Shown piece by piece: positions 1 to 64,000 of a stretch of 64,000 nt of DNA; position 1 is the first letter of the stretch; each line of letters starts with the position of its first letter. Location of the stretch: contig NZ_CP041186.1 in NCBI RefSeq assembly GCF_006517175.1, positions 2,817,001 through 2,881,000 of the forward strand. The letters are read 5' to 3'. The translations under genes were made by a program, and so were the position numbers. This stretch comes from Persicimonas caeni (GTDB lineage Bacteria > Myxococcota_A > Bradymonadia > Bradymonadales > Bradymonadaceae). The notes beneath the pieces are model-generated. The model was not told the DNA's origin, ran no database searches, and was given only the letters and a program-made list of their open reading frames with translations.

Positions 1-152
1 CCTCGGCCGTGCTCGAGCGCGCCCGGCGCCTGAACCTGCCCTTGCCCAACGCCAGCACACGCCAATACCGCCGCGGCGAGCAGACGCTCACACTCGTCGT
101 CTACGCGGCCGAAAACGGCGAGACGGCCGCGCACCTGTCGTTGGCAAAGTAG
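1..152 (+). CDS. 3' end of an unrecognised protein (partial)
   Basis: An open frame enters the window at base 3 and runs 49 codons to a TAG stop at 150-152. The visible tail is Arg/Leu-rich at first and ends AHLSLAK. The start lies outside the window and no family is recognisable from so short a piece. The codon usage is GC-rich at third positions, like the neighbouring genes, which supports real coding. Confidence 0.55.
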   Translation, partial: SAVLERARRLNLPLPNASTRQYRRGEQTLTLVVYAAENGETAAHLSLAK

Positions 153-167
153 CGAAGAGCCCTTCCG

Positions 168-199
168 CTCTTGCGTGCATCAGCTCTTGCGTGCATCAG
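168..199. repeat. 16-bp perfect tandem duplication
   Basis: The 16-mer CTCTTGCGTGCATCAG occurs twice head to tail (168-183 and 184-199), just after the stop of the first gene and upstream of the next one. It looks like recent slippage in the leader of the 261-1370 gene. Confidence 0.9.
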
Positions 200-260
200 C
201 CCCATGTCGACCTTTCAGGAGTCCGCAGCCATCAACTGCTCTACTGTTGAGAGGGACGAC

Positions 261-1370
261 ATGACCACAGAACGCACACACAGCGAACCGGGGCGCGACG
301 TCACCGTCGAGGAAGACGTCGAGACCACCGACGAGACCCTATCGCCACCCACCCGCGCCTCGTGGGGCGCGATCTTCGCCGGCACGGCCGTCGCCTTGGC
401 CGTCGCCTTCATCATCGGCCTGCTCGGCTCGGCGATCGCGCTGGGCAGCTTCGATCCGGCCACCGAACAGGACGCCATCGGTAACTTCGGCGCGATGACG
501 GGCGCCTGGATTGTCATCCAGATCGTCGTCTCGCTCTTCGCCGGCGGCTGGGTCGCCGGACGACTGGCCAACAAGCCACGAAGCCTCGACGGCATGCTCA
601 ACAGCGGGGTCGTCTGGGCATTGACCACGCTGCTCTTCGTCGTCGGCTTCGCCTCGTTCGCCTCCACGGCGATCAGCGGCACGGCCACCGTGGTACGCGA
701 AGGCGTCAGCGCGGTCACCGACGTGGCCGGCGCCGCCGCCGGCGCCGTGGGCGGGGTGCTCGACCAGGCCGACATCGACGTCCAACGCGGCCAGATCGTC
801 TCGACCATCCAACAGGAAGGCCGCCAGGTCCTGCAACAAAGCGGCAAACAACAACTCCAGCCCGCCGAGCTTCGCCAAGAAGCCCAGGCCCTCGAGCAAC
901 TCGCCGTCGAGACCGCCGGCGACGTGGCCCAATCACCCCAGCAAGCCGGTCAAATCCTCGACCAGGCCATCAGCCAGGCCTTCACCGAGCTCGACGGCAC
1001 CGTCGAGGCGGCCGACCAGCAGGCCCTGGTCAATATCCTGACCGCACGCACGAACCTGAGCGAGCAGGAAGCTCGCCAGACCGTGCAGGGCTGGGTGCAG
1101 ACCTTCGAGAACGCCATGGGCCAACTGCAACAGATCGGCCAGAACCTCGGCCAAGAGATCGAGAGCACCGCCGCGACGGTCGCCACCGACGTGACCGACG
1201 CGTTGGCCAAGGCGATGTGGTGGACGCTCTTCGGCCTGGTCCTCGGCCTCTTCGCCGCCCTCGGCGGCGGCTGGATCGGCAGCCCCAAACTCGAGAAGTG
1301 GCGCGAACAGCGCGTCCGACGCCGCCACTGGCGCACCGGCCATCGTCACGGGCCGCCCACTCCAGCCTAG
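261..1370 (+). CDS. Membrane protein with N- and C-terminal TM segments (PhnA-like/unknown family)
   Basis: A 369-aa protein. The ATG at 261 follows a GAGAGGGA-type ribosome site. After an acidic, soluble N-terminus (about 30 aa) come a Gly/Ala-rich TM segment (SWGAIFAGTAVALAVAF), two more TM segments at about 90-140, and a long Gln/Glu/Ala-rich helical region (about 170-330) that is probably a coiled coil. A final TM segment (WWTLFGLVLGLFAALGGGW) and a basic Arg/His-rich tail follow. The N-terminal TM resembles membrane proteins often labelled PhnA-like, but that label carries no proven function. It is probably an inner-membrane protein with a large soluble helical domain. The role is unknown and there is no operon partner downstream. 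Confidence 0.8.
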   Translation: MTTERTHSEPGRDVTVEEDVETTDETLSPPTRASWGAIFAGTAVALAVAFIIGLLGSAIALGSFDPATEQDAIGNFGAMTGAWIVIQIVVSLFAGGWVAGRLANKPRSLDGMLNSGVVWALTTLLFVVGFASFASTAISGTATVVREGVSAVTDVAGAAAGAVGGVLDQADIDVQRGQIVSTIQQEGRQVLQQSGKQQLQPAELRQEAQALEQLAVETAGDVAQSPQQAGQILDQAISQAFTELDGTVEAADQQALVNILTARTNLSEQEARQTVQGWVQTFENAMGQLQQIGQNLGQEIESTAATVATDVTDALAKAMWWTLFGLVLGLFAALGGGWIGSPKLEKWREQRVRRRHWRTGHRHGPPTPA

Positions 1371-1424
1371 GGGGAACCGCAAAGGTCGCCAAGGGCGCGA
1401 AGGTAGCAAAGGGGGGGCTTGGCC
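1371..1424. repeat. Dispersed 'CGCAAAGGTCGC' repeat, copy 1
   Basis: This segment directly follows the stop codon of the upstream gene and contains GGGGAACCGCAAAGGTCGC followed by variants of GCGAAGG and GCAAAGG, ending in GGGGGGGCTTGG. A closely related copy lies at 13069-13118, also directly after a stop codon. It is a short dispersed, internally repetitive element. Confidence 0.75.
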
Positions 1425-1444
1425 ATGAGGGTGTCGCAAATGCC

Positions 1445-1520
1445 TTTGGAGGCAGGGCATCTTGCCCTCGGAGCAGCGCCGCACGCTCCTGCAACCAGCG
1501 CTGGAAGCGCTGCCTCCAAA
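1445..1520. repeat. Palindromic element with 11-bp terminal inverted repeats
   Basis: The element begins TTTGGAGGCAG and ends with its exact complement CTGCCTCCAAA. Inside, read on the minus strand, are the boxes GCTTCCAGC and CGAGGGCAAGATGCCC. The same two boxes in the same order occur in the tandem units at 54915-55042, whose terminal arms have a different but again self-complementary sequence. It is probably a structured, non-autonomous repeat. Confidence 0.75.
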
Positions 1521-1639
1521 CGACGGCGACCTTTTGCGACAGCCTCTTCACCCGGTGAATCAGCCTGTGCAGCTAGTGGTGTGACACCGAGATTCGATTC
1601 ACCTTCGCCGGTCTAGCACCACCAGCTTCGGCGCTTACT

Positions 1640-1715
1640 CCTCGACGATGCGCTGCATCGCCTGCGGGGTTCGCATCCGAATCTGGCGGCGCTATCCTCG
1701 CCGAAGGGTTGAATC
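1640..1715. repeat. Dispersed palindromic repeat (BIME-like), forward copy
   Basis: The core TCCTCGACGATGCGCTGCAT is continued by CGCCTGCG and then CGCATCCGAATCTG and CCTCGCCG. An inverted copy lies at about 2392-2465 and a diverged copy at about 53537-53605. The GATGC..GCATC centre is self-complementary. There is no coding potential. Confidence 0.75.
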
Positions 1716-1740
1716 TCACTTCGGTGTCACCCCACTAGAA

Positions 1741-1941
1741 GCGGCCACCCGCCCCGATGACCCCGGCGGGCTTGCCCCGCCGGTGAATGAGCCTGCGTAG
1801 CTACCGAGGCGGCCAATCGAGCCCGAAGACCCCGGCGGGCTTGCCCCGCCGGTGAATCAGCCTGTGCAGCTAACGAAGCGGCCACCCACCCCGATGACCC
1901 CGGCGGGCTTGCCCCGACGGTGAATGAGCCTGCGTAGCTAA
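1741..1941. repeat. Three 68-69 bp tandem hairpin repeats
   Basis: Three units start at 1741, 1809 and 1878, each beginning GCGGCC. Each carries a GC hairpin CCGGCGGGCTTGCCCCGCCGG followed by GGTGAATSAGCCTGYGYAGCTA. A fragment of the same unit (GGTGAATCAGCCTGTGCAGCTA) occurs at about 1553-1575. The rest of 1371-2741 holds only repeats; I see no gene there. Confidence 0.85.
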
Positions 1942-2366
1942 GCCGCCGGCCCATCCCCATCGTGACGACACACCGGTGCGTCTGCCGACAAAATTCGCCG
2001 GCATGGGCGCTGCGGATTTGCTTGTGATTGTGATCGGCTAACGGGCCAGGCCCGCCCCGTTTTCAAGCCACCTCGGATAGGTCACACGCTGGGCGCATGC
2101 CCACCCCGACGCCACACCTTACAACTACAACGGCGCCGCTGCGGCACTCCTCATGGCACAGGCCCATCTTCACGCCACACCCGAACTTCGACGCATCAAC
2201 AAACCCGCACCGGGCAAATCCGATAACTGCGCTCCGCCGCAAGGACGAAGCTACCGGCTCGGCCTCCGCCGAGCGCGTCGATGAGGTACGGTCCGACATC
2301 TCCTCGAAGATACGCTCGCTACGAAGACTCTGTTTTGCGGATCGGGAAACCGTTCCGCCGCAGTCC

Positions 2367-2530
2367 AGGTTCTGTTCGACAACTCCGGACCGAGCCGAGG
2401 CGAGGGGATTCGGTGCAGATTTGGATGCCGTCTGACGCAGGCGATGCAGCGCATCGTCGAGGACAGACGGCGCCGAAGATGCACGAATCAACCGCCTTCG
2501 GCGACGGGAGCGAGTTGTCGAACAGAACCT
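2367..2530. repeat. Inverted repeat (19-bp arms) enclosing an inverted BIME-like copy
   Basis: AGGTTCTGTTCGACAACTC at 2367-2385 is perfectly complementary to 2512-2530. The 126 bp between them contain the inverted copy of the dispersed palindrome seen at 1640-1715 (core CGCAGGCGATGCAGCGCATC near 2436). Two repeat families are therefore nested here. Short open frames across the region look like shadows. Confidence 0.7.
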
Positions 2531-2741
2531 TCCGAGCCCACCGGCTCAGCCACCCGGGCAGTGAGCCAAAACGAACTTCGACTCACCCGCCCGTTTCAAA
2601 TTTGTGGGGAAACTCGTGGCCACGATACATCCACCCCTCATTACGGTTTTCGGCAAAAATCGAAAATCGTTGCGTACTTTCTTTCAAGATCGGCCCGTGG
2701 TGGGGTGTTTGACGCGAATTTCTCTGATTCGGCCAGCTCGC

Positions 2742-4856
2742 CTATTCATACAACCGCAACGTCTCTACCGTCTCGCTAAACGCGCCGTCGGCCGTCGACG
2801 CACTCTTCAACAACACCCTCCCCTCCCCGGCGTACTCGATGCTCGTGGCATGCTCGTCCAACAACTCGACCCGCGGCTGCGCGGTCCACGGACCCACGAC
2901 CGCATACGCCTCGCTCGTGCACCGCTCGGAGCAATACTCACCGATGCACTCTTCGAAGCACTCGCTGCCGTCGTGCTTGTTCGAGAACGCGTAGGGCAAC
3001 TCCGATCTCGGCGCGCCGCCAAGGCTCGCCCCCTCGAAGAGCGTCTCCACCTCGCCCGTCGCAAAGCTAAAGCGCACCAAACGCCCCTCGTCGGGCAACA
3101 CCGCCAGCAAATACTCCCAGTCGGGAGACGGAATGACATTCTCCGTCGAGCTTTCACCGAATGGGCGGAGGATTTCGGTGCCGTTCCAAACGATTCCCTC
3201 ACCATCGAGCGATTTGAGATAGCCCCTGGCGAACGAAGCGTTCGTCTGGCTCGACCGACATCCACCCGAGCGCGCCTCCGTGAGCGCAACCGCCGAGCCG
3301 CGCCGAATGTCGTGGAGCATCAGGCGAGGCGACTCCTCGTCGGCCTTGCGCGCCGTATACATCACGCGCTGCTCGTCGGCCGAGAGTCCGTCCCGGCATA
3401 TGGTGACCTCGGCATACGCCTCGCCGAGCTGCTCGAAGGAGAGCTGAGGAAGACGCAACCGATGCAGCGCCTCTTGGCCCGTGTCGCCAACCTCCCGAGA
3501 CAGATACACCTCGCTGCCCGCCTCGTTGACGCCTGCGACTCCGGCCCGCATCTCACCGCTCGCAAGCTTTACCGACGCGCCGGTGTCGGCGTACCAAAAC
3601 CGTTGCTCGGCCTCGCCGGACTCGGTCTCGAATCGATAAATCACCGCGGGCAGGCCGTCGACGAAGTGGGGCTCGTTCCGCATGCTGAGGTGGGCCGGCG
3701 CGAGCAACTGCTCGTGGTGCGTCTCGACGTCGTAGACCGTCCACCAGACCCCGCGCTGCCCCTCACGAGCGGCCATCGACTGGTACAAGAGCAGGCGCTC
3801 GTCGAGTGACCGACTCAGAATGCCGCTTTCGTCCGAAGAAACGCTGTTCATCGAGGGGACGTCCTGACTCAACGTGCGCACCCGCTGCTCGACGGGGTCC
3901 CAACTGCGCAACTCGATGCGCGCCGGCTCGCCTCCTTGCGATACCTCTTCGAACCAGAGTAGCCGCGGGATCCTGCCCCTCACCCGAGCGTTTTCTCGCC
4001 GCCAGATCGGCTCGACATTTCGGCCCAGCACCACCTCGGACTCGGGCCCGCCGAAAACTGGGCGAACCCGCAGCTCCACGTTGGCCACCTCACCCCATTC
4101 CCCCTCTTCGGCCACCGAATAATACACGTGCGTGGTCCCCGCGGCGGTCCCCAAAAAACCGAGGTGGTGGAAAGGAAAGAACGCCTCGCTCCCGTCCGGA
4201 ATCGAAGCAAACGTCTCGGCCCGACGCGTCTCGTAGTCCCACAGGACGAGGTCACGCGGGCGTGATCGCGTTCCACCGGAAGGAAAGAACTGGTAGCGCC
4301 GAGGATAGTCGAACGTGGTCAAACCGGAGACAGTCGCAATCGGCGTCTCGCGACCACTCATCAAGTCGATCGCCACGTACGCCAAACCTTCTTCGGACGA
4401 CCTGATGCCGACGACCAGCCCGTACTCCTCGACATGGAACGCCCCACGCACATCCTCGGCGATCACCCGCTTCTGATCGCTGCGCAGCGACCACTCCCAG
4501 TACGTGTTGTCTTGGATGTAGAAGAGCGTGTCGCCATCCTCCGACTGCTCGAGGCCCCGAATCCCCTTCGAACCGCCACTGGTGCCCAGATCTCTCGTCC
4601 GACGCACGAGCGTGTCGTGGACATAGAGCCGGTGGAGGGGCTCGCCCTCTCGCTCGCCGTCATCCATCTCGAAGGCGATATGACGTCCTTCTCTCCACCG
4701 GTCGAAGACGAATATCCCGCCCCCTTCCCCCAACACCTGCTCCCGCAGGCTCGTCTGACCGCCTCCGCCGCGCCCCTCCTGGCTGCACCCCGCGGCGAGC
4801 AGACAGACGAACCCCAGCGCCAAAGCAAGCCTCGATTTTCGCAACCCAACAAGCAT
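2742..4856 (-). CDS. Large lipoprotein with beta-propeller-like repeats
   Basis: A 704-aa protein. The ATG at 4856 is preferred because GGGGGAG lies five bases before it; the in-frame ATGs at 4868 and 4874 have no such site. The protein starts MLVGLRKSRLALALGFVCLL and has the lipobox LLAAGC, so the mature protein is anchored at Cys after about 26 residues. The body consists of short beta-type segments (patterns such as FYIQDN, VLWDYETRR, VYDVET), resembling TolB/WD-type propellers seen in predicted periplasmic sensor proteins. A disulfide-prone cluster CFEECIGEYCSERC lies near the C-terminus. No enzyme motif is visible. Transcription is divergent from the 5064 gene. Function unknown. Confidence 0.85.
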   Translation of the reverse strand: MLVGLRKSRLALALGFVCLLAAGCSQEGRGGGGQTSLREQVLGEGGGIFVFDRWREGRHIAFEMDDGEREGEPLHRLYVHDTLVRRTRDLGTSGGSKGIRGLEQSEDGDTLFYIQDNTYWEWSLRSDQKRVIAEDVRGAFHVEEYGLVVGIRSSEEGLAYVAIDLMSGRETPIATVSGLTTFDYPRRYQFFPSGGTRSRPRDLVLWDYETRRAETFASIPDGSEAFFPFHHLGFLGTAAGTTHVYYSVAEEGEWGEVANVELRVRPVFGGPESEVVLGRNVEPIWRRENARVRGRIPRLLWFEEVSQGGEPARIELRSWDPVEQRVRTLSQDVPSMNSVSSDESGILSRSLDERLLLYQSMAAREGQRGVWWTVYDVETHHEQLLAPAHLSMRNEPHFVDGLPAVIYRFETESGEAEQRFWYADTGASVKLASGEMRAGVAGVNEAGSEVYLSREVGDTGQEALHRLRLPQLSFEQLGEAYAEVTICRDGLSADEQRVMYTARKADEESPRLMLHDIRRGSAVALTEARSGGCRSSQTNASFARGYLKSLDGEGIVWNGTEILRPFGESSTENVIPSPDWEYLLAVLPDEGRLVRFSFATGEVETLFEGASLGGAPRSELPYAFSNKHDGSECFEECIGEYCSERCTSEAYAVVGPWTAQPRVELLDEHATSIEYAGEGRVLLKSASTADGAFSETVETLRLYE

Positions 4857-5063
4857 TTTCTCCCCCATGACCATACGACGGGAACGAACGCGCTCACTCT
4901 AGCGGCGCCCAGTCGACCCAACCAAGCTCTTTCTACAAAAAGATCCTTTGCGATCGCCTCACGCCGCATAAGTTCTGTTCCATACGCACTACCAGACAGA
5001 CGCGCCACACAGGCCGCTTCCAAATCGGGGGAACGCGGCTATCCACAAGACGGGGGTCCATCT

Positions 5064-6053
5064 ATGCCTGGAGCCAACTACTGCAGCCGCTCGCTGGCGC
5101 TGCAAACGATCAATCCGTGCGGTCCGGTCTTCGACAACCGTAGCTTGACCGAGGTGCGAGGGGAGCACCTCGCGGTCAACCGGGGCCGGCTGATGACCAG
5201 AGACTTACACAAAAAGTGCACCAAGAGGGGTTGGGAGCGCGCGATGCTGCTCGACGACAGCCCCGACCTCGACGGCATTCCCAAGGCCGCCACGCGGCTT
5301 CGCTGGGACAGCCAGGTGCGCCCGGAACCCGAGTCGTTTCCGCGCACCCTGGCGCTGTACCACCCGCTTCGCCGCCTGCCGGTGGCCAGCCTGCGCCTGT
5401 CGCCGCTGGCGCCCACGGAGCGCAAAAACGGACTCTTCAACTCCGGCCTGCTCGTGCGCGAAGCGGCCGACGAGCCGCTCGTCGACTTCGCCTCGACGGC
5501 CATCGCTCGGCGCATCCGGCGCACCGCCGGCCTCGTCGACCGCCGCGGCGGCTTTCTGCTCAGCCTCGAGCGCCTCGTCGGCCACCTGGGCGACCAGACG
5601 CTCAACGCCGCCGCCATGCTGCAGGCGATCGTCAAGCTCGTCGTCCACGCCCCGCGCCGCGTCGAAGGGATCGTGGCGCCGGTGCCTGGGGATTCGCCGT
5701 TTCTGCGCCTGCTCGGCCCCCTCGAAGAGGCCGAACTCGCCCCGGTCTGTCACCTGGGTCAAGTCAACGCCCGGCTACTTCGCTTTACCGACAAGGGCGT
5801 GCTCAAGGACACGCGCACCGTCGACCTGCACATCCTGCACATCGACGTGTTGCACCTGCGCCATACCCTCGAGCTGCTCGACGAGTTCGAGAGTGGAGAT
5901 CCGGCCAGACGGCTGCTCGACACGGCCATCGTCACGCGCACCTTTCTCAAGCGCCACCTGGCCCAGTCGCATACCGTGTTGGCGCCCGAGCTGCAGGCGA
6001 TCGTGTGCCCCAATCGCAAGAACGTGGATGAGCCGCCGCCGGCCGAGGAATGA
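5064..6053 (+). CDS. Hypothetical protein (329 aa)
   Basis: The open frame is longer upstream, but coding character starts near the ATG at 5064; the ATG at 5193 (286 aa) is an alternative. It has no signal peptide or TM segment, so it is probably cytoplasmic. It is rich in Leu, Arg and Asp, with a His-rich stretch (VDLHILHIDVLHLRHTLELL) around residues 255-275. I do not recognise the family. It converges on the kinase gene at 6103 with only 49 bp between the two stops. Confidence 0.65.
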   Translation: MPGANYCSRSLALQTINPCGPVFDNRSLTEVRGEHLAVNRGRLMTRDLHKKCTKRGWERAMLLDDSPDLDGIPKAATRLRWDSQVRPEPESFPRTLALYHPLRRLPVASLRLSPLAPTERKNGLFNSGLLVREAADEPLVDFASTAIARRIRRTAGLVDRRGGFLLSLERLVGHLGDQTLNAAAMLQAIVKLVVHAPRRVEGIVAPVPGDSPFLRLLGPLEEAELAPVCHLGQVNARLLRFTDKGVLKDTRTVDLHILHIDVLHLRHTLELLDEFESGDPARRLLDTAIVTRTFLKRHLAQSHTVLAPELQAIVCPNRKNVDEPPPAEE

Positions 6054-6068
6054 CCGGCCGAGGATTGA

Positions 6069-6086
6069 CTGGCCGAGGAAGGCCAG
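6069..6086. terminator. Small hairpin between convergent genes
   Basis: CTGGCC-GAGGAA-GGCCAG forms a 6-bp stem between the stops at 6053 and 6103. There is no long T-tract on either side, so it is at best a weak bidirectional terminator. Confidence 0.35.
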
Positions 6087-6102
6087 CTGAAAAGGAACAA
6101 GC

Positions 6103-9100
6103 TCAGCCGTCGCCGCCCAACGCCTGCCATTGCTCTTCGGCGATGCGCGAGGCCGCCTCGGCGCGCTCCGCCCAGCCGACCTCGGTGGCCAGTTCGCCGG
6201 CCCGCTCGGCCAATTCGCCCAGATCGCGAAGGCGCGCGCCGGTCTGGGCGATATTGTCGCGCGCCGAGTCCAACGCAACGTCGAACGCCTCGGCGTCGGC
6301 GCGCTTGGCCGCGCAGCAGGCGAGCCCTAGATGCACGCCCGACATCTGGGCGACATACCCGAAGTTGGGATACGTCACCTCCAACTCAGAAAAGAGGCGC
6401 TCGGCCTCGTCGAAGCAGCCCGCTTGGAGTTCGCAGATCGCCAGGTTCAGGTGGGCGACGGTCACTTCGCGATCGTAGGCCCACGCCCACAGCTCGATCG
6501 CCTCGCGATATTGCGCGCGGGCCTTCTCCCAATCGCCGCGCCGACTCGCGATGCCCGCCAGGTGCTGCAGCGCGTTCGCCTCGATCCAGCGCGTACCGGC
6601 GCGACGCGCCTCGTCGAGCGACTCTCGCGCCAGCGCCTCGGCCTCGTCGAGCTCTCCCCGAGCTTGCAGCACATACCCCAGCCGCCCCAACGCGTCCGCC
6701 AGTCCAAATCCGTTGCCCGAGCGCCGATACACCTCGAGCGCTCGCCGGTAGTGATGCATGCCCTTCTCGTGGCGCCCCCGATACACATATGTCGTGCCCA
6801 AGTTGATATGCGCCGTGGCGAGTTCGATATCGCTGTCGAGCCCGGCGGCCAGCTCGATCGCCCGCTCGAGCGCATCTGCCGACTCGTCAAACTTGCCCGC
6901 GTTGCGCCTGGCCAAGCCCAACACGGTCAACGAGGAGACCTTCTGATGCAACGAGCCATGCTCGAGGGCCACTTCGACCAACTTGTCGAGGCGCGCCTGC
7001 ACTTCGGAGGCCTGATCGAATGACAGCCGGAACTGGCAGCGGACCAGCTCGCTCTGGATTCGCGGCGAGGCAAACTCGGTCAGCCCGAGTTGGTCACTCG
7101 TCTTGGCGTGGAGGTTGGCGAGGTGCTCGGCCTCGTCCATCAGCCCCGCCCTGGCGGCCTGCAGGCTCGCCTCGCTCAACGGCGAGAGCGCCTCACGGAG
7201 CTTGCCGGCGGCCAATAAGTGACGCGCGCGGCGGTAATGGGTCACCCGATCGTCGTACAACGCCTCGACCGCCTCGACACAGCGCTGGTGATGCTCGCTC
7301 AGCCGCCCCGCCTCGGCGGCCTGCGCCTCCAAGCTCTGGCGCAGCATGTCGTGGGTGAACGCCCAGCCGAACTCCTCGGCGCGCGCGAGCCCCGAGCGGA
7401 CTAACGCGTCGACCAGCGTCGGCGTGGGCGTCACGCCCGCCTTGCGACACACCACGTCCCATTCAGCGGGCGAAACCCGCGGCCCGAGCGCCGCGGCGAG
7501 TTCGAGCGCCACGCGGTTGTCGTGCGCGCGGCCATCCGACGCCGCCCGAAGCACCTCGTCGATCCGACTGACCCACAACTCGGTGAGCGACGCCGGTATC
7601 TGCACCTCGCGCTCCTCTAAACAAAAACCCTGCGCAGTGGCCACGAGGCACTCCTTTTGGACCCAGTCGCCCAACAGATGCACCGCAAAGAGCGGCAAGC
7701 CCGCCGCCTGGTCGACCACGCGCTCGCACAGCTCGGGCTCGAGCGGCAACACCTGCGAGACGAGCTCCCGACACGCCTCGTCGGCAAGTCTGTCCACCGC
7801 GACTTCGGTGACGTCGTCGCGGCCGACGAGCGCGGCGAGCTGACTGCTCGCCAGGGCGTCTCCAGCCGCCTCATCCGGGCGGGCGGTCAACACGAAGAGC
7901 ACCGGCACGTCCGCGTCGAGCGCGTACTCGACGAATCCGAGCGCCTCGCGCGCCCAGTGGACGTCATCGAGCCACACCACCACCGGCCGACGCTGGCCTA
8001 TCTGGCGAAGCAGCCGCACCACGGTCGCATGACGCTCGCGCGGCGAGGCAAAGTGAAACGGCGGCCCGTCGACGTCGGTCGCCCCGCGCGGCGTCGGGTG
8101 GATCAGCTCACACAGCGCACGCGCCTCGTCGCTTCGCCGCGCCGAGTCGGCCGCCTCGCCCACTTGCAGCTCGCCGAGCTTCTCGAGGATACGCCCGTAG
8201 GTCTTCGCCCGCCCCAACCCGTGCGTCACGAAATACGAGGCGAGCAGCGCCGACACCGCCCGAAGCGGGTCCGACGACTGGCCGTGGTGCACCCGCAGCA
8301 CATTCGCCGCGCCGACCTCGTGGGCGCGCCGCGTCAACCACTGCGCCAGCGCGCTCTTGCCGCGGCCGAGCTCTCCGCCGAGCACCACCGCACGGGCCTC
8401 GCCGTCGCTGTGCACTCGCCCCAGCTCCTCCCACAGGACGTCGCGGTGCGACACCCGGTCGACGAGCGGCACCTCTCGCAGCCCCACGAGGCCCAGACCG
8501 ACGTCCGACAACTCGACGTCGCGACGCCGCTCGAGCCGCGCCTCCCAGCTCTGCGGAAACTCGGGGTAATTCCACTCCCCCGCGCTGCCCGAAGGCGCGT
8601 CACCCTCGCGACGCCCCTCGAACACCGCGGTCGCCTGCACGTCGAGCGCCATGGTGACCGTGGCGGGAATCTCCATCGGCTCGGTCGGCTCGGCGGCCCC
8701 GAGGGTCGGCAAGTCTTCGAACGCCATTGTCTGGCCGAGATAGGTCTCGCCGAGATGGGTGTCGCCCCAGGCGGCCTCTTCGCCGCTCACCGCCCACGCA
8801 ACGTCGGTGTCGTCGAAGGCAAATTGAACGAGCGCCCAGGCCGCGTCCGCCGCGCGCTCGAATCGGCGAGACGGCTCTTTGTCCATCAACGTCCGAATCC
8901 ACGCCTCGAACGCCTCGGGGACCGCAAAGCGCGGCTCGAGCGGCGGCACATCCTCACTGACATGGCAGTTCATCAACGCCACGACGTTGTCGGCGGTATA
9001 CGGCGATCGCCCACACACGAGCTCGTAGGCCATGCACCCCAACGAGTAGAGGTCGGTCCACGGGCCGAAATCTCGCCAGCGCCCCAAGATCTGCTCGGGC

Positions 9101-9699
9101 GCCATATACGCCGGCGTCCCCGCCGACATGCTGTTGAGGCTCGAGCGCTCGTCTCTCTCCTCGCGCCCCGCCCCGACCGCATGCGAGATGCCGAAATCGG
9201 CCAACTTGAAGTCGACCTGCCCCGACGCGCCGCGCACGTACAGGATATTCTCGGGCTTCAAGTCGCGATGGATTATGTCACGAGCGTGAGCATGGGCGAG
9301 CGCGCCGAGCACCACCAGAAGCACGTGGCGAACCTGCGACCAGCTCTGCATCTCCAACTCACGAAGCGTCCCGTCGGCCAGCGCCATCGCCAGATACGGG
9401 CTGCCGGGACGAAGTGCGGCCGCCTCCATCCGGTCGCCCTGAGTTGGGTCTGCCTCGTCGAGCAATCCGTAATCGTAGACCTCGACGATATTCGGATGGA
9501 CCAGACTCGAAATCGCGCGCGCCTCGGCGCGAAACGCCTCCTGATAGCGCAGCTCGGTCGCCCGCTCCCCGGTCATGATCTTGACCGCCACCGGCACACC
9601 CTGCCCACGATGCACCGCTCGCCACACCTCGGCCATGCCGCCGCGGCCCAGCGGCTCGCGCAGCTCGAACACCCCACATGAAATGCGACCGGAGGTCAT
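6103..9699 (-). CDS. Ser/Thr protein kinase fused to AAA ATPase and TPR repeats
   Basis: A 1198-aa cytoplasmic signalling protein. Residues 12-280 form a PknB-type kinase with the Gly loop GRGGMAEV, catalytic Lys40, HRDLKPEN (Asp146), DFG (Asp168) and GTPAYMAPEQ. A linker follows, then a STAND-like/AAA_16 ATPase with Walker A GELGRGKS (Lys448) and Walker B VVVWLDDVHWA. The C-terminal third (about 850-1190) consists of TPR-type helix pairs. This is the layout of large sensor kinases common in myxobacteria and relatives, in which ATPase and TPR parts bind partners. The 184-aa gene at 9716 lies 16 bp upstream on the same strand, so the two probably form an operon. Confidence 0.95.
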   Translation of the reverse strand: MTSGRISCGVFELREPLGRGGMAEVWRAVHRGQGVPVAVKIMTGERATELRYQEAFRAEARAISSLVHPNIVEVYDYGLLDEADPTQGDRMEAAALRPGSPYLAMALADGTLRELEMQSWSQVRHVLLVVLGALAHAHARDIIHRDLKPENILYVRGASGQVDFKLADFGISHAVGAGREERDERSSLNSMSAGTPAYMAPEQILGRWRDFGPWTDLYSLGCMAYELVCGRSPYTADNVVALMNCHVSEDVPPLEPRFAVPEAFEAWIRTLMDKEPSRRFERAADAAWALVQFAFDDTDVAWAVSGEEAAWGDTHLGETYLGQTMAFEDLPTLGAAEPTEPMEIPATVTMALDVQATAVFEGRREGDAPSGSAGEWNYPEFPQSWEARLERRRDVELSDVGLGLVGLREVPLVDRVSHRDVLWEELGRVHSDGEARAVVLGGELGRGKSALAQWLTRRAHEVGAANVLRVHHGQSSDPLRAVSALLASYFVTHGLGRAKTYGRILEKLGELQVGEAADSARRSDEARALCELIHPTPRGATDVDGPPFHFASPRERHATVVRLLRQIGQRRPVVVWLDDVHWAREALGFVEYALDADVPVLFVLTARPDEAAGDALASSQLAALVGRDDVTEVAVDRLADEACRELVSQVLPLEPELCERVVDQAAGLPLFAVHLLGDWVQKECLVATAQGFCLEEREVQIPASLTELWVSRIDEVLRAASDGRAHDNRVALELAAALGPRVSPAEWDVVCRKAGVTPTPTLVDALVRSGLARAEEFGWAFTHDMLRQSLEAQAAEAGRLSEHHQRCVEAVEALYDDRVTHYRRARHLLAAGKLREALSPLSEASLQAARAGLMDEAEHLANLHAKTSDQLGLTEFASPRIQSELVRCQFRLSFDQASEVQARLDKLVEVALEHGSLHQKVSSLTVLGLARRNAGKFDESADALERAIELAAGLDSDIELATAHINLGTTYVYRGRHEKGMHHYRRALEVYRRSGNGFGLADALGRLGYVLQARGELDEAEALARESLDEARRAGTRWIEANALQHLAGIASRRGDWEKARAQYREAIELWAWAYDREVTVAHLNLAICELQAGCFDEAERLFSELEVTYPNFGYVAQMSGVHLGLACCAAKRADAEAFDVALDSARDNIAQTGARLRDLGELAERAGELATEVGWAERAEAASRIAEEQWQALGGDG

Positions 9700-9715
9700 G
9701 CCATCGCTCCCAAAC

Positions 9716-10270
9716 TCATTCGCCGACCACGTCGTCGATCCACCCGCGAAACTCCTCGTTGAGCTCGTCGAGCCCCGACGTCAACTCCTCGAAGCTCGGC
9801 ACGTCCCCGAACCGCTCGACGCACGCCGCCCGATAATGCTCGAGCGCCCGCTCGGCCTCGGCCGCCGCGTCGGGGTCGTCGTCCTCGAGCATCCAATTGA
9901 GCTCCGGGTCGAGGCGCGCCGGCGAGGTGAAGGTCGGGTACTCGTCGACCCCGGGTGCATACGCCAACACCATCGCCCAGTCACGCGGCGAACGCACGAG
10001 CACGCCCGAGCCGCCCTCCGAACCAAAGTAGACCACCGGCGGCGGCCCCTCCGCCCCCGGCCGTATCCACGCCGCAAACTGGCTCCCCATCCCGTCGATC
10101 CCCAGATGCGCGAACTCGTAGCCCGCCTCGGTCCACCCCTCGTCGCCGAACCAGTAGCCCATCGTCGTCGCAAACTCCTCCTCGGAGTCGATCGTCGGCT
10201 CGTAGTCCATGAACGTGAAGATCTTGTCGATATGCTCTTCGAGCCACTGCTGCAATTCTTCGACGGTCAT
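9716..10270 (-). CDS. Hypothetical protein, possibly SMI1/KNR4 (SUKH)-like
   Basis: A 184-aa acidic cytoplasmic protein. The ATG at 10270 has a GAGGAGC site. The central pattern resembles SUKH-superfamily folds: Gly-Ile-Asp-Gly-Met-Gly-Ser, Ala-Ala-Trp, then VVYFGSEGGSGVLVRSPRDW. SUKH proteins are often partner-binding or immunity proteins. The assignment is by eye and weak. It is upstream of and very close to the kinase gene, so it may be a regulator or substrate of that kinase. Confidence 0.7.
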   Translation of the reverse strand: MTVEELQQWLEEHIDKIFTFMDYEPTIDSEEEFATTMGYWFGDEGWTEAGYEFAHLGIDGMGSQFAAWIRPGAEGPPPVVYFGSEGGSGVLVRSPRDWAMVLAYAPGVDEYPTFTSPARLDPELNWMLEDDDPDAAAEAERALEHYRAACVERFGDVPSFEELTSGLDELNEEFRGWIDDVVGE

Positions 10271-10341
10271 CGAACGCTCCTCTCTAGAGAGTTGGGTGTG
10301 CGCGAATCGTACGCGACAAGCCTCGTTTCATCAAAGGCGAA

Positions 10342-10431
10342 GGGGGCCTCTTCGAGGAAGAATGCGATCGACGCTAAAGCTCCTCTGCCAGCGCACGCCG
10401 ACGCCGTTCATTCGCCCGAGAAGAGGCCCCC
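10342..10431. repeat. 12-bp perfect inverted repeat in an intergenic region
   Basis: GGGGGCCTCTTC at 10342-10353 pairs exactly with GAAGAGGCCCCC at 10420-10431, spaced by 66 bp. It sits between the divergent genes starting at 10270 (minus) and 10539 (plus), so it may be part of a regulatory structure or a dispersed element. Confidence 0.6.
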
Positions 10432-10538
10432 AAGCCTTTGCGACACCCAGCCCGAATCGCACTCGACATTTCTCCCGTTTAATGCTGGACTTAGCCGCGA
10501 GAACCACAACCGTAAGATCTTGCAAAACAGGTCGGCTG

Positions 10539-11840
10539 ATGGGTGCCTGGGGCACGGGAAATTTCGACAACGACGCCGCGCTCGACTTCCTGAGCGCGCT
10601 CTACCCGCGAGAGGACGGCTGCGGGCATATCGAGAAGGCCCTCGCCAAGGTGTTGCCTGACGCCGACGAAGCCGACGTCGACGAAGCCGACGCCCACGCC
10701 TGCTGTCAGGCCCTCGCCGCCGCCGAGATCGTCGCCGCCCTCGGCGGAGCGCCGCGCGACGGGTTGAGCGAGAGTGTGACCGACTGGGTCTGGTACCGCC
10801 GCCCCGTCGAAGATAGTCGCCTGGACGCAATCACCGAACTCGCCCGCCGGGCGGTCCGACAGGTGCGCGACGACTCCGAGCTCTCCGAGCTTTGGCAGCA
10901 GACCGACTCGCACGACGCATGGCGCGCCGCGGTCGACGAACTCGCCGCCCGCCTCGACCGCGCGCCGGTCGCCCCGGCGCCCGACGAGCCACTCCCCAGC
11001 CACGCCGACAAGTTCAGCGGCACCTGGCGCGTCGACGTCGACCGCGATCTCGACCTCGAGCGCTGCATCCCCGCGCTCGACGCCACGAGCCGCGACTATA
11101 TCGTCGCCGACACCGACGAGGGCGTGCTCTACCTGACCTCCGAGTACCCGCTGACCGCCCTCGACCTGCGCACAGGCCAGCCGCGCTGGGAGACCTACGA
11201 GGCCGCCCGCCCGCTGATGATCCTGGGCGACGTGCTCCTCGCCCAAGACCGACCGGCGCGCCTGCCCTTCAAAAACCTGCACCTGGTGCTCCTCGACCGC
11301 CAGACCGGCGAGCCGCTGCAAAAGTTCAAGGCCCGCTTCGACGACCTGCTCGTCGGCGACTTCGACGATCTCACCAACGGTCCGGCCGAGCGGGACACCT
11401 TCTTGCGCTGCGAGGCCCGCCGCGCCGGCGCCAAGGTCTACATTACCTGGGAGTCGGGCATTTACCCGCCCGCCGGCGCCCGCTCCACCGCGGCCATCGC
11501 CGACATGGACCGAAGCCGCGGCGCGCTCTGCCTCGACCCGGCCGAGCGCACCCTCCAGATCGTCGACCCCGACCGCGTCCCGGCCGCCGCCCACGCCGCA
11601 ACCCACGGCGCCCGCGCCGGCATGCCCCCCGCACCGATTCGCACCCCGGAAGCCCCGCGCCACCACGAACGGCGCCCGTCATTCAACGCACACGCCCCCG
11701 CCCAGCTCGCCACCGTCTCCAACTTGGGCAAGGCCAAGGCACGCCTGGGCGACGTCGTCCTCTACCGCCGCGCCGACGGCGTCATCCACGCCGTCGACGC
11801 CACCGCCGGCGTGGTGCTGTGGCGCCACAAACTGCAGTGA
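10539..11840 (+). CDS. DUF4259 protein with C-terminal PQQ-like propeller segment
   Basis: A 433-aa protein. The ATG at 10539 begins MGAWGTGNFDNDAALDFL, the hallmark start of DUF4259 proteins (function unknown); this fixes the start even though the open frame extends upstream. Residues 1-140 are the DUF4259 region. The remainder has propeller-type signatures (VADTDEGVLYLTSEYPLTAL, LDLRTGQPRW, IHAVDATAGVVLWRH), as in PQQ-like repeats. There is no signal peptide, so it is predicted cytoplasmic. The next gene starts 8 bp after the stop, so the two are probably cotranscribed. Confidence 0.85.
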   Translation: MGAWGTGNFDNDAALDFLSALYPREDGCGHIEKALAKVLPDADEADVDEADAHACCQALAAAEIVAALGGAPRDGLSESVTDWVWYRRPVEDSRLDAITELARRAVRQVRDDSELSELWQQTDSHDAWRAAVDELAARLDRAPVAPAPDEPLPSHADKFSGTWRVDVDRDLDLERCIPALDATSRDYIVADTDEGVLYLTSEYPLTALDLRTGQPRWETYEAARPLMILGDVLLAQDRPARLPFKNLHLVLLDRQTGEPLQKFKARFDDLLVGDFDDLTNGPAERDTFLRCEARRAGAKVYITWESGIYPPAGARSTAAIADMDRSRGALCLDPAERTLQIVDPDRVPAAAHAATHGARAGMPPAPIRTPEAPRHHERRPSFNAHAPAQLATVSNLGKAKARLGDVVLYRRADGVIHAVDATAGVVLWRHKLQ

Positions 11841-11848
11841 GAATCACG

Positions 11849-13066
11849 ATGTATCGTAGCCGTATCTGTTTGCTCTGTGTCGCTTCGCTCGCCCTCCTCC
11901 CGTCGCTGACGGGCTGCACCTCGGCCCCCGAGCCCAAAGCCGAGGAGACCGACGAGATCGAGTTCACCCCCAAGCGCCATGCCCCCGAGCGCCCCGAGTA
12001 CCACGCCGAATCGGACGCCGTCCTGCTCAAGACGCCCGAGTCGCGTGCACTCGTCGAGGCGAGCTGCGCGGCCACCGACACGCCCAACGCCTGCCGCGCC
12101 CAGGCCGACCGCCGCCTGCGCGGCTACCGCGGCTCGTTCAGCGCCCCGGGCGCCGACGAAGTGCTCGTGGGCGTCGGCCCCAGCGCCGTGCTGCTGGCCG
12201 AACGCGCCGGCAAGTGGACCGTCGTCGCACGCGCTCAAAACGTCGACCTCGACCACTGCCTGCTCGGCGAACCCGCGGCCAACGACGCTCCCAACGACCT
12301 CGTCTGCCGCGCCGCCACCCTCGACGACTGGGGCCACAGCCTCGAATTCTTCCGCCTCGCCGCCGCCCCTCAATCCGACGAGGGCAACCTGACCGTCACC
12401 CCGCTCGACACTCCGCACGCCACCGACGTCGACACCGCGCTCTTCGCCGGCTGGAAGCACGAGGGCGAGCTCATCGAGGTGCGCTTTCACAAGGAATCCG
12501 AGGTCAAAGGCGCCTCCCAGGTCGACTTCGGCAACACCCAAACCTGCCGCTACCGCACCTTCAGCTACGAGCGCTCCCCCGAACCGAAGCTCGCCGAACT
12601 CGACGCCTGCAAGAGCGGCGGGTCCGACACCGCGAACGACGAAGACGCGCGCTCCAACTACGCCACCTACGACAGCCGGCTGCAACAACCCATAAGCAAC
12701 CGCAACCGCGCCTTCGCCATGTGCTACCAACGCGAGCTCGACCGCATCGCCGCACTCGCCGAAGCCCAAACCGAGGTCGCCGACGCCAAAGCAAAAGCCG
12801 CCAACGAGGGCGACGCCCCACACGACCCACAAGACTCACAAGACCCGCGCGACCAACAAGACCAACAACTCACCGCCGGCCAAATCCAGGTCCGCTTCGT
12901 CATCGGCTCGTCGGGCGCCCCGGTCAGCTGCGAGGTCGCCAACACCACCCTCGACAACCCGAACGTCGAGCACTGCCTGTGCCGCGAGATCATGAACACC
13001 GAATTCCCCCCGGTCCCCGCGGGTAAATTCGTCGACGTCACCTATCCGTTTAGCTTCGCGCCGTGA
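11849..13066 (+). CDS. Lipoprotein with AgmX/PglI-type C-terminal domain
   Basis: A 405-aa protein. It starts MYRSRICLLCVASLALLPSL and has the lipobox SLTGC at about residue 24. A central region of unknown fold is followed by a helix (RAFAMCYQRELDRIAAL), a low-complexity DPQDSQDP stretch, and a C-terminal segment with the AgmX/PglI pattern: IQVRFVIGSSGAPVSCEV, then a Cys-x-Cys motif and FPPVPAGKFVDVTYPFSF. Such TonB-like C-terminal domains are common on myxobacterial envelope proteins. It is downstream of, and almost touching, the DUF4259 gene. It is probably periplasmic, anchored by lipid. Confidence 0.85.
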   Translation: MYRSRICLLCVASLALLPSLTGCTSAPEPKAEETDEIEFTPKRHAPERPEYHAESDAVLLKTPESRALVEASCAATDTPNACRAQADRRLRGYRGSFSAPGADEVLVGVGPSAVLLAERAGKWTVVARAQNVDLDHCLLGEPAANDAPNDLVCRAATLDDWGHSLEFFRLAAAPQSDEGNLTVTPLDTPHATDVDTALFAGWKHEGELIEVRFHKESEVKGASQVDFGNTQTCRYRTFSYERSPEPKLAELDACKSGGSDTANDEDARSNYATYDSRLQQPISNRNRAFAMCYQRELDRIAALAEAQTEVADAKAKAANEGDAPHDPQDSQDPRDQQDQQLTAGQIQVRFVIGSSGAPVSCEVANTTLDNPNVEHCLCREIMNTEFPPVPAGKFVDVTYPFSFAP

Positions 13067-13068
13067 CT

Positions 13069-13118
13069 GGGGGGGAACCGCAAAGGTCGCGAAGTACGCA
13101 AAGGAAGCAAAGGGGGGC
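13069..13118. repeat. Dispersed 'CGCAAAGGTCGC' repeat, copy 2
   Basis: GGGGGGAACCGCAAAGGTCGC followed by GAAGTACGCAAAGGAAGCAAAGGGGGGCTT closely matches the copy at 1371-1424, and again follows a stop codon directly. Confidence 0.75.
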
Positions 13119-13290
13119 TTCTGGCAGAGGCGTACAACCGGGTCGGACCCCGGCGGTCGAGACGACCGCGCCCCTACCGTCAATGCGGCGCATCGACCAA
13201 GATGTGCGGGATGGTGAGACGGTCACGGGTGCCGGGTGCCGGAGCCGGTCACGATCACGGTCGCGGGCGCCGGAGCCGGGTGCCGGAGCC

Positions 13291-13360
13291 GTGACCGTAG
13301 CCGTAGCCGTCTCCGTGACCGTAGCCGTCTCCGTGACCGTAGCCGTCTCCGTGACCGTGA
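13291..13360. repeat. 18-bp tandem repeat array (about 3.5 units)
   Basis: The unit GTGACCGTAGCCGTCTCC is repeated with one shortened copy, preceded by degenerate GGTGCCGGAGCC repeats from about 13230. The stretch 13067-13484 otherwise holds only copy 2 of the dispersed repeat. Reading frames through the array encode a simple VTVAVS repeat and lack a plausible start. Confidence 0.8.
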
Positions 13361-13484
13361 TTGTCCAACCCACCAATCACTTGACCCTGCCCCCTCCGCG
13401 TCCTTAATTCCACTCTGGCGCCGCCACGCCCACCTCGCCGGCGCCACCCGAAGTCCCCCTACAACCCGAGCCCCCAACGGACGC

Positions 13485-14201
13485 ATGAAGCTCACCGTAG
13501 GCGACATCCACATGGATTCCCGCGACGGCATCCAATTCCGTCGGCCACAAGCCGACGCCGGCGAGCCGAGCCCTCGAGAAAGGACTGACCTCGAACGGGC
13601 CGACCGAGAACCGGTCCGCCAAGAAAGCGTCGGCCAACTCATCGCTCGCCTCCCCGAGTTGCCCACCTCGCTGTACCTGGTCGGCGCGCTGGTCATGATG
13701 GCCGCCACGGTCGCCCTCTTCGTGGCCGCGGCCACCACCGGCATCATCTATCTTGCGATGCCGACGCCGGGCCTGATCTTTTTGGCCGGCCTCTTCGCCG
13801 CCCGCGCCACCGGCTGGGGCCAACCGCGCGCGCCCCTCGCCGCAGCCCCCGACGTCGACCGCACCGCCGAGCACCTGGCCCTGCGCGACGAGCGCGCCAC
13901 CGTCGAAGATCTTATGGACGAGCTCGACTGGACCGAAGCCCGGGTTGTGCGCGCCCTGAAAGTCGGCGTCGAGCACGGCCGCCTCGACGAAGACCTCGAC
14001 GCGGACACCGGCCACTGGACCTACGACGTGGCCCGCCCCGCCGACGAAGACGTATTCACCCGTCGCGCCCTCCCCGTCGACGAGCGCGTCCTGCACTTCG
14101 GCGACGCCCCCGAACACGCCGACCACCAACACGCCGACCACCAACAAGCCGAACAATCGCACCACCCATCGTCTCCGTCTTCACGCAGGAGTTCGCCATG
14201 A
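13485..14201 (+). CDS. Small membrane protein with two TM segments and a winged-helix-like region
   Basis: A 238-aa protein. The start could be the ATG at 13485 or at 13512. Two closely spaced TM segments (about residues 60-110: LYLVGALVMMAATVALFVAA and IIYLAMPTPGLIFLAGLFAA) are followed by a cytoplasmic region. That region has a small helix-turn-helix-like pattern (RATVEDLMDELDWTEARVVRAL) and a His/Gln/Ser-rich tail. The stop overlaps the start of the TM2-SHOCT gene by ATGA, indicating translational coupling. Function unknown. Confidence 0.7.
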   Translation: MKLTVGDIHMDSRDGIQFRRPQADAGEPSPRERTDLERADREPVRQESVGQLIARLPELPTSLYLVGALVMMAATVALFVAAATTGIIYLAMPTPGLIFLAGLFAARATGWGQPRAPLAAAPDVDRTAEHLALRDERATVEDLMDELDWTEARVVRALKVGVEHGRLDEDLDADTGHWTYDVARPADEDVFTRRALPVDERVLHFGDAPEHADHQHADHQQAEQSHHPSSPSSRRSSP

Positions 14202-14581
14202 AATCGAAGATCACCGCCGCCGTGCTCGCTTTCTTCTTGGGATGGCTGGGCGCCCACAAATTCTACCTGAATCAGCCCGGCATGGGTGTGCTCTACATCC
14301 TCTTTATGTGGACCGGCATCCCCTGGCTCATCGCCATCGTCGAGGGCATCCTGTACCTGACGATGGACGACTTCGCCTTCCAGGCCAAATACGGTGACCG
14401 CAACCTCCAAGAGCCCCCACCGCAACAAATCGCCCAGAACGTCACTTTCACCCTCCCCGAAAGCCACGCCTCCCCGAGCGCCTCCATCTCCGAAGAACTC
14501 ACCAAGCTACACGACCTGCACACCGCCGGCCTGCTGACCGACGACGAGTTCCAGTCCCAAAAGCAGCGCCTCTTACGCTGA
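14198..14581 (+). CDS. TM2 domain protein with C-terminal SHOCT motif
   Basis: A 127-aa protein. Residues 1-65 match the TM2 domain: the opening helix AVLAFFLGWLGAHKFYL, then a Gly-containing turn and the second helix GVLYILFMWTGIPWLIAIV. After a Pro/Gln-rich linker, the last 30 residues (ISEELTKLHDLHTAGLLTDD, then EFQSQKQRLL) form a SHOCT short C-terminal domain. Such proteins sit in the inner membrane; their role is poorly known. It is coupled to the preceding gene by a 4-bp overlap. Confidence 0.9.
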   Translation: MKSKITAAVLAFFLGWLGAHKFYLNQPGMGVLYILFMWTGIPWLIAIVEGILYLTMDDFAFQAKYGDRNLQEPPPQQIAQNVTFTLPESHASPSASISEELTKLHDLHTAGLLTDDEFQSQKQRLLR

Positions 14582-14627
14582 GATGAGCTCGCGTCCGCAA
14601 ACACGTTCCTCAATCAGGAGACATACC

Positions 14628-15332
14628 ATGCTCCGCACGACCATGCTCATCGTCCTCATCGGCGTAGCGGTGATCTCAGCCGTCGGCCACGCCCAAGACT
14701 CGATTTTCGAAAAGGAGGCCGCCGAGGTCCCCGCGTCGAAGCGCGGCCAGGTGCTCGGCGAGCCGCCGACCGCTGAAGAGCCGGCCCCGCCCACCGCTGA
14801 AGAGCCGGCCCCGCCCACCTCCGAAGACACCCACTTCCGTGACGCCCGCTGGGGCATGAGCCGACAGCAGGTCAAACAACTGGAAGACGAAGACCCCATC
14901 GCTGAAGAGGAGCTCATTGTTGGCTACGTCGACCAGCTTCTGGGACTGAAGGCTGGCGTCTACTACGTCTTCATCGACAATCAACTCGTGCGCGGCGTCT
15001 ACGGCATCATCGAAGATCATACTAACGACAACGAGTACATTGCCGACTACGAAGACCTCAAAGAAGCGCTGACGCGCAAGTACGGCGAGCCCGAGCAAGA
15101 CCAGGTCATCTGGAAGAGCAACACCTACCGCGACCATCCGGACCACTGGGGCATGGCCGTCAGTATGGGAGACTTGACGTACCTCTCCACTTGGGCGCAG
15201 TCCGAGACCGACATCACCCTTTCCCTCACAGGCGACAACTTTGAGTCGCACCTGCAGGTCCAGTACACCAGCCAGGAACTCGAGCACCTCATCGAAGAGT
15301 ATCGACAGAGAAAGGTCGACGAGATGTTGTGA
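14628..15332 (+). CDS. Exported protein with Pro/Glu repeat linker
   Basis: A 234-aa protein. The ATG at 14628 is preceded by CAGGAG. An N-terminal signal peptide (MLRTTMLIVLIGVAVISAV, cleaved near GHAQ) is followed by a tandem PTAEEPAPPTAEEPAPPT linker. A globular domain then starts HFRDARWGMSRQQVKQLE, a common motif of periplasmic proteins of unknown function, in which a strand is followed by 'WGMS..QV...E'. It ends in a long charged helix. It is probably periplasmic. It follows the TM2-SHOCT gene closely and may belong to the same transcript. Confidence 0.8.
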   Translation: MLRTTMLIVLIGVAVISAVGHAQDSIFEKEAAEVPASKRGQVLGEPPTAEEPAPPTAEEPAPPTSEDTHFRDARWGMSRQQVKQLEDEDPIAEEELIVGYVDQLLGLKAGVYYVFIDNQLVRGVYGIIEDHTNDNEYIADYEDLKEALTRKYGEPEQDQVIWKSNTYRDHPDHWGMAVSMGDLTYLSTWAQSETDITLSLTGDNFESHLQVQYTSQELEHLIEEYRQRKVDEML

Positions 15333-15450
15333 GCAGGGTGCGACCAAGCGCCGTGCCCTCGTCGCTGCTCGAAGCAGGCTCACTTGCCCCACCGCCCCAC
15401 CCCGACTAAAACATCCCTCCAACCCGACATCCCATCGCCCCGAGCGGCCC

Positions 15451-15894
15451 ATGACCACCGAAGCCATCAAAGACGAAATGCGCCGCATCTTCGGCGACCT
15501 CGAAGACATCGAGATCTACGACGACGAAATGCCCCTGCTCGCCTCGGGCGACGTCCCCGACGACATCGTCGCGCTGGTGACCTGTTTTGAAGAGGATAAA
15601 TACTTCAACGGCGAAGAACTCACCGGCTCACTCCACCAGATGCTCTACGGCGCCTGGGGCTTCGACGAGACCAACGGCGACTTCGGCATGCTCGCCGACA
15701 TGATCGAGTCGGGCGGTGTTCCCGAAGGCACCTACGAAATCGGCGAGCATTTGGTCGTCGACAGCACCGGCGCCTTCGGCACGGGCGAACCGGGCGCGGT
15801 CTACGTCGTCTCGTCCGACTACGCCCTCGACGACCCCAAGCACCTGGGCGACTCCATCCTCGACTTCCTCGAGCAGATCGACCCCGTCGTTTAG
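15451..15894 (+). CDS. Small acidic hypothetical protein
   Basis: A 147-aa protein starting at the ATG at 15451 (MTTEAIKDEMRRIFGDLEDI). It is strongly acidic, has no signal or TM segment, and is probably cytoplasmic. The C-terminus (YVVSSDYALDDPKHLGDSIL, then DFLEQI) resembles the end of SMI1/KNR4 (SUKH)-like proteins, but the match is weak. It stands alone between the exported protein and the PKD lipoprotein. Confidence 0.65.
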   Translation: MTTEAIKDEMRRIFGDLEDIEIYDDEMPLLASGDVPDDIVALVTCFEEDKYFNGEELTGSLHQMLYGAWGFDETNGDFGMLADMIESGGVPEGTYEIGEHLVVDSTGAFGTGEPGAVYVVSSDYALDDPKHLGDSILDFLEQIDPVV

Positions 15895-16024
15895 ACCGAG
15901 CAACGCGAAGGGGGGACGGGGGACCCCAGCACGCCTCCCCTCCTTGAACCGGCTCCACCATCCCGCTATAAAACCGCATCTTATCAACTTTGTTGTCGCA
16001 CACGCTCCACGCAGGGGACGAAAC

Positions 16025-17236
16025 ATGAAATCGCACGCATTTGCCGGTTCGATCGCGCTCGGCATCGCGCTGATGGCCATGACAGGCTGCACGAGCTCCA
16101 ACACCGACCTTGGCTGCGTCACCGACCAAGAGTGCAAAGGCGAGCGCATCTGCGGCGCGGCCGGCCGCTGCGTCTACCCGAGCGGAGGCGGCGGCAACAA
16201 CGACAACAACACCGTCGCCGACGCGGGCGCCGACACGACCTCCGACGCGAGCACGCCCGGCGACACGGGCGGCTCGGATGAGCGCGACGCCATCGCCCTC
16301 GACACCGGCGGCGACGTCCCCACCGCCGACGTCGCCCAGGACGCCCCCGCGACCGACCCCGATGCCGCCGACCCCGGCGACGCCGACCCCAGCGACGCCG
16401 ACCCCATCGATGCAGACAGGCCCGACACCGACCCCACCGCCTGCCCCACCGCCCAGATCCTCACGCGCCTGCAGGGCCAGACCACCTGGCAGACGGGCGA
16501 CGTCTCGGCGCTCCCCCTGCAGACCATTGAATTCGACGCCACGGCGAGCGGCCACGTCACCGCCCACGAGTGGACGATCACCGCTCGCCCGCAGGGCTCG
16601 ACGCAGCGTCTGCTGCCCAGCAACACGGTCGCCCAACCGCGCCTCTTCCTCGACCTGGCGGGCACCTACGACATCGACCTGACGGTGACCAACCACGACG
16701 CCCCGTCGGCCTGCACCTCCTCGGCGAGCGTGACCATCACCGCCACGCCCTCCGACGACGTCCAGATCTCGCTGACCTGGGACACCCCCGCCGACTCCGA
16801 CCAGACCGACAACTTCGGCACCGACCTCGACGTGCACTACCTGCACCCCAACGGCCGCTGGGACGACCCGCCCTGGGACCTCTTCTGGCGCAACCCCGAC
16901 CCCAACTGGGCCGACCAAAACCTCGACACCGACGACCCCAGCCTCGACATCGACGACACCGACGGCGCCGGCCCCGAGCACGTCAGCCACTCGAACCTCG
17001 AGCAACTGCGCTACCGCGTGGGCGCCTACTACTACTCGGACAACACCCTCGACCAATCCTTCGCCACCGTGCGCATCTACCTTCAGGGCACCCTCGCCTA
17101 CGAAGACGCCAACAAAGAGATGCCCCGCACCGGCTCATTCTGGGACGCCGCCATCATCGACGCCACCGACCCCACGAATATGCAGGTCACCCCCGTCGAC
17201 AACATCTACGCAGGCTTCCCGAACAACACCCCCTAG
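16025..17236 (+). CDS. Lipoprotein with Asp-rich spacer and PKD-like domain
   Basis: A 403-aa protein. The signal MKSHAFAGSIALGIALMAMT ends in the lipobox MTGC. A short Cys pair (CVTDQECKGERICGAAGRC) is followed by a Gly/Asn then Asp/Ala/Pro-rich spacer (about 55-140). A PKD-like beta-sandwich follows (IEFDATASGHVTAHEWTI, ending TYDIDLTVTN). The C-terminal region resembles calcium-binding or secreted 'DLDVHYLHPNG' domains found on myxobacterial surface proteins. It is probably an outer-leaflet surface protein. The Asp-rich spacer is typical of this genome (compare 56130). Confidence 0.85.
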   Translation: MKSHAFAGSIALGIALMAMTGCTSSNTDLGCVTDQECKGERICGAAGRCVYPSGGGGNNDNNTVADAGADTTSDASTPGDTGGSDERDAIALDTGGDVPTADVAQDAPATDPDAADPGDADPSDADPIDADRPDTDPTACPTAQILTRLQGQTTWQTGDVSALPLQTIEFDATASGHVTAHEWTITARPQGSTQRLLPSNTVAQPRLFLDLAGTYDIDLTVTNHDAPSACTSSASVTITATPSDDVQISLTWDTPADSDQTDNFGTDLDVHYLHPNGRWDDPPWDLFWRNPDPNWADQNLDTDDPSLDIDDTDGAGPEHVSHSNLEQLRYRVGAYYYSDNTLDQSFATVRIYLQGTLAYEDANKEMPRTGSFWDAAIIDATDPTNMQVTPVDNIYAGFPNNTP

Positions 17237-17253
17237 GGCCAGCCCGACATCCT

Positions 17254-17289
17254 CCTCTCCGCCCGTAGCGAAGCGAAGGGCTGGAGAGG
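17254..17289. repeat. Hairpin after the PKD lipoprotein gene
   Basis: CCTCTCCGCCC pairs with GGGC(T)GGAGAGG across a 13-base loop containing AGCGAAGCGAA. There is no T-run, so it is not a canonical terminator; it resembles a dispersed palindromic element. It starts 17 bp after the stop codon. Confidence 0.5.
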
Positions 17290-17326
17290 ACCGAGGAGAG
17301 GCCCTGTGCAAACCTTACTTGCCTCT

Positions 17327-17602
17327 TCACACACCACACAAAAAGGGGAATATTACCGCACTGGCGACATGCTTCGGCGCGCTCATCGCGCAGTGCACCC
17401 CGCTGGTACACATCGTCGCCTGCGCCCGCTCCTCGGCGCTCAAGTGCCGCGACGCCGAACTCGCCAGGGCGAGCTCCGGATGCGCGGTGACGTCACCGAC
17501 GACGAGCAGCGAGCCGAACGGGTCGTCGCCACGCTCTACGGCCTCGGAAGCGACTTCGATGCAACGGCGAAGGTGGTCTTGATCGGTCAATGTGATGGGC
17601 AT
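17327..17602 (-). pseudogene. Remnant of a nucleoside/tRNA-adenosine deaminase-family gene
   Basis: The frame from the ATG at 17602 reads MPITLTDQDHLRRCIEVASE, then VERGDDPFGSLLV, as in cytidine/guanine deaminase-family proteins. It continues with a shortened loop to the zinc/catalytic motif AHPELALA and to the region of the second motif (CTSGVHCAMSA, where functional members have Pro-Cys-x-Met-Cys). The segment normally between these parts is deleted, the second zinc Cys is Ser, and the protein stops at about 92 residues instead of about 150. A functional enzyme is therefore unlikely. Confidence 0.7.
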
Positions 17603-17722
17603 GGCGTGCATCCTGATTGGAGTACTTCGAGTATTGCTCCGAGTCAGTGCTTTCTGCGCTGGGTGCCAAAGCTTATACTCTTCAATGTCCGCACAGAAAC
17701 GCCTCTACTAACACCGCAACCC

Positions 17723-18433
17723 ATGAAGTCAGGAATCATCCTCATTGCCGCCGCCGCAGCCACGCTGGCCTGCGCCTGCACCACCGTCGAAACCGCCACC
17801 GTCGACTACCGCGAAGGCGGCAAGATGGCCGTCTACGACTTCGCCATCGACGACGGCCACACCCTTCACGGCCCGTATCGATACTGGTCGGCCGAAGGCC
17901 AACTGCTCACCGACGGCCACTACGAAGACGGCTTGCGCCACGGCGCCTGGACCGAGTGGTACCAGAACGGCCAGAAGCGCTTCGAGGGCCGCTACGCCCA
18001 CGGCGAGCGCGTCGGCAAATTCACCCACTGGCGCTCCGACGGCCAGCGCACGCAGGTGGTCGACTATCGGGACGGCAAGTCTGCCCCCGTCGAACTCTAC
18101 ACCTACGTTCGCGACACAAGTTCGGATGGCGGTGCCGGGAAAATCAGCGACGACGCGCTGACAAAGGCCATCCGCAGCTTCATAAACCGCATCCAGAGCT
18201 GCTACGAGAAGAGCGGACTGCGCTACGACCAGAGCATCGGCGGCAAGATCGCCTTCACGATCACCGTCGACGTCACCGGTCACGCTACCGAGGTCGTACA
18301 TAAATCGTGGCTCGACCACCAACCCACCGAAACGTGTATGGTGGACGTGTTCTATCACGCCACCTACCCCAAGCCCCGGGGCGGCGAGGTCACATTCACG
18401 AAGACGTTCGTGTTAGAGGGCCGTGCGGACTGA
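17723..18433 (+). CDS. Lipoprotein with MORN repeats and AgmX/PglI-type C-terminus
   Basis: A 236-aa protein. The ATG at 17723 starts a lipoprotein signal (MKSGIILIAAAAATLACAC). Residues 45-115 hold MORN-variant repeats (GPYRYWSAEGQL, GAWTEWYQNGQKRFEGRY, GKFTHWRSDGQ). The C-terminal part follows the AgmX/PglI pattern (FINRIQSCYEKSGLRYD, GGKIAFTITVDVTGHATEV, CMVDVFYHATYPKPRGGEV). It is probably a periplasmic, lipid-anchored protein. It resembles the 11849 gene in its C-terminal domain only. Confidence 0.85.
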   Translation: MKSGIILIAAAAATLACACTTVETATVDYREGGKMAVYDFAIDDGHTLHGPYRYWSAEGQLLTDGHYEDGLRHGAWTEWYQNGQKRFEGRYAHGERVGKFTHWRSDGQRTQVVDYRDGKSAPVELYTYVRDTSSDGGAGKISDDALTKAIRSFINRIQSCYEKSGLRYDQSIGGKIAFTITVDVTGHATEVVHKSWLDHQPTETCMVDVFYHATYPKPRGGEVTFTKTFVLEGRAD

Positions 18434-18493
18434 GTTCGCGCTGCGGAAAACATAAAACGTATGCTCCGAAAACTCTCCCCAGCGCCCCGCCCC

Positions 18494-19048
18494 ATGACAC
18501 CTCCCAACCACCTCCTCATCATCGGCGGCACCGGCATGCTCGCCGCCGCCAGCAAACACCTCGTCGAACTCGCCCACCGGGCGACCCTGGTCGCCCGCGG
18601 CCGCGACGGCCTCGAGCGCATCGCCCAGAGCGGCGAGGCTCGCACACTCGCGGTCGACTACCACCACACCGACACGCTTATCAACGAGCTGCGCGCTGCG
18701 CGCCGGGAGCACGGCCCGTTCGACCTTGTATTGCTGTGGATACACTCGACCGCCGAGCCCACCTTCGACGCGGTTGTCGATTTGCTCGGCGAGCAGGTCG
18801 AGGCGTGTCGGGTTTTCGACGTGCGCGGCTCGGCGAGCACCGATCCGACGAGTGAGGTCGACCGGCGACGTGAGTATGCCAACGAGCGCGTCGATTATCG
18901 ACGCGTGGTGTTGGGGTACGTGCACGAGCAGGGCGTGTCGCGTTGGCTGACCCACGACGAGATCTGTACGGGGGTGCTGCAGGCGATTGCAAACGGAGCT
19001 GAGGAGTGGGTGGTCGGCAAGGTGCGGCCGAGGGGGGCGCGGCCGTGA
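18494..19048 (+). CDS. Short-chain dehydrogenase-like Rossmann protein
   Basis: A 184-aa cytoplasmic protein. The ATG at 18494 begins a NAD(P)-binding fold with GGTGMLAAAS near the N-terminus, followed by ATLVARGRDGLERI. It is shorter than classical short-chain dehydrogenases (about 250 aa) but fits a compact family of about 180 aa. That family ends in the pattern seen here: YRRVVLGYVHEQGVSRWLTH, DEICTGVLQAI and a short tail with KVRP. An earlier start at 18461 is possible. The substrate is unknown. A degraded homologue of its 3' end is found at 40535-40665. Confidence 0.8.
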   Translation: MTPPNHLLIIGGTGMLAAASKHLVELAHRATLVARGRDGLERIAQSGEARTLAVDYHHTDTLINELRAARREHGPFDLVLLWIHSTAEPTFDAVVDLLGEQVEACRVFDVRGSASTDPTSEVDRRREYANERVDYRRVVLGYVHEQGVSRWLTHDEICTGVLQAIANGAEEWVVGKVRPRGARP

Positions 19049-19052
19049 GCTG

Positions 19053-19349
19053 CTACACCGAACTCACTACCAACAGAAAGATGACCGTCGTCGCCGCCAT
19101 CCAGGCGACCATCACCGACAAAGCGTTGAGCGAGCACACCTCGACCCGAAGGGGCAGGATGATTTGCAGCCACGGAACATCGACATGCGCGTACCACAGT
19201 CGATGAACAGCCCACGCGACTGCGCAAAGCACGATCACGCCCACGACCAACCGCGCCGACGAACGCCCCATCTGGGCCGTAAGGCTCGCTTTGCGTACCT
19301 GCCGCACAGCGTCGGGCTCGCGCCAGTCGATTCGCAGTTCACTGCCCAT
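19053..19349 (-). CDS. Small two-TM membrane protein
   Basis: A 98-aa protein read from the ATG at 19349 (GTG at 19358 is possible). Neither start has a clear ribosome site. It has two strongly hydrophobic segments (LVVGVIVLCAVAWAVHRLWY and LSVMVAWMAATTVIFLLVV) separated by a short polar loop, so it is predicted to lie in the inner membrane. Its stop lies 5 bp from that of the oxidoreductase gene, tail to tail. Unknown family. Confidence 0.5.
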   Translation of the reverse strand: MGSELRIDWREPDAVRQVRKASLTAQMGRSSARLVVGVIVLCAVAWAVHRLWYAHVDVPWLQIILPLRVEVCSLNALSVMVAWMAATTVIFLLVVSSV

Positions 19350-19379
19350 GACGGCCACTTTGGAGAGGATACGAGGTTG

Positions 19380-19913
19380 GGTCGTTATACCGCGGGCCGA
19401 GTTGCACCGCCACCGTCTCTAAATCCGAATGAGGCGAGGCGTGTATTCACGAAGCGCCATCCAACTCGAGTTCCACGGTTGAGCCCCGCCTGTTCCTGCA
19501 ATTCTGACGCAGACATTTGTAGCACATGTAACTCTTTCGAGCGTGAGCACTTGATTCCGTAACATGCGGACTTCAGTGGCCAACTGGCGACAAGCGCCTC
19601 TTAAACCTCCCTGTTCTTCTCACGCACCCAAGAAGCACAACCCAATAATTGCCAACTTTTGTTGTTGCGCACGCAACAATCACGCAGTAAGGTGCGGCCT
19701 ATAACTTTCTAGCTAGAGGGAGCAGAAGACACACCGCGAGCAACGGGTTCATGGCGCTATTCTCCCCACCTGCCCCGTTGCACTACAAGCTGTGTATTCT
19801 CCGCTGAAGCCGGATATGTGAGCGCATAATTGGAGCGTTACTCCGCCGCATTTGTCGCTCACCCGAGGTTGGTTCGCTGCTTTTGATAGCGTCCCCTTAG
19901 ATTAAGATGTGGC
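19380..19913. other. Gene-free region upstream of the giant-protein operon
   Basis: About 530 bp of lower GC content without a credible open frame. It contains the 18-bp palindrome at 19662-19679 and presumably the promoter of the operon starting at 19932. I could not identify -35/-10 boxes with confidence. Confidence 0.5.
19662..19679. promoter_or_regulatory. Perfect 18-bp palindrome, candidate operator
   Basis: TTGTTGCG-CA-CGCAACAA is a perfect dyad with 8-bp arms, about 250 bp upstream of the operon start. A related half-site (CAACTTTGTTGTCGCACACG) precedes the 16025 gene. It may be a regulator binding site. Confidence 0.4.
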
Positions 19914-19931
19914 GTGTACCTGAAAGACGCG

Positions 19932-22900
19932 ATGCTCGTGGAAATTCGAAAGCTGTTTCAATGCATCATCGCCTTAGTCCTCTCCGCGGCGGCGGTTTCA
20001 CTGCCCCGTAATGCCGCTGCCGATTGTGAGCTTGCCGAGCAAGCGGAAGCAGTGTCGGAGTCGACCATCAATTCGTTAAGCCCGGTGCAGCTTTATGACC
20101 TCAAGCACCTAGCAACGAGCTTGGACCGGGCCTCGCGCTTGTACCAACAGGACAGTAACCCCGGACAGCTCGAAACTCCCTTCAAATCGACCGCTTTGGC
20201 GGAATTTCGCCGCGATCTGAAGCGTGTCGTCACTCTCCAAACGCAAACGAGGACGAAAGCAGTCCACGCTCTACGGCAGGGGAACGCGTCCGTATTTTTC
20301 GAGGTGATCGACAAGGATGGGCTCGACGTCGACGTGGCTCCAACCGACGAGAACGGCCGTCCACATGTTGAAGTGAATCAACTGGCCGTCGAGCAAGCCT
20401 TCGTCATCTCCACTATCGGGCCGTATTTACCCGCTGACTTCGAGCATCGCGCGGACCTCGAAGCCCTCGTCGACGAGATGATCACCGCTTGGATGGACGC
20501 GTCGATCACGCTTGCCAAGCTCGAACTGCTCGCCCGCAGTCCGGCAGTGGTCGGACAGGTGTTCGAAATCGACCAAGGGTGCTTGCGACGCCAGCTCGAA
20601 CGCGCCGGTCGACCTCTGTCCCGCGAGACCGCCGACGAGGCCGAAGACCTGCTGCGCGCCCTCGCCGAACGGCGTAGACTGCGCGCCAAGTACCTCGAAG
20701 CACAAGCAGAACTCGTCGAGAACGGCGGGCGCTTGGTTCGCCGAGTGGAGACACTCTACCGAAACACGGTGGGAGCTCGCCTCGCGGCCATCAACGGGTT
20801 CTATGAAGCCCTCACGTCGACCAAGTACTACGACATCCCCGCCAGCGGCAGCCCTCGGCTGCGGTTGGAGATGCTCCCGATCGAGACTGGTGACTGGCAA
20901 GGAAAGCAAACTCGCGTGAGCGCGCGGGTGAGTCTCGTCACACAGAACACGAGCCAAGTGACCTACGAGGGAGTCCAAGCGAACGGAACAGCCGGGTCGG
21001 GTAGCCCCCGCCTGGAGGCGACCCACCCCCTCGGACTGGTCGTTCACGAGGTCGCCTTTTCGTGCGCCGAGGGCACATCCAAGAGTTGTACGCTCAAACT
21101 AGATCGCTTGCCAAAGCTCGGCTTTCGGCCCCGATTCGAGCGCAACCCGGCTCAGCTTCGCCGGTTGGCGGCGGCTCTGGGGCTGCCGCCCCAGTTGGGA
21201 GTGTCCATCGCCGGAGTGGACATCACCGAGCAAATTCACGGCTCGCAACTAACCTGGAAGGCCCATGCCAAGGTGCGCATCCCGCGCCTGAGCGGAGAAG
21301 CCGAGGAGTTGACCTTGGTACTCTTCGAGCACGGTGAGTTGCAGCCACTCGAGCAGGTTCGAAGCGCCATCCAACGCCGCGTTCGTAAGGTTTTGCAGAC
21401 TGACTTTTGCTCCGATCTCGGGCGTCAAGTCCTCTCGAAGCAGATCGGCGTCCAGATCGGCGACTGTTCGGCGGTGCAGTTGACCCAACAGGGGCTGAAA
21501 GCTGTAGTCACCATTCGCTGGAAGCTGCCCGACTCATCACACACGGTCGAAGTTTCAGGAACGTTGCGGATCCGCAACAACGACGGAGAAATCCAGGCGG
21601 ATATCATCGAGGGAAGTATCGACGCCGATGCCCTCCGCACCGCTTTACGCGACGAACTCGAAGACCACGTCGCCGCCCTTGTCGCGGCACTACCGGCCGA
21701 GACCCTTGCCGAGATCAACCGACTGGTGGGCGTAGCGACCGCCGAGCATCGCGCGGCCCTGATCACCGACGCGCTTGCATTCGAGGCGTCCGGTCGCCTC
21801 ACGCCGCCCAGGGTGTGCGCCCAGGGCAAGCTGCGCGAGGCCGACATCGGATGGGGATTCTGCGTGACGCCCGAGGGCAAGGTCACCTGGAGCACGCTGC
21901 CCGATGTGGAAGCACTCCTCGCCGCCATCCGCCGCCTCTTCGACCCCGAAGCGCTGCTGGTGCGCTCCATCGCCCACCAGAGTTGCGCAGCACTCGAAGA
22001 TACCACCTTGTTCGGCGACAGCCTCGCCATCATCAGCGCGTCTTCGTCCGACTCCGCCAAAGAAGCGGGCACCCCAACTTGTCGGTTCACCGCAAAGGTG
22101 GCGAACACGCGCACCGCGCTCGACGGCACGCAGGTTCGAGGCGCGGTGAGTTGGACAGACGGTCGAGTGCGCTGGAAGACCCTGCGCCTCGAAGCACGCA
22201 ACCTCGAGGAATTCCTCGACAAGCTCGTCCGCGCACGCCTCGACCAGTTCCCCGCCAAGCTGCCATTCGAACTGCGCGACGTTCGCATCGACCGCGGTAT
22301 GCTGGCGTTTCACGTCTACATCGATGTCTCGGAGTTGGCCCAAGCGTTCAACGCCGGCGAGGTGCGCATCGATTTTGTAAACGGACAGATCGAGCACCAA
22401 GGCTCGTTGAGCGACCTCACCTTCAGCTTGCTCGCGGGGCAACTGCAAGCGGCGCTCAACCATCATCTGGGAGGCACCAGCCTCGAACTGGGCGATGTAC
22501 GCATCGAACTGGCAGCCGAACCCGTCTCTCTGAGCATCAACGCACGAGACGAGTTCACGCTCTCGGTGACCGGTGATGTCGACTTCGACGGCGTGTTGCG
22601 CGTGCCCGTCGAGCTCCAATTGCTGCCACACATCGAGATTGCCAACCGTGATCACTTGGTCCAGACCGTGCTTCGGCGCCTGCTCGTCGGCAACCTCGCA
22701 AACCTCGGGCTCGGTTTTCTGGCCGGAGCAGATCCACCGATCAAGGTAGTCGACATCACCCCCGCCCCCGACCTGCGCCACATCGAAATCGAGTTCGATC
22801 TCGAGTTTCCCGTGTGGAAATTCAAGGTCGACCTGGACGGCCTCATTTTGAGCACGGCCGGACTGGAGTTTCCCGCCGAAATCGGCGCGCGTATTCCGGG

Positions 22901-25900
22901 CTATATCCCCGCCGGGCCGTTTTATCTGGCGCGGCCTGGCTTCTCGTACAACCGATTGACCGACAAGTTCTCGATCCTGACCGACATCATCTTCTCGCCG
23001 GGCACCGAGCACATCGCCAAGATCGACGCGCGCCTGACCGCCGGCTACGAGGCGGTCGCCTTTGCCCTACGTGGCACGCTGCGCCTGCTGGGGGTCATCC
23101 CGCTGTATGAGGTACGCGGCGACGTCGATTTCGAAACGGGTCGCATGGAGTTGGTCAGCGAGTCGGTGGGCTTTATCCGCAAGTTGGTGCAGTCCGACTC
23201 CAAGCTCATTGTCGACGGCTACGAGCAGACGTTCAGCCAAACCACTTCGCTGGGGGTGCTCGGCCTTTCGCTGACCCAAACGGAACTGGTCGGCGCGATT
23301 CGCGAAGGCATGTTGAAAGCCATCGACGATGTCAACCTTCTGGTCGGCCACGCCAACCTGCGTGTTCACGCCAAGCTCGACTCTTTGCGCGAGTGGCTCG
23401 GCGCGGGCAAAATCGAGCTGATGTACGGGCTGAAAGGAGGAGGGTTGGAGCTCTCGGCGCACGCCGTGGTGCTAGAGCTCACCGCGTTCGGTGTTGACAT
23501 CACCATCCGCGTACCCACGCTCTCGGCGCTCACTCCAGCTGTGCTACTCGATGCAATCGACCAAATCTTCGACGTCGGCTCCCTCTGGGATGCAATCAAG
23601 AACTTCGACGGCGACATCGTCGTCGATCTCGTCGGCGGCGCCTCGGGCGACGGCGAAGTCTCGGCCCGGGTCGGCGAAGGCAATGCGACGGTCGAGGCCT
23701 CAGGTGTCACTCGCCACCCCCTCGTCGAGCGCGCTGAGGGCCAGACGAGCGAGTCGAACGAACAAGACTCGTCGGACTACGGGCAGCGTCCGGGACCAGG
23801 ACCGTCCCCTCAGCCTCGCCCCGTCGACGCGGACGACGAACCGCCCTCTCCGTTCGAAGACTCGGCGCCGGTTGCAGACGAGGGTGACGAAACCGATGAA
23901 ACCACTGAGGGGCAACCGGGCGAGGATCTCGGTTTTTCCAAAGAGGGAGTGCCTGTGGTGCTACGCGAGATCCCGGGCAACGACGGAGTCCATCTCTGTC
24001 AATCCGATAGCGAGTACTGTCGGTATTACTTGCCGCCCAAGGCCGCCCAAAGCCTCGGTGGAGCCGGGAGCCATGCACGCATTCTGGCCGACTTCGGCGT
24101 TTGGAGCCCCTTTCCGAACAATCGCATCTGTTTCGGGCAAACGTGCCTGCACTTCGAGCTCCCCGGTGCAGCCAACCCGGTGTACCGACGCTGGGCGCGT
24201 CCCCAAATAGATTCCCAGGGGCGACCCCATCCGGTGTTCCAGGAGCCCTTTGCGCGAGCCCTGGTCCTACTCAGCTCGAAAGCGTTGATCGTCCACCCGA
24301 CTCATCGACCGCTCGGCTACTACCCCAACGGAAAGTTCGAGTGGTTCCCCTCTGGAGTCGACAAGACGGCCGGCGACCTGACGCGGTCCGTCTTCGCCGC
24401 CAAGGTCGGCACGAGAACCCGGAGAAAAGGCGCTGCTCAGCGACGATGGAACAGCGAGGATTCCGCCCTGGCGGTGCTCGAGAACTGGGTGCGCGACCTC
24501 GAACTGACCGAGTGGCACCCGCGCCATCAAGTCATGCTCGAAGTCACCTGCGCGAGCCAACCGACCGGAGATGCCCTGTTGTTCCTGCGCGCCAAGCGGT
24601 CCCCCGAGACCATTCGCTACGCGATCAGGTCCGCTCAAGAATTCCGCCACATCGATACCGTCGAGCAAAAGTGCTTGAAGAAAGATGCACTTACCGACGG
24701 CTGCGGGCGTTCTCTGGTGCGGTTGTGGATGCAGACGTTTCAGTACTGCGGCGATGAGACACAACCCCTGCAGATGCGCGAAGAGATCCTCGAGGAGTCG
24801 CTCTCGAAGCCTCGCCGCTACACCATCGGAGATCTTGAGGGAGAGGAGGTCTTTGCTCGGTTCGACCACGATGAGGGCCGCAAGGCAGACGCAAGATTCC
24901 TCGAGATGGCCACTACCACCATCGACCTGCACTACGAAGGGATCTTCAACTCGACGATCCGCAACCCGGCTTCGCTTTATGACCATCTGGTCGCCAATGG
25001 GAGCATCGGCAATGCGGAGATCGACCTGATCAACCACTCGGTCAGGACAGTGTTGAAAGGACTTCCAGCGCCGCGATTCGGCCGCGTCGCCGCCTGTTCG
25101 GCCAAGGGCTCGGGCAGCGGGCCGTGCAAGTACAGCTACGCGCATTCACGCCCCGGGATCACACTGAGCAAATCAACCCCGCAGGACTCCCAGACGGGCA
25201 CACACCGCACCTACCGAGTCAAAGAGGGCCACGTCGAGTACGACTTGGAAGTCGACTCCACGACCTTCCGCCTCTTTGGCGGCCAACGTCTCGAGGACGC
25301 CCAGGGGAATATCAACGACCGGATGGACCACACGAGGCTCTCCGGGCCAACGCGCTTCGAGGCAATCTTACGGTTCATGTTTTCGGAGCGACAGCGTTCC
25401 GCCCACTTCCCTCAACTGCTCTGGGTCGGCCCCGACAACAGTGTGTACTTCACGACGAACCCTCGCAGCACCGACAAAGGCCAGACGCCCGCGATGCTCC
25501 ACATCTTCCAGCCCGGAGAGAGTACTCCGCGACGCGTCGAGTTGGTGGCCCCCTTCCCCGGTCATATCTTGCCTGGGAGCGCAACTCCACCAACAAGCGA
25601 ATCGACCTCCACTAAGTCACTCCAACCACTCTGGACGCGCGACAGTGTCCCGAAAGCACTGCGTCGGGTCCACGGCAAGCTCGTAAGAGGGCTGTCGACC
25701 GACAGCGAACTGCCTCGCCTGAGCTTGGCATCCATGGGCGCTGAAGAGCCCACCGCTTGGCTGCGCCAAAACAACCAGATGATGTTCGTGCCTCCCGAAG
25801 GCACGATCGTGACCACCAAGCTGGCACTGTTGGAGAAGAATTGGGCCACCGCCGCCAAGTGCGGCCTCTTCAAGCCCGAGCTCCTGCGCCGCTACCGCGC

Positions 25901-26090
25901 GCGACTCGACGCACGGCCCCAGAAGTACAAAGACACGCCTACCAGCCGCTGGACGGACGCGGCGATCCCGCTGCTCATCGAGCTTGTCTCGTTGAGTCGC
26001 TGGCGAGACTCGATGCAAGTCCACCCGTCGTTCCTTCTCGCCGAACACCACCGCCAGAACCTTGTCTGTATCGGCAACGGAGATAACTAG
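19932..26090 (+). CDS. Giant exported protein, first gene of a TolQ/MotA-like motor operon
   Basis: A 2052-aa protein. The preferred ATG at 19932 gives a signal peptide (CIIALVLSAAAVSLPRNAAA, cleaved near residue 30); a GTG at 19914 is an alternative. Residues 30-1260 are beta-strand-rich with recurring helical modules (such as ALRTALRDELEDHVAALVAA and RALLVGNL-type segments). This pattern could be a repeated lipid-binding or AsmA/TULIP-like fold, but I cannot assign it. A Ser/Pro/Glu-rich linker (about 1266-1330) leads to a C-terminal domain of about 720 aa with paired Cys (CQSDSEYC, CFGQTC), which suits an oxidising compartment. There is no lipobox or sortase/T9SS tail. It is followed after 5 bp by the channel-subunit gene, so the products probably work together in the envelope. 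Confidence 0.85.
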   Translation: MLVEIRKLFQCIIALVLSAAAVSLPRNAAADCELAEQAEAVSESTINSLSPVQLYDLKHLATSLDRASRLYQQDSNPGQLETPFKSTALAEFRRDLKRVVTLQTQTRTKAVHALRQGNASVFFEVIDKDGLDVDVAPTDENGRPHVEVNQLAVEQAFVISTIGPYLPADFEHRADLEALVDEMITAWMDASITLAKLELLARSPAVVGQVFEIDQGCLRRQLERAGRPLSRETADEAEDLLRALAERRRLRAKYLEAQAELVENGGRLVRRVETLYRNTVGARLAAINGFYEALTSTKYYDIPASGSPRLRLEMLPIETGDWQGKQTRVSARVSLVTQNTSQVTYEGVQANGTAGSGSPRLEATHPLGLVVHEVAFSCAEGTSKSCTLKLDRLPKLGFRPRFERNPAQLRRLAAALGLPPQLGVSIAGVDITEQIHGSQLTWKAHAKVRIPRLSGEAEELTLVLFEHGELQPLEQVRSAIQRRVRKVLQTDFCSDLGRQVLSKQIGVQIGDCSAVQLTQQGLKAVVTIRWKLPDSSHTVEVSGTLRIRNNDGEIQADIIEGSIDADALRTALRDELEDHVAALVAALPAETLAEINRLVGVATAEHRAALITDALAFEASGRLTPPRVCAQGKLREADIGWGFCVTPEGKVTWSTLPDVEALLAAIRRLFDPEALLVRSIAHQSCAALEDTTLFGDSLAIISASSSDSAKEAGTPTCRFTAKVANTRTALDGTQVRGAVSWTDGRVRWKTLRLEARNLEEFLDKLVRARLDQFPAKLPFELRDVRIDRGMLAFHVYIDVSELAQAFNAGEVRIDFVNGQIEHQGSLSDLTFSLLAGQLQAALNHHLGGTSLELGDVRIELAAEPVSLSINARDEFTLSVTGDVDFDGVLRVPVELQLLPHIEIANRDHLVQTVLRRLLVGNLANLGLGFLAGADPPIKVVDITPAPDLRHIEIEFDLEFPVWKFKVDLDGLILSTAGLEFPAEIGARIPGYIPAGPFYLARPGFSYNRLTDKFSILTDIIFSPGTEHIAKIDARLTAGYEAVAFALRGTLRLLGVIPLYEVRGDVDFETGRMELVSESVGFIRKLVQSDSKLIVDGYEQTFSQTTSLGVLGLSLTQTELVGAIREGMLKAIDDVNLLVGHANLRVHAKLDSLREWLGAGKIELMYGLKGGGLELSAHAVVLELTAFGVDITIRVPTLSALTPAVLLDAIDQIFDVGSLWDAIKNFDGDIVVDLVGGASGDGEVSARVGEGNATVEASGVTRHPLVERAEGQTSESNEQDSSDYGQRPGPGPSPQPRPVDADDEPPSPFEDSAPVADEGDETDETTEGQPGEDLGFSKEGVPVVLREIPGNDGVHLCQSDSEYCRYYLPPKAAQSLGGAGSHARILADFGVWSPFPNNRICFGQTCLHFELPGAANPVYRRWARPQIDSQGRPHPVFQEPFARALVLLSSKALIVHPTHRPLGYYPNGKFEWFPSGVDKTAGDLTRSVFAAKVGTRTRRKGAAQRRWNSEDSALAVLENWVRDLELTEWHPRHQVMLEVTCASQPTGDALLFLRAKRSPETIRYAIRSAQEFRHIDTVEQKCLKKDALTDGCGRSLVRLWMQTFQYCGDETQPLQMREEILEESLSKPRRYTIGDLEGEEVFARFDHDEGRKADARFLEMATTTIDLHYEGIFNSTIRNPASLYDHLVANGSIGNAEIDLINHSVRTVLKGLPAPRFGRVAACSAKGSGSGPCKYSYAHSRPGITLSKSTPQDSQTGTHRTYRVKEGHVEYDLEVDSTTFRLFGGQRLEDAQGNINDRMDHTRLSGPTRFEAILRFMFSERQRSAHFPQLLWVGPDNSVYFTTNPRSTDKGQTPAMLHIFQPGESTPRRVELVAPFPGHILPGSATPPTSESTSTKSLQPLWTRDSVPKALRRVHGKLVRGLSTDSELPRLSLASMGAEEPTAWLRQNNQMMFVPPEGTIVTTKLALLEKNWATAAKCGLFKPELLRRYRARLDARPQKYKDTPTSRWTDAAIPLLIELVSLSRWRDSMQVHPSFLLAEHHRQNLVCIGNGDN

Positions 26091-26095
26091 CAGTC

Positions 26096-27709
26096 ATGAA
26101 AGACAACGAATCCAACTATATCGATCGCTTGCGCCGGTTTCTGCTCCCACGCCGTCTCGCCTTCTACTCGGTGGTCTGGCTGCTCTTGGCTCTCTTTGTC
26201 GTCCCGTTTGCCTACGACCGCGGCGCGCGCCTCTACACCGCCAGCGTCGAGTATGCCTACCAACGTTTGAACGTGGCCATCAGCCAGGCGCCGGTGTTGA
26301 CCACCGTCATCGAGAAAGACCCCACGATTCAAGGCGGCCCCAACGGCCAGGCTAAGCCGATGACCCGAGAGCTGCTTTGGCAGATCTGGCAACTGCTGGG
26401 CATCATCGAAAACGACGTCGCCCCCGGTGATATCGACCCGAAATTCCGCTCGGCACACGGCATTGGCGGCTCGAACGATTCGGGCGAAAACCCCGGCGTG
26501 AAGACGGATGTCCCCGGGGTGGAGCTGTTGGTCCGTTTGGCTGCCAAGGTGGGGAGGGATGGCCCGCTCGACGAGCAAGAGATTGCCGCCGCCAAGCGCC
26601 ACCTCGTCCAACTGGTGGCTCGCGCCCCCTACGCGCTCGACGACTACACCGAGTGCATCGCCAGCGAGGATTTGTGGAGGAGCTCACCCGGCGAGCCCCT
26701 CCCGAAAGGCCATGTCGACGACTACAGTGGTCCGCTGTCGCTCTCCCAATGGCAGAAGGTCTACGACACGGCCGCCCCTTTCAGCTTCTCCGAGGTGACC
26801 GCCTTTTTGCAGGCCTCCTCCGATAAGATCGAGCACGAGCCCGCCTGCCAATATCCCGCCGGCCCCAGCCAGGCCTACCGGGTCCCCTGGCGAGCTGAGG
26901 CTTACTGGGGCACCTCCTATCCGGACCGAAGCGTGTTGGACACTCTCTTCGAACACTTTAGCGTCCAAGAGCACTACACGGCCCAAGCGGTCGACGACGA
27001 AGAGATCTTGGAAGAGCGCCGACAGCTCACCGAGTACGCCCGACAACTGTTGGTGCTCATCGAAGAGGACGCCGAGGTCACCAAGAGCCGCTACCACGTG
27101 AGCATCGTCTTCGGCCCCGAGCAGTGGGTCATGTGGATCTTTCTGTGTCTGATCGGCTATCTACTGCTCGCCCACCTGCTCACGGTGGTGTCGTGCTCGG
27201 GCATACTCGCCGCCCTGCGCCGACAACCCGACGATCCTCTCGTGACCGGCATGCCCTCTGATGAAAAGGTCAAGTCCTCGGTGCGCGGTCAGCTATGGCC
27301 GATTCGCTGGCTTATCGCCGCGCTGCCCTCGGTGGGCTTTATCGGAACTGTGCGTGGCATGAGCGGAGCGCTGGCCGACGCCGACGCGATCGTCAAGGCG
27401 CGCACCGCCGTCGAGCAGGCCTTTGCCATCTCGAACGTCGCCTCCACGCTGGCGCTCGCGTTTACGACCACGCTGGTCGCCCTGGTTTTCGCGCTCATCG
27501 CTTCCCTCGCCTACGAGCTAGTCATGGCCGCCGAGCGCATGGTGTTCGAATCTCGCTGGTTTGAGTGGAAACCATGCAACGAGACTGACGACGCAGCCGT
27601 CGAGACCGCCGACGCCTCCCACGAAGAGGCACCCGCTGCCGAGGGCACCCTCGCCAGCGTCGAATCGGAGAGCCAAGACGACGATTCGAAGGCCGAGGAA
27701 GAAGCATGA
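26096..27709 (+). CDS. TolQ/ExbB/MotA-family proton-channel subunit with large insert
   Basis: A 537-aa inner-membrane protein. TM1 is at about 21-40 (LAFYSVVWLLLALFVVPFAY) and TM2 at about 343-366. A family signature stretch follows at about 401-475, with LPSVGFIGTVRGMSGAL and then STLALAFTTTLVALVFALIA, the Gly-Thr-Val and Thr-Thr features of TolQ/ExbB/MotA channel helices. About 300 residues between TM1 and TM2 form an extracytoplasmic domain, which is unusual for the family. A Glu/Asp-rich tail ends the protein. These subunits usually form pentamers around a B-subunit dimer and use ion flow to do work in the envelope. It overlaps the next gene by ATGA. Confidence 0.9.
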   Translation: MKDNESNYIDRLRRFLLPRRLAFYSVVWLLLALFVVPFAYDRGARLYTASVEYAYQRLNVAISQAPVLTTVIEKDPTIQGGPNGQAKPMTRELLWQIWQLLGIIENDVAPGDIDPKFRSAHGIGGSNDSGENPGVKTDVPGVELLVRLAAKVGRDGPLDEQEIAAAKRHLVQLVARAPYALDDYTECIASEDLWRSSPGEPLPKGHVDDYSGPLSLSQWQKVYDTAAPFSFSEVTAFLQASSDKIEHEPACQYPAGPSQAYRVPWRAEAYWGTSYPDRSVLDTLFEHFSVQEHYTAQAVDDEEILEERRQLTEYARQLLVLIEEDAEVTKSRYHVSIVFGPEQWVMWIFLCLIGYLLLAHLLTVVSCSGILAALRRQPDDPLVTGMPSDEKVKSSVRGQLWPIRWLIAALPSVGFIGTVRGMSGALADADAIVKARTAVEQAFAISNVASTLALAFTTTLVALVFALIASLAYELVMAAERMVFESRWFEWKPCNETDDAAVETADASHEEAPAAEGTLASVESESQDDDSKAEEEA

Positions 27710-28320
27710 GCGACAGCTCCACCGAAGAGTCGAGCGATCTAGGAGCGGGCTCGACGCTCAGCTTCATCGACGTGATCACGTGCGGTTTCGGCGCGGCAAT
27801 CATCTTGATGATGGTCTACAGCACGCTGCCGCGCATGGGCGAGAGCATCGCCCACGGCGGCCAGAGCGGTGGCAACGCCGCGATTCCGGCACGAGGCATC
27901 CCCGGCGACCTCGAAGACAAGCTCGGCGAGTTTACCGCTGTGCGGGTTGTCGAGGTTCGCCCGATCGACCCCGCCCACCGCTTCCCGCCTCAGACGATGA
28001 GCGCCAGGTGGTCAGGGCGCGCCACCGACGAGTGCCGCTCGTATCGCGACATCTACGAGCACACCATCGCCTTTGTCTTGCTGTGCCCCCAGGGCCTCAT
28101 CACCACCGAGACGCAGACGATCGACCTCGCCCGTCAAGGAGGTGGCGTACCGGTCCAAGTACGCGCTCGCGCCTACCAGGGACCGTGGAACGCGCTCACA
28201 CCCGCCGAGACCACCTGGCGCAGCTTGCCGGCGCCCAACTACGAGCGCGCCGTGCGCTTTCACATCAGCAGCAAAGAAGGCAAGCGTGTGCGCTACCGCA
28301 CCGGCGGAGGACAGCCATGA
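27706..28320 (+). CDS. ExbD/MotB-like subunit 1 (DVxxCGFGA type)
   Basis: A 204-aa protein with a short cytoplasmic N-terminus, one TM segment (about 18-40) and an extracytoplasmic domain of about 160 aa. The TM begins SFIDVITCGFGAAIILMMVY. Asp22 sits where ExbD/TolR/MotB proteins carry their proton-binding Asp (PLIDV-type motif), but the Cys-Gly-Phe-Gly-Ala run is specific to this pair of proteins. There is no OmpA peptidoglycan-binding domain. It is coupled by ATGA overlaps to the TolQ-like gene and to its sister gene, so the products probably sit in one complex. Confidence 0.8.
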   Translation: MSDSSTEESSDLGAGSTLSFIDVITCGFGAAIILMMVYSTLPRMGESIAHGGQSGGNAAIPARGIPGDLEDKLGEFTAVRVVEVRPIDPAHRFPPQTMSARWSGRATDECRSYRDIYEHTIAFVLLCPQGLITTETQTIDLARQGGGVPVQVRARAYQGPWNALTPAETTWRSLPAPNYERAVRFHISSKEGKRVRYRTGGGQP

Positions 28321-28952
28321 GCCTGCACCGAAACAGCTCTCTGGTCAGCCTGCTCGACGTATTCAGCTGTGGTTTCGGCGCGGCGATTTTGCTCGGGTTC
28401 ATCTTCTCGGTCAGCCGCGACGACGCCGAGCCGCCGACCTATATGGAGGACTTCGCCACCATCGAGGTGACCGCCTCCGATCCGCACGCCTTGCTACAAT
28501 TCGTGCTGATCCCCCCGAACGGCGGCCCGCCGCTCTTCATCGATCCGAGTGACCGAGCCGGCCACGGCCGCGAGGCAGTGTTGAAGGCCAAGCAGGTGCC
28601 GGTGCCGATCACCTACTTCACCTACGGCGGCAGCCCGCAGGCCCACGGCGGACTCAAGCTGACCAATCACGAAACCGGCACGGTGTCCAACGCCCAAAGC
28701 CGGCGCTATTTGCTCTACATCACCTCGGTCATGTCCGGCCAATGGCGCCTCGGTGTGCGCTACTTCAATCGCAGCGGCGACGAACTTGACGGGGCGAATC
28801 GACACGCCGCCCTATCCCAACCGGTCGAGATCGAGCTCGACATTGATTGGCTCGGAGGCCGACTCGACAATGTCAGGTCGTGCACGACCTCCGAGCTCTA
28901 CTTGGGTGAGACCACCCTCTGTACCGTAAACTTCAATGAGGAGAAGCAATGA
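28317..28952 (+). CDS. ExbD/MotB-like subunit 2 (DVxxCGFGA type)
   Basis: A 211-aa protein starting at the ATG at 28317, inside a longer open frame. The TM segment (about 9-32) reads SLLDVFSCGFGAAILLGFIF, closely parallel to the previous protein, with Asp14 as the candidate ion-binding residue. The extracytoplasmic domain differs from that of its sister and is probably beta-rich (ITYFTYGGSPQAHGGLKL, RYLLYITSVMSGQWRLGVRY). Two distinct B-subunits with one A-subunit suggest a heterodimeric stator core. It is coupled by ATGA overlaps on both sides. Confidence 0.8.
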   Translation: MSLHRNSSLVSLLDVFSCGFGAAILLGFIFSVSRDDAEPPTYMEDFATIEVTASDPHALLQFVLIPPNGGPPLFIDPSDRAGHGREAVLKAKQVPVPITYFTYGGSPQAHGGLKLTNHETGTVSNAQSRRYLLYITSVMSGQWRLGVRYFNRSGDELDGANRHAALSQPVEIELDIDWLGGRLDNVRSCTTSELYLGETTLCTVNFNEEKQ

Positions 28953-29461
28953 AACGGACCATTTTCGCCATGTTACTCGTCTTGCTGTGGGCCTCGCCGG
29001 CAGCCGCCGATGACTTTTCCGAGTGGAGCTGGGTGGAGGCCAACTGGAGCCCGTGCGAAGGCGTAGGGGTTCATGGCTCCTATCGCGTCACGGCGCGCGC
29101 CAAGCTCGAAAGTGCGGGCGACGAAGTCAAGATATCGAATCTGACCGTCGTGGTTTCCATCACGCACGCCGCAGGTAAAGTCACCGCCACCGGAAAGGTT
29201 GCGGTGCGCAAAGACGGCGAGACGACGCAGACGGTCACCCTCGAGAAGCCTTGGTACCCGGTAATCGCTCCGACCCACGCCGGTCCTATGCTCACGCTCC
29301 CAAGGGTCAAGAGCTCCGAGTCACCCTCACCGGACGATGCTCAGGTGTTGACCGTCCCCAAAGGGGCCAAGCTCGAGTTCACGATCACCGCGATGGCCGA
29401 CACTTCCAGCGGGGCTTGTGTGATCGGTAACAGTGAGCATGAAGTCGCGCTAGACTCCTGA
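28949..29461 (+). CDS. Small exported protein, last gene of the motor operon
   Basis: A 170-aa protein with a clear signal peptide (MKRTIFAMLLVLLWASPAAA). The mature part of about 150 aa is beta-rich, with three Cys. It overlaps the upstream gene by ATGA, tying it to the TolQ/ExbD-like complex. It is probably a periplasmic accessory factor. No family recognised. Confidence 0.8.
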   Translation: MKRTIFAMLLVLLWASPAAADDFSEWSWVEANWSPCEGVGVHGSYRVTARAKLESAGDEVKISNLTVVVSITHAAGKVTATGKVAVRKDGETTQTVTLEKPWYPVIAPTHAGPMLTLPRVKSSESPSPDDAQVLTVPKGAKLEFTITAMADTSSGACVIGNSEHEVALDS

Positions 29462-29507
29462 ACCCACGACGGAGAAACCGAGTCCGTTTCCGGAGAGTTC
29501 TATTGAT

Positions 29508-29955
29508 CGTGCGCAGCTTGCTGACCCCATTGTCGATCTCGGTCAAGATGATCGACGACGACTTTGCGCTGCTCACGATCAACGGCGAGTGCGTCGAGAC
29601 CACGAGAGGACCGGATAGACCGGTGAGGGCCAAGCCCGGCTGAATCTGGCGATACCGGCCCCCCCTTCGAACCGAAACTGAAACTCCTCATGCGAGTGCA
29701 GCCACCGTCGCAAGTCTCGCACGACCTCTCTCTGATCTTCGCACGCGGGAGAGTGAACCCAATTCACCCCGATTCGAAGGACTTGGCGAAGCTCTCCTTG
29801 GCTGCACGTGATCGTAAACTCGAACCGGGAACTCCCATGAGGCTGGTCGCCAGGCCTCGGAACACTCTCGAGGCTCCGATGGGGCATGTCGCGTGCGCGC
29901 ACCTGCATCCCCTCCAGCAGCGCGCGCGTCGCCTCGACCGGGGGGCACGACGGCG
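29508..29955 (-). pseudogene. Decayed second copy of the two-gene OLD nuclease cassette
   Basis: The relic holds three pieces that match the intact genes at 42160-45798 in the same order. First, 29508-29606 matches the stretch of OLD gene 1 encoding VVSTHSPLIVSS and SSSIILTEIDNGV (intact DNA about 42948-43043). Second, 29660-29915 matches the part of gene 1 encoding MQVSASNMPHRS through the FCFEGRSG region (here MQVRARDMPHRS, FEFTITC, FRFEGGAG). Third, 29918-29945 matches the C-terminal part of gene 2 (VEATRALL). The DNA between these pieces is deleted, and stops and frame changes separate them, so no functional protein is possible. It lies between the motor operon and the microcin C-like operon. 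Confidence 0.85.
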
Positions 29956-30056
29956 GCGCTGCCAAACAGGCGCAACACGGCGGCGTGCCGGCAGAGTAAG
30001 CCACAACGCGCCCGATGAAAGAGTAGGAGCGCGAAGAGCCTCAGCCTCTGCGCACA

Positions 30057-30929
30057 TCAAGCCTCGGCGCCCAACCGCTCGGGTGCACGTCTGTCGACAG
30101 GGTTGGTAAAGAGGTCGCGGCTCCACGCTACCGCCAGAATTGAGAAGATCCACAGGTGGATGAAGGATATCCCCATGAAGATCCAGGTGCCGATGTGGAA
30201 GCCGATAGCGGCAGCGAGCAAGGCGCGCCGGAGCTTTGGTAGGGGGTAGTAGAGCAGAAACAAGAGCTCCAAGCTCAAAGCCCCGTAGGCCATCAACTCA
30301 CAGACCGCGGGGTACTGAGCCAGCCACACCCCGGCGGTCGTCTCTTGGCGCAACAGCGCGATTTGCAGGTTCGTGCCGTCGGCCGCCCACTGCCATCCCG
30401 ACTCCAACAGTTTGGCCAGGCCCGATTGGACGTAGACGAGGACCGTAACCAGCTCCATGAATCGAAACGCCAGGCTGGTCGACTCGGACCAGGACTGCGT
30501 CCACCTCTCGGTGCGAGAAAAGTCGCAGAGGGCCAGCGCTCCGAGAAACCAGACAAAATGAATGCGCGCGTTGACGAAGCCAAACCCGTTCGACCAGGCA
30601 TCCAGCAGCAAGAAGCCCACGAAGAACAACGAGGCGAAGAGCCGATGGCGAACGCGCATCAACGACAGCACGGCGGCGGCGGTCAACGCCAGGTTGACGG
30701 CGACGAGCAGGCCCGAAGGCGGGAAGGCCAGCCCGACGCGCTCGGCCAGACCGGCCGGGCTGTAAAGCCATGCTTCGGTGGCTCGGTAGGGAGACCAGTC
30801 GGTCCCCCAGATCACGCCCAGGGCGTACAGATACAAGACGACATGCGCCATCTCCATGAACTTGTGCGCTTGGACCCCGAAGCAGAATTGGTCCCAGGGA
30901 TTCGAATATGGGGGCTTATCGGCAGACAT
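30057..30929 (-). CDS. HTTM-domain (vitamin K-dependent carboxylase-like) membrane protein
   Basis: A 290-aa integral membrane protein with about seven hydrophobic helices. Features of the HTTM family visible here include the opening MEMAHVVLYLYALGVIWGTD, the mid-helix LVTVLVYVQSGLAKLLESGW, and LLYYPLPKLRRALLAAAIGF followed by HIGTWIFMGISFIHLW. HTTM proteins are related to the gamma-carboxylase fold, but in bacteria their reactions are mostly unknown. It overlaps the 138-aa gene by 14 bp and is the last gene of the microcin C-like operon. A role in export, immunity or final modification is conceivable but not shown. Confidence 0.85.
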   Translation of the reverse strand: MSADKPPYSNPWDQFCFGVQAHKFMEMAHVVLYLYALGVIWGTDWSPYRATEAWLYSPAGLAERVGLAFPPSGLLVAVNLALTAAAVLSLMRVRHRLFASLFFVGFLLLDAWSNGFGFVNARIHFVWFLGALALCDFSRTERWTQSWSESTSLAFRFMELVTVLVYVQSGLAKLLESGWQWAADGTNLQIALLRQETTAGVWLAQYPAVCELMAYGALSLELLFLLYYPLPKLRRALLAAAIGFHIGTWIFMGISFIHLWIFSILAVAWSRDLFTNPVDRRAPERLGAEA

Positions 30930-31332
30930 GGAGCGTTTCTTGGCGGAAGATAGAAGAGGTCATCGCCTTGTCGGCGTCGCGGGTGAAGTGCACGATTTGA
31001 CGGGTCACCTCGACCTGCTCGGTCTGAGTGCCGTCGAGTACGATCCGACAGATGGCCGCCTCGAGCGCCGGGTCGTCGGTGTCGATATAGGCGCGATAAG
31101 ACATCTCGTTGGCCTGAAAGAAAGGGATAGGGATCACCTCACCCGGTGTGTGGGAGCCTCCCTCCTGGTCCAGATACCGAATGCGCTCGAGGTAGACCCC
31201 GTCACTCAGCGTACGAGTGAACATGCGATAGGCGTTGAACGGGTAGTTCGACGCGTCGCTCAAGGTCGCGTAGGCCTGTATGGCCAGAAAGGCCGGCAAC
31301 AAGAGACTGCAAATCTTCCACTGCGATTTCAT
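30916..31332 (-). CDS. Small exported or membrane-anchored protein, partner of the HTTM gene
   Basis: A 138-aa protein. The N-terminus (MKSQWKICSLLLPAFLAIQA) is a signal peptide or anchor. The remainder is soluble, with the pattern NYPFNAYRMFTRTLSDG and ERIRYLDQEGG, and two Cys. Proteins of this type often accompany HTTM genes in pairs, which the 14-bp overlap supports. No enzymatic motif is seen. It lies 27 bp downstream of the nucleoside phosphorylase gene. Confidence 0.75.
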   Translation of the reverse strand: MKSQWKICSLLLPAFLAIQAYATLSDASNYPFNAYRMFTRTLSDGVYLERIRYLDQEGGSHTPGEVIPIPFFQANEMSYRAYIDTDDPALEAAICRIVLDGTQTEQVEVTRQIVHFTRDADKAMTSSIFRQETLHVCR

Positions 31333-31359
31333 GGTCGGCTCGTCGGGAGGGCGCGCGGG

Positions 31360-32118
31360 TCAACTCGAGAAGCTCTCCTCGATGAACTCGAGGATGACGT
31401 CTCGGATGGCCATGTCGGTGTTGGCCTCAAGCTGGCGGCGTTCGTCGGTGTACTCGAAGAAGCTGTCGCCCCGATCCAGATGATCGGAGAGGTTGAGTAT
31501 GGCCACGGCCTGAGAGCCGTAGGCATGCGCGACCGAGAAGGTGGTCGCCGTTTCCATGTCGACGCCGACAAATCCGCGCTCTTGCCACCGACGGATCTTG
31601 GCAAGATCTTCTGTCAACACCGCATCGGTACTGATGACCTTGCCCTGGGCGAATGGCAGCTCTTTGCGGGTGCAAATACGGCGCATCCGCGCGAGCAAGC
31701 CCGGTTCGGCCGCGTAACCATCTGGCGGACACGACACGTAGCTGGGGGCCACACCGTCATGACAGTCGGCGTGGGTGACCAGCAACACGTCTCCGTAGTC
31801 GACGGTGGGCGACAATCCGCCAAAGTAGCCGGTCTGCACGACCAGCTGGGTCCCCATCTGGCACAGCGGGTGGGCGACAAAGGCCGCCATAGGGCTGCCA
31901 AAGACGCCGGCGACCATGACGTCGACGCCGGCGTGGGTGCCCAAAAGCGCGTTCCACTCGGTGTCGCACACCTCACCGGCGAACGCCGAGCGCCACCGCT
32001 CGAGTGCGCCGGCCAAGCCCCACTCCCCGTGAAGGATGAGAACATCGGGAACGTCTGCAGGCTCCAAAGACTTCAGCCGCAGCCAGTCAGCGCGCTGTAG
32101 CTCACCGTAAAGAGTCAT
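31360..32118 (-). CDS. Purine/uridine phosphorylase-family protein (PNP/UDP/MTAN superfamily)
   Basis: A 252-aa protein. The ATG at 32118 overlaps the stop of the methyltransferase gene (ATGA), which fixes the start inside a longer open frame. The family signature is near the C-terminus: GVDMETATTFSVAHAYGSQA and then ILNLSDHL, the Met-Glu ribose-binding pair and Ser-Asp purine site. In known microcin C pathways, removal of methylthioadenosine left by aminocarboxypropyl transfer requires a nucleosidase of this superfamily. This gene's position suggests the same use. The substrate (MTA, SAH or another nucleoside) cannot be read from the sequence. Confidence 0.9.
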   Translation of the reverse strand: MTLYGELQRADWLRLKSLEPADVPDVLILHGEWGLAGALERWRSAFAGEVCDTEWNALLGTHAGVDVMVAGVFGSPMAAFVAHPLCQMGTQLVVQTGYFGGLSPTVDYGDVLLVTHADCHDGVAPSYVSCPPDGYAAEPGLLARMRRICTRKELPFAQGKVISTDAVLTEDLAKIRRWQERGFVGVDMETATTFSVAHAYGSQAVAILNLSDHLDRGDSFFEYTDERRQLEANTDMAIRDVILEFIEESFSS

Positions 32119-33419
32119 GGTTTCTGAAAGATGCACAGGTAGACTGAGGGCCTTTTTTCGCCCAGATCGATCGGGCAGGCCCGGGTGCGAACTAGCTCCT
32201 CGAAACCCGCCCAGTCGTGCTTGGTATAGATGTGGAAATTGCGCTGCCTTTCTCGCTCGACGATCGAGGTGACCAGGTTTTCGACGTCGTCGGTATGTGC
32301 CTCGAGCGACGGCAAGCGCTCGGCCGAGACGAGGTTCAACCCGCGCTGCTCGAAGAGGCGCAACTGCTCGGCCAGGGAGGCCACCCGAATATGAGCGGAG
32401 ATGGATTCTTGGAGTGTACGGACCAGATGAGCGGGCACGTCGCGGTAATCGTACAAGAATTCGACCATATACCCGCCGCGCCGAAGCACGCGCCTCCCCT
32501 CCTCGATGATCCTTTCGGGCTCGGGGGAGTAGCCCAAGGTGGCCGTCAAGACGAAGCCGTCGTAGGAGTTGTCGTCGAAAGGCAGGTCGGTGACATCGAA
32601 CCTCGCGAAGGTGGCCGCCGATTCTTGTTGGCCGGCGAGCAAATTGGCCATCGAAATGAACTCGGCGTCGTTGTCGATGCCGAGAACGTGATCGAAGTTG
32701 CGACCGAGCACCATTGAAGACAGGCCGGTAAAGCACCCCACATCCAAGATCCTCGAGTCCGGCGCCAACCCCAGGTCCAACAGGCGTTGGCTCAGCCGCT
32801 GGACACTGCTGCCGCCTCCGGGGGCGGCGTTCGGATCGCCCAGGTAGGCGAGGAATTCCAAGGGACGCATATCGGACAGTTTCTGCAGTGGCATCCGCCT
32901 GATGGGCCGGCTAAAGAAGGCCATCAGTTGATCGCGCGTCTGCTGCTGCAGCGGCGTTTCTCGCACGATTTGGCGCGCGGGTTTCGGCTCGCCGGCCACG
33001 AAGCGCACCGTGTCGTCGGGCGCCTCGGACAAGTCGCGACACCAGAGCCTGCGCAGCGACAGGGGGCCGAGCGTGGCGGCCATCTGCGATGCCTCCATCG
33101 ACGAATCAGCGGCAAGCAGCAGGGGACGACGGCCGTCGCAGCGCTGGGCGAGGAGTTGGCCAAAGACGGGAGCGTCCATCACCTCCGGCGCCACGGCGAA
33201 GACGCGAGGCTGCGAGTCGTCGGCGCGCGCAGCGCGCGGCAGCTCGGCCGGGTCGGCCACCGCTTCGACGCCATAGTCTGCAGACAGTTGCTCGGTGAGG
33301 CGCGGGGCGTCGAGCCGAGGCGAGCGGTGCTCGCACCGCACGAAGAGCTCGGCGGCCGAGGTGCGTTGGAAGCCTTCGAAGACAGCCTCGGCGAGAGGTC
33401 GTTGGGAGTTCGGGCTCAT
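32115..33419 (-). CDS. SAM-dependent methyltransferase-fold protein with extra N-terminal domain
   Basis: A 434-aa protein. The ATG at 33419 overlaps the upstream stop (TGATG); an ATG at 33440 is possible. Residues 1-200 form a region without recognised family. From about residue 222 a class I SAM-binding fold follows: ILDVGCFTGLSSMVLGRNFD (motif I), VLGIDNDAE, FARFDVTDLPFDDNSYDGFV and a post-III region ILEEGRRVLRRGG. In the microcin C context it is a candidate for a MccD-like group transfer (3-amino-3-carboxypropyl or carboxymethyl) or for a methylation. The domain alone cannot tell these apart. It is tightly packed between the MccF-like and phosphorylase genes. Confidence 0.85.
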   Translation of the reverse strand: MSPNSQRPLAEAVFEGFQRTSAAELFVRCEHRSPRLDAPRLTEQLSADYGVEAVADPAELPRAARADDSQPRVFAVAPEVMDAPVFGQLLAQRCDGRRPLLLAADSSMEASQMAATLGPLSLRRLWCRDLSEAPDDTVRFVAGEPKPARQIVRETPLQQQTRDQLMAFFSRPIRRMPLQKLSDMRPLEFLAYLGDPNAAPGGGSSVQRLSQRLLDLGLAPDSRILDVGCFTGLSSMVLGRNFDHVLGIDNDAEFISMANLLAGQQESAATFARFDVTDLPFDDNSYDGFVLTATLGYSPEPERIIEEGRRVLRRGGYMVEFLYDYRDVPAHLVRTLQESISAHIRVASLAEQLRLFEQRGLNLVSAERLPSLEAHTDDVENLVTSIVERERQRNFHIYTKHDWAGFEELVRTRACPIDLGEKRPSVYLCIFQKP

Positions 33420-34429
33420 CAGGGCCGCTCCTTGTTCCACGGTTCGAGTAAGCGAAAGCGCCCCCCGGCGGCGTCCAACTCAGCCTCGACGCCGATCGGG
33501 AGGGTCAAGAGGGGATCGGTATGCCCAAAGTCCACGTCGTAGAGAACGGGGATGTCGTAGCCGCGCAGCGCGACATCCAAAATGTCGCGAAGACTATCTT
33601 CCCGGGTAAATTCAACCGAATCGGGGAAGCGGCCGATGACCATTCCGTTGACCTGGTCATAGACTCCCATCTGACGCAGTCTGGTGAACAAGCGATCGAT
33701 GGTCTCGGGTGACTCGACCTCGTCTTCTTCCACGAACAAGATCGTCCCCTCGAGATCGGGCCAGTAAGGAGTGCCGCTCAACAACAGCAGGCTGCCCAGG
33801 TTGCCACCGAAGAGCCGCCCGCGGGCGACTCCCGCAGCGTAAGTCTTCCACCCCTGAGAGGGCCGCTCGAGCATCGCCAGGTCCTCGCGCTCGTACCACA
33901 GGTTGGTCGAGACCATTTCGGCGGCCTGAAAGTCCAGCTCGCGGCCCCCCTCGAACAAGACCCGCTCGAACCAGCGCACGGTGTAATCGAAGAGAGTGGG
34001 CTTGGCGAAAGTGATCACCGCCGGGCCGCTGAAGGTCACCAGCCCACAGCGCGCGGTGATGACGTTGAGCAGCGGAGTCAGGTCACTGTACCCGATGATC
34101 GGCTTGGGGTGAGCCGCGAAGAGCTCGAAGTCGAGATACTCGAGGAGTTGATGGGTTTGATGACCGCCCCAAAACGCCATCAGCGCGTCGATGCTCGGGT
34201 CGGTGAGGAAGTCGTGGATCGCCTGGACGCGCGCTTCAATCGTGCCCGCGGTATGTCCGACGGCTCGCCGGCAATTGGGCGCCTCGACGACCTCGAGGCC
34301 CACTTCGGCCAGTCGAGCATATCCTCGCGCGATCACGGCGTCGTCGAGTTCGTCGATCGGCGAGGACGTGGCGATTACACCGAGCCGGCTTCCCTGAGCG
34401 AGTCGCGGCGGACGAATGATTGTCGGCAT
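33419..34429 (-). CDS. mccF-like: S66-family serine carboxypeptidase, MccF-like self-immunity protein
   Basis: A 336-aa protein of the LD-carboxypeptidase/MccF family. The expected triad is visible: Ser115 in IIGYSDLT, Glu234 in FVEEDEVES and His303 in FGHTDP. Spacing and length agree with MccF (E. coli Ser118, Glu243, His311, about 344 aa). MccF hydrolyses the bond between the peptidyl-aspartate and the nucleotide in processed microcin C and protects the producer. Other members recycle murein peptides, but the neighbours here favour immunity. It is in the middle of the operon, 27 bp after the decarboxylase gene. Confidence 0.9.
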   Translation of the reverse strand: MPTIIRPPRLAQGSRLGVIATSSPIDELDDAVIARGYARLAEVGLEVVEAPNCRRAVGHTAGTIEARVQAIHDFLTDPSIDALMAFWGGHQTHQLLEYLDFELFAAHPKPIIGYSDLTPLLNVITARCGLVTFSGPAVITFAKPTLFDYTVRWFERVLFEGGRELDFQAAEMVSTNLWYEREDLAMLERPSQGWKTYAAGVARGRLFGGNLGSLLLLSGTPYWPDLEGTILFVEEDEVESPETIDRLFTRLRQMGVYDQVNGMVIGRFPDSVEFTREDSLRDILDVALRGYDIPVLYDVDFGHTDPLLTLPIGVEAELDAAGGRFRLLEPWNKERP

Positions 34430-34456
34430 GCTTGTCTCCGTGTCTTAGGGAGTGGG

Positions 34457-35641
34457 TCATCGCGATGAAGAAGGCTGCCACTGTTCCTCTGAGACAGTGA
34501 GCACCGGGGGGGCCTGGCGAATCCAGCTGTGCGAGGTCGCCAGATCGTAGGCGCCGACTTCTCCAAAGACGAGGAGCGTGCCCGGCGATAGAGGCACCGG
34601 GGAAGTGAAACCGCGGGCGAGCGAGTCACTTTCGAAGCACTGGGCCCCGAACAGATCATATTCGATCTCCTGGTCGAGCGAACCTGCCAGCTCGGGAGCG
34701 TCGTGGACCACCTCGATGGGATGATGCCAGGTCTCCAGCGACGGGATCAGATTGCGCCCGGCGTCGAGCACCAGCAGCCGACGCCCGTTGCGACGCTTTT
34801 CGTGGCGCACGCGGCTGACGAGATAGCCGTGATCTTCGACGAGGCTTCGCCCCGGCTCGACGACCAGCGTGAAATGATGCGGATCGAGATGCTGGGCTCG
34901 AAACGCCGTCGCGACCGCGTCGGCGAACTCGGCGATCTCCGGAGTCTTTGCCGGGGTCTGGCTCTTGGAGGGGAAGCCCCCGCCTATGTCGAGCCAGATG
35001 TCGCCGTCGTACAGGTCAACGATCTGTCGGAACAGTGAGCCATAGATGGCGATCGTCTCACGATACAATCGGGGACTCGGCTGATTCGAGCCGACGTGAA
35101 AGTGTAGCCCCGATAGGCGCACTTCGGCGTCGTCGAGGAGTTGCAGCGCAGTGGCGACCTCGGAGAGGAGCAACCCGAATCGAGACCAGCGGCCGTTCGG
35201 CCGCCGCGTAGCCAACCGCATCGAGATGCGCGGGCAGCTCGCGAGTTGGTCGCTCAACTCGAGCACCGTCGACAACTCCGGCAGGCTGTCGACTTGAATG
35301 GCCACTCCGGCCTCGAGCGCGCTGCGCAGCTCGTCGGGAGTCTTCAGCGGGCCGTCGAAGTAGATCTTGTCGGGCTGAAAACCATCCTGCAATGCGAGCT
35401 CGAGTTCTCGTCCGGAGACGACCTCGGCGGCGAGCCCCTCTCGGGCAAACAGTCGGGTGATATCCGCCAGGCTGTTGGACTTGTACGAGTAGGCGACCTC
35501 CACCCGGGGAAAGTGAGACGCCCATGCCTGCTGATGCGCACGCAAGCTAGCGCGAATACCGTCGATGTCGACCAGAAAAAAGGGGGTCTTCACCTCGGCC
35601 GCGGTCTGGCGGACAAGTGGCGGGATCGTCGAGCAACTCAT
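34457..35641 (-). CDS. mccE-N-like: PLP-dependent decarboxylase (Orn/DAP-decarboxylase fold III), MccE-N-like
   Basis: A 394-aa protein of the alanine-racemase-fold decarboxylases. The PLP lysine is Lys54 in VAYSYKSNSL. Other signatures are GLHFHVGSN, DIGGGFP (phosphate loop) and VVEPGRSLV. The C-terminal active-site region is FGAQCFESD, with the Cys-Glu-Ser-Asp signature of this family. In E. coli microcin C, the N-terminal half of MccE has this fold and decarboxylates the aminocarboxypropyl group to aminopropyl. Here the decarboxylase stands alone, without the MccE acetyltransferase half. Lysine or ornithine decarboxylation is the alternative. It overlaps the upstream methyltransferase gene by 4 bp. 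Confidence 0.9.
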   Translation of the reverse strand: MSCSTIPPLVRQTAAEVKTPFFLVDIDGIRASLRAHQQAWASHFPRVEVAYSYKSNSLADITRLFAREGLAAEVVSGRELELALQDGFQPDKIYFDGPLKTPDELRSALEAGVAIQVDSLPELSTVLELSDQLASCPRISMRLATRRPNGRWSRFGLLLSEVATALQLLDDAEVRLSGLHFHVGSNQPSPRLYRETIAIYGSLFRQIVDLYDGDIWLDIGGGFPSKSQTPAKTPEIAEFADAVATAFRAQHLDPHHFTLVVEPGRSLVEDHGYLVSRVRHEKRRNGRRLLVLDAGRNLIPSLETWHHPIEVVHDAPELAGSLDQEIEYDLFGAQCFESDSLARGFTSPVPLSPGTLLVFGEVGAYDLATSHSWIRQAPPVLTVSEEQWQPSSSR

Positions 35642-36411
35642 TTGAGCTCCCAGATTTCGAGGGCGAGTCCTTGATACCGTCGATGTTCATTGAGCACGAT
35701 GCGGGTGTCTCGCATGCGGTCGAAACATTGCTGTTGCAGCTCGGGGCGAGCGTCGGCGTAAAAAGACGACTCGTCGAGCATACGGCGAGTGGCGAACACC
35801 ACGGCCGGAATCGAAACCGGCTCGAGGGAGTGCGTTTGGGACTCACACAATTCAAAACGCGAGGTGAAGTACTCGCGCCACCATTGCTCGGTCCAATGGG
35901 CCCGCGGTCGAAAGTCGATGTACTGCTCGACGGTGTCGAGCAACTCGTCAGGCGGCGAAGAGCGGTAAAAGAAGTTCGACACACACAATTTGCCTCCTGG
36001 CTCGAGCACGCGGGCGACCTCGTCGAGGGCGGCTTCGGAGGCGTCGAAGAACGCAAACGTGCCACCTGCCACGACGTGCGTGAACGTCTCGTCGGCCAGC
36101 GGCAGGTCGGTGGCATCGGCGACCTGGAAGTCCAGGCGCAGCTCACCGCGCACTTGTCGGGCCCGTTCGATAGCACTCGAGGACAGATCGATTCCGACCC
36201 CGCTGCAACCGAGGTGATGCGCGATGTACCGCGATGAAAACCCGGTCGAGCAGGCCAAGTCGAGCAGGTGACTGTGCTCGTCGATCGACGCCTTGTCGAT
36301 CCACCAACGCACGGTGTCCTCCCCTCCCGGAGGCGTGTTTTCTTGGCCGAGGAGGGCGACGAAGTCAGGATAGTCGAGCGCCTGAACATCCTTTCTGGAT
36401 TCAAATTTCAT
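35638..36411 (-). CDS. SAM-dependent methyltransferase-fold protein, MccD-like candidate
   Basis: A 257-aa protein. The ATG at 36411 is preferred (MKFESRKDVQALDYPDFVAL); an upstream extension to 36462 lacks support. It has a class I SAM fold: LLDLACSTGFSSRYIAHHLG, GVGIDLSSSAIERARQV, VADATDLPLADETFTHVV and ALDEVARVLEPGGKL. Size and position directly after the MccB-like gene make it the better candidate for the MccD role. MccD transfers a 3-amino-3-carboxypropyl group from SAM onto the nucleotide phosphate. This is inference. The stop overlaps the decarboxylase start by 4 bp. Confidence 0.85.
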   Translation of the reverse strand: MKFESRKDVQALDYPDFVALLGQENTPPGGEDTVRWWIDKASIDEHSHLLDLACSTGFSSRYIAHHLGCSGVGIDLSSSAIERARQVRGELRLDFQVADATDLPLADETFTHVVAGGTFAFFDASEAALDEVARVLEPGGKLCVSNFFYRSSPPDELLDTVEQYIDFRPRAHWTEQWWREYFTSRFELCESQTHSLEPVSIPAVVFATRRMLDESSFYADARPELQQQCFDRMRDTRIVLNEHRRYQGLALEIWELK

Positions 36412-36484
36412 AGGACTGATTTGCTCAAGAGAAAAAAGGAACTGGGAACATCCAAGCCGCACGCTACTCGTGTGGCGAACGCGC

Positions 36485-37483
36485 TCACTGGGCGATGGGG
36501 GAGCGGGTCAGCGACAAATCTCTCAGATCGATGCGCAGCTCCTCGAAGCCCACAAGCAAAGGCAGATGGTCGGCGGCGAGGATGCGGATGGCCGCCTCGC
36601 CCATGAGCCCGCCCATCAGGGTATTGATGGTGGATCCCGAGGAGTTCCAACTGTTGGGCAACTTGATCGCGGCGCTCAAGGCTTGGGCGATGGAGGGGCG
36701 GTCGAGCACCGTCATCAACTGCCGCCAACTGGGAGTATTGAAGCCAGGATCGACATACGGGCCGATGAGGCCGACGCAGCCTTCGTAGCCGCCTCGGATC
36801 AGCGGCGTGTCTGCCACGAGCCCGGGGTGGTCGTACAGCCCCTCACACTCCCCACACACTGCGATGAGATCGGCCTCGGGGAGTTCGACGTCGGCGTCAC
36901 GATCGACGTTGAAGGTATGAGTGTGCAGTTCGAGGGCGGGGAATCGGCGGGCCAACTCCCTGGCCGCGACCTCGACCTTCGGCCGCCCCAGATCTTCGGC
37001 GGTATATAGGATTTGGCGATTCAGGTTCGAAAAGTCAATCGTGTCGTGATCGATAAGATGCATCTTCTCGACGCCCGCCCCCGCCAGGGTCAACGCGCAG
37101 TGACAGCCGATGCCCCCCATGCCGTATACGATAACGGTGCGACTCTTCAGGTCCCGGAGGATCGCGTCGGGTTCGAAGGGCTGTAGGTGAGCATAGTAGG
37201 AGAGTTGGCGGGTGAAGAGTGGCTCTTCCTGGCGGAACTCGTCCAAGCGCGCCGAAAGGCGCACCAGCCACCCACGCTCTTCGAGCACGGGCATCAAGAG
37301 CTCGAAGATAGGAATGTCGAGCAACTCCGCTTCGGTCCTGGTGCCGTCGAGCTTGGCGAGGGCAGCGACCCCGGCTTTGCCGAGATTGGAGATGGTAATC
37401 TTCTTGCGCGTGCCGCGCAGCACGAGCGATCCGTCCTCGTTCGCCGGGCTTACTGTGGGAAGCAGCCAGAGATAATGTGCCAT
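36485..37483 (-). CDS. mccB-like: MccB-like peptide adenylyltransferase (ThiF/E1 fold)
   Basis: A 332-aa protein. Residues 1-90 form an N-terminal peptide-clamp-like region. The ThiF/E1 core then follows: FTRQLSYYAHL, TVIVYGMGGIGCHCALTLAG (ATP loop 121-126), HLIDHDTIDFSNLNRQILY (Asp145, Arg156) and TAEDLGRPKVEVA (Lys169). These segments match E. coli MccB nearly block by block; MccB has YSRNFLHYQ, VVILGCGGIGNH, LIDNDQIENTNLTRQVLF and SEDDVGKNKTEV. MccB attaches AMP to the C-terminal Asn of the precursor. Two differences are visible. The zinc-binding Cys-x-x-Cys pairs of MccB are absent, and the metal-binding Asp of MccB (VVSAD) appears as Glu (AVCGE). The precursor gene lies just upstream. 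Confidence 0.9.
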   Translation of the reverse strand: MAHYLWLLPTVSPANEDGSLVLRGTRKKITISNLGKAGVAALAKLDGTRTEAELLDIPIFELLMPVLEERGWLVRLSARLDEFRQEEPLFTRQLSYYAHLQPFEPDAILRDLKSRTVIVYGMGGIGCHCALTLAGAGVEKMHLIDHDTIDFSNLNRQILYTAEDLGRPKVEVAARELARRFPALELHTHTFNVDRDADVELPEADLIAVCGECEGLYDHPGLVADTPLIRGGYEGCVGLIGPYVDPGFNTPSWRQLMTVLDRPSIAQALSAAIKLPNSWNSSGSTINTLMGGLMGEAAIRILAADHLPLLVGFEELRIDLRDLSLTRSPIAQ

Positions 37484-37511
37484 GGATATAGCGCTAAGAG
37501 ATCAAAGGAAA

Positions 37512-37537
37512 CAAGAGGCGGCCGAAGCCGCCTCTTG
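37512..37537 (-). terminator. UUCG-tetraloop hairpin between precursor and mccB-like gene
   Basis: On the minus strand this reads CAAGAGGCGGC-TTCG-GCCGCCTCTTG, a perfect 11-bp stem closed by a C(UUCG)G tetraloop. It is followed by TTTCCTTTGATC. It lies 22 bp after the precursor stop and 28 bp before the mccB-like start. In E. coli the mccA-mccB junction has a hairpin of the same position and role, making most transcripts stop after mccA. Confidence 0.85.
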
Positions 37538-37559
37538 ATCAGTGCGACATTACGTCACT

Positions 37560-37853
37560 CTAGTTTCGCACCACGATGGCGGCCGAAACCATGTCATCGA
37601 CGACGATGTCGAAGGCAGTCGGCGTAATGCCGGTCGTACCCTCGAGCTCTTCGACCATGGCCGGGTCGATGAGGATCTTGTAGGTCCCCTGCTCGGTGAC
37701 CTCCAACGTGATTCCAGCCGCGTCGATTGTCGACTCTTCGTCGACCTCGCACATGATCGGCTCTTCGGCGAAAGCCGAGCCGGGCACGGCCGAGATAGCT
37801 GCGCCGAGGGCGAGAGCTTTGCCAATATTACCCAACGTCTTTTTCTTCGACAT
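37560..37853 (-). CDS. mccA-like: Microcin C-like precursor peptide ending in Asn
   Basis: A 97-aa peptide. The ATG at 37853 has a perfect AAGGAG site 6 bases upstream (37859-37864), as expected for strong expression. The N-terminus MSKKKTLGNIGKALALGAAI with SAVPGSAFAEE looks like a Sec-type leader with an Ala-x-Ala site near residue 29. The rest is acidic, with one Cys (PIMCEVDE), and ends AAIVVRN. A C-terminal Asn is the residue that MccB enzymes adenylylate; known precursors are 7-60 residues and end in Asn. The length and the signal-like leader are unusual. Without the neighbours it would be called a hypothetical exported peptide. Confidence 0.8.
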   Translation of the reverse strand: MSKKKTLGNIGKALALGAAISAVPGSAFAEEPIMCEVDEESTIDAAGITLEVTEQGTYKILIDPAMVEELEGTTGITPTAFDIVVDDMVSAAIVVRN

Positions 37854-38930
37854 ATTGTCTCCTTACAATAAATAAACATGCCCCTAAAGGCACATAAGCA
37901 CTAGACACGACGTCGTTGAGGAAATGCATTTCCCCCGCATCACTTTGTGTGCGGTATATTCATACTCAAAGAAGCCTCTTTCCATGTCAAGTCAAATCCC
38001 TTCGATCTCCTTCAAAAGAAAAGCCCTCCCAAGAAAGCAGCCCATAAGCGACCGCCCACCCCTTCCACGCAGACCATTTTCACAAGCCCCGCTCGACCAA
38101 ACGACTGGCCGCGGCCGTGGAAAATGACGCTCCCCCCCAAGAGTTTGCATTAAGAATGGGACATCCAGGGGGCTTCGCCCAACAAGGGCAAACCAACATA
38201 TGTGACGGCGCCGGCCACGATCACTTTCAACACTTAATCACCACACCTAGCAGTATACACCCTTATTCTCGTACCCGCACAAACCCGCCGTTTTTCTACT
38301 TCTCCAGTATTCCCATTAATGCCGCATTTAAATAAAAGAAGAGCGTGCTGCGCATCTGGTGGCCGCCTTGGCCGCGCCCCACTGAGACACGAGCCTAATG
38401 ACTACATATGACTCGCGACACCGAGCTGACGCCGTCCCCCCGCACCATCGCGACGACACTGAGGAGCAACGACAAGCTGCTCACGTTGAACGACCGGCAG
38501 AGCCAAAAGGTAAATCAGGCCTTCGGACTCCAGAAGGTTGGCGACCTCAAGGAGTTTGACACCCGCGAGTGCCAGCCCCCCAAAACAAGCATCAACAACA
38601 GAATGCGACGCATCCTTCGCCCTCGTATTGAACAGAATTCGTGCGGTTGGCCGCCCCAATCGCGCGACCCGCTGCCCTCCATCCCAACTCAAACCTCCCT
38701 ATTGACGCCCCCTCCCTCCCCCAATAGACTCACTCCATTCGAACCACACAGCTTCCCCAGGGGGACCACTCGCGGCCGTCCCCCAACGGGGCAGTCGACG
38801 CCACAAGACGTACGTCCTCGGTAGTAGAGCCACGGGTCCAGCGCCGTACCGTGCTTGCGAGACGATTTGGGGGGCCTCGACGCATGTACTGGCGCCGCGA
38901 CAACCCACTCTTTTGACAGGAGTCAAAACG
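37854..38930. other. Gene-poor, lower-GC region upstream of the microcin C-like operon
   Basis: About 1.1 kb without a supported gene. The first 500 bp are clearly AT-richer than the surroundings and must hold the promoter of the precursor gene. The precursor leader contains a short dyad (ATGCCCCTAAAGGCACAT, 37877-37894). Frames at 38402-38692 (minus) and 38408-38824 (plus) overlap each other. Neither has a ribosome site or family signature, so I leave both uncalled. Confidence 0.5.
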
Positions 38931-39809
38931 ATGAGTCTACGTCCTTCGGAACAATTGGACGGCTACCAACAGGACACCGGCAGCAAGGAGTTCTGCCTCA
39001 ACGACATGCGCCCCAAGGCCGAGGCCCGCGGGCTGAGCGAGCTGGTCGGGCTGATCGACGCCGCCCAGGCCGACCTCGACGAAGTGGGCAGCATCGAGTT
39101 CGACTGGGGCCAGAGCAAGACCAGCGGCCCGGCCTCCCGCAAAGAAGCGGTGCAGGTCGACGTCAAACTCGACCGCTCTCTGGGCCAGGCCCACACCATC
39201 ATCGACGCCTACGCCAAGGGCGAGTCCGACTCGCCGCAACGCGAGGCCGCCCGGCGCATCAAGACCAAAGTGCTCCCCCGCGGCGTCTTCCCGATCACCT
39301 CGCTCAAGTACGAGCAGCAGCACGCCGCCATCAAGGAATTTCACGGGCGCATGACCACGACCTTCAGCGCCGACGTCGACACCCTCGGGCTGACCGGCCT
39401 GATCGATGGCGTCGGCCGGCTCAACGCCGACTTCGGCAGCCACCTGACCGTCGACGCCAATCAGGTGACCTTCGACCAGGTGCTCGACGCGCGACGCAAG
39501 TCCGACGACAGCTTCGCCCTGGTCATCATGGCCACCCACGTCTTCACCGCCCACGACCCCGAGGCGACCGCCGACCTGCTCGCCGCCTACCACGACCAGC
39601 AAGAGCGCATCGCCCAGTACCAAAAGCGGCGCGGCGTCACCCCGGTCGTCGACCCGGGCACCGGCGAAATCGTCGACGACGAGGGCGGTAACGCCCCGGT
39701 CGCACCCACGCCCGATGAAGACACCGACCCGTCGGCCCCCTCCGCCGACGACACCGACTCGCCGGCCGAAGACGACGTCGTCGAGCCCCAGCCGGTCCTC
39801 GAAGAATAA
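38931..39809 (+). CDS. Hypothetical protein with acidic C-terminal tail
   Basis: A 292-aa protein. The ATG at 38931 has a GACAGGAG site. Residues 1-230 look globular and mainly helical (DMRPKAEARGLSELVGLIDA, LDRSLGQAHTIIDAYAKGES, YHDQQERIAQYQKRRGV). The last 60 residues are Asp/Pro/Ala/Glu-rich low complexity. There is no signal peptide or TM, so it is probably cytoplasmic. The family is unknown to me. It is a single-gene unit in a region of repeats and relics. Confidence 0.75.
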   Translation: MSLRPSEQLDGYQQDTGSKEFCLNDMRPKAEARGLSELVGLIDAAQADLDEVGSIEFDWGQSKTSGPASRKEAVQVDVKLDRSLGQAHTIIDAYAKGESDSPQREAARRIKTKVLPRGVFPITSLKYEQQHAAIKEFHGRMTTTFSADVDTLGLTGLIDGVGRLNADFGSHLTVDANQVTFDQVLDARRKSDDSFALVIMATHVFTAHDPEATADLLAAYHDQQERIAQYQKRRGVTPVVDPGTGEIVDDEGGNAPVAPTPDEDTDPSAPSADDTDSPAEDDVVEPQPVLEE

Positions 39810-39940
39810 GCCCACCCAACGCCCTCCGGGGAGCGTCGCACACACGTCGCGGCGCTCCCCTCCACACCGCGCTCAGCCTCCCACACGCGTCACGCCCATC
39901 CCCTTCGACGTAGGGTTCGCGCCCAACTCGAGTCACTTTT

Positions 39941-40151
39941 GGAGGGTTCGAAGCCCTCCCCAAATTCAGGTCCACCCTCGATCCCCCCCTACACCGCCCC
40001 CCTCAAATTCAGGTCCACCTCGATGGCCCGGCCAACGCCGAACCCCCAAAACGCGACCTCACCCGAACGCCTCCCCCAAAGACGAACCCCTCCCACGCGA
40101 CCCCACCACAACGCCCTCCCCAACGCCGAACCCCTCCCACGCGACCCCACC
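39941..40151. repeat. Hairpin and degenerate short repeats
   Basis: GGAGGG-TTCGAA-GCCCTCC at about 39941-39959 is a hairpin. CAAATTCAGGTCCACC occurs at about 39961 and 40006, and CGAACCCCTCCCACGCGACCCCACC at about 40084 and 40127 with partial copies between. The open frames across 39810-40250 are Pro/Thr/Arg-rich products of these repeats and not genes. Confidence 0.65.
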
Positions 40152-40283
40152 CGCAACCCGACCCGGCCGAGCACCCGTCCGACACGACCCGAGCAAAACC
40201 CGCGCCCCCTTCACAACCCTCAGAAGCCCTTCTGACGGGGTTAAAGCCCAAAAACCAAGAGACGCACGTTTGGCGAGGGCATC

Positions 40284-40329
40284 CCTTCCCCTCGGGGAAG
40301 GTGCCTCGCGCGAAGTACAGCGCGAGGCG
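40284..40329. repeat. Pair of adjacent hairpins (dispersed-element type)
   Basis: CCTTCCCC-TCG-GGGAAGG is followed at once by GCCTCGCGC-GAAGTACA-GCGCGAGGC, both near-perfect stems. The arrangement resembles dispersed palindromic elements; there is no T-run. Confidence 0.6.
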
Positions 40330-40364
40330 GATGGGGGTCCCCAACAAGGCTTTCCGCATCATGC

Positions 40365-40520
40365 TCATTCCGCCGTCCCAATCTGAGCCAAATCCGGAAT
40401 CGACAGGCCAGGAAGCAAGTAGAACTCGCCGCCGTGCTCATCCCCGAGCGTGACAGCCAAAGAGAAGGAGAAGGCGTCGAAGAGCATCACGCCGCCGCCG
40501 GTGGCGAGGCGCACTTCCTC
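40365..40520 (-). pseudogene. Possible C-terminal fragment of an unrecognised gene
   Basis: On the minus strand a frame without a start reads GEEEVRLATGGGVMLFDAFS, then LAVTLGDEHGGEFYLLPGLS and a TGA at 40365-40367. Amino-acid composition and codon use look like real coding, but only about 50 residues are left. It abuts the oxidoreductase remnant. Family unknown. Confidence 0.4.
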
Positions 40521-40534
40521 CTCACCCGTCGGGG

Positions 40535-40665
40535 CGATCGACGCGTGGTGTTGGAGTTCGCAGGCTCAGGGGGTGTCGCGCTGGCAGCCGCAAGATGAGT
40601 TCTACGAGGGGGGGTACTGGCGACGACTCTGAACGGAGCTGAGGAGTGCGTGGGTGACAACGTGT
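40535..40665 (+). pseudogene. Degraded 3' end of a short-chain-dehydrogenase gene (relative of 18494-19048)
   Basis: The DNA retains CGACGCGTGGTGTTGG, then GTGTCGCG.TGG, then AACGGAGCTGAGGAGTG in the same order and nearly the same spacing as 18900-19010 in the intact gene. At protein level QGVSRW and NGAEE survive, in different frames, with a stop between them. Everything upstream of the last quarter of the gene is missing. Confidence 0.7.
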
Positions 40666-40685
40666 GACTTTGATATGTTCGCCCA

Positions 40686-40732
40686 CATAAAAACGGCATG
40701 ACGCCATCCATCAATGGGTGGCGTCATGCCGT
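40686..40732 (-). terminator. Strong intrinsic terminator of the 40906-41865 gene
   Basis: ACGGCATGACGCCA at 40693-40706 pairs perfectly with 40719-40732. The stem extends through a T-G pair and CCA/TGG to a TCAA loop (18 pairs in all). On the minus strand the stem is followed by TTTTTATG. It lies about 170 bp downstream of the minus-strand stop at 40906. Confidence 0.85.
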
Positions 40733-40905
40733 GCGCGTCCGCGTGAGCTTCGAAATTGATAAGCAGCGAATAAATGTAACGATGAGCTACGTCACCGCTT
40801 CAAGCACGTCTTTAGAGTTACTTACTTCAGCCTCAAGCCACCGGCAGACGCATCCAACCACTTCTTTGACAGCGCACAGCAAATTCTTCCGCTGATGATA
40901 GAGGC

Positions 40906-41865
40906 TCACTCGCCAGCGCCGAGGAACTCCAACAGATTGGGTCCGACACCTACGGTAGCAACAACCCCAGGAGACTCACCATCGCCGAGGTCGACAAGAT
41001 ATGAGCCTCCCACATAGAACCAGCCCGAGACGTCGCCGAGTAGACCAATAGAGATTCTATCGGCAGCAAGATCGCCTTGATCTCCGCTCTGAAGCTCCAC
41101 AATATTCCACCCTCCGGTCACAGACGCGCCCAGATAGTTAAAGGCAGCTACTCTTTCGAAGTTCCACTTCATTCCAAATGCAAGGGACACCGGTGCAGCC
41201 GAAAAAATCAAGCCATTATCACCAGTATCGAAATTCGTAGAAATCAGCCCCGCCGGAATCCAGAAAAAGGACTCTTCACCGAGTGCACGGTAGCCTTCAA
41301 TACTCCTTTTATTCTTGAAGTAGAATGAAGTCCGTGTGAAATCCTGAGGTTCTCCCGAGCCTTCGGGATCTCGCACAATGTTGAATTGGATTTCTTGTGC
41401 ATGATGCGCCTCGATACTCGCAAGAGGTACGAGAATCAAGGGATGGCGCCGGACGGGAAAGCTTCTCAAATCTGCAGATTGTCCTCCCTCGACCTTATAG
41501 TGAGCCTTTTCCCAGTTAACCTCAGAAGGATCGACAACCTGTCGGTTCTGCTCAAACCAAACAACGAAAGTGTAAGAGTCCACGGGAACGTACAAATGAC
41601 TTCCGGGGACGGTAGATGGATAGTGGCCATTACTTCCACTCTCACCGCAATCATTCATCCATTCGCGCACTGCCTTTGGATCGACCTTCTGTCCTTTTTT
41701 GAGTTTAACAAGCATTGGGTCGGTATTCGCCACAGAGCAAACCACTGCGAAAGTATCGCCCGACTCAGTTCCCGCCCGAACAGCCGACATGGCCATTCGC
41801 GGCAGCAGCATTGTGCACAAGGTAGCAATCAGCAACGCCATCGAGACCTTCAAAGACAACTTCAT
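40906..41865 (-). CDS. Exported protein, possibly an outer-membrane barrel
   Basis: A 319-aa protein. The ATG at 41865 follows GGGGAGA and begins a signal peptide (MKLSLKVSMALLIATLCTML, cleaved near AMSA). The final 100 residues alternate hydrophobic and polar residues in short strands (LAFGMKWNFERVAAFNYLGA, GGWNIVEL, WFYVGGSYLVDL, VVATVGVGPNLLEFLG), as in outer-membrane barrels. GC content is visibly lower than that of the core genes and similar to that of the adjacent defence genes, suggesting transfer. It has its own terminator downstream. Function unknown. Confidence 0.8.
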   Translation of the reverse strand: MKLSLKVSMALLIATLCTMLLPRMAMSAVRAGTESGDTFAVVCSVANTDPMLVKLKKGQKVDPKAVREWMNDCGESGSNGHYPSTVPGSHLYVPVDSYTFVVWFEQNRQVVDPSEVNWEKAHYKVEGGQSADLRSFPVRRHPLILVPLASIEAHHAQEIQFNIVRDPEGSGEPQDFTRTSFYFKNKRSIEGYRALGEESFFWIPAGLISTNFDTGDNGLIFSAAPVSLAFGMKWNFERVAAFNYLGASVTGGWNIVELQSGDQGDLAADRISIGLLGDVSGWFYVGGSYLVDLGDGESPGVVATVGVGPNLLEFLGAGE

Positions 41866-42159
41866 ACTACTGTCTCCCCGTAAATACTTAATTAGTAGAA
41901 GCTGCAAGCTATCGGTGTTCAGCACAACTGTCGAGAAAAAAAGCAACACCGCACTTACACTATTTAATCGGAGTCTTTCACTTAAGCGCGGGCAACTCAA
42001 ACGAATGCAGGCAGCCCACTTTGACCCTAGAACAGGTTGACAATCCAAGAAAAACTGAGTTTGCACGGGTCATCGCCAGCTGGGTAGGGCGCTGTTCGCG
42101 CCTACCAACGCGTAGCAACTCTCGTCGCGAAGTATGTGCAAACGCTGGTGTGATCACAT

Positions 42160-44046
42160 CTAATTTGGAAGCTCCCTGCCGTCTTCACCCACAGAACGAG
42201 CCAAGACCTCCTCGAGCAAATTGGCGATCGGTCTGAGCTTCTCCGGTTCATTCGCTAAGAGCCACTCAGTCATTAACGGCGAATGCAAGGTCTTTCGCAA
42301 TTCCAAGGTGCTTTCACTGACGAAGTCGAACACGTGGTCGATAACCTCGGCTGCGTGAACGCTCTCCAACAGCCAAGTCTCATTATGCTCCCACTCTTGT
42401 GAGCTAGCATCAGGGCAGTGCTCGCGGTAGCGTCGATCCAATTCATTTTTGAGCTCGGTTTCAACGGTCTCTAATTCGACTGAGACATCGTTGGCGTACG
42501 GATCTTGCTCGATGGCATATTTGATCGCCTCGGGCACGAGCAAAAAGTTCTCGTACATCCGAGCGTCCAAGAAGCGAATCCGCTCGACATCTGCGCCGAC
42601 CTTACTCCCCTTGCGCTTCAAGTCCTCGACCTTCCGGCTCGACTTGTCCTCAAGATCGAACACATAGGCGGCCGCCGTCGGCAACAAACTGTGACTGGAA
42701 CTCAGATTTTCGTAGATGTCGAACGTATTCTCGGCGTCCTTCCCGTCGAAGTCCCCGGTGTGCTTGACCGCCCGAATCGCGGTACCGGCGAGCTTGACGT
42801 CCGTAAGCGCCTCTAGAATCATCGGGAAGCACTCCTGCTCGGTCTCGCCTTCGACCCACACGATGCGGTCGACGCCGAACACATCCGACAGCCTCGAACC
42901 CAGGGCCATTAACGCCTTGGTGATCTGGTCGCGCTGGTCCGGCTCGATGGTCCGCAGTTCGCTGACGCCATTGTCGATCTCGGTCAGAATGATCGAGGAA
43001 GACCGCGCGCTGCTCACGATCAGCGGCGAGTGCGTCGAGACTACGAATTGATGCTGGTCTCCATACTCGGCGATGATCTCCATCAGCGCGCGGGCGGCGG
43101 TGGGGTGCAGAAAGCTGTTGGGCTCATCGATGAGAATGGTGCGCGGGAAGCGCGATGTCACCAAGATGTACAGAATACACAGAACCTGGGCGACGCCGCT
43201 GCCGCATTCATCGAGGGCGAAGGTGAGATCGCGGCGGCCGTCGAACTTCCAGATTTCAATTCGAACCCGACCGCCGTCTCGAGCTGCTGTCACCTCTCGA
43301 ATGGAGGGAAAAACACGCCTGACGAGCTCATTGTAGTGCTTGACCCTCCGATAACCTTCGCTCTGAAGGTCCTGCACACATGCTGCGAGATTTGCGCCGT
43401 TCGGTTGAAGTTCGGTCGATACATTGACATCGCAAACGCCCTTTACATCGCGCACCGAATCGAAGCGATAGACTCGGCCGAGATGTTGCATTCCGAGCCG
43501 AAAAGCGAAGTGGTGCTTGCTAGCTACACTTGACCTGTCGTGCAGACTGATTTCGGACTTGTCTCTGTCATAGCTGTAACGCGCCATCGCCGCTTTGGAA
43601 TTCGCTTCCAGCATCAAGGCAAGTCCGAACGGCACCTGGGGCTCCGTGCGAAGAAATCGCTGAATACCACTGCGGCCCTCGAAACAAAACTTGATGCGTT
43701 CTTGCTCATGTATCCACCTCCAGAAGTGAAGGACCGGGTTGTCCTCGTCGCCACGCTGCTGGTGGACCCAAAATGGCTGGTTGGATAGATGTTGCCGAAG
43801 CTCTTCTTGACGGCACGAGATGACAAACTCAAAACTACTTGGTTTAGACGGTTTATCGCCGTGGGAAGGCACACTTCGTAGACTTCGGTGAGGCATGTTC
43901 GAAGCGCTCACCTGCATCGCCTCCAAGAAGGCAGTCTTCCCGGCGTTATTCTTCCCGACAAGTAGGTTCACGCCCAACGAAAGCGGAATGCTCTCGGTCT
44001 CCCAATAGCTCTTGTAGCTGCGAATCTTGAACTCACTGAAATACAT
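42160..44046 (-). CDS. OLD-family ATPase/TOPRIM nuclease 1
   Basis: A 628-aa protein. Residues 1-370 form a SMC/ABC-type ATPase: Walker A GKNNAGKT (31-38), Walker B ILIDEPNSFLHP, and the switch region FVVSTHSPLIVSS. From about 390 a TOPRIM domain follows (IVWVEGETEQECFPMI with the metal-binding Glu, then VFDLEDKSS), completing the overcoming-lysogenization-defect (OLD) architecture. OLD proteins are ATP-regulated DNA nucleases, often in phage defence (for example GajA). It starts 36 bp after the second OLD gene, so the two are cotranscribed. A broken copy of both lies at 29508-29955. Confidence 0.9.
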   Translation of the reverse strand: MYFSEFKIRSYKSYWETESIPLSLGVNLLVGKNNAGKTAFLEAMQVSASNMPHRSLRSVPSHGDKPSKPSSFEFVISCRQEELRQHLSNQPFWVHQQRGDEDNPVLHFWRWIHEQERIKFCFEGRSGIQRFLRTEPQVPFGLALMLEANSKAAMARYSYDRDKSEISLHDRSSVASKHHFAFRLGMQHLGRVYRFDSVRDVKGVCDVNVSTELQPNGANLAACVQDLQSEGYRRVKHYNELVRRVFPSIREVTAARDGGRVRIEIWKFDGRRDLTFALDECGSGVAQVLCILYILVTSRFPRTILIDEPNSFLHPTAARALMEIIAEYGDQHQFVVSTHSPLIVSSARSSSIILTEIDNGVSELRTIEPDQRDQITKALMALGSRLSDVFGVDRIVWVEGETEQECFPMILEALTDVKLAGTAIRAVKHTGDFDGKDAENTFDIYENLSSSHSLLPTAAAYVFDLEDKSSRKVEDLKRKGSKVGADVERIRFLDARMYENFLLVPEAIKYAIEQDPYANDVSVELETVETELKNELDRRYREHCPDASSQEWEHNETWLLESVHAAEVIDHVFDFVSESTLELRKTLHSPLMTEWLLANEPEKLRPIANLLEEVLARSVGEDGRELPN

Positions 44047-44082
44047 CCATCACTCCCACCAAAGCCGGCCAGCCTTCATCAC

Positions 44083-45798
44083 TCAATTCCACTCCCGAAT
44101 CTTCTCACACACTTCCTCCAACCGCTCGGCCAAATCGGCGGTCTCCTCGAGCATCGCTTTGGTGAAGTGCTTCTTGACCGCGTTGGCGTGACCGACCTTA
44201 TCGAAGGTCTTGCGCCCCCGCGCCGCATTGATCTGCTCCGGATACGAATCGAACGGGCCGACCGGCTCGAAACCTTCGTCATCCAGCAGCGCGCGCGTTG
44301 CCTCGACCGGGATATAGTTCTCGACCTCGCGGCCGGCCGTCACCCAGCAGTACATCTGGGTGTCATCCATCTCTTCGGCGATGCGCGCCAACCGCGGCTT
44401 GAGTTCGCTACCGGCCTCAGATCGGTCGCTGTCCGCCATCAAAATGGCGTGGCAGTTGACCCGCAACACCTCGACCAGGTCGTCGACCGAGGCCCCCAAC
44501 TCCTCGGCCGTGTAGTGCGCCAACAACGACCCACCATAAAAGACACATTGATAATGACTCCCCTCACGAAGCTCGCCGTCGGTCCACAGCTCGACCCACC
44601 TGTTGAAGTACAGCCGGTCCGACGGCCCTTCCAACCACACGATGCAATTCGACTGCAGCAGGTCGCTGGCGCGCACCGCCAGGTCGTCCAAGATGGCCCG
44701 CTGCTGGGCATACGTGCTCACCTGGTGCACCGTCGCCTGGCCATCCTCGCGCTGAACGTGCAGGATCTGCGCGTCATCGTCCTGACTGAACATGTCGATG
44801 ACCACGTTGGAATGCGTCGTCAAAAAGAAGTGGCTGCCGTGCTCGTCGGCGAAGTTGCGCAGGTAGCGGAACAGACGGCGCTGCAGCGCCGGGTGGAGGT
44901 TGTTTTCGAGTTCTTCGAAGCCGAAGAAGTACTTGTCGGGCTCTTTTGGGTTTTTGCTGTGAGGGACGAGGTACAGGAAAGTCAAAACGAGCAAAACCGT
45001 CTTCAAGCCACTGCCCGAATCCGACAGGCGAACCAGGGGTTTGCCGTCTTCCTCGAGGAAGACTTCCCAGGTTTCGTTCTTGTCGTGCTTGGTCATGATG
45101 CGCGTGAAATACGCATCGCTCTCGAAGATCTCGTTGAGCCCGTCGAGCATCGACTCCTCGACCAAGTCGTGCGGTAGCTCTGCACTCGTCAGGTAGTTGC
45201 GAATGAGGTTGGTCGCACCGCGCCCGTTAGGGTCGACATCGAGCTCGCCCGAAGCGGGCTCAGGACGAACGTCCCGCTCGCTGGTGAGTCGCACGAAATG
45301 GTGGCCCATGAATGGATCGAAGAGATACTTCTCGAGATTGGTCCATAACGCACCGGCAGACGGTGGCCCCGGCGCCCCGCAGCCTCCATGAAATGCAGTG
45401 TAGGACCCGACCGATCGCAGTGTTCGCTCACGAGCAACCAGACCGCTAGAATCGCGTTCTTGTGGAGTCCACTGCGCTTCTTCACCACAAAAGCGCATCC
45501 CGAAGTCGAAGGTAGTTCCATAATCGTCCTCCGGGAGTTCACGCATCGGAAATACGGCATTGATATCCTCCACCGTTAGCTTCTTATGCAGCCGCAACTC
45601 CCGCGGAAGCTCGGTGGAGACATCGTGGCCCCAAGCCCCTCCTGCAAGCGCTCGCTCGACCAAGTCGAGCAAGCTTGACTTGCCGGCGCTGTTCTTCCCA
45701 ATGATGACGTTGACCGGATAGATACGTTCGAAGCCCTGCCATTCCTCACCAAAACACTTGTGATTCCGAAACCGGAAGCCATGATTTGCAAAAACCAT
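44083..45798 (-). CDS. OLD-family ATPase/TOPRIM nuclease 2
   Basis: A 571-aa protein of the same architecture as its neighbour but only distantly similar. Walker A is GKNSAGKS (34-41), the Walker B region FFGFEELENNLHP, and the switch HFFLTTHSNVVIDMF. The TOPRIM domain starts at about 388 (IVWLEGPSDRLYF), with the acidic pair in HAILMADSDRSEAGS. The C-terminal helical part contains GREVENYIPVEATRALL. It lies 97 bp downstream of the RT-nitrilase gene on the same strand. It is probably a nuclease that works with OLD 1, since the pair is kept together in both the intact and the relic copy. Confidence 0.9.
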   Translation of the reverse strand: MVFANHGFRFRNHKCFGEEWQGFERIYPVNVIIGKNSAGKSSLLDLVERALAGGAWGHDVSTELPRELRLHKKLTVEDINAVFPMRELPEDDYGTTFDFGMRFCGEEAQWTPQERDSSGLVARERTLRSVGSYTAFHGGCGAPGPPSAGALWTNLEKYLFDPFMGHHFVRLTSERDVRPEPASGELDVDPNGRGATNLIRNYLTSAELPHDLVEESMLDGLNEIFESDAYFTRIMTKHDKNETWEVFLEEDGKPLVRLSDSGSGLKTVLLVLTFLYLVPHSKNPKEPDKYFFGFEELENNLHPALQRRLFRYLRNFADEHGSHFFLTTHSNVVIDMFSQDDDAQILHVQREDGQATVHQVSTYAQQRAILDDLAVRASDLLQSNCIVWLEGPSDRLYFNRWVELWTDGELREGSHYQCVFYGGSLLAHYTAEELGASVDDLVEVLRVNCHAILMADSDRSEAGSELKPRLARIAEEMDDTQMYCWVTAGREVENYIPVEATRALLDDEGFEPVGPFDSYPEQINAARGRKTFDKVGHANAVKKHFTKAMLEETADLAERLEEVCEKIREWN

Positions 45799-45894
45799 CC
45801 ACGTATCCTTTCAGCCGAAAATTGACCCAACGCCGACACCCAGCTGTCCCGCTACTGTCGAATTTTAGCGCGAAATTCGACTAATGCGCTTCGC

Positions 45895-48800
45895 CTAGTC
45901 ATCACGCTCCCCAAACCCTGGCGGCGGGGATTTGAAGTTGCCACCATCAGGCAGCGTCTCTCCCATCCACTGTCTCTTGCTCCTCTCCACAGCCCACTCC
46001 ACGCCGTTTTGTTGAGCCTCCTTCAACGCCCGCACCGGAAACTCCACGTCAGCGACCACGTGCAGGTTGTTGCCGCGAATTCGCGCGATTTCCTTGCGCT
46101 GCGAGTGCCTCGGAGACCAGGCGAACGACCCGCCGTATGAGCCGTGATTCGTCACGACAACATTGGCGTAGCTTTCGTACGCCCGCACCCAACTTAGCTT
46201 ATCGTAGAGGTCTACATCCTTGTTGAACGCACTGAGAACGAGGTGCAGAACCTCACCACGAAGATTCATCCACGGCGTCGGGTCTAGAAGATCCGCACAG
46301 ATGCCGACAGAAAAGTCACCCCACTTGGGATGAAGAAACCGGTACCATTTGCGACCCGGCAGAACCTCAAAAGAGGTCGTTTTCTTTGAACTCGACTTGA
46401 TCGTCGCATTTAGAGCCTGCGTGAATCCATGCTCCAGATGCGCCGGCGTCGGCTTTCGAATGCGGAACTCTCGAGTGAGCCGATATCCATGTGTTTGCTC
46501 GTGGGTCATCGGAACGATCAACACCGCCTCGTTGACGAGAAAACGCTTGCTAATAGTCGACGTCACGTGCGGCGGTGTCACGCACCTCAACGGGCTCCAA
46601 ACTAAACCTGCGAGAACACTGCGCCCGGTCTGACGAACGATGGAGCGGAGGTAGCCGGTCTCAGTGGTTGGGACGACAAGCTCAGGAAAGACGATTAATC
46701 CCTCGGAGGAACCGGCGAGGGTACTCTTCCCGTCGGCCTCGCGCATCGCAGTGGACCAAATCTGATGGCATACCTCCTGTATTTCGCGCCGTGACAGCGC
46801 TGGGAAGCGACGTCTGAGTGTACTCCAATCCGGGCTGGCGTCGATTTGGCCGATTCTTACTGGCAACTCATCGGCCAACTTCTCCAACGAACCGAGCCTC
46901 AGTTTTTCCGGCAGAATCCGTTTATCAACTGGCGGCGGAGGGAACCCACAAATCGACCTTACTTCCTCGAAGTCTTCATTCGCTTCGAGCCGAACGTCGA
47001 CTCTCTCGTATAGGAAATCTCGCGCACCAGCTCGGTCCAAGTCGAGCGCGTCTAACCGGTCGATGAGATTTTGGAGAGGGTCGTTATCCAGCTTGGTCTG
47101 TTGCCTTTTTAGTTCGCCGCCGCCATCTTCTAGCCAACGGAGCAGCGCTTCAACTAAGCGCCATGTCTCGGGCGTGAGATGAACGCGTCTACGCAGCCAC
47201 CAGCGATCCGCAAAGGGGACAACTCCAAAGCCATTGTCAAAGACTCTGTCGAGGAAGCGTTCGGAGCCTTCGACACAGACGAAAAAGTGTAGCGCGTGAA
47301 CCCAGGTTTCATAATTCGCCCAAAACCCATCGCGCCTTGCAGGTTTTTTGAGAACTAACGGCAGAAAGTAGAGCGGGTGTGGCAAGATCTCCCAGTCCTC
47401 GGGGCGACTCGAAGTGGCGATCCAACTCTTCGGACTCACATCTTCGAGAATAGAACGACTTTCTCCGCGCTGGTGTCTGCGCCCCTGAGCAAGGATCTTC
47501 TCAGGCGCATTGTGCAGCCTGTTGTCATTGGACTCATCTTCCGACCGAGCAACCAGCCACGTAGGTGGGTATTCGCTGGCATGAGCCTGTTCTGACTCGT
47601 CGACCGAAGGTGCTGAGATTGCCTCGCGAAACATTGCCAGCGCGATCCGCATGGGAAGCCCAATCGCAGCTGCCTCGGGCAAGTTGAGCCGCCAACCCGT
47701 GAGCGAGTCGTGCGACGTTGCTCTTCCCCACAGTACCCGGTGAACGGTAGGTTTTGTCTCGGAAAACAGACCCGTCTGGTGACCTGGCCGATGCAAGTTT
47801 AGCGAATGAAGCAGAAGCCGAACATCTGCGTAAGTGTGCAGCGCGTGATACGCCTCGAGAGAATGGAACTCTCCGCCAGCACCCTCGAAAATCGACGTAA
47901 GCAGCTGCGTCTGAAACTGAGGCTCCTTGCCCTCCTCACCACCGTCCTCATACCAACTTCGCGCGGCTTCGGCGGGCACGTGGAGCAACCATCCCAAACG
48001 TCTTGCGAGGGCAATCCCCTCTTTCGACTTCCCCAACTCTGCCAGGGCCTCTTGAATCTCGGCAGGGGGAGAGTTGTCTGGTGACGGTACGAGTTTCAAG
48101 AGAACCCACGGGTTGATTTCAGCAGCATCTGCGTCCCGCGCGACTAACCGGCCATCCTGGCGTAGGATTGCCCGCGTCACGCCTTGGTGTTGAAACAATG
48201 CCTCGTGATCGGGAAGACGCAGTTCAGATAGTTCGTCGTGCGCTTTTGCGTGAGCAATTGTCAGGAAAGGATTGCCACTCACAGTAGCGATACAGGAACG
48301 AGCCACCGTCGCGCGGGTTGTCGCCGCAAGCACCGCTTGACATATCGCGGACGCCTCCCACGGCCGGATTCCCCAAGGCGAGTTTACGTCGAAACCTGGG
48401 TACAGGACTTCCGCCCATCGGTCGAAATCACCCAGCCACTCGAGGAGTCGCGGAATTTCCGAACTGGGTACGGCTCGAAACAACCAGGAGCGCGATCTGG
48501 GAGAGGACTTCTCGAGCGGCGACCACGTGGACGGATCGGCCGCTTCGATACGCCGCAATTCCTCATAGCGCAGCGCAGCGATGGCTTGGCCGAGACAACT
48601 CCAGAAGTGGGCGCGAAGAAAGGAAACGACCAAATGGACGCGCTCACCGGTCACAGAATCGTTGCCACATGCCCGTTTTTTTCCGCCGGCATACCAGCGC
48701 GCCGCCCAATCCTCTTGCCAATCTTTTTCATCTTCCTTCGGAGATGGAAGCCGAATATCATTCAGAATTTCGATCAACCACTCCGTTGCGCGCTCGCGCT

Positions 48801-50838
48801 CATCGAGTGCATCATATTCACCGGCCATCGGACGACGTACGGCAGCTCTGATGACCGCCCGCCACAAACTGAACTTCCAAGGACTCTCAAACATCGCCTG
48901 TCGCACGGACCGTCGAATCTCGAGAATCTGCCTAGAATCCTCTTCGACATCTTCCTCCGGGAGCCACGCGCGAACGAGGCGGTTTGCGGCGAAAGCACGC
49001 CGTGTGTCTTCGCGCACTTGCTCGTCGTCGAAGTCAAATCGAATCAGTTCGTGGAGATCAACAAGCCGATCCCGCGCGGGTTGCCCAAAGCGCTCTTCGA
49101 AGCCCTCGCGCGAGAGGTCACTCATCCGTTCGACCAAGTAGGTCACAAACGGCCCTAGCTTCTCCTTGCGCAACACATGCTCGCCGTAGGGATCGTTGAA
49201 CCTGTCAAACGCATCGCTATCGGCGTCTTTGAACCAGTCGCTCAATCCAGGACACGCTTGCGAGGCGTCGTCGGCGCGGACACTAGTCAACTCCCCCTGA
49301 CTAGGCGTATCCTTCAGCTCTGCCGGCTCTTCTTCGGTTATTGCCGCTTCCGGTTTCGGAGCCGGCCCGTCGGCCAGCACCTGTTCGCCGACCAGGTCGG
49401 GGTTTTGCGTGCCTACATAAAACTCTTCACATTCGTCGCATTGCTTCGCCGCCGTACTCCCATCCTCGAGGTACTTATCGATCACCTCCTTAACAGGCTC
49501 CGGCCCGATTTTTGCCCAATTGAGCCGTAGGTTGGAGCATTTGCCATTCGAGCCCGGCTCACCGAGCTTTGATGGCTCTGCTTTCTTGCTCTCAGCGGCA
49601 ATACCCTCCCAGAGCATGTCGATTCCCTCGAGAAGCATTTTACGACTCGGCGCGACCAACAGCATGTCGTCCGCGAATCTCAGAAAGATAGAGCAATCTG
49701 GTTTTGGCTCAGCAACACGTTCATCGAGCCAACTCAAATAGTGCCAATCGAGCGGCGTCAGGTAGACGTTAAGAAGGAAGTTCGAAAGTGCCAAACCGGT
49801 GGGTAGCCCCGGATGGTTCGAACCATCCTGTATCGGCAGCTCATGGGTAATATGTGGAGGCTTCCAGCAATCGTCCCAAATCGACAGTGGCGTCTTCGGG
49901 TCCGGTGTGCGGTAACGGATCTTCTGCAGAAGGTCGCAAAGTGTATCCGCAAGGCGCTGACATGTAGCGCGCGTTTCAAGCCTTGACCGAATGTCGGCTG
50001 GATAACCCGTCATAGTTTCGCTCGTGGCCTCCGATATATCGCGAACACCAAAATCGCGATGTTCGAGATTCGTGAGACTATTTGGCGAAATTACTGGTTC
50101 ATCGCACAGCACCGACCTAAACCGATTGCGGAGCTCTTCAATACAGACCGTTGGAAAAGCAAGGCGAAGGTCCAGACTCGTCCAGTACGCCTTCTTTGAG
50201 CCACCTTGGCCGTAACGCCCCCACCACTTTTCACGAACAAAGGGAGGGAGCTTCTCGTACGGGTAGTCGTCTGGCGTAAGCGCATCACCGGTTGCGCCAC
50301 TTTGACTGATCTTCGCCGAGACTTTTGCAGCCGTGCTCCAATGGGCAACTCGCCGATAAAGCCCAAATGCTCGGGCATACGGCTGGTACAGCCGACTATC
50401 CGATAAAGAGAACCCCCGATCTTTCCACTTTGGTTCTGCCTCGCGATTGTCCCGGAAGATTCCGCGGAACCAGCGATTGCCGAAGGAGAAGTTCGGCATG
50501 ACCGCCTCCATCACCGGTGCCAGCAACACTCCAAACACGATGAAAGCCACCTGGTCCTTTGTCCTAGGTGCTGTGTAATGCCGAAGCATTCCTCCTTTTT
50601 TTGGATATGGGACCAGTGGAAACAGCGACGGTTCGTAGGTCCCGGTTGCTAGCTCTTTGCCGAGTTCCTCGAGTCGCGACTCCGGAGCGAGTTGCCACTC
50701 GATGAAGTCGGCTTCATTGCGGATCTCGCCGAAACGATACCAACTCTGAAGCTTCCGCCATGCAGCATGCAGCACGAGCGGGTGTGAGAGCAGATAGGAT
50801 ACGTCGTCCGAAGATTCGTCTGAACCTTGCTTACTCAT
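45895..50838 (-). CDS. drt1-like: Reverse transcriptase-nitrilase fusion (DRT type 1-like defence protein)
   Basis: A 1647-aa protein read from the ATG at 50838. The N-terminal 450 residues are a reverse transcriptase of the unknown-group (UG) class. Motif A is YWTSLDLRLAFPTV (Asp223), motif B-like is GLPTGLALSNFLLNVYL, and motif C is FLRFADDMLLV (Asp390, Asp391). A Cys pair CDECEEFYVG follows. The C-terminal part is a nitrilase domain with the full triad: Glu1386 in LIVFPEL, Lys1462 in RIRKPTPAHL and Cys1514 in VGICADLL. RT-nitrilase fusions define DRT type 1 anti-phage systems. Between the domains lie about 850 residues of unknown fold. The frame is open for 55 more codons upstream, including a hydrophobic stretch, but without a good start. 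No separate small membrane partner is evident. Confidence 0.9.
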   Translation of the reverse strand: MSKQGSDESSDDVSYLLSHPLVLHAAWRKLQSWYRFGEIRNEADFIEWQLAPESRLEELGKELATGTYEPSLFPLVPYPKKGGMLRHYTAPRTKDQVAFIVFGVLLAPVMEAVMPNFSFGNRWFRGIFRDNREAEPKWKDRGFSLSDSRLYQPYARAFGLYRRVAHWSTAAKVSAKISQSGATGDALTPDDYPYEKLPPFVREKWWGRYGQGGSKKAYWTSLDLRLAFPTVCIEELRNRFRSVLCDEPVISPNSLTNLEHRDFGVRDISEATSETMTGYPADIRSRLETRATCQRLADTLCDLLQKIRYRTPDPKTPLSIWDDCWKPPHITHELPIQDGSNHPGLPTGLALSNFLLNVYLTPLDWHYLSWLDERVAEPKPDCSIFLRFADDMLLVAPSRKMLLEGIDMLWEGIAAESKKAEPSKLGEPGSNGKCSNLRLNWAKIGPEPVKEVIDKYLEDGSTAAKQCDECEEFYVGTQNPDLVGEQVLADGPAPKPEAAITEEEPAELKDTPSQGELTSVRADDASQACPGLSDWFKDADSDAFDRFNDPYGEHVLRKEKLGPFVTYLVERMSDLSREGFEERFGQPARDRLVDLHELIRFDFDDEQVREDTRRAFAANRLVRAWLPEEDVEEDSRQILEIRRSVRQAMFESPWKFSLWRAVIRAAVRRPMAGEYDALDERERATEWLIEILNDIRLPSPKEDEKDWQEDWAARWYAGGKKRACGNDSVTGERVHLVVSFLRAHFWSCLGQAIAALRYEELRRIEAADPSTWSPLEKSSPRSRSWLFRAVPSSEIPRLLEWLGDFDRWAEVLYPGFDVNSPWGIRPWEASAICQAVLAATTRATVARSCIATVSGNPFLTIAHAKAHDELSELRLPDHEALFQHQGVTRAILRQDGRLVARDADAAEINPWVLLKLVPSPDNSPPAEIQEALAELGKSKEGIALARRLGWLLHVPAEAARSWYEDGGEEGKEPQFQTQLLTSIFEGAGGEFHSLEAYHALHTYADVRLLLHSLNLHRPGHQTGLFSETKPTVHRVLWGRATSHDSLTGWRLNLPEAAAIGLPMRIALAMFREAISAPSVDESEQAHASEYPPTWLVARSEDESNDNRLHNAPEKILAQGRRHQRGESRSILEDVSPKSWIATSSRPEDWEILPHPLYFLPLVLKKPARRDGFWANYETWVHALHFFVCVEGSERFLDRVFDNGFGVVPFADRWWLRRRVHLTPETWRLVEALLRWLEDGGGELKRQQTKLDNDPLQNLIDRLDALDLDRAGARDFLYERVDVRLEANEDFEEVRSICGFPPPPVDKRILPEKLRLGSLEKLADELPVRIGQIDASPDWSTLRRRFPALSRREIQEVCHQIWSTAMREADGKSTLAGSSEGLIVFPELVVPTTETGYLRSIVRQTGRSVLAGLVWSPLRCVTPPHVTSTISKRFLVNEAVLIVPMTHEQTHGYRLTREFRIRKPTPAHLEHGFTQALNATIKSSSKKTTSFEVLPGRKWYRFLHPKWGDFSVGICADLLDPTPWMNLRGEVLHLVLSAFNKDVDLYDKLSWVRAYESYANVVVTNHGSYGGSFAWSPRHSQRKEIARIRGNNLHVVADVEFPVRALKEAQQNGVEWAVERSKRQWMGETLPDGGNFKSPPPGFGERDD

Positions 50839-51024
50839 CGTTTGACTCACACAAACTTTAGTCAATCCAATCAACCATTGCACCAACACAACAACTGCGT
50901 TGATCTTCAACATTTGTATGTCGGAACCGCTACGCGTGAGTCTCTGGGGCCCCGGCAGCCATACTTGCAATCTTAGTACTTCAAGCCGCCAAGCTGGCGG
51001 CACATCATCGACGGCTCTCCTACC

Positions 51025-51567
51025 TCATCTCCTCCACCACCCACGCCTCATTGTTCTCAGCCTCGCAACGAGCACATCCAACACATGCTGTGTGTCGCTC
51101 AACCGGTCGACGTTCGGGAAATACCGCGCCAGCAGCCACAGATCCTCAGCAGCAAATGAGCCCACACGACCTCTTGGCACACCGCTGCAGCTCTCTGTCG
51201 TGGTCGGTGCAAGGTAGGTGAAGGTGTCGTCTTCGCTAGCTTTTTGCAGCTTGCCCAGACAGTGGCCGGCGATGCGGTCGTCGACATCGAACCAAATTGG
51301 TGGGCATGGAGGCTCGGAGCACTCGCCAATATCGGCGAGCGCCTGAGTTTCCTCGTAGCGCATCCACGAGACGTCGCGGCTATCGGTGGCGGTGCCGATA
51401 TCCGGGCCAAGGTTCTCGGAGTTCTGTTCTTGCAGCCCAAATGCGCCAAGCGCATCGGCTGGTAGTTCCGCAGTATCGAAAGTACAGGTCTTGATTCTCG
51501 GTGCTTGGTCTCCAAGACCGGAGACTCGCCCGAGTTCGAATTGCAGGAGATGTCGGACATCAGGCAC
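51025..51567 (-). CDS. Hypothetical protein, possibly a truncated gene
   Basis: A frame of 180 codons from a GTG at 51567. It has three to four Cys (GECSEPPCPP, SCSGVPRG) and a plausible C-terminus (ARYFPNVDRLSDTQHVLDVL). It has no clear ribosome site or signal peptide. The first 30 residues look uncertain, so it may be the 3' part of a larger secreted-protein gene that lost its start. It lies directly upstream of the RT-nitrilase gene but is not obviously part of it. Confidence 0.35.
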   Translation of the reverse strand: MPDVRHLLQFELGRVSGLGDQAPRIKTCTFDTAELPADALGAFGLQEQNSENLGPDIGTATDSRDVSWMRYEETQALADIGECSEPPCPPIWFDVDDRIAGHCLGKLQKASEDDTFTYLAPTTTESCSGVPRGRVGSFAAEDLWLLARYFPNVDRLSDTQHVLDVLVARLRTMRRGWWRR

Positions 51568-51921
51568 TGCTCACCTACGACCAAGTACTCGACCACGCGC
51601 AATCTGTGTGACCGACGTGGTGCGGCGCTTCCCCGTTAGATGTTCGGAAGCGTGTGGGTAGTAGCGTACGACGATGAGGGTGGGGGTGCAACCTGCTTGG
51701 ATTAGTTTTCGGTAATCGGATTATCTCCCCCCGCTACGGGCAACTCTCGGCGCCCGTTGGCCGCCTCGCTAACTCTTAGCTACAAGCTCCTTTCCACCCA
51801 CAAGGGGCTCCCAGTTCGTCGGCCCTGCTCAATTGACCGCCTCGGGCGGATGTGCATCTCCCTCCGAGCGGTGTGAGACGGCGTTTCCTGCAACCAGGCA
51901 CACCCCACGCGGGCAGCCGAC
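51568..51921. other. Gene-free gap between the defence cassette and the chromosomal block
   Basis: About 350 bp with no supported gene, repeat or terminator. The short frames that cross it are out-of-frame shadows of the 51922-52296 gene or have no start signal. Confidence 0.5.
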
Positions 51922-52296
51922 CTACATCGCCATCAACGACCCAGCGGCCTTCGCCGCCAGGGGGGCTAGCGCCGCGAGGGCGCTGCCGGCGGCGACCCAT
52001 TTCACCCATGGCATCTGTTGCAGAGGGGCGCGCTCGTCCTCGTCGAGCTTGGTCGGCAAGGAGAGGGTGCGCATGGCGAGGATCGCTGCGGCGATGCTCA
52101 GCACGGCGAAGGGGTTGAAGAACCAGGATACTGCGGCGCACACGGCGCTGTAGAGAGCGCCGTTGCGGTAGGTCTGCTCGAGGTCGGCGCTCGCCGGTCG
52201 CGCGGCGGCGCATTCGGGGCACAGCCAGCCGATCATGCTCGTCGAGGCGTCTTCCTCGGCGAGTTCGGTGCCGCAGTTGTTGCAGGTGACAAGCAT
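51922..52296 (-). CDS. Zinc-ribbon membrane protein
   Basis: A 124-aa protein starting at the ATG at 52296. The N-terminus has a zinc-ribbon pattern (TCNNCGTELAEED, then WLCPECAAARP). Two hydrophobic segments follow, about 60-85 (LYSAVCAAVSWFFNPFAVLS) and 100-124 (WVAAGSALAALAPLAAKAA). Such proteins are small inner-membrane proteins of unknown function. It is on the same strand as the two genes upstream and may share a transcript with them. Confidence 0.75.
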   Translation of the reverse strand: MLVTCNNCGTELAEEDASTSMIGWLCPECAAARPASADLEQTYRNGALYSAVCAAVSWFFNPFAVLSIAAAILAMRTLSLPTKLDEDERAPLQQMPWVKWVAAGSALAALAPLAAKAAGSLMAM

Positions 52297-52376
52297 CGTG
52301 GACTCACTTTTGGGGATATAAGGGTACGACGACGGGGGAGGAGCGAGCAACATGACTGGGATCGTCTTCGCCGCCC

Positions 52377-52793
52377 TCACCCCCACCACCCATACCACTC
52401 CTTGGACAAAACACGCCCCTCGTCGAAGTTGACCGCGCAGGTGTATCGCTCGAGGTGGGCGCCCAGTTGGGTGTACGACACCTCTCCTTGCTGCGGCACG
52501 ACGGGGCTCATGGCGGGGCACTCGGAGAAGCACTTCGACGCGCCTTGGTCGTCGTGGATGCACCACGTGGGGAATCGGGGTCGTTCGTCTTCGGAGAAGC
52601 TGCAGGAGTGCTCGACAAAAAGCTGCACCGTCGCGTGCGCGGCGTCGCCCTCGTCTACCTGCTCACACAGCTCGGCGGTCTTCCATCGGGCGGAGAGGTG
52701 GCCGATGGTGGCGGTGACGACGATGTACGTCATCGGGAGGAAGATGAGCAGCGCGACGGCGGCGAGCATCCCCTGGAGAGCCTTTTGTAGCAT
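52377..52793 (-). CDS. Small membrane-anchored protein with Cys-rich extracytoplasmic part
   Basis: A 138-aa protein. The ATG at 52793 has an AGAGGT site. One N-terminal TM (MLAAVALLIFLPMTYIVVTA) is followed by a soluble domain with six Cys (ELCEQVDEG, EHSCSF, TWCIHD, KCFSECP), likely disulfide-bonded outside the cytoplasm. No family recognised. It lies 57 bp downstream of the acetyltransferase gene. Confidence 0.75.
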   Translation of the reverse strand: MLQKALQGMLAAVALLIFLPMTYIVVTATIGHLSARWKTAELCEQVDEGDAAHATVQLFVEHSCSFSEDERPRFPTWCIHDDQGASKCFSECPAMSPVVPQQGEVSYTQLGAHLERYTCAVNFDEGRVLSKEWYGWWG

Positions 52794-52850
52794 AGCGTTG
52801 ACCTCTGTCTGCCCGCGGCTCCGTGGCGCCGTCGACGACGGGGACGAGCA

Positions 52851-53366
52851 TCACGACTCGGACAGCGTGGGAGCAGACTGGCGTTCGGCGAGGAGTCGCC
52901 GGGCGCGGTCGATGTCCATGCTCAGCTCCTGATTCCAGCCGGTGGGGTTGTCGCCCTCGGCGAAGCCCAGGCGCAGGTACAGTTGGTAGACCGATTCGTT
53001 GGCCGGCTGCACGGAGATGTCGACGCGGGTGCAGTCGGCTTCGGTGGCCCGTTCGACCGCGCGGCCAAACAGGCGGGTGCCCACGCCTCGGCGTTGCCAG
53101 GCGGGGCGCATGGCGGCGCCGTTGACGATGAGGGTGGGCGGGCGCAGTTGGAATTGGAGGTAGCCCACGACTTGGTCTTCGTCGTCGTCGACGGCGACGA
53201 GGATCGTCGAGGCGTCCAGCGTCGAGCGCAGAAAGTCGACGTTGAAGAGGTCGGCGTCGCCGCCGGATTCGACGACGAAGTCGCGCAGCGTGTGTCGGGC
53301 GATCTCGGCGACCGCCGCTAAATCGGCGTCGTCGACCGGGCGAATGACAAGGTTGGTTTCGCTCAT
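52851..53366 (-). CDS. GNAT-family N-acetyltransferase
   Basis: A 171-aa protein. The ATG at 53366 is preceded by GAGGAG, which decides against the longer frame to 53420. It has the GNAT fold: LVIRPVDDADLAAVAEIARH, VVGYLQFQL, the acetyl-CoA loop MRPAWQRRGVGTRLF (Arg/Gln-x-x-Gly-x-Gly) and NESVYQLYLRLGF near the C-terminus. The acceptor is unknown. It may be cotranscribed with the two small genes downstream. Confidence 0.9.
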   Translation of the reverse strand: MSETNLVIRPVDDADLAAVAEIARHTLRDFVVESGGDADLFNVDFLRSTLDASTILVAVDDDEDQVVGYLQFQLRPPTLIVNGAAMRPAWQRRGVGTRLFGRAVERATEADCTRVDISVQPANESVYQLYLRLGFAEGDNPTGWNQELSMDIDRARRLLAERQSAPTLSES

Positions 53367-53721
53367 GATGTTCTCCTCGATGATTTGCACCAGTCCACCA
53401 CGACCTACGGATGAAGACAATGCCCGTTCGTCTCCTTTAGGCGCCTCGCCTCATCCAACGCGGCTTGTTTAAGTAACTACACGAAGATTCTGTCGGTCAT
53501 CTCGGCGGCTCTCGACGCCAATCACTGCGTCGCCATCCCTCGACGATGCCGCTGGCATCGCCTGCGGGCTGTCTCCTTGTGCTTGCCGCCGATTGCTCGC
53601 CGAGCTTTCCCGCACAATCTCCGTGCAGTTACTTAGCTCGGCTCGGACGGCTGGGAAGCGCTCGCCGATTGCGCTAATCTAGGACAAACGCCCGTTGGGT
53701 TTCCCTAAATGCAGGTCTCTT
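53367..53721. repeat. Intergenic region with diverged BIME-like copy
   Basis: The segment 53537-53605 (CCTCGACGATGCCGCTGGCAT, then CGCCTGCGGG, then CGATTGCTCGCCG) is a diverged copy of the palindrome at 1640-1715. The flanks repeat fragments such as TAACTACACGAAGA and AGTTACTTAGCTCGG. Divergent promoters for the acetyltransferase and the 53722 lipoprotein must lie here. No gene seen. Confidence 0.6.
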
Positions 53722-54054
53722 GTGAAGAAACTTCTGTTGGCTCTGACGATGTCGCTCTTTTTGGTCTCCTGCGGTGACGACGACTCCGCCGGCGTGGCGA
53801 ACGCGTGTGAGCGCGACGCCCACTGCGAGACGGGCATGTGCTACACCCGCACGGACCCGGGCTACTGCACCGCGCCGTGCAGCCGGGAGGGCTGGACCGA
53901 CGAGTGCCCGGCGTACACGGCGTGCAAGAAGATCCACGGCGGCCAACTGCGTTGCCTGCTCACCTGCCGCGACGACCGCGACTGCCCGAGCAACTCCGAG
54001 TGCACCGACGCCCCCCGCACCGACGGGGCGAGGGTGTGTGAGCCGGACGATTGA
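53722..54054 (+). CDS. Small Cys-rich lipoprotein
   Basis: A 110-aa protein read from the GTG at 53722 (VKKLLLALTMSLFLVSC), giving a perfect lipoprotein signal with lipobox FLVSC. The mature part begins GDDDSAG and has about ten Cys in spaced pairs (CERDAHCETGMC, CTAPCSREG, CLLTCRDDRDCPSNSEC), a pattern of small disulfide-rich modules common on surface lipoproteins of these bacteria. Alternative upstream starts are TTG only. Function unknown. Confidence 0.75.
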   Translation: MKKLLLALTMSLFLVSCGDDDSAGVANACERDAHCETGMCYTRTDPGYCTAPCSREGWTDECPAYTACKKIHGGQLRCLLTCRDDRDCPSNSECTDAPRTDGARVCEPDD

Positions 54055-54142
54055 GCCCCGCAGGCTCTGTAGGCCCGCGCGTGGGGGCGGATGGGCGCAA
54101 GGGACTTGTAAGACGTCACATTCAGCACTATTCACACAGGCA

Positions 54143-54850
54143 GTGCCAACGCAGGACGGGAAACTCCACCGAAGGTCGCCCTTGACGCCCCAGCAATCCG
54201 ACAATTTGAGTACCCTCGCGCGCCTCTTTCCGCAGTTGGAGCGCGAGGTGAAAGCCTACGACGAGGAGACGGGCGACGCGCCGGCCTACGCCTATACCGA
54301 GCGCAGCCCCGACAGCGTGACCGCGGGGGAGTTCCTGCGCGAAATCACCCACGTGATTGTGGCCGCCAGCCTCTCCTCGGCGGCGGTGCAAAGCATCGAG
54401 GCGGCCATCGCCCCCTACCTGGACTACGCCCAACCCCGCCTCACTGCCCAGGAGCGCGCCCAGCGCGAGGCCGCCGTGTTGGAGCGGTTCGGACACCGGG
54501 CCAAGGTCGCCGGCATCTTCGACGCCTTCGACTACGTCGCCCAACACGGCATCGACGGGGTGATCGACGAGCTTCGCGAGAAGGGGCCCAAGTCTCTGCA
54601 GCGCTTCAAGGGGATCGGCCCGACCAGCTGCCGCCACCTCGCCAAGAACCTCGGCTACCGCACCTCCATGCACGACCGCCACATCGAGCGGCTCGCCCAG
54701 GCCGCCGGCTTCGACAACGCCGGCCAGCTCCCCTGGGCGGTGCTGACCTCCCGGCTCGACGCCGAGTCGGTCAGCTGGGTCGAGTACGTCTTCTGGAGAT
54801 ACGTCACCGCGTTGGACGGCGAGGCGGAGTTGCACGGCGCGCTCGCATGA
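54143..54850 (+). CDS. HhH-GPD-type DNA glycosylase-like protein
   Basis: A 235-aa protein. The start is uncertain: GTG at 54143, or TTG at 54182 with GAAGG upstream. The helix-hairpin-helix is clear in KSLQRFKGIGPTSCRHLAKN, followed by LGYRTSMHDRHIERLAQ, the region where HhH-GPD base-excision glycosylases place the catalytic Lys/Asp. Length fits a compact glycosylase/lyase, so a role in base-excision repair is likely. The usual Gly-Pro-Asp loop is not obvious (MHDRHI takes its place), so activity may differ. It is a single gene, 88 bp after the small lipoprotein. Confidence 0.75.
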   Translation: MPTQDGKLHRRSPLTPQQSDNLSTLARLFPQLEREVKAYDEETGDAPAYAYTERSPDSVTAGEFLREITHVIVAASLSSAAVQSIEAAIAPYLDYAQPRLTAQERAQREAAVLERFGHRAKVAGIFDAFDYVAQHGIDGVIDELREKGPKSLQRFKGIGPTSCRHLAKNLGYRTSMHDRHIERLAQAAGFDNAGQLPWAVLTSRLDAESVSWVEYVFWRYVTALDGEAELHGALA

Positions 54851-54914
54851 GGCGACATTCCTCCCTAGCGCGCAGGGCTGCGATCGCGTTAAGGCAAACA
54901 CGGAGGACTTTCGT

Positions 54915-55042
54915 CTTTCGGTGCGAGTGCTTCCAGCTCTCGCCGACGAGGGCAAGATGCCCCCGCACCGAACAAATCGCGCGCTTTCGGTGCGAGTGCT
55001 TCCAGCTCTCGCCGACGAGGGCAAGATGCCCCCGCACCGAAC
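54915..55042. repeat. Two identical 59-bp palindromic units, 69-bp period
   Basis: Units 54915-54973 and 54984-55042 are identical over 59 bp. Each has TTCGGTGCG at one end and its complement CGCACCGAA at the other. The interior carries GCTTCCAGC and CGAGGGCAAGATGCCC, the same boxes as in the element at 1445-1520. Confidence 0.9.
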
Positions 55043-55113
55043 CGACCTGCCATGCTGTCCGTTGTCGCCCTGCCCGTCTTCATTTGAGTAAATGCCTAAA
55101 GGGGGAACCCGAG

Positions 55114-55899
55114 ATGCCAAAACGAATCACTGCTCCGGCTCAAACCGCGGTCGCTGCTGCCGCGTGTCTGCTCGTGTTGTCTGCGGGAGCGAGCCCGGCG
55201 GCGGCCCAAGAGCCCGACGAACGGATGAGCCAGCGCGCGGCGGATTACCTGCTGCACGACCAGCACTTGCCCGACGAGACCGTCCAGCTTCGGATCGCGC
55301 TCGGTCCGCGCTTCGACGACGCGGTCGACTACCGCGAGCTCGGCGCCGAAGCCTACCTGTTCCGGTGGGGCGTGACCGACCGCATCAACTGGGGCTTTCC
55401 CCTGTACGGCTCGTTTGTGGTCGACGAGTCGGCCTCGGGGCGCGTCTTGCTCAATGGCGGCCTGGGTGGGTTTGGGTTCGACTCGCAGGAGAACTTCTGG
55501 ACCGACTTCTCGCTCGGCGGGGCCTACCAACACCTCGCCGCGCCAGACACCGTCTGGACCTTCAGCCTCGTGGGCATCGAGAGACGCAACTGGACCACCG
55601 ACGAAGGCGGGCTGACCCTGTTCGCCGCGGCCAACCGGACGGTCGCCTTCGGGGAGCGTTGGTCGTTTGGGTTCGGTGTGGGGGCGAGCTACTTCTCGCG
55701 CACCAACAGGCTGCTCGACGCCGCCGAGGACGAGGCGTCGGTGGTGATCGGCGCGGTCGGCAGCAACAACCGCCCGCTCGTGCAGTTTCGGGTGTGGGGC
55801 GGGCTGCACGCGTACGTGGCGTCGCGGTTGCGGGTCTTCTTTAGCGACGGGGTCTATCCGGTCCACGAGCATCTGGGTGGGTTCAACTGGTTCTTCTGA
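55114..55899 (+). CDS. Exported outer-membrane-type beta-barrel protein
   Basis: A 261-aa protein. The ATG at 55114 has GGGGGAA upstream. The signal peptide (AVAAAACLLVLSAGASPAAA) is cleaved near AAAQ. The body alternates aromatic and polar residues in strands (DRINWGFPLYGSFVVDE, NFWTDFSLGGAYQHLA, WSFGFGVGASYFSRTNR) and ends in the aromatic pair WFF, a typical C-terminal barrel signal. It is probably a small outer-membrane barrel of unknown function. Confidence 0.8.
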   Translation: MPKRITAPAQTAVAAAACLLVLSAGASPAAAQEPDERMSQRAADYLLHDQHLPDETVQLRIALGPRFDDAVDYRELGAEAYLFRWGVTDRINWGFPLYGSFVVDESASGRVLLNGGLGGFGFDSQENFWTDFSLGGAYQHLAAPDTVWTFSLVGIERRNWTTDEGGLTLFAAANRTVAFGERWSFGFGVGASYFSRTNRLLDAAEDEASVVIGAVGSNNRPLVQFRVWGGLHAYVASRLRVFFSDGVYPVHEHLGGFNWFF

Positions 55900-56129
55900 G
55901 GCGCCCGCCGAGGTCAACGCGCGCGGCGCCGGCCGAGGACTCCACCGACGACACTCCGAGTTTGCCGCTGTCTAGCATAGAAGCTTGACGCCCCCTTCGA
56001 ATCCCTTAGCATGGCCGCCTGACCCCAACACATAAATGGGGGGGCCAACGAGATTTCCAGAGCACTGACACGATAAGTTCAGTGTCGTGGCCCATGTTGT
56101 TATGTGGTTCTTTACAGGAGTGTGAACGG

Positions 56130-57998
56130 ATGAGTTTGAAGTTTTTGAGAAGACGCTCGCTCGCTGCGGTGTTGTTGGCAGCTGCGCTCGTATTCGCCGG
56201 ATGTGGCGATGACGAGCCGGGCAACGGCAACAACAGCAACAACCAGGCCGACGCTGGCACCGAGGACGCCGGCACCGAGGACGCCGGCACCGAGGACACC
56301 GGCAACGAAGATACCGGCAACGAGGATACCGGCGGCGGCGATACGTGTACTGAAACCGAAGGTGGCGTCGAGATTTGCGACGGCATCGACAACGACTGCG
56401 ACGGTGAAGTCGACGAAGACGCCACCGACACCACCACCTACTACACCGACCAAGATGACGACGGCTATGGCGACGACGCCACGGCCGTCGAGGCGTGTGA
56501 GCAGCCGGCCGACACGATCACGACCGGCGGCGATTGCGATGACAGCGACGCGGCGATCAACCCGGACGCCGACGAGGTGTGCGACGGCGTCGACAACGAC
56601 TGTGACGGAGACGTCGACAGCGCCAACGTCGTCGCCCAAGACTGCGCCACCCAAGAAGGTGTGTGCAGCGGCGCGCAGACCTCGACCTGCGACAACGGCA
56701 GCTATGCCACCTGTGGCGCCAGCGAATTCGGCCCCGACTATGTCGGCTCGGCCGATGAGAGTTGGATGTGCGACGGGCTGGACAACAACTGTGACGGCAC
56801 CGCCGACGAAGTTTGCTGCGGTGCGGCCGGCAATAACTCCGAGCCTACAGCCACCACGTTGGGCGACGGCTCCGACTACATCTACTCGGGCGCCTTCGGC
56901 CCGGCCCGTCCCACGGTGATCGAGCCGGCCAACGGCGCTCCGGCCGATGCCGCCGCTCTGGTGGTCTGGGAGGAGAGCCAGACGTCCATCGCCGCCCAGC
57001 ACATCGACGACATGGGCAGCCCGGTGGGAAGCAAGTATACCAAGTCGGTCAACAATGCGACCGCTTCGACGGTCGTGGCCACCGCGCAAGGTTACGACCT
57101 CATCTGGGGTGAGACGAGCGACACCAGCGGCAACGACAAGGTCGTCGAGATCTATGTCCAGCCGCTGACCGCGACGCTGTCGAACAGCGGGTCGAGCTCG
57201 ATGCTGTTCGAGGAGACCGAAGTCGGCAAAGAGCTGACCACACTGAGCGCCGCCTACCACGACCGCGGCGTCATCGTGGGCACCACGTCAATCACCCTGG
57301 GGCCGATCGTCGGCGGGTTGATCTATCGCATCGACGACCGCGCCAACTCCACCCAGACCCTCGACTTGGGCACCGGCGGCCTGTTTGGGCGGATCTACAT
57401 GCGCTCTGTGGCGACCGACTCCGGCCTGCTGCTGACCTGGTTCACCGACGGGGGCACCGGCAACGATCCGAAGTTGCGCGGCAAGCACTACTCGTCGACC
57501 GGCGTGGCCAGCGGCTCGTTCGAGGTCACTTTTGCCGACCAGGACACCGGCCAGTACGACCTGTTCCAGACGGACAGCAACGAAGTCACGGTGGTCTTCC
57601 CCGAAGCGCGCGGAAGCAACAACGCGCTGGTGGCTGCACCTGTGGACTTCTCGAGCGGCACCGCCGGCACAAAGGTCGACCTGACCAGCTCGTCGGCCAA
57701 CCACCTGTCGCCGGCGGTCGACGGCCGCGACACCGATGGTGACGGCTACGCCGACGCCATGACGGTCGTGTGGGTCATCGAGAGCACCACCGGAACCACG
57801 CTGGTCGGCTCGTCGTTCGACGCCAACAACCTTGGCACGATGGGCAGCAACTCGATCATCGCCCCGAACGCGACCAACCTCGACAACTCGAGCATCATCG
57901 TCACCGACCGCGGCGCCGTGGCTGCCTGGCAGACACGCACCACCGACGAGGTCAAGACGGCCCCGATGAGCTACCAGGGCCCGGGCATCTGCCCGTGA
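56130..57998 (+). CDS. Lipoprotein with MopE-type metal-binding repeats
   Basis: A 622-aa protein. The ATG at 56130 has CAGGAG upstream. The lipobox is VFAGC. A spacer of repeated GTEDAGTEDAGTEDTGNEDT precedes a MopE-type region with ICDGIDNDCDGEVDE, CDGVDNDCDGDVDS and MCDGLDNNCDGTADE. These Asp/Asn loops bind calcium or copper in related proteins. The C-terminal 370 residues form a propeller-like domain of unknown role. It is probably a surface lipoprotein. The strong terminator at 58018 ends its transcript. Confidence 0.9.
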   Translation: MSLKFLRRRSLAAVLLAAALVFAGCGDDEPGNGNNSNNQADAGTEDAGTEDAGTEDTGNEDTGNEDTGGGDTCTETEGGVEICDGIDNDCDGEVDEDATDTTTYYTDQDDDGYGDDATAVEACEQPADTITTGGDCDDSDAAINPDADEVCDGVDNDCDGDVDSANVVAQDCATQEGVCSGAQTSTCDNGSYATCGASEFGPDYVGSADESWMCDGLDNNCDGTADEVCCGAAGNNSEPTATTLGDGSDYIYSGAFGPARPTVIEPANGAPADAAALVVWEESQTSIAAQHIDDMGSPVGSKYTKSVNNATASTVVATAQGYDLIWGETSDTSGNDKVVEIYVQPLTATLSNSGSSSMLFEETEVGKELTTLSAAYHDRGVIVGTTSITLGPIVGGLIYRIDDRANSTQTLDLGTGGLFGRIYMRSVATDSGLLLTWFTDGGTGNDPKLRGKHYSSTGVASGSFEVTFADQDTGQYDLFQTDSNEVTVVFPEARGSNNALVAAPVDFSSGTAGTKVDLTSSSANHLSPAVDGRDTDGDGYADAMTVVWVIESTTGTTLVGSSFDANNLGTMGSNSIIAPNATNLDNSSIIVTDRGAVAAWQTRTTDEVKTAPMSYQGPGICP

Positions 57999-58017
57999 TC
58001 CGACTCATCTGAAACGA

Positions 58018-58058
58018 CAAAGCCCCCGCGGCCGCCTGGCGGTCGCGGGGGCTTTTTT
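58018..58058. terminator. Strong intrinsic terminator between convergent genes
   Basis: AGCCCCCGCGGCCGCC-TGG-CGGTCGCGGGGGCT (one mismatch) is followed by TTTTTTGT on the plus strand. On the minus strand the run TTTGTCG gives weaker termination. It serves the 56130-57998 gene and possibly the convergent 58101-59789 gene. Confidence 0.9.
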
Positions 58059-58100
58059 GTGCCGGCGAGCCGCGGGGGACGCGGCTCTTAGCGGTGAGGC

Positions 58101-59789
58101 TCAACGGTAATACGACCAGGGCACGGTGATCGTGTAGGCCTGTCCGGTGTAGGTGATCGTCTGGGCGCCGGCGTCGCTCGTGGCGCTGTGGATGTAGCGC
58201 GCGCCGCTGAACTCCTGCTGCTTGAAGACGTTGCCGGCGGCGTCGAAGCCGACGACGTTGGTGGCCAGGCGGTTGTCGGTGTAGCTCAGGGGCCAGAAGT
58301 CGGCGCTGCCGCACTCGACGACCGGGCAGCCGTTGTTGCCGCAGACGGTTCTGAGGCCGCTGGGGAGCGACGGGATGGTCGAGGGCGACTTCATCGTGAT
58401 GGTGGGCGTGCAGACCTCACAGGCGCTCGAGGCGCAGTCCTGATTCTGGCTGCAGGCGTTGCCGCAGCTGCCGCAGTTCTCGCGGTCGCTCGTCACGTCG
58501 GCGCAGTAGTCGGTGGCGGTGACCTGGTCGGTGCAGGTGGTCAGGCCCGAGCCGCAGTTGACCTCGCAGCTTCCGGCCACGCAGACCTCGCCCGAGGCGC
58601 AGGCGTTGCTGCAGGAGCCGCAGTTGCTCGGGTCGTTGTCCAGGTCGGCGCAGTAGTCGTTGCACACGGTCAGCCCGCCGCCGCAGGTCGTCTCGCAGCT
58701 TCCGGCCACGCAGGCTTCGCCCAGGCCGCAGGCGTTGCCGCAGGCGCCGCAGTTCTCGTTGTCGGTCTGGAAATTCGCGCAGTAGGGGTCGCCGTTGGCG
58801 TCGGTGCACAGGTCCTGGCTGGTCTGGCAGGTCGTCTCGCAGACGCCGGCCGAGCAGACTTCGCCCTGGGTGCAGGCGTTGCCGCAGGCGCCGCAGTTGT
58901 CGTTGTCGGTCTGGAAGTTCGCGCAGTAGGGGTCGCCGTTGGCGTCGGTGCACAGGTCCTGGTTGGGCTGGCAGGTGGTGCCGCAGCTTCCGGCCGAGCA
59001 GACCTGGCCCTGGGCGCACTCGACGCCGCAGTCGCCGCAGTTGGTGTTGTCGGTCTGGAAGTTCGCGCAGTAGGCGTCGCCGTTGGCGTCGGTGCACAGG
59101 TCCTGGTCGGGCTGGCAGGTCGTCTCGCAGCTTCCGGCCGCGCAGACCTCGCCCTCGGCGCAGACGTTGCCACAGGCGCCGCAGTTGGCGTTGTCGGTCT
59201 GGAAGTTGGCGCAGTAGTCGTCGCCGTTGTCATCGCTGCACAGGTCCTGGCCCGGCTGGCAGGTCGCCGCGCAGGTGCCGGCGGCGCAGACTTCGCCGTC
59301 GGCGCAGACGTTTCCGCACCCGCCGCAGTTGGCGTTGTCGCTGTCGAAGTTCGCGCAGTAGGCGTCGCCGTTGGCGTCGGTGCACAGGTCCTGGCCCGGC
59401 TGGCAGGTCGCCGCGCAGGCGCCGTCGGAGCAGACTTCACCGTCGGCGCAGACGTTTCCGCACCCGCCGCAGTTGGCGTTGTCGGTGTCGAAGTTCGCGC
59501 AGTAGGCCGTGCCGGCATCACCGCCGGCCGCGCAGACCTCTTGACTGCCCGGGCAGGTCACCTCGCAGACGCCTTCGACGCAGACCTCGCCGCCGGCGCA
59601 GCTTACGCCGCAGGCGCCGCAGTTGGCCTCGTCGGCCTGCAGGTCGGCGCACACGCCGTCGCAGTCGGTCTCCTCGGCCGCGCAGGTCAGCGCGTCGTTA
59701 TTGGCCGCGTCGTCGTCCGAACACGCCGAGAGCATCAGGCCCATACAGACCATCAGCAATACAGCAAATTTCATGGCGTACTTACTCAC
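58101..59789 (-). CDS. Cys-rich repeat lipoprotein (nine repeats of about 48 aa)
   Basis: A 562-aa protein. The GTG at 59789 follows GGGAGGAG; the ATG at 59774 is the alternative. The lipobox is LMLSAC. The body is nine tandem repeats with the scheme DLCTDANGDAYCANFDSDNA, NCGGCGNVCADGEVC, x-G-x-C-x-x-T-C, eight Cys each. A C-terminal domain of about 110 aa without repeats follows. Similar Cys-repeat lipoproteins are typical surface proteins of myxobacteria and relatives, probably forming a rod of disulfide-bonded modules. Function unknown. Confidence 0.9.
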   Translation of the reverse strand: MSKYAMKFAVLLMVCMGLMLSACSDDDAANNDALTCAAEETDCDGVCADLQADEANCGACGVSCAGGEVCVEGVCEVTCPGSQEVCAAGGDAGTAYCANFDTDNANCGGCGNVCADGEVCSDGACAATCQPGQDLCTDANGDAYCANFDSDNANCGGCGNVCADGEVCAAGTCAATCQPGQDLCSDDNGDDYCANFQTDNANCGACGNVCAEGEVCAAGSCETTCQPDQDLCTDANGDAYCANFQTDNTNCGDCGVECAQGQVCSAGSCGTTCQPNQDLCTDANGDPYCANFQTDNDNCGACGNACTQGEVCSAGVCETTCQTSQDLCTDANGDPYCANFQTDNENCGACGNACGLGEACVAGSCETTCGGGLTVCNDYCADLDNDPSNCGSCSNACASGEVCVAGSCEVNCGSGLTTCTDQVTATDYCADVTSDRENCGSCGNACSQNQDCASSACEVCTPTITMKSPSTIPSLPSGLRTVCGNNGCPVVECGSADFWPLSYTDNRLATNVVGFDAAGNVFKQQEFSGARYIHSATSDAGAQTITYTGQAYTITVPWSYYR

Positions 59790-59935
59790 AACTCCTCCCG
59801 AAAAGATCCAATGATACGAAATAGCTACTTCGAAAATGCGAGCGAATTGGCTCATATAAGCGACACGAGGTCAAGGTACTAATGAGTAGTACGGGTGATT
59901 AAGTAGTCCGGGTGGTGGGTGGTAGGTCTAGATAT

Positions 59936-60259
59936 GCGACAACTTCGCCGTCGCCGCCGTCCGAGACCAAGCGCACGTCGTCGCGAAATAGCGTCTCGAG
60001 GCGAGCGGTGTCGCGCACCGAAAAGCCGTAGACGTCCCGTAGAAGAAGCACGCTTCGCTGGCTTGGCGCCTCCAAGCTGCAAGCTTCGAGCGCGTCCGCC
60101 AGGTTGGGCGCTCGCCTCGAAGAGAACGAGTTCGGTAGGTTGACCGGGTCGTTGACGGTCGAGGAGGTGGTTGGCGGTGAGCAGCCCGGCGAGGCCGCCG
60201 ACGATGGCGACGCGGTGGGCGTTTGGGTTGCGGTCGGTCTCCGCTTGTTCGGTCTTCAT
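59936..60259 (-). pseudogene. Remnant of a FAD-dependent oxidoreductase gene
   Basis: The ATG at 60259 has an AGAGG site. The frame encodes a good N-terminal FAD/NAD-binding stretch (HRVAIVGGLAGLLTANHLLD, then TELVLFEASAQPGGRARSLQ). After about 70 residues the frame degenerates. In another frame a coding-like piece follows (DVYGFSVRDTARLETLFRDD, then VRLVSDGGDGEVVAYL) to about 59936. The genuine family (phytoene-desaturase or amine-oxidase type) is over 400 aa. It is a truncated or fused relic. Confidence 0.6.
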
Positions 60260-60335
60260 AGAACCTCTTGCGAGGGTCGAGACATCGATACTCACAGGGG
60301 ACACGAACGAGGCCGCCAAAAGGTTACAAAAAATT

Positions 60336-61559
60336 TCAATGAGCCGTGCTAATCTCGCGTAATCTCTCCGGCTCGAACCACCTGTCGAGCGCTCTCACAT
60401 CACCCATTGGGTGACGCAGGTCCTGAAAGAGCACTCCGCCGCCGGCGTCCGAGCGGGCGATATACTCGCGGCCGTTGGACGCGAACACGAACGGCACCTC
60501 GTAATCGAGGCCATCGATCACCCACGGGCTTCCGGCTGGCGGGACATAATCGGCCAAGTCCCAGGCGCGGCTGTGGAGTTTGGCCTCCTCGAGGCCGTCT
60601 TCGACGGGGCCGTCCCAGCGCTCGGCTTCGATGATGGCCAGCGGGGTGAGACCGTCGAAAAGGACGTAGTCGGCCAATCCCGCGGCGGTGGGAACGTCGG
60701 CGATGGCCAGCGCCCTGCCCGGCTCGGGGCGAGCGCCGTGTTGCCAATGGAGCACCTCGTGGTCGGCGCCCCAGCCCTGGATGCGCAGCTGGGCGTCGAT
60801 GAGCGCGCGGGTCTCGCGGTCGTCGAGCTCGACCTGCTCGCCCGCACGGCGCATGCGCTCGGCCTGCGCGCTTCGCTCGGCGGGGCCGGCGGCGTCGGCG
60901 CGGGCGCGAAGCTCGGCCAGCCGAGTCTCGTACTCGATGGCGAACTCGCGAAACACATTTCGCTCCTCGCGCAACCGCTCGAGGAGTTGCTCGGCTTCGG
61001 CGTAGCGCTCCTGGGCGCGAGATGCGCGGGCGTTGGCCTCGGCGAGCGCCTTTTCGGCGTCCTCGACCGCCTCTTGCAGGTGGCGGTTTTGGCCCAAGAT
61101 CTCTTCGCGCTGCGAGGCCAAGTCGGGCGGATCGACGAAGGGTCCCGCCGAGAAGCCCGGGTCGCGGCCGAACGAGCGGTGAAACCAGATGGAGATGCGG
61201 CGCACCAGACGCAGGTATTGTTTGGCCACGCCCTGCGAGTCGCCCAGATAGACGTCGCCGTGGACGACGTCGTTGGCGTTCATGCGCACCTCGTGGAACA
61301 AGTCGTCGATATTGTCGCGAAACGCGTCCTCGCGCTCGAGGCGGCGCAACAGGTCGTAAAACGAGGTGCTCTCGTCGACGTAGATCCCCAGATAGGCGGC
61401 GGTCTCCTTGGCCAAGAGCTCGGCGAGCATGCGCACCTGCATCATGCAGGCGGTGGGGCTGATGCTGGCGAGCTGCTCGGCCTCGCGGCCGATTTCGGCC
61501 AGTCGGGGGTCGTGCTCGGCCAGGAAGGCGAAGTTGGATTTGAAGGGCGTGTCGGGCAT
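60336..61559 (-). CDS. Solitary DUF4145 + HsdR N-terminal nuclease-like protein
   Basis: A 407-aa protein from the ATG at 61559; there is no ribosome site. Residues 1-140 match the N-terminal domain of EcoEI/EcoKI-type HsdR proteins (SNFAFLAEHDPRLAEIGREA ... NDVVHGD). A long coiled coil follows (about 150-240), then the HsdR nuclease-like domain: LIDAQLRIQGWGADHEVLHW, GLADYVLFDGLTPLAIIEAE and PFVFASNGREYIARSD. In HsdR proteins the catalytic motif is Glu-Ala-Lys; here it reads Glu-Ala-Glu. The helicase part that normally follows is absent and no hsdM/hsdS is near. It is either a truncated relic that is still open, or a stand-alone protein with a new role. Confidence 0.8.
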   Translation of the reverse strand: MPDTPFKSNFAFLAEHDPRLAEIGREAEQLASISPTACMMQVRMLAELLAKETAAYLGIYVDESTSFYDLLRRLEREDAFRDNIDDLFHEVRMNANDVVHGDVYLGDSQGVAKQYLRLVRRISIWFHRSFGRDPGFSAGPFVDPPDLASQREEILGQNRHLQEAVEDAEKALAEANARASRAQERYAEAEQLLERLREERNVFREFAIEYETRLAELRARADAAGPAERSAQAERMRRAGEQVELDDRETRALIDAQLRIQGWGADHEVLHWQHGARPEPGRALAIADVPTAAGLADYVLFDGLTPLAIIEAERWDGPVEDGLEEAKLHSRAWDLADYVPPAGSPWVIDGLDYEVPFVFASNGREYIARSDAGGGVLFQDLRHPMGDVRALDRWFEPERLREISTAH

Positions 61560-61708
61560 GGGAGGAGGATATGGGGTGCGGATGAGGTGTGCAAGATGGT
61601 GGGTGCCGAGAACGTTCACGGGGTGGGCCGGTTGTGCTTATGGTTGGAGTTGCGAGTGATTCCTCCTTTTTCGCATATTCTCTCGCACATCTTTTCGGAG
61701 GCACAGCC

Positions 61709-62233
61709 ATGGAGCATTTCGACACCGACGACGTTCGCACGTATATGCTCGACGATGACGGGCGCATCCCCAACAACCCGACGTTCCCGCTGTTGGTGTA
61801 TCCGGGGGCGATCCCGACCGGCGACGACCCGGTGGGATTTTGCAAGAGCCGGTTGGGTGACAACGGCTGGGCGGGGACGTGGGTCAACGGGGTCTTCGAC
61901 TATCACCACTATCACAGCAACACCCACGAGTTCTTGGGAGTCGTGGCAGGTCGCGCGAAGCTCGCGCTGGGTGGGCCCGAGGGGGTCGAGCTCGAGGTCG
62001 AGGCGGGCGACGCCGTCGTGTTGCCGGCGGGCACCGGCCACAAGCGCCTCGAGTCGAGCAGCGACTTTCGGGTGGTGGGCGCCTACCCCGGCGGCCAGAG
62101 CTACGACATGAACACCGGCGCTCCCGACGAGCGCCCCGAGGTGGTCGACAATATCCGGCGGGTGGGCCCCCCCGACAAAGATCCGCTCTTTGGCGACGCG
62201 GGACCGTTGGTCGACATCTGGGGGAGTGTTTAG
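61709..62233 (+). CDS. Cupin-domain protein (YjlB-like)
   Basis: A 174-aa protein. The ATG at 61709 follows CGGAGG. It has a single cupin fold: NGVFDYHHYHSNTHEFLGVV (His cluster of motif 1) and VEAGDAVVLPAGTGHKRLES (motif 2), followed by VVGAYPGGQSYDMNTG. It matches the YjlB-type cupins, probably metal-binding cytoplasmic proteins without a firmly known reaction. It is divergent from the HsdR-like gene. Confidence 0.9.
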   Translation: MEHFDTDDVRTYMLDDDGRIPNNPTFPLLVYPGAIPTGDDPVGFCKSRLGDNGWAGTWVNGVFDYHHYHSNTHEFLGVVAGRAKLALGGPEGVELEVEAGDAVVLPAGTGHKRLESSSDFRVVGAYPGGQSYDMNTGAPDERPEVVDNIRRVGPPDKDPLFGDAGPLVDIWGSV

Positions 62234-62288
62234 GCGCAATTAAAAACGCGTGGCCCACCGGCGGCGTTCGCGTTAAGATACCGCGGCA

Positions 62289-63602
62289 ATGAGCGATACA
62301 AAGAACAAGCCCGACAAAGAGGGGGGCGAGTGGAGCCGCCAGACCAGCTTGAGCGGGCTGGTCGACGCGCCCGAATCCAGCCCTGGGGTCGAGCCCGAAT
62401 ACCTCGCCAAGCTCAGCCACCGCATGCGCAACGCGATGAACGTCATCGTGGGCTACAGCGAGTTGGTCGCCGAAGTGCTCGTGTCCGAGGAGAGCGGGCT
62501 CGAGCGCGAGCTGGGAAAGATCGTCGACTCCGCGCACGACATGGTCGAGTTGGTCGGCGATATCGAAAAGGCGATCGAGACGGCGCGCGCTCGCCAGGAG
62601 CGCGCCGATGTGACGCGGCGACTGGCCGAGCGGCTCAATCAGGCGCTGACGCCCGATCAGTTCGTCCACTCGGTGGTCGACAGCCTGGGCGACTTGTTCG
62701 CGTGCGACTGGGTCGAGCTGTGGCTCGAAGACCAAGGGACGCTGACCTGCGTGGGGGCATCCCCGCGCCTGCCGGAGCCCTGCGCGCCGGTGCCGTCGGC
62801 TGCGCAAAACCGCCTCTTCGCCCCGCTCTTCAGCGGGGAGCGCACGCACGAGGTCTCGGGAGCCGCGGCCGTCGACGCGCTGCGCGAGCTCTACGGCGAG
62901 GCCGAGGTCGGCGAGTGGGTCGCCGCGCGGATTGATCACGACGACGAGCTGTTGGGGGCGCTTGTGCTACGCGCCGAAGACGCCGTGCGTCTGGGCGAGC
63001 AAAAGCTGCGCTCGCTCGAGCCGGTCTGCGCTCAGCTCGGGATCGCGCTGGGCCGAAGCCGGCGCTTCGATCAACTCGTCAACCGGGCGCATCGCGACCC
63101 GCTGACCGGTTACCTGAACCGCCGGCGCTTCTTCGAGCTGGCCAGCGCCGGGCTCACCGGGGCGCAGGCGGCCGACGAGACTATCGCGCTGCTGATGCTC
63201 GACATCGATCACTTCAAGGATTTCAACGACACCTTCGGCCACCAACTGGGCGACGAGGTCCTCAAGCTGGTCTCGCGCTCGTGCGCCGGGCAGTTGCGCG
63301 ACACCGACCTGTTCGGCCGCTTCGGCGGCGAAGAGTTCATCGTGCTCGCCCGCCACGTCGACTCGGCCCAAACCGCCCACCTCATCGCCGAGCGCCTGCG
63401 AAACGCGGTCGCCTCGCTGGGCATCGCGCAGCAAGACCAACTCCTGTCGGTCACCGTCAGCATCGGCTACGCCCTGTCCGAGCCCGGCGCCGAGCTCGAC
63501 GAACTCATCGGCCGCGCCGACTCGGCGCTGTACGCCGCCAAACATCAGGGCCGCAACCGCGTGGTGCAATACGCCGACGTCAACGACACCCTCGAGATGT
63601 AG
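62289..63602 (+). CDS. Diguanylate cyclase with HisKA-like and GAF-like sensor part
   Basis: A 437-aa cytoplasmic protein. Residues 35-100 carry a HisKA-like dimerisation helix (LSHRMRNAMNVIVGYSELV, His44). A GAF-like domain covers about 120-265. The GGDEF domain starts at DPLTGYLNRRRFFE, has the metal-binding DIDHFKDFND and the active loop FGRFGGEEF (GGEEF at 346-350). An inhibitory-site Arg-x-x-Asp (RDTD) lies five residues before the loop, so product inhibition is likely. It makes the second messenger c-di-GMP. There is no HATPase domain, so the HisKA helix probably serves sensing or dimerisation. Confidence 0.95.
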   Translation: MSDTKNKPDKEGGEWSRQTSLSGLVDAPESSPGVEPEYLAKLSHRMRNAMNVIVGYSELVAEVLVSEESGLERELGKIVDSAHDMVELVGDIEKAIETARARQERADVTRRLAERLNQALTPDQFVHSVVDSLGDLFACDWVELWLEDQGTLTCVGASPRLPEPCAPVPSAAQNRLFAPLFSGERTHEVSGAAAVDALRELYGEAEVGEWVAARIDHDDELLGALVLRAEDAVRLGEQKLRSLEPVCAQLGIALGRSRRFDQLVNRAHRDPLTGYLNRRRFFELASAGLTGAQAADETIALLMLDIDHFKDFNDTFGHQLGDEVLKLVSRSCAGQLRDTDLFGRFGGEEFIVLARHVDSAQTAHLIAERLRNAVASLGIAQQDQLLSVTVSIGYALSEPGAELDELIGRADSALYAAKHQGRNRVVQYADVNDTLEM

Positions 63603-63686
63603 AACGATGGATGAGCAGACCTAGAAGGTCGGCCTCCTATGGTGTAAGTTGGCCAAACGAAGATATCCCCCTGCGAAGTACCGACT

Positions 63687-64000
63687 TTGGCCGCCGACAC
63701 CGACATTGCCGTCTTTCATGATTCGACCGGCGAGTTGATCGCCGAGCGCTACGAGGTGCTCGACGAGATCGGCCGTGGCGGCCAGGCGCTGACCTTTCTG
63801 GCGCGCGACCGGCAGACCGACGAGCGCGTGGTGCTCAAGGAGCTCGACCTGCGACGGGCGGGCGACTGGAAGGCGGTGGAGTTGTTCGAGCGCGAGGGTG
63901 AGGTGCTGCGCTCGCTCGCCCACCCCGCGATTCCGCGCTACATCGATGCGTTCCAGGTCGACGGCACCGCCGAAGACACCGATATCATTCGCTTCTTTCT
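63687..64000 (+). CDS. Ser/Thr protein kinase (5' part; continues beyond the window)
   Basis: The frame begins at a TTG at 63687, the first usable start after an in-frame stop at 63645. It encodes a short leader and then the kinase N-lobe: YEVLDEIGRGGQALTFLARD (Gly-rich loop), VVLKELDLRR (catalytic Lys), FEREGEVLRSLAHPAIPRYI. The window ends inside the N-lobe. It is PknB-type and expected to have further domains. It lies 84 bp after the diguanylate cyclase gene on the same strand. Confidence 0.85.
   Translation, partial: MAADTDIAVFHDSTGELIAERYEVLDEIGRGGQALTFLARDRQTDERVVLKELDLRRAGDWKAVELFEREGEVLRSLAHPAIPRYIDAFQVDGTAEDTDIIRFF

Follow-up and report, generated by a model that had tools for sequence, protein, structure and literature searches.

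A putative envelope motor operon with two different B subunits and a giant exported protein in Persicimonas caeni

Results

The operon and its setting

Within the 64,000-nucleotide stretch of the Persicimonas caeni genome analysed here (contig NZ_CP041186.1, positions 2,817,001 to 2,881,000; hereafter the window, to which all coordinates refer unless otherwise marked), direct reading of the open reading frames places five same-strand genes at 19932-29461 (+) as a unit, with the following features:

19932..26090, + strand: giant exported protein, 2,052 aa, signal peptide at residues ~1-31
23724..23951, + strand: Pro/acidic low-complexity linker in the giant, residues ~1265-1340, by direct reading
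26096..27709, + strand: A subunit, MotA/TolQ/ExbB-type channel, 537 aa, four transmembrane (TM) helices
26219..27127, + strand: insert of A, residues ~42-344, ~300 aa, replacing a ~34-residue loop of its relatives
27302..27541, + strand: TM3-TM4 channel core of A, residues 403-482
27335..27358, + strand: GFIGTVRG signature of the two-B family, in TM3 of A, by sequence pattern
27706..28320, + strand: B1 subunit, 204 aa
28317..28952, + strand: B2 subunit, 211 aa
28949..29461, + strand: small exported protein, 170 aa, two cysteines

The giant and A are separated by a 5-bp spacer (26091-26095) in which no terminator-like site was found, and the A-B1, B1-B2 and B2-small protein junctions are three 4-bp ATGA overlaps. 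This agrees with the initial annotation, which had described five genes joined at 4- to 5-bp junctions, opening with an exported protein of about 2050 residues and closing with a small exported one; signal peptides are indeed found on the first and last proteins. A GTG at 19914 is an alternative possible start for the giant. Third-position GC is 0.75-0.82 in 5/5 of the operon genes and matches that of the neighbouring genes, from which we conclude that the five ORFs are genuine resident genes. Moreover, the region just upstream (~19.4-19.9 kb) holds no convincing gene, and downstream the first good ORFs are on the opposite strand, so that the five genes make up a self-contained unit. There are exactly two cysteines in each of the periplasmic parts of A, B1 and B2 and in the small protein, the pattern that oxidised periplasmic domains should show. 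When all five proteins were searched against Pfam, NCBIfam and PADLOC at E<=1, MotA_ExbB was the sole significant match, and no model in these collections names the giant, B1, B2 or the small protein.

Some other genes of the window deserve mention. About 1.5 kb upstream of the operon lies a putative exported protein with MORN_2 repeats (17723-18430, +), and a MORN-repeat protein likewise flanks one locus of the two-B family described below (L065). Downstream, a 1,702-aa ORF (45898-51003, -) has a PADLOC reverse-transcriptase/nitrilase (UG5/DRT-type) match at 3e-38 and no Pfam match at E<=0.001, and is a probable defence reverse transcriptase; beside it two adjacent AAA_21/AAA_15 (OLD/Gaj-like) ATPases (42163-44046 and 44086-45798, -) probably complete a defence cluster.

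The channel subunit

The A subunit matches Pfam MotA_ExbB (PF01618) at 1.2e-7 and 31.9 bits against a curated cut-off of 22.9, which puts its assignment as a channel beyond chance. By hydropathy its helices fall at ~15-41 (TM1), ~345-370 (TM2) and ~403-482 (TM3/TM4), and the cytoplasmic TM2-TM3 loop has only ~30 residues. The usual MotA topology puts the TM1-TM2 segment on the periplasmic side, and for this reason we read the insert as periplasmic; both the profile match and the hydropathy thus bear out the initial description of a TolQ-like channel with an extracytoplasmic insert of about 300 residues. TM3-TM4 contains the motifs GFIGTVRG and AFTTTLVAL, and residues T418 and T459 are invariant in an alignment of 24 sequences.

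Searches of related genomes with A returned matches confined to the channel domain, with no match to the insert outside the host genome, and plasmids gave no match to A. PDB sequence searches with A gave nothing meaningful and those with the A-family profile gave nothing at E<=0.01, and among NCBIfam models at E<=1 A had no Gld match and one weak tolQ match alone. In an AlphaFold model built from 24 alignment rows the core is confident (pLDDT 80-95) and the insert is mostly below 70, with several stretches below 50. Residues 345-496 of this model align with TolQ, ExbB, PomA and ZorA at Z ~8-9, where unrelated helical proteins score 7.5-8.7, and Foldseek returned E >0.1, hence true relatives and helical noise are not told apart by this search.

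The B subunits

B1 and B2 each begin with a single TM helix, SFIDVITCGFGAAIIL with D22 in B1 and SLLDVFSCGFGAAILL with D14 in B2, followed by periplasmic domains of ~165 and ~178 aa, respectively. Both carry the membrane helix motif D-x3-CGFGA, and the TM helix is all they have in common. Compared with the B profiles of the two-B family by hhalign, the helices match over 22-27 residues, the aspartate among them, at E ~1e-7 to 1e-9; the alignments cover those helix residues only, and the coiled coil and VWA domain of the family are absent from B1 and B2. The ExbD/TolR profile (PF02472), which matches 8 other places in the host genome, matches neither B1 nor B2 at E<=1, and no Pfam match to a MotB plug or OmpA-like peptidoglycan-binding domain was found in either. 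A search of 142 relatives with B2 returned helix and chance matches only. The initial label 'ExbD/MotB-like' therefore holds for the architecture of the B subunits but not for their profile, and the initial statement that TolR/ExbD or OmpA-type partners are missing accords with the profile searches of the operon.

A family of motors with two B genes

Beyond the host we find that GFIGTVRG in A, D-x3-CGFGA in both B proteins and the order A-B1-B2 recur together, in Pseudomonadota, Myxococcota, Thermodesulfobacteriota, Verrucomicrobiota and Acidobacteriota. The A alignment, run against 85,000 species genomes, yielded 80 loci, nearly all of them an A gene followed by CGFGA-type B genes, usually two. 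GTVRG is present in 79/79 A genes with a readable motif at the loci drawn from genome contigs, and its R was not part of the scan patterns that returned them. Since our simple ORF caller mis-called several GC-rich loci, the B genes were found by motif. Used as a DNA pattern, GFIGTVRG occurs in 12 of 377 phylum genomes, namely in the operon's A and 11 others, all in A-type ORFs, and those loci examined at length adjoin CGFGA genes; it is found in 0/20 other genomes of the host's family and nowhere in the rest of the class sampled. The DNA pattern for D-x3-CGFGA likewise picks out the operon's B1 and B2 together with paired B genes adjoining A genes elsewhere in the phylum. The seven other MotA_ExbB genes of the host have other residues at the GTVRG position. 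In a channel-domain tree of 93 columns, on which the operon's A has a long branch (2.46) and its exact place is uncertain, this A falls beside the two-B family (93/69) and far from the host's seven Tol/Exb/Mot-type genes (100/99).

The operon shares with the two-B family (loci L058-L146) the A-B1-B2 order, GFIGTVRG, D-x3-CGFGA and an A subunit with four TM helices. Its relatives differ in that their A proteins are ~265 aa long and lack the large insert (537 aa with it in the operon), their B1 (~365 aa) and B2 (~331 aa) carry the coiled coil and VWA domain, and a PEGA/FGE-sulfatase protein and lipoproteins, neither found in the operon, often lie nearby; the giant and the A insert in turn occur in none of the relatives examined. 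Because the VWA and coiled-coil domains and the marker neighbours were tested for and are missing, the sequence features argue that the operon is a divergent relative of the GTVRG/CGFGA family and not a typical member. We found no description of this widespread family in the open literature searched, and apparently it has yet to be described experimentally.

The surroundings of the relatives are informative in their own right. At L067, L110, L138, L145 and L065 the protein upstream of A has a PEGA/FGE-sulfatase match (Pfam, L065) or a GldK match (L067), the latter being the best NCBIfam match of the one protein tested (5.6e-26); such neighbours of two-B A genes suggest that a GldKLM-like logic may exist outside Bacteroidota. 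A Ser/Thr kinase is also present at some two-B loci, as is another unnamed ORF that separates A from B1. This intervening ORF (~340-490 aa; L059:10513-11544, L110:10294-11511, L129:4404-5873, in locus coordinates) begins with an N-terminus like IELNDxG..., has no Pfam match where scanned (L059, L110), and to the eye is possibly an actin/Hsp70-type ATPase.

Other A genes in the phylum form a second group, after which come two-member B genes with the helices SLFPFLSVLACVIGTL and LDSLLDTMANVVGIL. In this type of pair (L027, L028, L031, L033, L035) the B1 helix SLFPFLSVLACVIGTL lacks the aspartate and the B2 helix LDSLLDTMANVVGIL has it, so that such an asymmetric axle would have one ion site only. 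As this second type exists besides the CGFGA family, motors with two different B proteins seem, from their gene content, to be common outside Tol, Exb and Mot. The host genome itself has an AglRQS-like arrangement elsewhere (G000:C1:5117274-5119098), in which a MotA_ExbB gene precedes two ExbD-profile matches. A survey of MotAB homologues from 2025 noted that the non-flagellar group is highly diverse and carries added domains of unknown nature; VWA, PEGA and heterodimers go unmentioned in its main text (PMC12505986).

The giant exported protein

After its signal peptide the giant has no further hydrophobic helix, and no TM anchor, lipobox or recognised outer-membrane signal was found in it. 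Past the signal peptide's hydrophobic stretch it contains 22 cysteines, and its linker divides it into parts of ~1,230 and ~710 residues. Searched in two pieces against 142 relatives and against plasmids, it found itself and one 52-residue match at E 0.001, which we judged to be chance. A PDB sequence search gave nothing meaningful, and internal repeats were not convincing, with best local scores of 49 as compared with 40 for shuffled sequences. AlphaFold modelling of residues 401-1265, run with no homologues, gave pLDDT 39 and pTM 0.23; the task and fold of the giant, as modelled, are not well supported. Examination of gene order in other genomes, which the initial annotation had proposed, divides its picture of the operon: A-B1-B2 recurs, but the link to the giant is found at no other locus examined. 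As no homologous locus keeps the giant with the motor, their partnership rests on one operon.

Discussion

One described system to set beside the operon is AglRQS, the Myxococcus gliding motor, which the initial comparison with Tol, Exb, Mot, Zorya and Gld had left out. AglRQS is the described two-B case, a single A protein combined with two B proteins that carry a TM aspartate, and whether the latter form hetero- or homodimers is stated to be unknown (PMC9389320). Our operon likewise has one A and two B proteins, whereas AglQ/S are described with TolR-like peptidoglycan-binding domains, which sets them apart from B1 and B2 with their lack of an ExbD/TolR match, and the Glt partners of AglRQS have no counterpart in the operon. 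With TolQR-TolA and ExbBD-TonB it shares the channel core of A, and differs in its two different B proteins, its large periplasmic insert and its lack of ExbD/TolR; TolA and TonB gave no Pfam or NCBIfam match in it. GldKLM of type IX secretion is similarly a motor tied to periplasmic partners, yet no protein of the operon, the giant included, matches GldK, GldL, GldM or other Gld profiles (NCBIfam, E<=1), in contrast to the two-B relatives with their GldK-like FGE-sulfatase protein. Similar to the operon, ZorAB of Zorya combines a MotA-like with a single-TM subunit; the operon lacks the long cytoplasmic tail and effector genes, and ZorA, ZorB and effector profiles gave no PADLOC match at E<=1.

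We think it reasonably likely that the operon encodes an inner-membrane, ion-driven motor of 5:1:1 stoichiometry (A:B1:B2) acting on the giant in the periplasm. The motor core, of which we read the channel family, the export signals and the family signatures, is well supported, and judged by these sequences it would work like a 5:2 motor. In TolQ and ExbB ion conduction involves two threonines of A and one aspartate of B, and their counterparts here are presumably T418 and T459 of A, D22 of B1 and D14 of B2. By this analogy the simplest interpretation is a functional ion channel whose ring holds a single copy each of B1 and B2. Five A subunits would surround this pair in the inner membrane, ions would pass between the TM3/TM4 threonines and the two aspartates, and their flow would make the A ring rotate or shift with respect to the axle. 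The inserts of the five A subunits, ~300 residues each, would form a periplasmic crown beside the two B domains. The target of this complex would be the giant, whose length suffices to span the periplasm and which may act as a transmission or an effector directed at the cell wall or outer membrane, with the small exported protein as a putative accessory. As the first gene of the operon, the giant is the obvious candidate target of the crown or axle.

Several readings differ from this one in what they make of the giant. It may be a mere transcriptional neighbour of a core that works independently, which would fit its absence from every related A-B1-B2 locus examined, but its 5-bp spacing to A across a junction with no terminator-like site, and the co-occurrence of insert, new B domains and giant in the host operon only, make this improbable. 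Alternatively, the giant could consist of beta-groove modules in series (TULIP- or AsmA-like) and ferry lipid or glycolipid through the periplasm in a transfer energised by the motor. This would account for beta-rich stretches that by eye alternate with amphipathic helices (e.g. residues 555-600 and 755-800), for 3-4 strands plus a helix repeated in the low-confidence AlphaFold model, and for a size that would span the periplasm. However, the model's scores do not establish a fold, the AsmA, TamB and TULIP families are unmatched in Pfam at E<=1, and both a PDB sequence match and clear internal repeats are lacking; we hold this proposal to be doubtful, and take the modelled strand-helix alternation as a lead for a beta-groove protein, nothing more.

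Other readings start from the biology of the host and the window. P. caeni YN101 is reported to glide and prey (PMC7188933), and together with the one-A, two-B composition of AglRQS and the GldK-like protein of the two-B relatives this could point to a gliding or predation motor, in which the giant would be a track protein at the surface or in the periplasm, on the model of AglRQS or GldLM. We find this unlikely, given that 20 other genomes of the host's family, presumably predators too, lack the operon, that B1 and B2 fall outside the ExbD profile, and that neither an adhesin repeat nor a secretion signal was recognised in the giant. It is very improbable that the operon is a phage defence system akin to Zorya whose effectors are unusual: the reverse transcriptase-nitrilase-like gene and the two OLD/AAA-type genes 13-22 kb downstream would favour it, yet they lie on the other strand beyond more than 12 kb of other genes, the operon has no cytoplasmic effector, and none of its five proteins has a PADLOC match at E<=1.

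Returning to the ion-driven motor acting on the giant, the initial claim of an undescribed energised envelope machine is in part upheld. It is a reasonable inference from topology, and the profile search set beforehand as its refutation placed B1, B2 and the giant in no described motor family (Pfam, NCBIfam, PADLOC), but the core shares its signatures with a widespread A-B1-B2 family. What is novel is thus the variant, with its insert, its exchanged axle domains and the giant as its partner. In a bolder version, to which we give little credence, a 5:1:1 ion-driven motor whose periplasmic crown is built in would drive by mechanical means a giant of some 2,000 residues that spans the periplasm, moving for example lipid or polymer between the membranes; if true, such a coupling of motor to cargo would be without described precedent.

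Mot, Tol, Exb, Gld, Agl and Zorya share one kind of membrane engine, with a different attachment in each, and the operon would add an attachment of a new sort to this class of motors. Through it we also came upon a widespread A-B1-B2 family marked by a pair of diagnostic motifs, in which the presence of two B genes at nearly every locus makes the question of two different axles per ring, posed for AglRQS (PMC9389320), directly testable. Taken together, the operon looks like a new variant among the machines that power the bacterial cell envelope.

Follow-up and report, generated by a model that had tools for sequence, protein, structure and literature searches.

Within the window, the whole 64,000-nucleotide stretch of Persicimonas caeni DNA analysed here, a reading frame of 97 residues heads an operon of nine genes and occupies the position of mccA, ahead of a MccB-type gene. 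The genes 3' of it all lie on the reverse strand and are separated by intergenic gaps of -22 to 76 bases. From the 5' end of the operon, the features of the locus are as follows:

37560-37853, reverse strand: mccA-like precursor, 97 residues, with a leader (residues 1-29), an acidic region and a C-terminal Asn
37512-37537, reverse strand: terminator-like hairpin of 11 pairs with a TTCG loop and a T-rich tail, separating the precursor gene from mccB
36485-37483, reverse strand: MccB-like E1/ThiF adenylyltransferase, 332 residues, with MccB chains as best PDB relatives
35638-36462, reverse strand: MccD, SAM-dependent 3-amino-3-carboxypropyl transferase, 274 residues (E. coli MccD: 41% identity, 209 bits)
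34457-35641, reverse strand: free-standing MccE N-terminal-type PLP decarboxylase, 394 residues (PF02784; E. coli MccE: 34%, 199 bits)
33419-34429, reverse strand: MccF, S66 serine carboxypeptidase, self-immunity, 336 residues (E. coli MccF: 33%, 155 bits)
32115-33440, reverse strand: two-domain methyltransferase, 441 residues, whose C-terminal part, a class I methyltransferase, is a distant relative of MccD
31360-32118, reverse strand: PNP_UDP_1-family nucleoside phosphorylase/nucleosidase, 252 residues, assigned by family profile
30916-31332, reverse strand: 138-residue protein with one N-terminal hydrophobic stretch, whose homologues adjoin HTTM proteins in Bradyrhizobium and Pantoea
30057-30929, reverse strand: HTTM-type membrane protein, 290 residues, probably a distant relative of SdpB

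A microcin C-type set of enzymes

The identities of MccD, the MccE-type decarboxylase and MccF come from direct comparison with the annotated E. coli mcc plasmid; the decarboxylase lacks the acetyltransferase domain, and the PDB matches of MccF are MccF and MccF-like chains. The MccB-like enzyme aligns with E. coli MccB at an hhalign probability of 99.5%, and MccB chains are its top PDB matches both with the single sequence and with a four-sequence profile (118.6 bits for MccB, 93.9 for MoeB), while Arg156 and Lys169 are invariant in its alignment. The N-terminal RRE/peptide clamp of MccB was not detected by sequence, the hhalign match covering residues 91-323 only, and the single-sequence model of the enzyme is of low confidence (pLDDT 40). 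A candidate substitution of a Mg ligand was dropped because two alignments placed the residue differently.

Two further genes may extend the pathway. The two-domain methyltransferase, whose N-terminal ~185 residues matched no Pfam or NCBIfam family, could provide an additional tailoring step. The PNP_UDP_1 protein is nearer by profile to DeoD-type phosphorylases than to methylthioadenosine nucleosidases; its gene nevertheless fits the pathway because methylthioadenosine is a by-product of MccD, and its removal by a nucleosidase enhances MccD (PMC10491745). We propose, with the substrate deduced from this context, that the protein clears methylthioadenosine in the cluster.

With MccB, MccD, the MccE decarboxylase domain and MccF all represented, the cluster is very probably of the microcin C type, as predicted from its genes. 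The product of such clusters is a peptide-nucleotide that inhibits aspartyl-tRNA synthetase; the genes for aminopropylation (MccD/MccE) and for immunity (MccF) occur in only a subset of them, and a dedicated exporter is usual in those described, though it is not what defines the chemistry. No MccC-like exporter (MFS or ABC) was found when the operon proteins and the flanking proteins were scanned, none of which matched a transporter family.

The cluster stands isolated among its relatives: no further genome of the phylum sample (379 genomes) yielded a MccD, and no other genome of the class sample (57 genomes) has a MccB above E 1e-25, so the host probably acquired it. Scanning genome contigs with the MccB profile brought up mostly generic ThiF/MoeB-like proteins, with no close relative among them, the same scan of viral contigs returned no relatives, and a tblastn search of plasmids with the precursor returned no additional ones. 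Two genomes, G377 and G305, have MccB-like genes (33% and 35%, respectively); in the former, only a doubtful ORF of 10 or 31 residues ends in Asn, with no clear SD, and in the latter just 216 bases of contig lie upstream of the gene.

Other loci came to light during these searches. At 45895-51003 (reverse strand) the window encodes a 1702-residue protein that matches PADLOC reverse transcriptase-nitrilase (DRT) models, adjoined at 42160-45798 (reverse strand) by two OLD/GajA-like AAA ATPases; together they are likely a defence island next to the antibiotic cluster. On the Peribacillus plasmid NZ_CP068052 (2691-9311), a MccD-like methyltransferase is encoded together with an S66 peptidase, a protein resembling asparagine synthetase A and two alanyl-tRNA ligase-like proteins; the locus may specify a non-ribosomal aminoacyl-nucleotide antibiotic.

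The precursor and its relative in Bradyrhizobium

The precursor gene, preceded by TAAGGAGACAAT-ATG, encodes MSKKKTLGNIGKALALGAAISAVPGSAFAEEPIMCEVDEESTIDAAGITLEVTEQGTYKILIDPAMVEELEGTTGITPTAFDIVVDDMVSAAIVVRN. Close inspection of this ORF confirms each trait listed in the preliminary description: a strong SD (AAGGAG, 5-10 bases ahead of the ATG), a positive start (an N-region of +4), a hydrophobic stretch, an Ala-x-Ala-like site (AFA/EE), an acidic tail (the 68 residues C-terminal of AFA have a net charge of -14) and a terminal Asn. The GC content at its three codon positions (0.57/0.42/0.79) resembles that of the cluster's enzyme genes, unlike that of the overlapping ORFs. The hairpin that follows the gene has a z of -3.83, and in E. 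coli mcc a terminator likewise lies between mccA and mccB (PMC6495379). Known MccA peptides are of 7-8 or 17-56 residues (PMC6495379), the longer class agreeing with the limit of about 60 residues previously given; at 97 residues, the precursor exceeds every described MccA in length.

This length, together with the lack of any family match in Pfam and NCBIfam profile scans, would also suit an unrelated secreted protein, with the true MccA elsewhere or missed. The structure predicted for the precursor without an alignment is of low confidence (pLDDT 45). Against an unrelated protein stands the finding that, among ORFs of 6-130 residues between 29,400 and 38,600, the precursor is the sole one to combine an SD match with a terminal Asn, and it does so at the mccA position; the same search recovers MRTGNAN, the known MccA, from the E. 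coli mcc plasmid. A plasmid of Bradyrhizobium moreover shows the same layout, and we consider an unrelated protein highly improbable.

That plasmid, Bradyrhizobium japonicum p1S06B, encodes the plasmid-borne protein nearest to the MccB-like enzyme (35% identity). Directly before its mccB lies a 101-residue ORF with the SD GGAGG, which has a hydrophobic, signal-like leader and an AxA site (AQA) and ends in GSMIN. A methyltransferase, related to MccD only distantly, and a GNAT protein follow mccB, while the genes for an HTTM protein of 30% identity and for its partner are in divergent orientation. Annotation and Pfam revealed no exporter within 12 kb, a stretch that includes several hypothetical proteins assigned to no family. 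Over their last 40 residues the two long precursors align better than shuffled sequences (14/5000), whereas in an unanchored alignment the similarity of the cores is not significant (p ~0.08); of the terminal residues, IVVRN and GSMIN, only the final Asn is kept. In known MccA peptides, too, conservation is confined to the last residue. The preliminary description had proposed comparing homologues next to MccB-like genes, and the one independent homologue available, beside a MccB of 35% identity, has both the terminal Asn and a signal-like leader and so does not refute that reading.

The same residue bears on the chemistry. ThiF-like RiPP enzymes are varied in what they make (PMC12250964), and the enzyme here could in principle yield another C-terminal product (a thiolactone, imide, amide or succinimide) in place of a nucleotide conjugate; yet the C-terminal Asn at two loci, together with MccD, the MccE-type decarboxylase and MccF, all three known to act on the nucleotide conjugate, makes such a product highly improbable.

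A shorter precursor is found in Pantoea ananatis: pOC5aB carries a 31-residue ORF that ends in Asn and has no signal leader, together with an MFS protein that is a distant relative of MccC. In this Pantoea ananatis locus (NZ_CP059085, 4664-9804) the ORF, which is unannotated (7624-7719, reverse strand), is followed by MFS, AAA ATPase and ThiF genes, with DUF393, the partner and HTTM genes divergent; this is likely a McC-type cluster.

Leader, export route and the HTTM pair

To describe the leader we used a simple, home-made signal rule (a positive N-region, an uncharged hydrophobic stretch and an AxA site preceded by P or G), calibrated on 35 E. coli K-12 proteins, of which it passes 3/4 Sec-secreted, 0/2 lipoproteins, 0/21 cytosolic and 2/8 inner-membrane proteins. 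Both long precursors (97 residues in Persicimonas, 101 in Bradyrhizobium) pass, as do 64 of 20,000 shuffles of the Persicimonas N-terminus, whereas the 31-residue Pantoea precursor and the 36- and 46-residue MccA of Hyalangium, both of which come with exporters, fail. In this small sample a signal-like leader thus coincides with the absence of a pump at two loci, and leaderless forms have pumps. The form of the leader and the lack of a recognisable pump at two loci point to Sec, and export of the precursor by this route appears likely; modified peptides are exported by Sec in the case of bufferins (PMC12452194). The earlier suggestion of Sec export instead of a MccC pump is partly supported: the microcin C-type pathway and the signal-like leader are borne out, a MccC-like gene was found at neither locus, and the Sec route itself is a deduction from the leader and the missing pump. 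The open-access literature searched contained no MccA with a Sec signal, which is not proof that none has been described.

An HTTM protein and a small partner, a pair that the preliminary description did not mention, lie near both long precursors. In the plasmid collection the pair occurs in two records only, Bradyrhizobium p1S06B and Pantoea pOC5aB, and a ThiF enzyme adjoins it in both. Its occurrence is not limited to Sec-type precursors, because the Pantoea cluster combines it with an MFS exporter and a leaderless 31-residue precursor, and similar pairs also occur in unrelated contexts. The HTTM protein appears distantly related to a true SdpB (hhalign E 6e-5), and five residues are invariant across eight proteins; TIGR04033 and the SdpA family PF17418 have no match in the Persicimonas genome. 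The 138-residue protein was rejected as a relative of SdpA, the profile of the partner giving an hhalign probability of 0.2% with a SdpA-like protein. In Bacillus subtilis, processing of SdpC after secretion requires SdpA and SdpB (PMC6818787), and a role for the HTTM pair in the present system is speculative.

Two loci in other genomes are of note for this family. In G368 (8748-10381) a distant relative of the 138-residue partner precedes an HTTM protein with no ThiF gene, so the pair belongs to a wider module. G007, of the same phylum, has a canonical-looking sdpC-sdpA-sdpB operon (1399-3742) whose SdpB exceeds the family cut-off.

Since the signal rule also passes 2/8 inner-membrane proteins and is unable to tell signal peptides from anchors, the leader may instead be a membrane anchor, or a processing leader, for the HTTM pair or another protease, with the product of a microcin C-type cluster exported by an unlinked pump. 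The post-secretion processing of SdpC and the presence of the pair beside the leaderless Pantoea precursor are consistent with this arrangement. Both long precursors, however, have helix-breaking residues and an AxA motif at signal-peptidase distance, neither of which a plain anchor needs, and a pump was found at neither locus; we regard the anchor or processing leader as unlikely, if worth keeping in view.

Proposed pathway and comparison with known systems

The sequence supports the gene set, the terminal Asn, the form of the leader and the lack of a recognisable pump nearby. From these we infer, at a probability of roughly 0.6, that the locus makes a microcin C-type precursor that receives its modification at the C-terminal Asn, leaves by Sec and is then trimmed. 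In this organism, the MccB-like enzyme would join a nucleotide, probably AMP, to Asn97; MccD and the free decarboxylase would put an aminopropyl group on the phosphate, the nucleosidase-family protein would remove methylthioadenosine, and MccF would shield the producer. Because the target residue is added last in translation, synthesis of the precursor would be completed in the cytoplasm, and export would follow both translation and modification. The leader would act as a Sec signal peptide, cleaved after SAFA, and for this reason no MccC pump would be required. Binding of the leader by the MccB-type enzyme could delay export, an idea similar to one proposed for bufferins (PMC12452194). The 68-residue pro-protein would later be trimmed to a short C-terminal peptide-nucleotide, a step suggested by analogy with the long MccA of Yersinia, in which 42 residues are trimmed to 11 after modification (PMC6495379), and the trimmed form would enter prey or competitors. 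Trimming within the envelope could, speculatively, involve the HTTM pair. A more elaborate version, which we find doubtful, is a hybrid toxin in which microcin C chemistry is applied to a Sec-exported pro-protein, the SdpB-like HTTM pair matures it in the envelope, the leader doubles as MccB recognition element and Sec signal, and only nucleotide-tagged protein is released.

The closest known system, E. coli mccABCDEF (McC7/C51), shares MccB, MccD, the MccE decarboxylase domain, MccF, the terminal Asn and the hairpin between mccA and mccB. Its precursor, however, is MRTGNAN, whereas that of Persicimonas has 97 residues and a signal-like leader; it possesses the MFS pump MccC and a GNAT domain on MccE, of which the former was not found and the latter is lacking here. 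The two-domain methyltransferase, the nucleosidase-family gene, the 138-residue protein and the HTTM protein are additions in Persicimonas. Long, Asn-ended precursors also occur in Yersinia pseudotuberculosis (42 residues) and Hyalangium minutum (36 and 46 residues); those of Hyalangium do not pass the signal rule, and an ABC/C39/HlyD-type exporter is encoded in their cluster, whereas none was found in that of Persicimonas. As the 2019 survey screened clusters for a transport-related gene, pumpless ones may be under-counted.

Bacillus subtilis sdpABC resembles the Persicimonas locus in combining a secreted, signal-bearing precursor whose active part is towards the C-terminus (traits predicted in Persicimonas) with a small protein and an HTTM/SdpB-type protein, but it involves no nucleotide chemistry, the 138-residue partner has no detectable homology to SdpA, and the HTTM protein is only distantly linked to SdpB. 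Modification in the cytoplasm on a precursor that bears a Sec signal peptide (both predicted in Persicimonas) is shared with bufferins and other MNIO-modified RiPPs; they differ in their oxidative enzymes, internal Cys motifs and metal binding, with neither a nucleotide nor a ThiF enzyme. If the proposed pathway is correct, nucleotide conjugates would be added to the small set of RiPPs with known Sec export, MccB enzymes would act naturally on protein-sized substrates, and the question would become one of timing, namely how export waits until the last residue has been modified.
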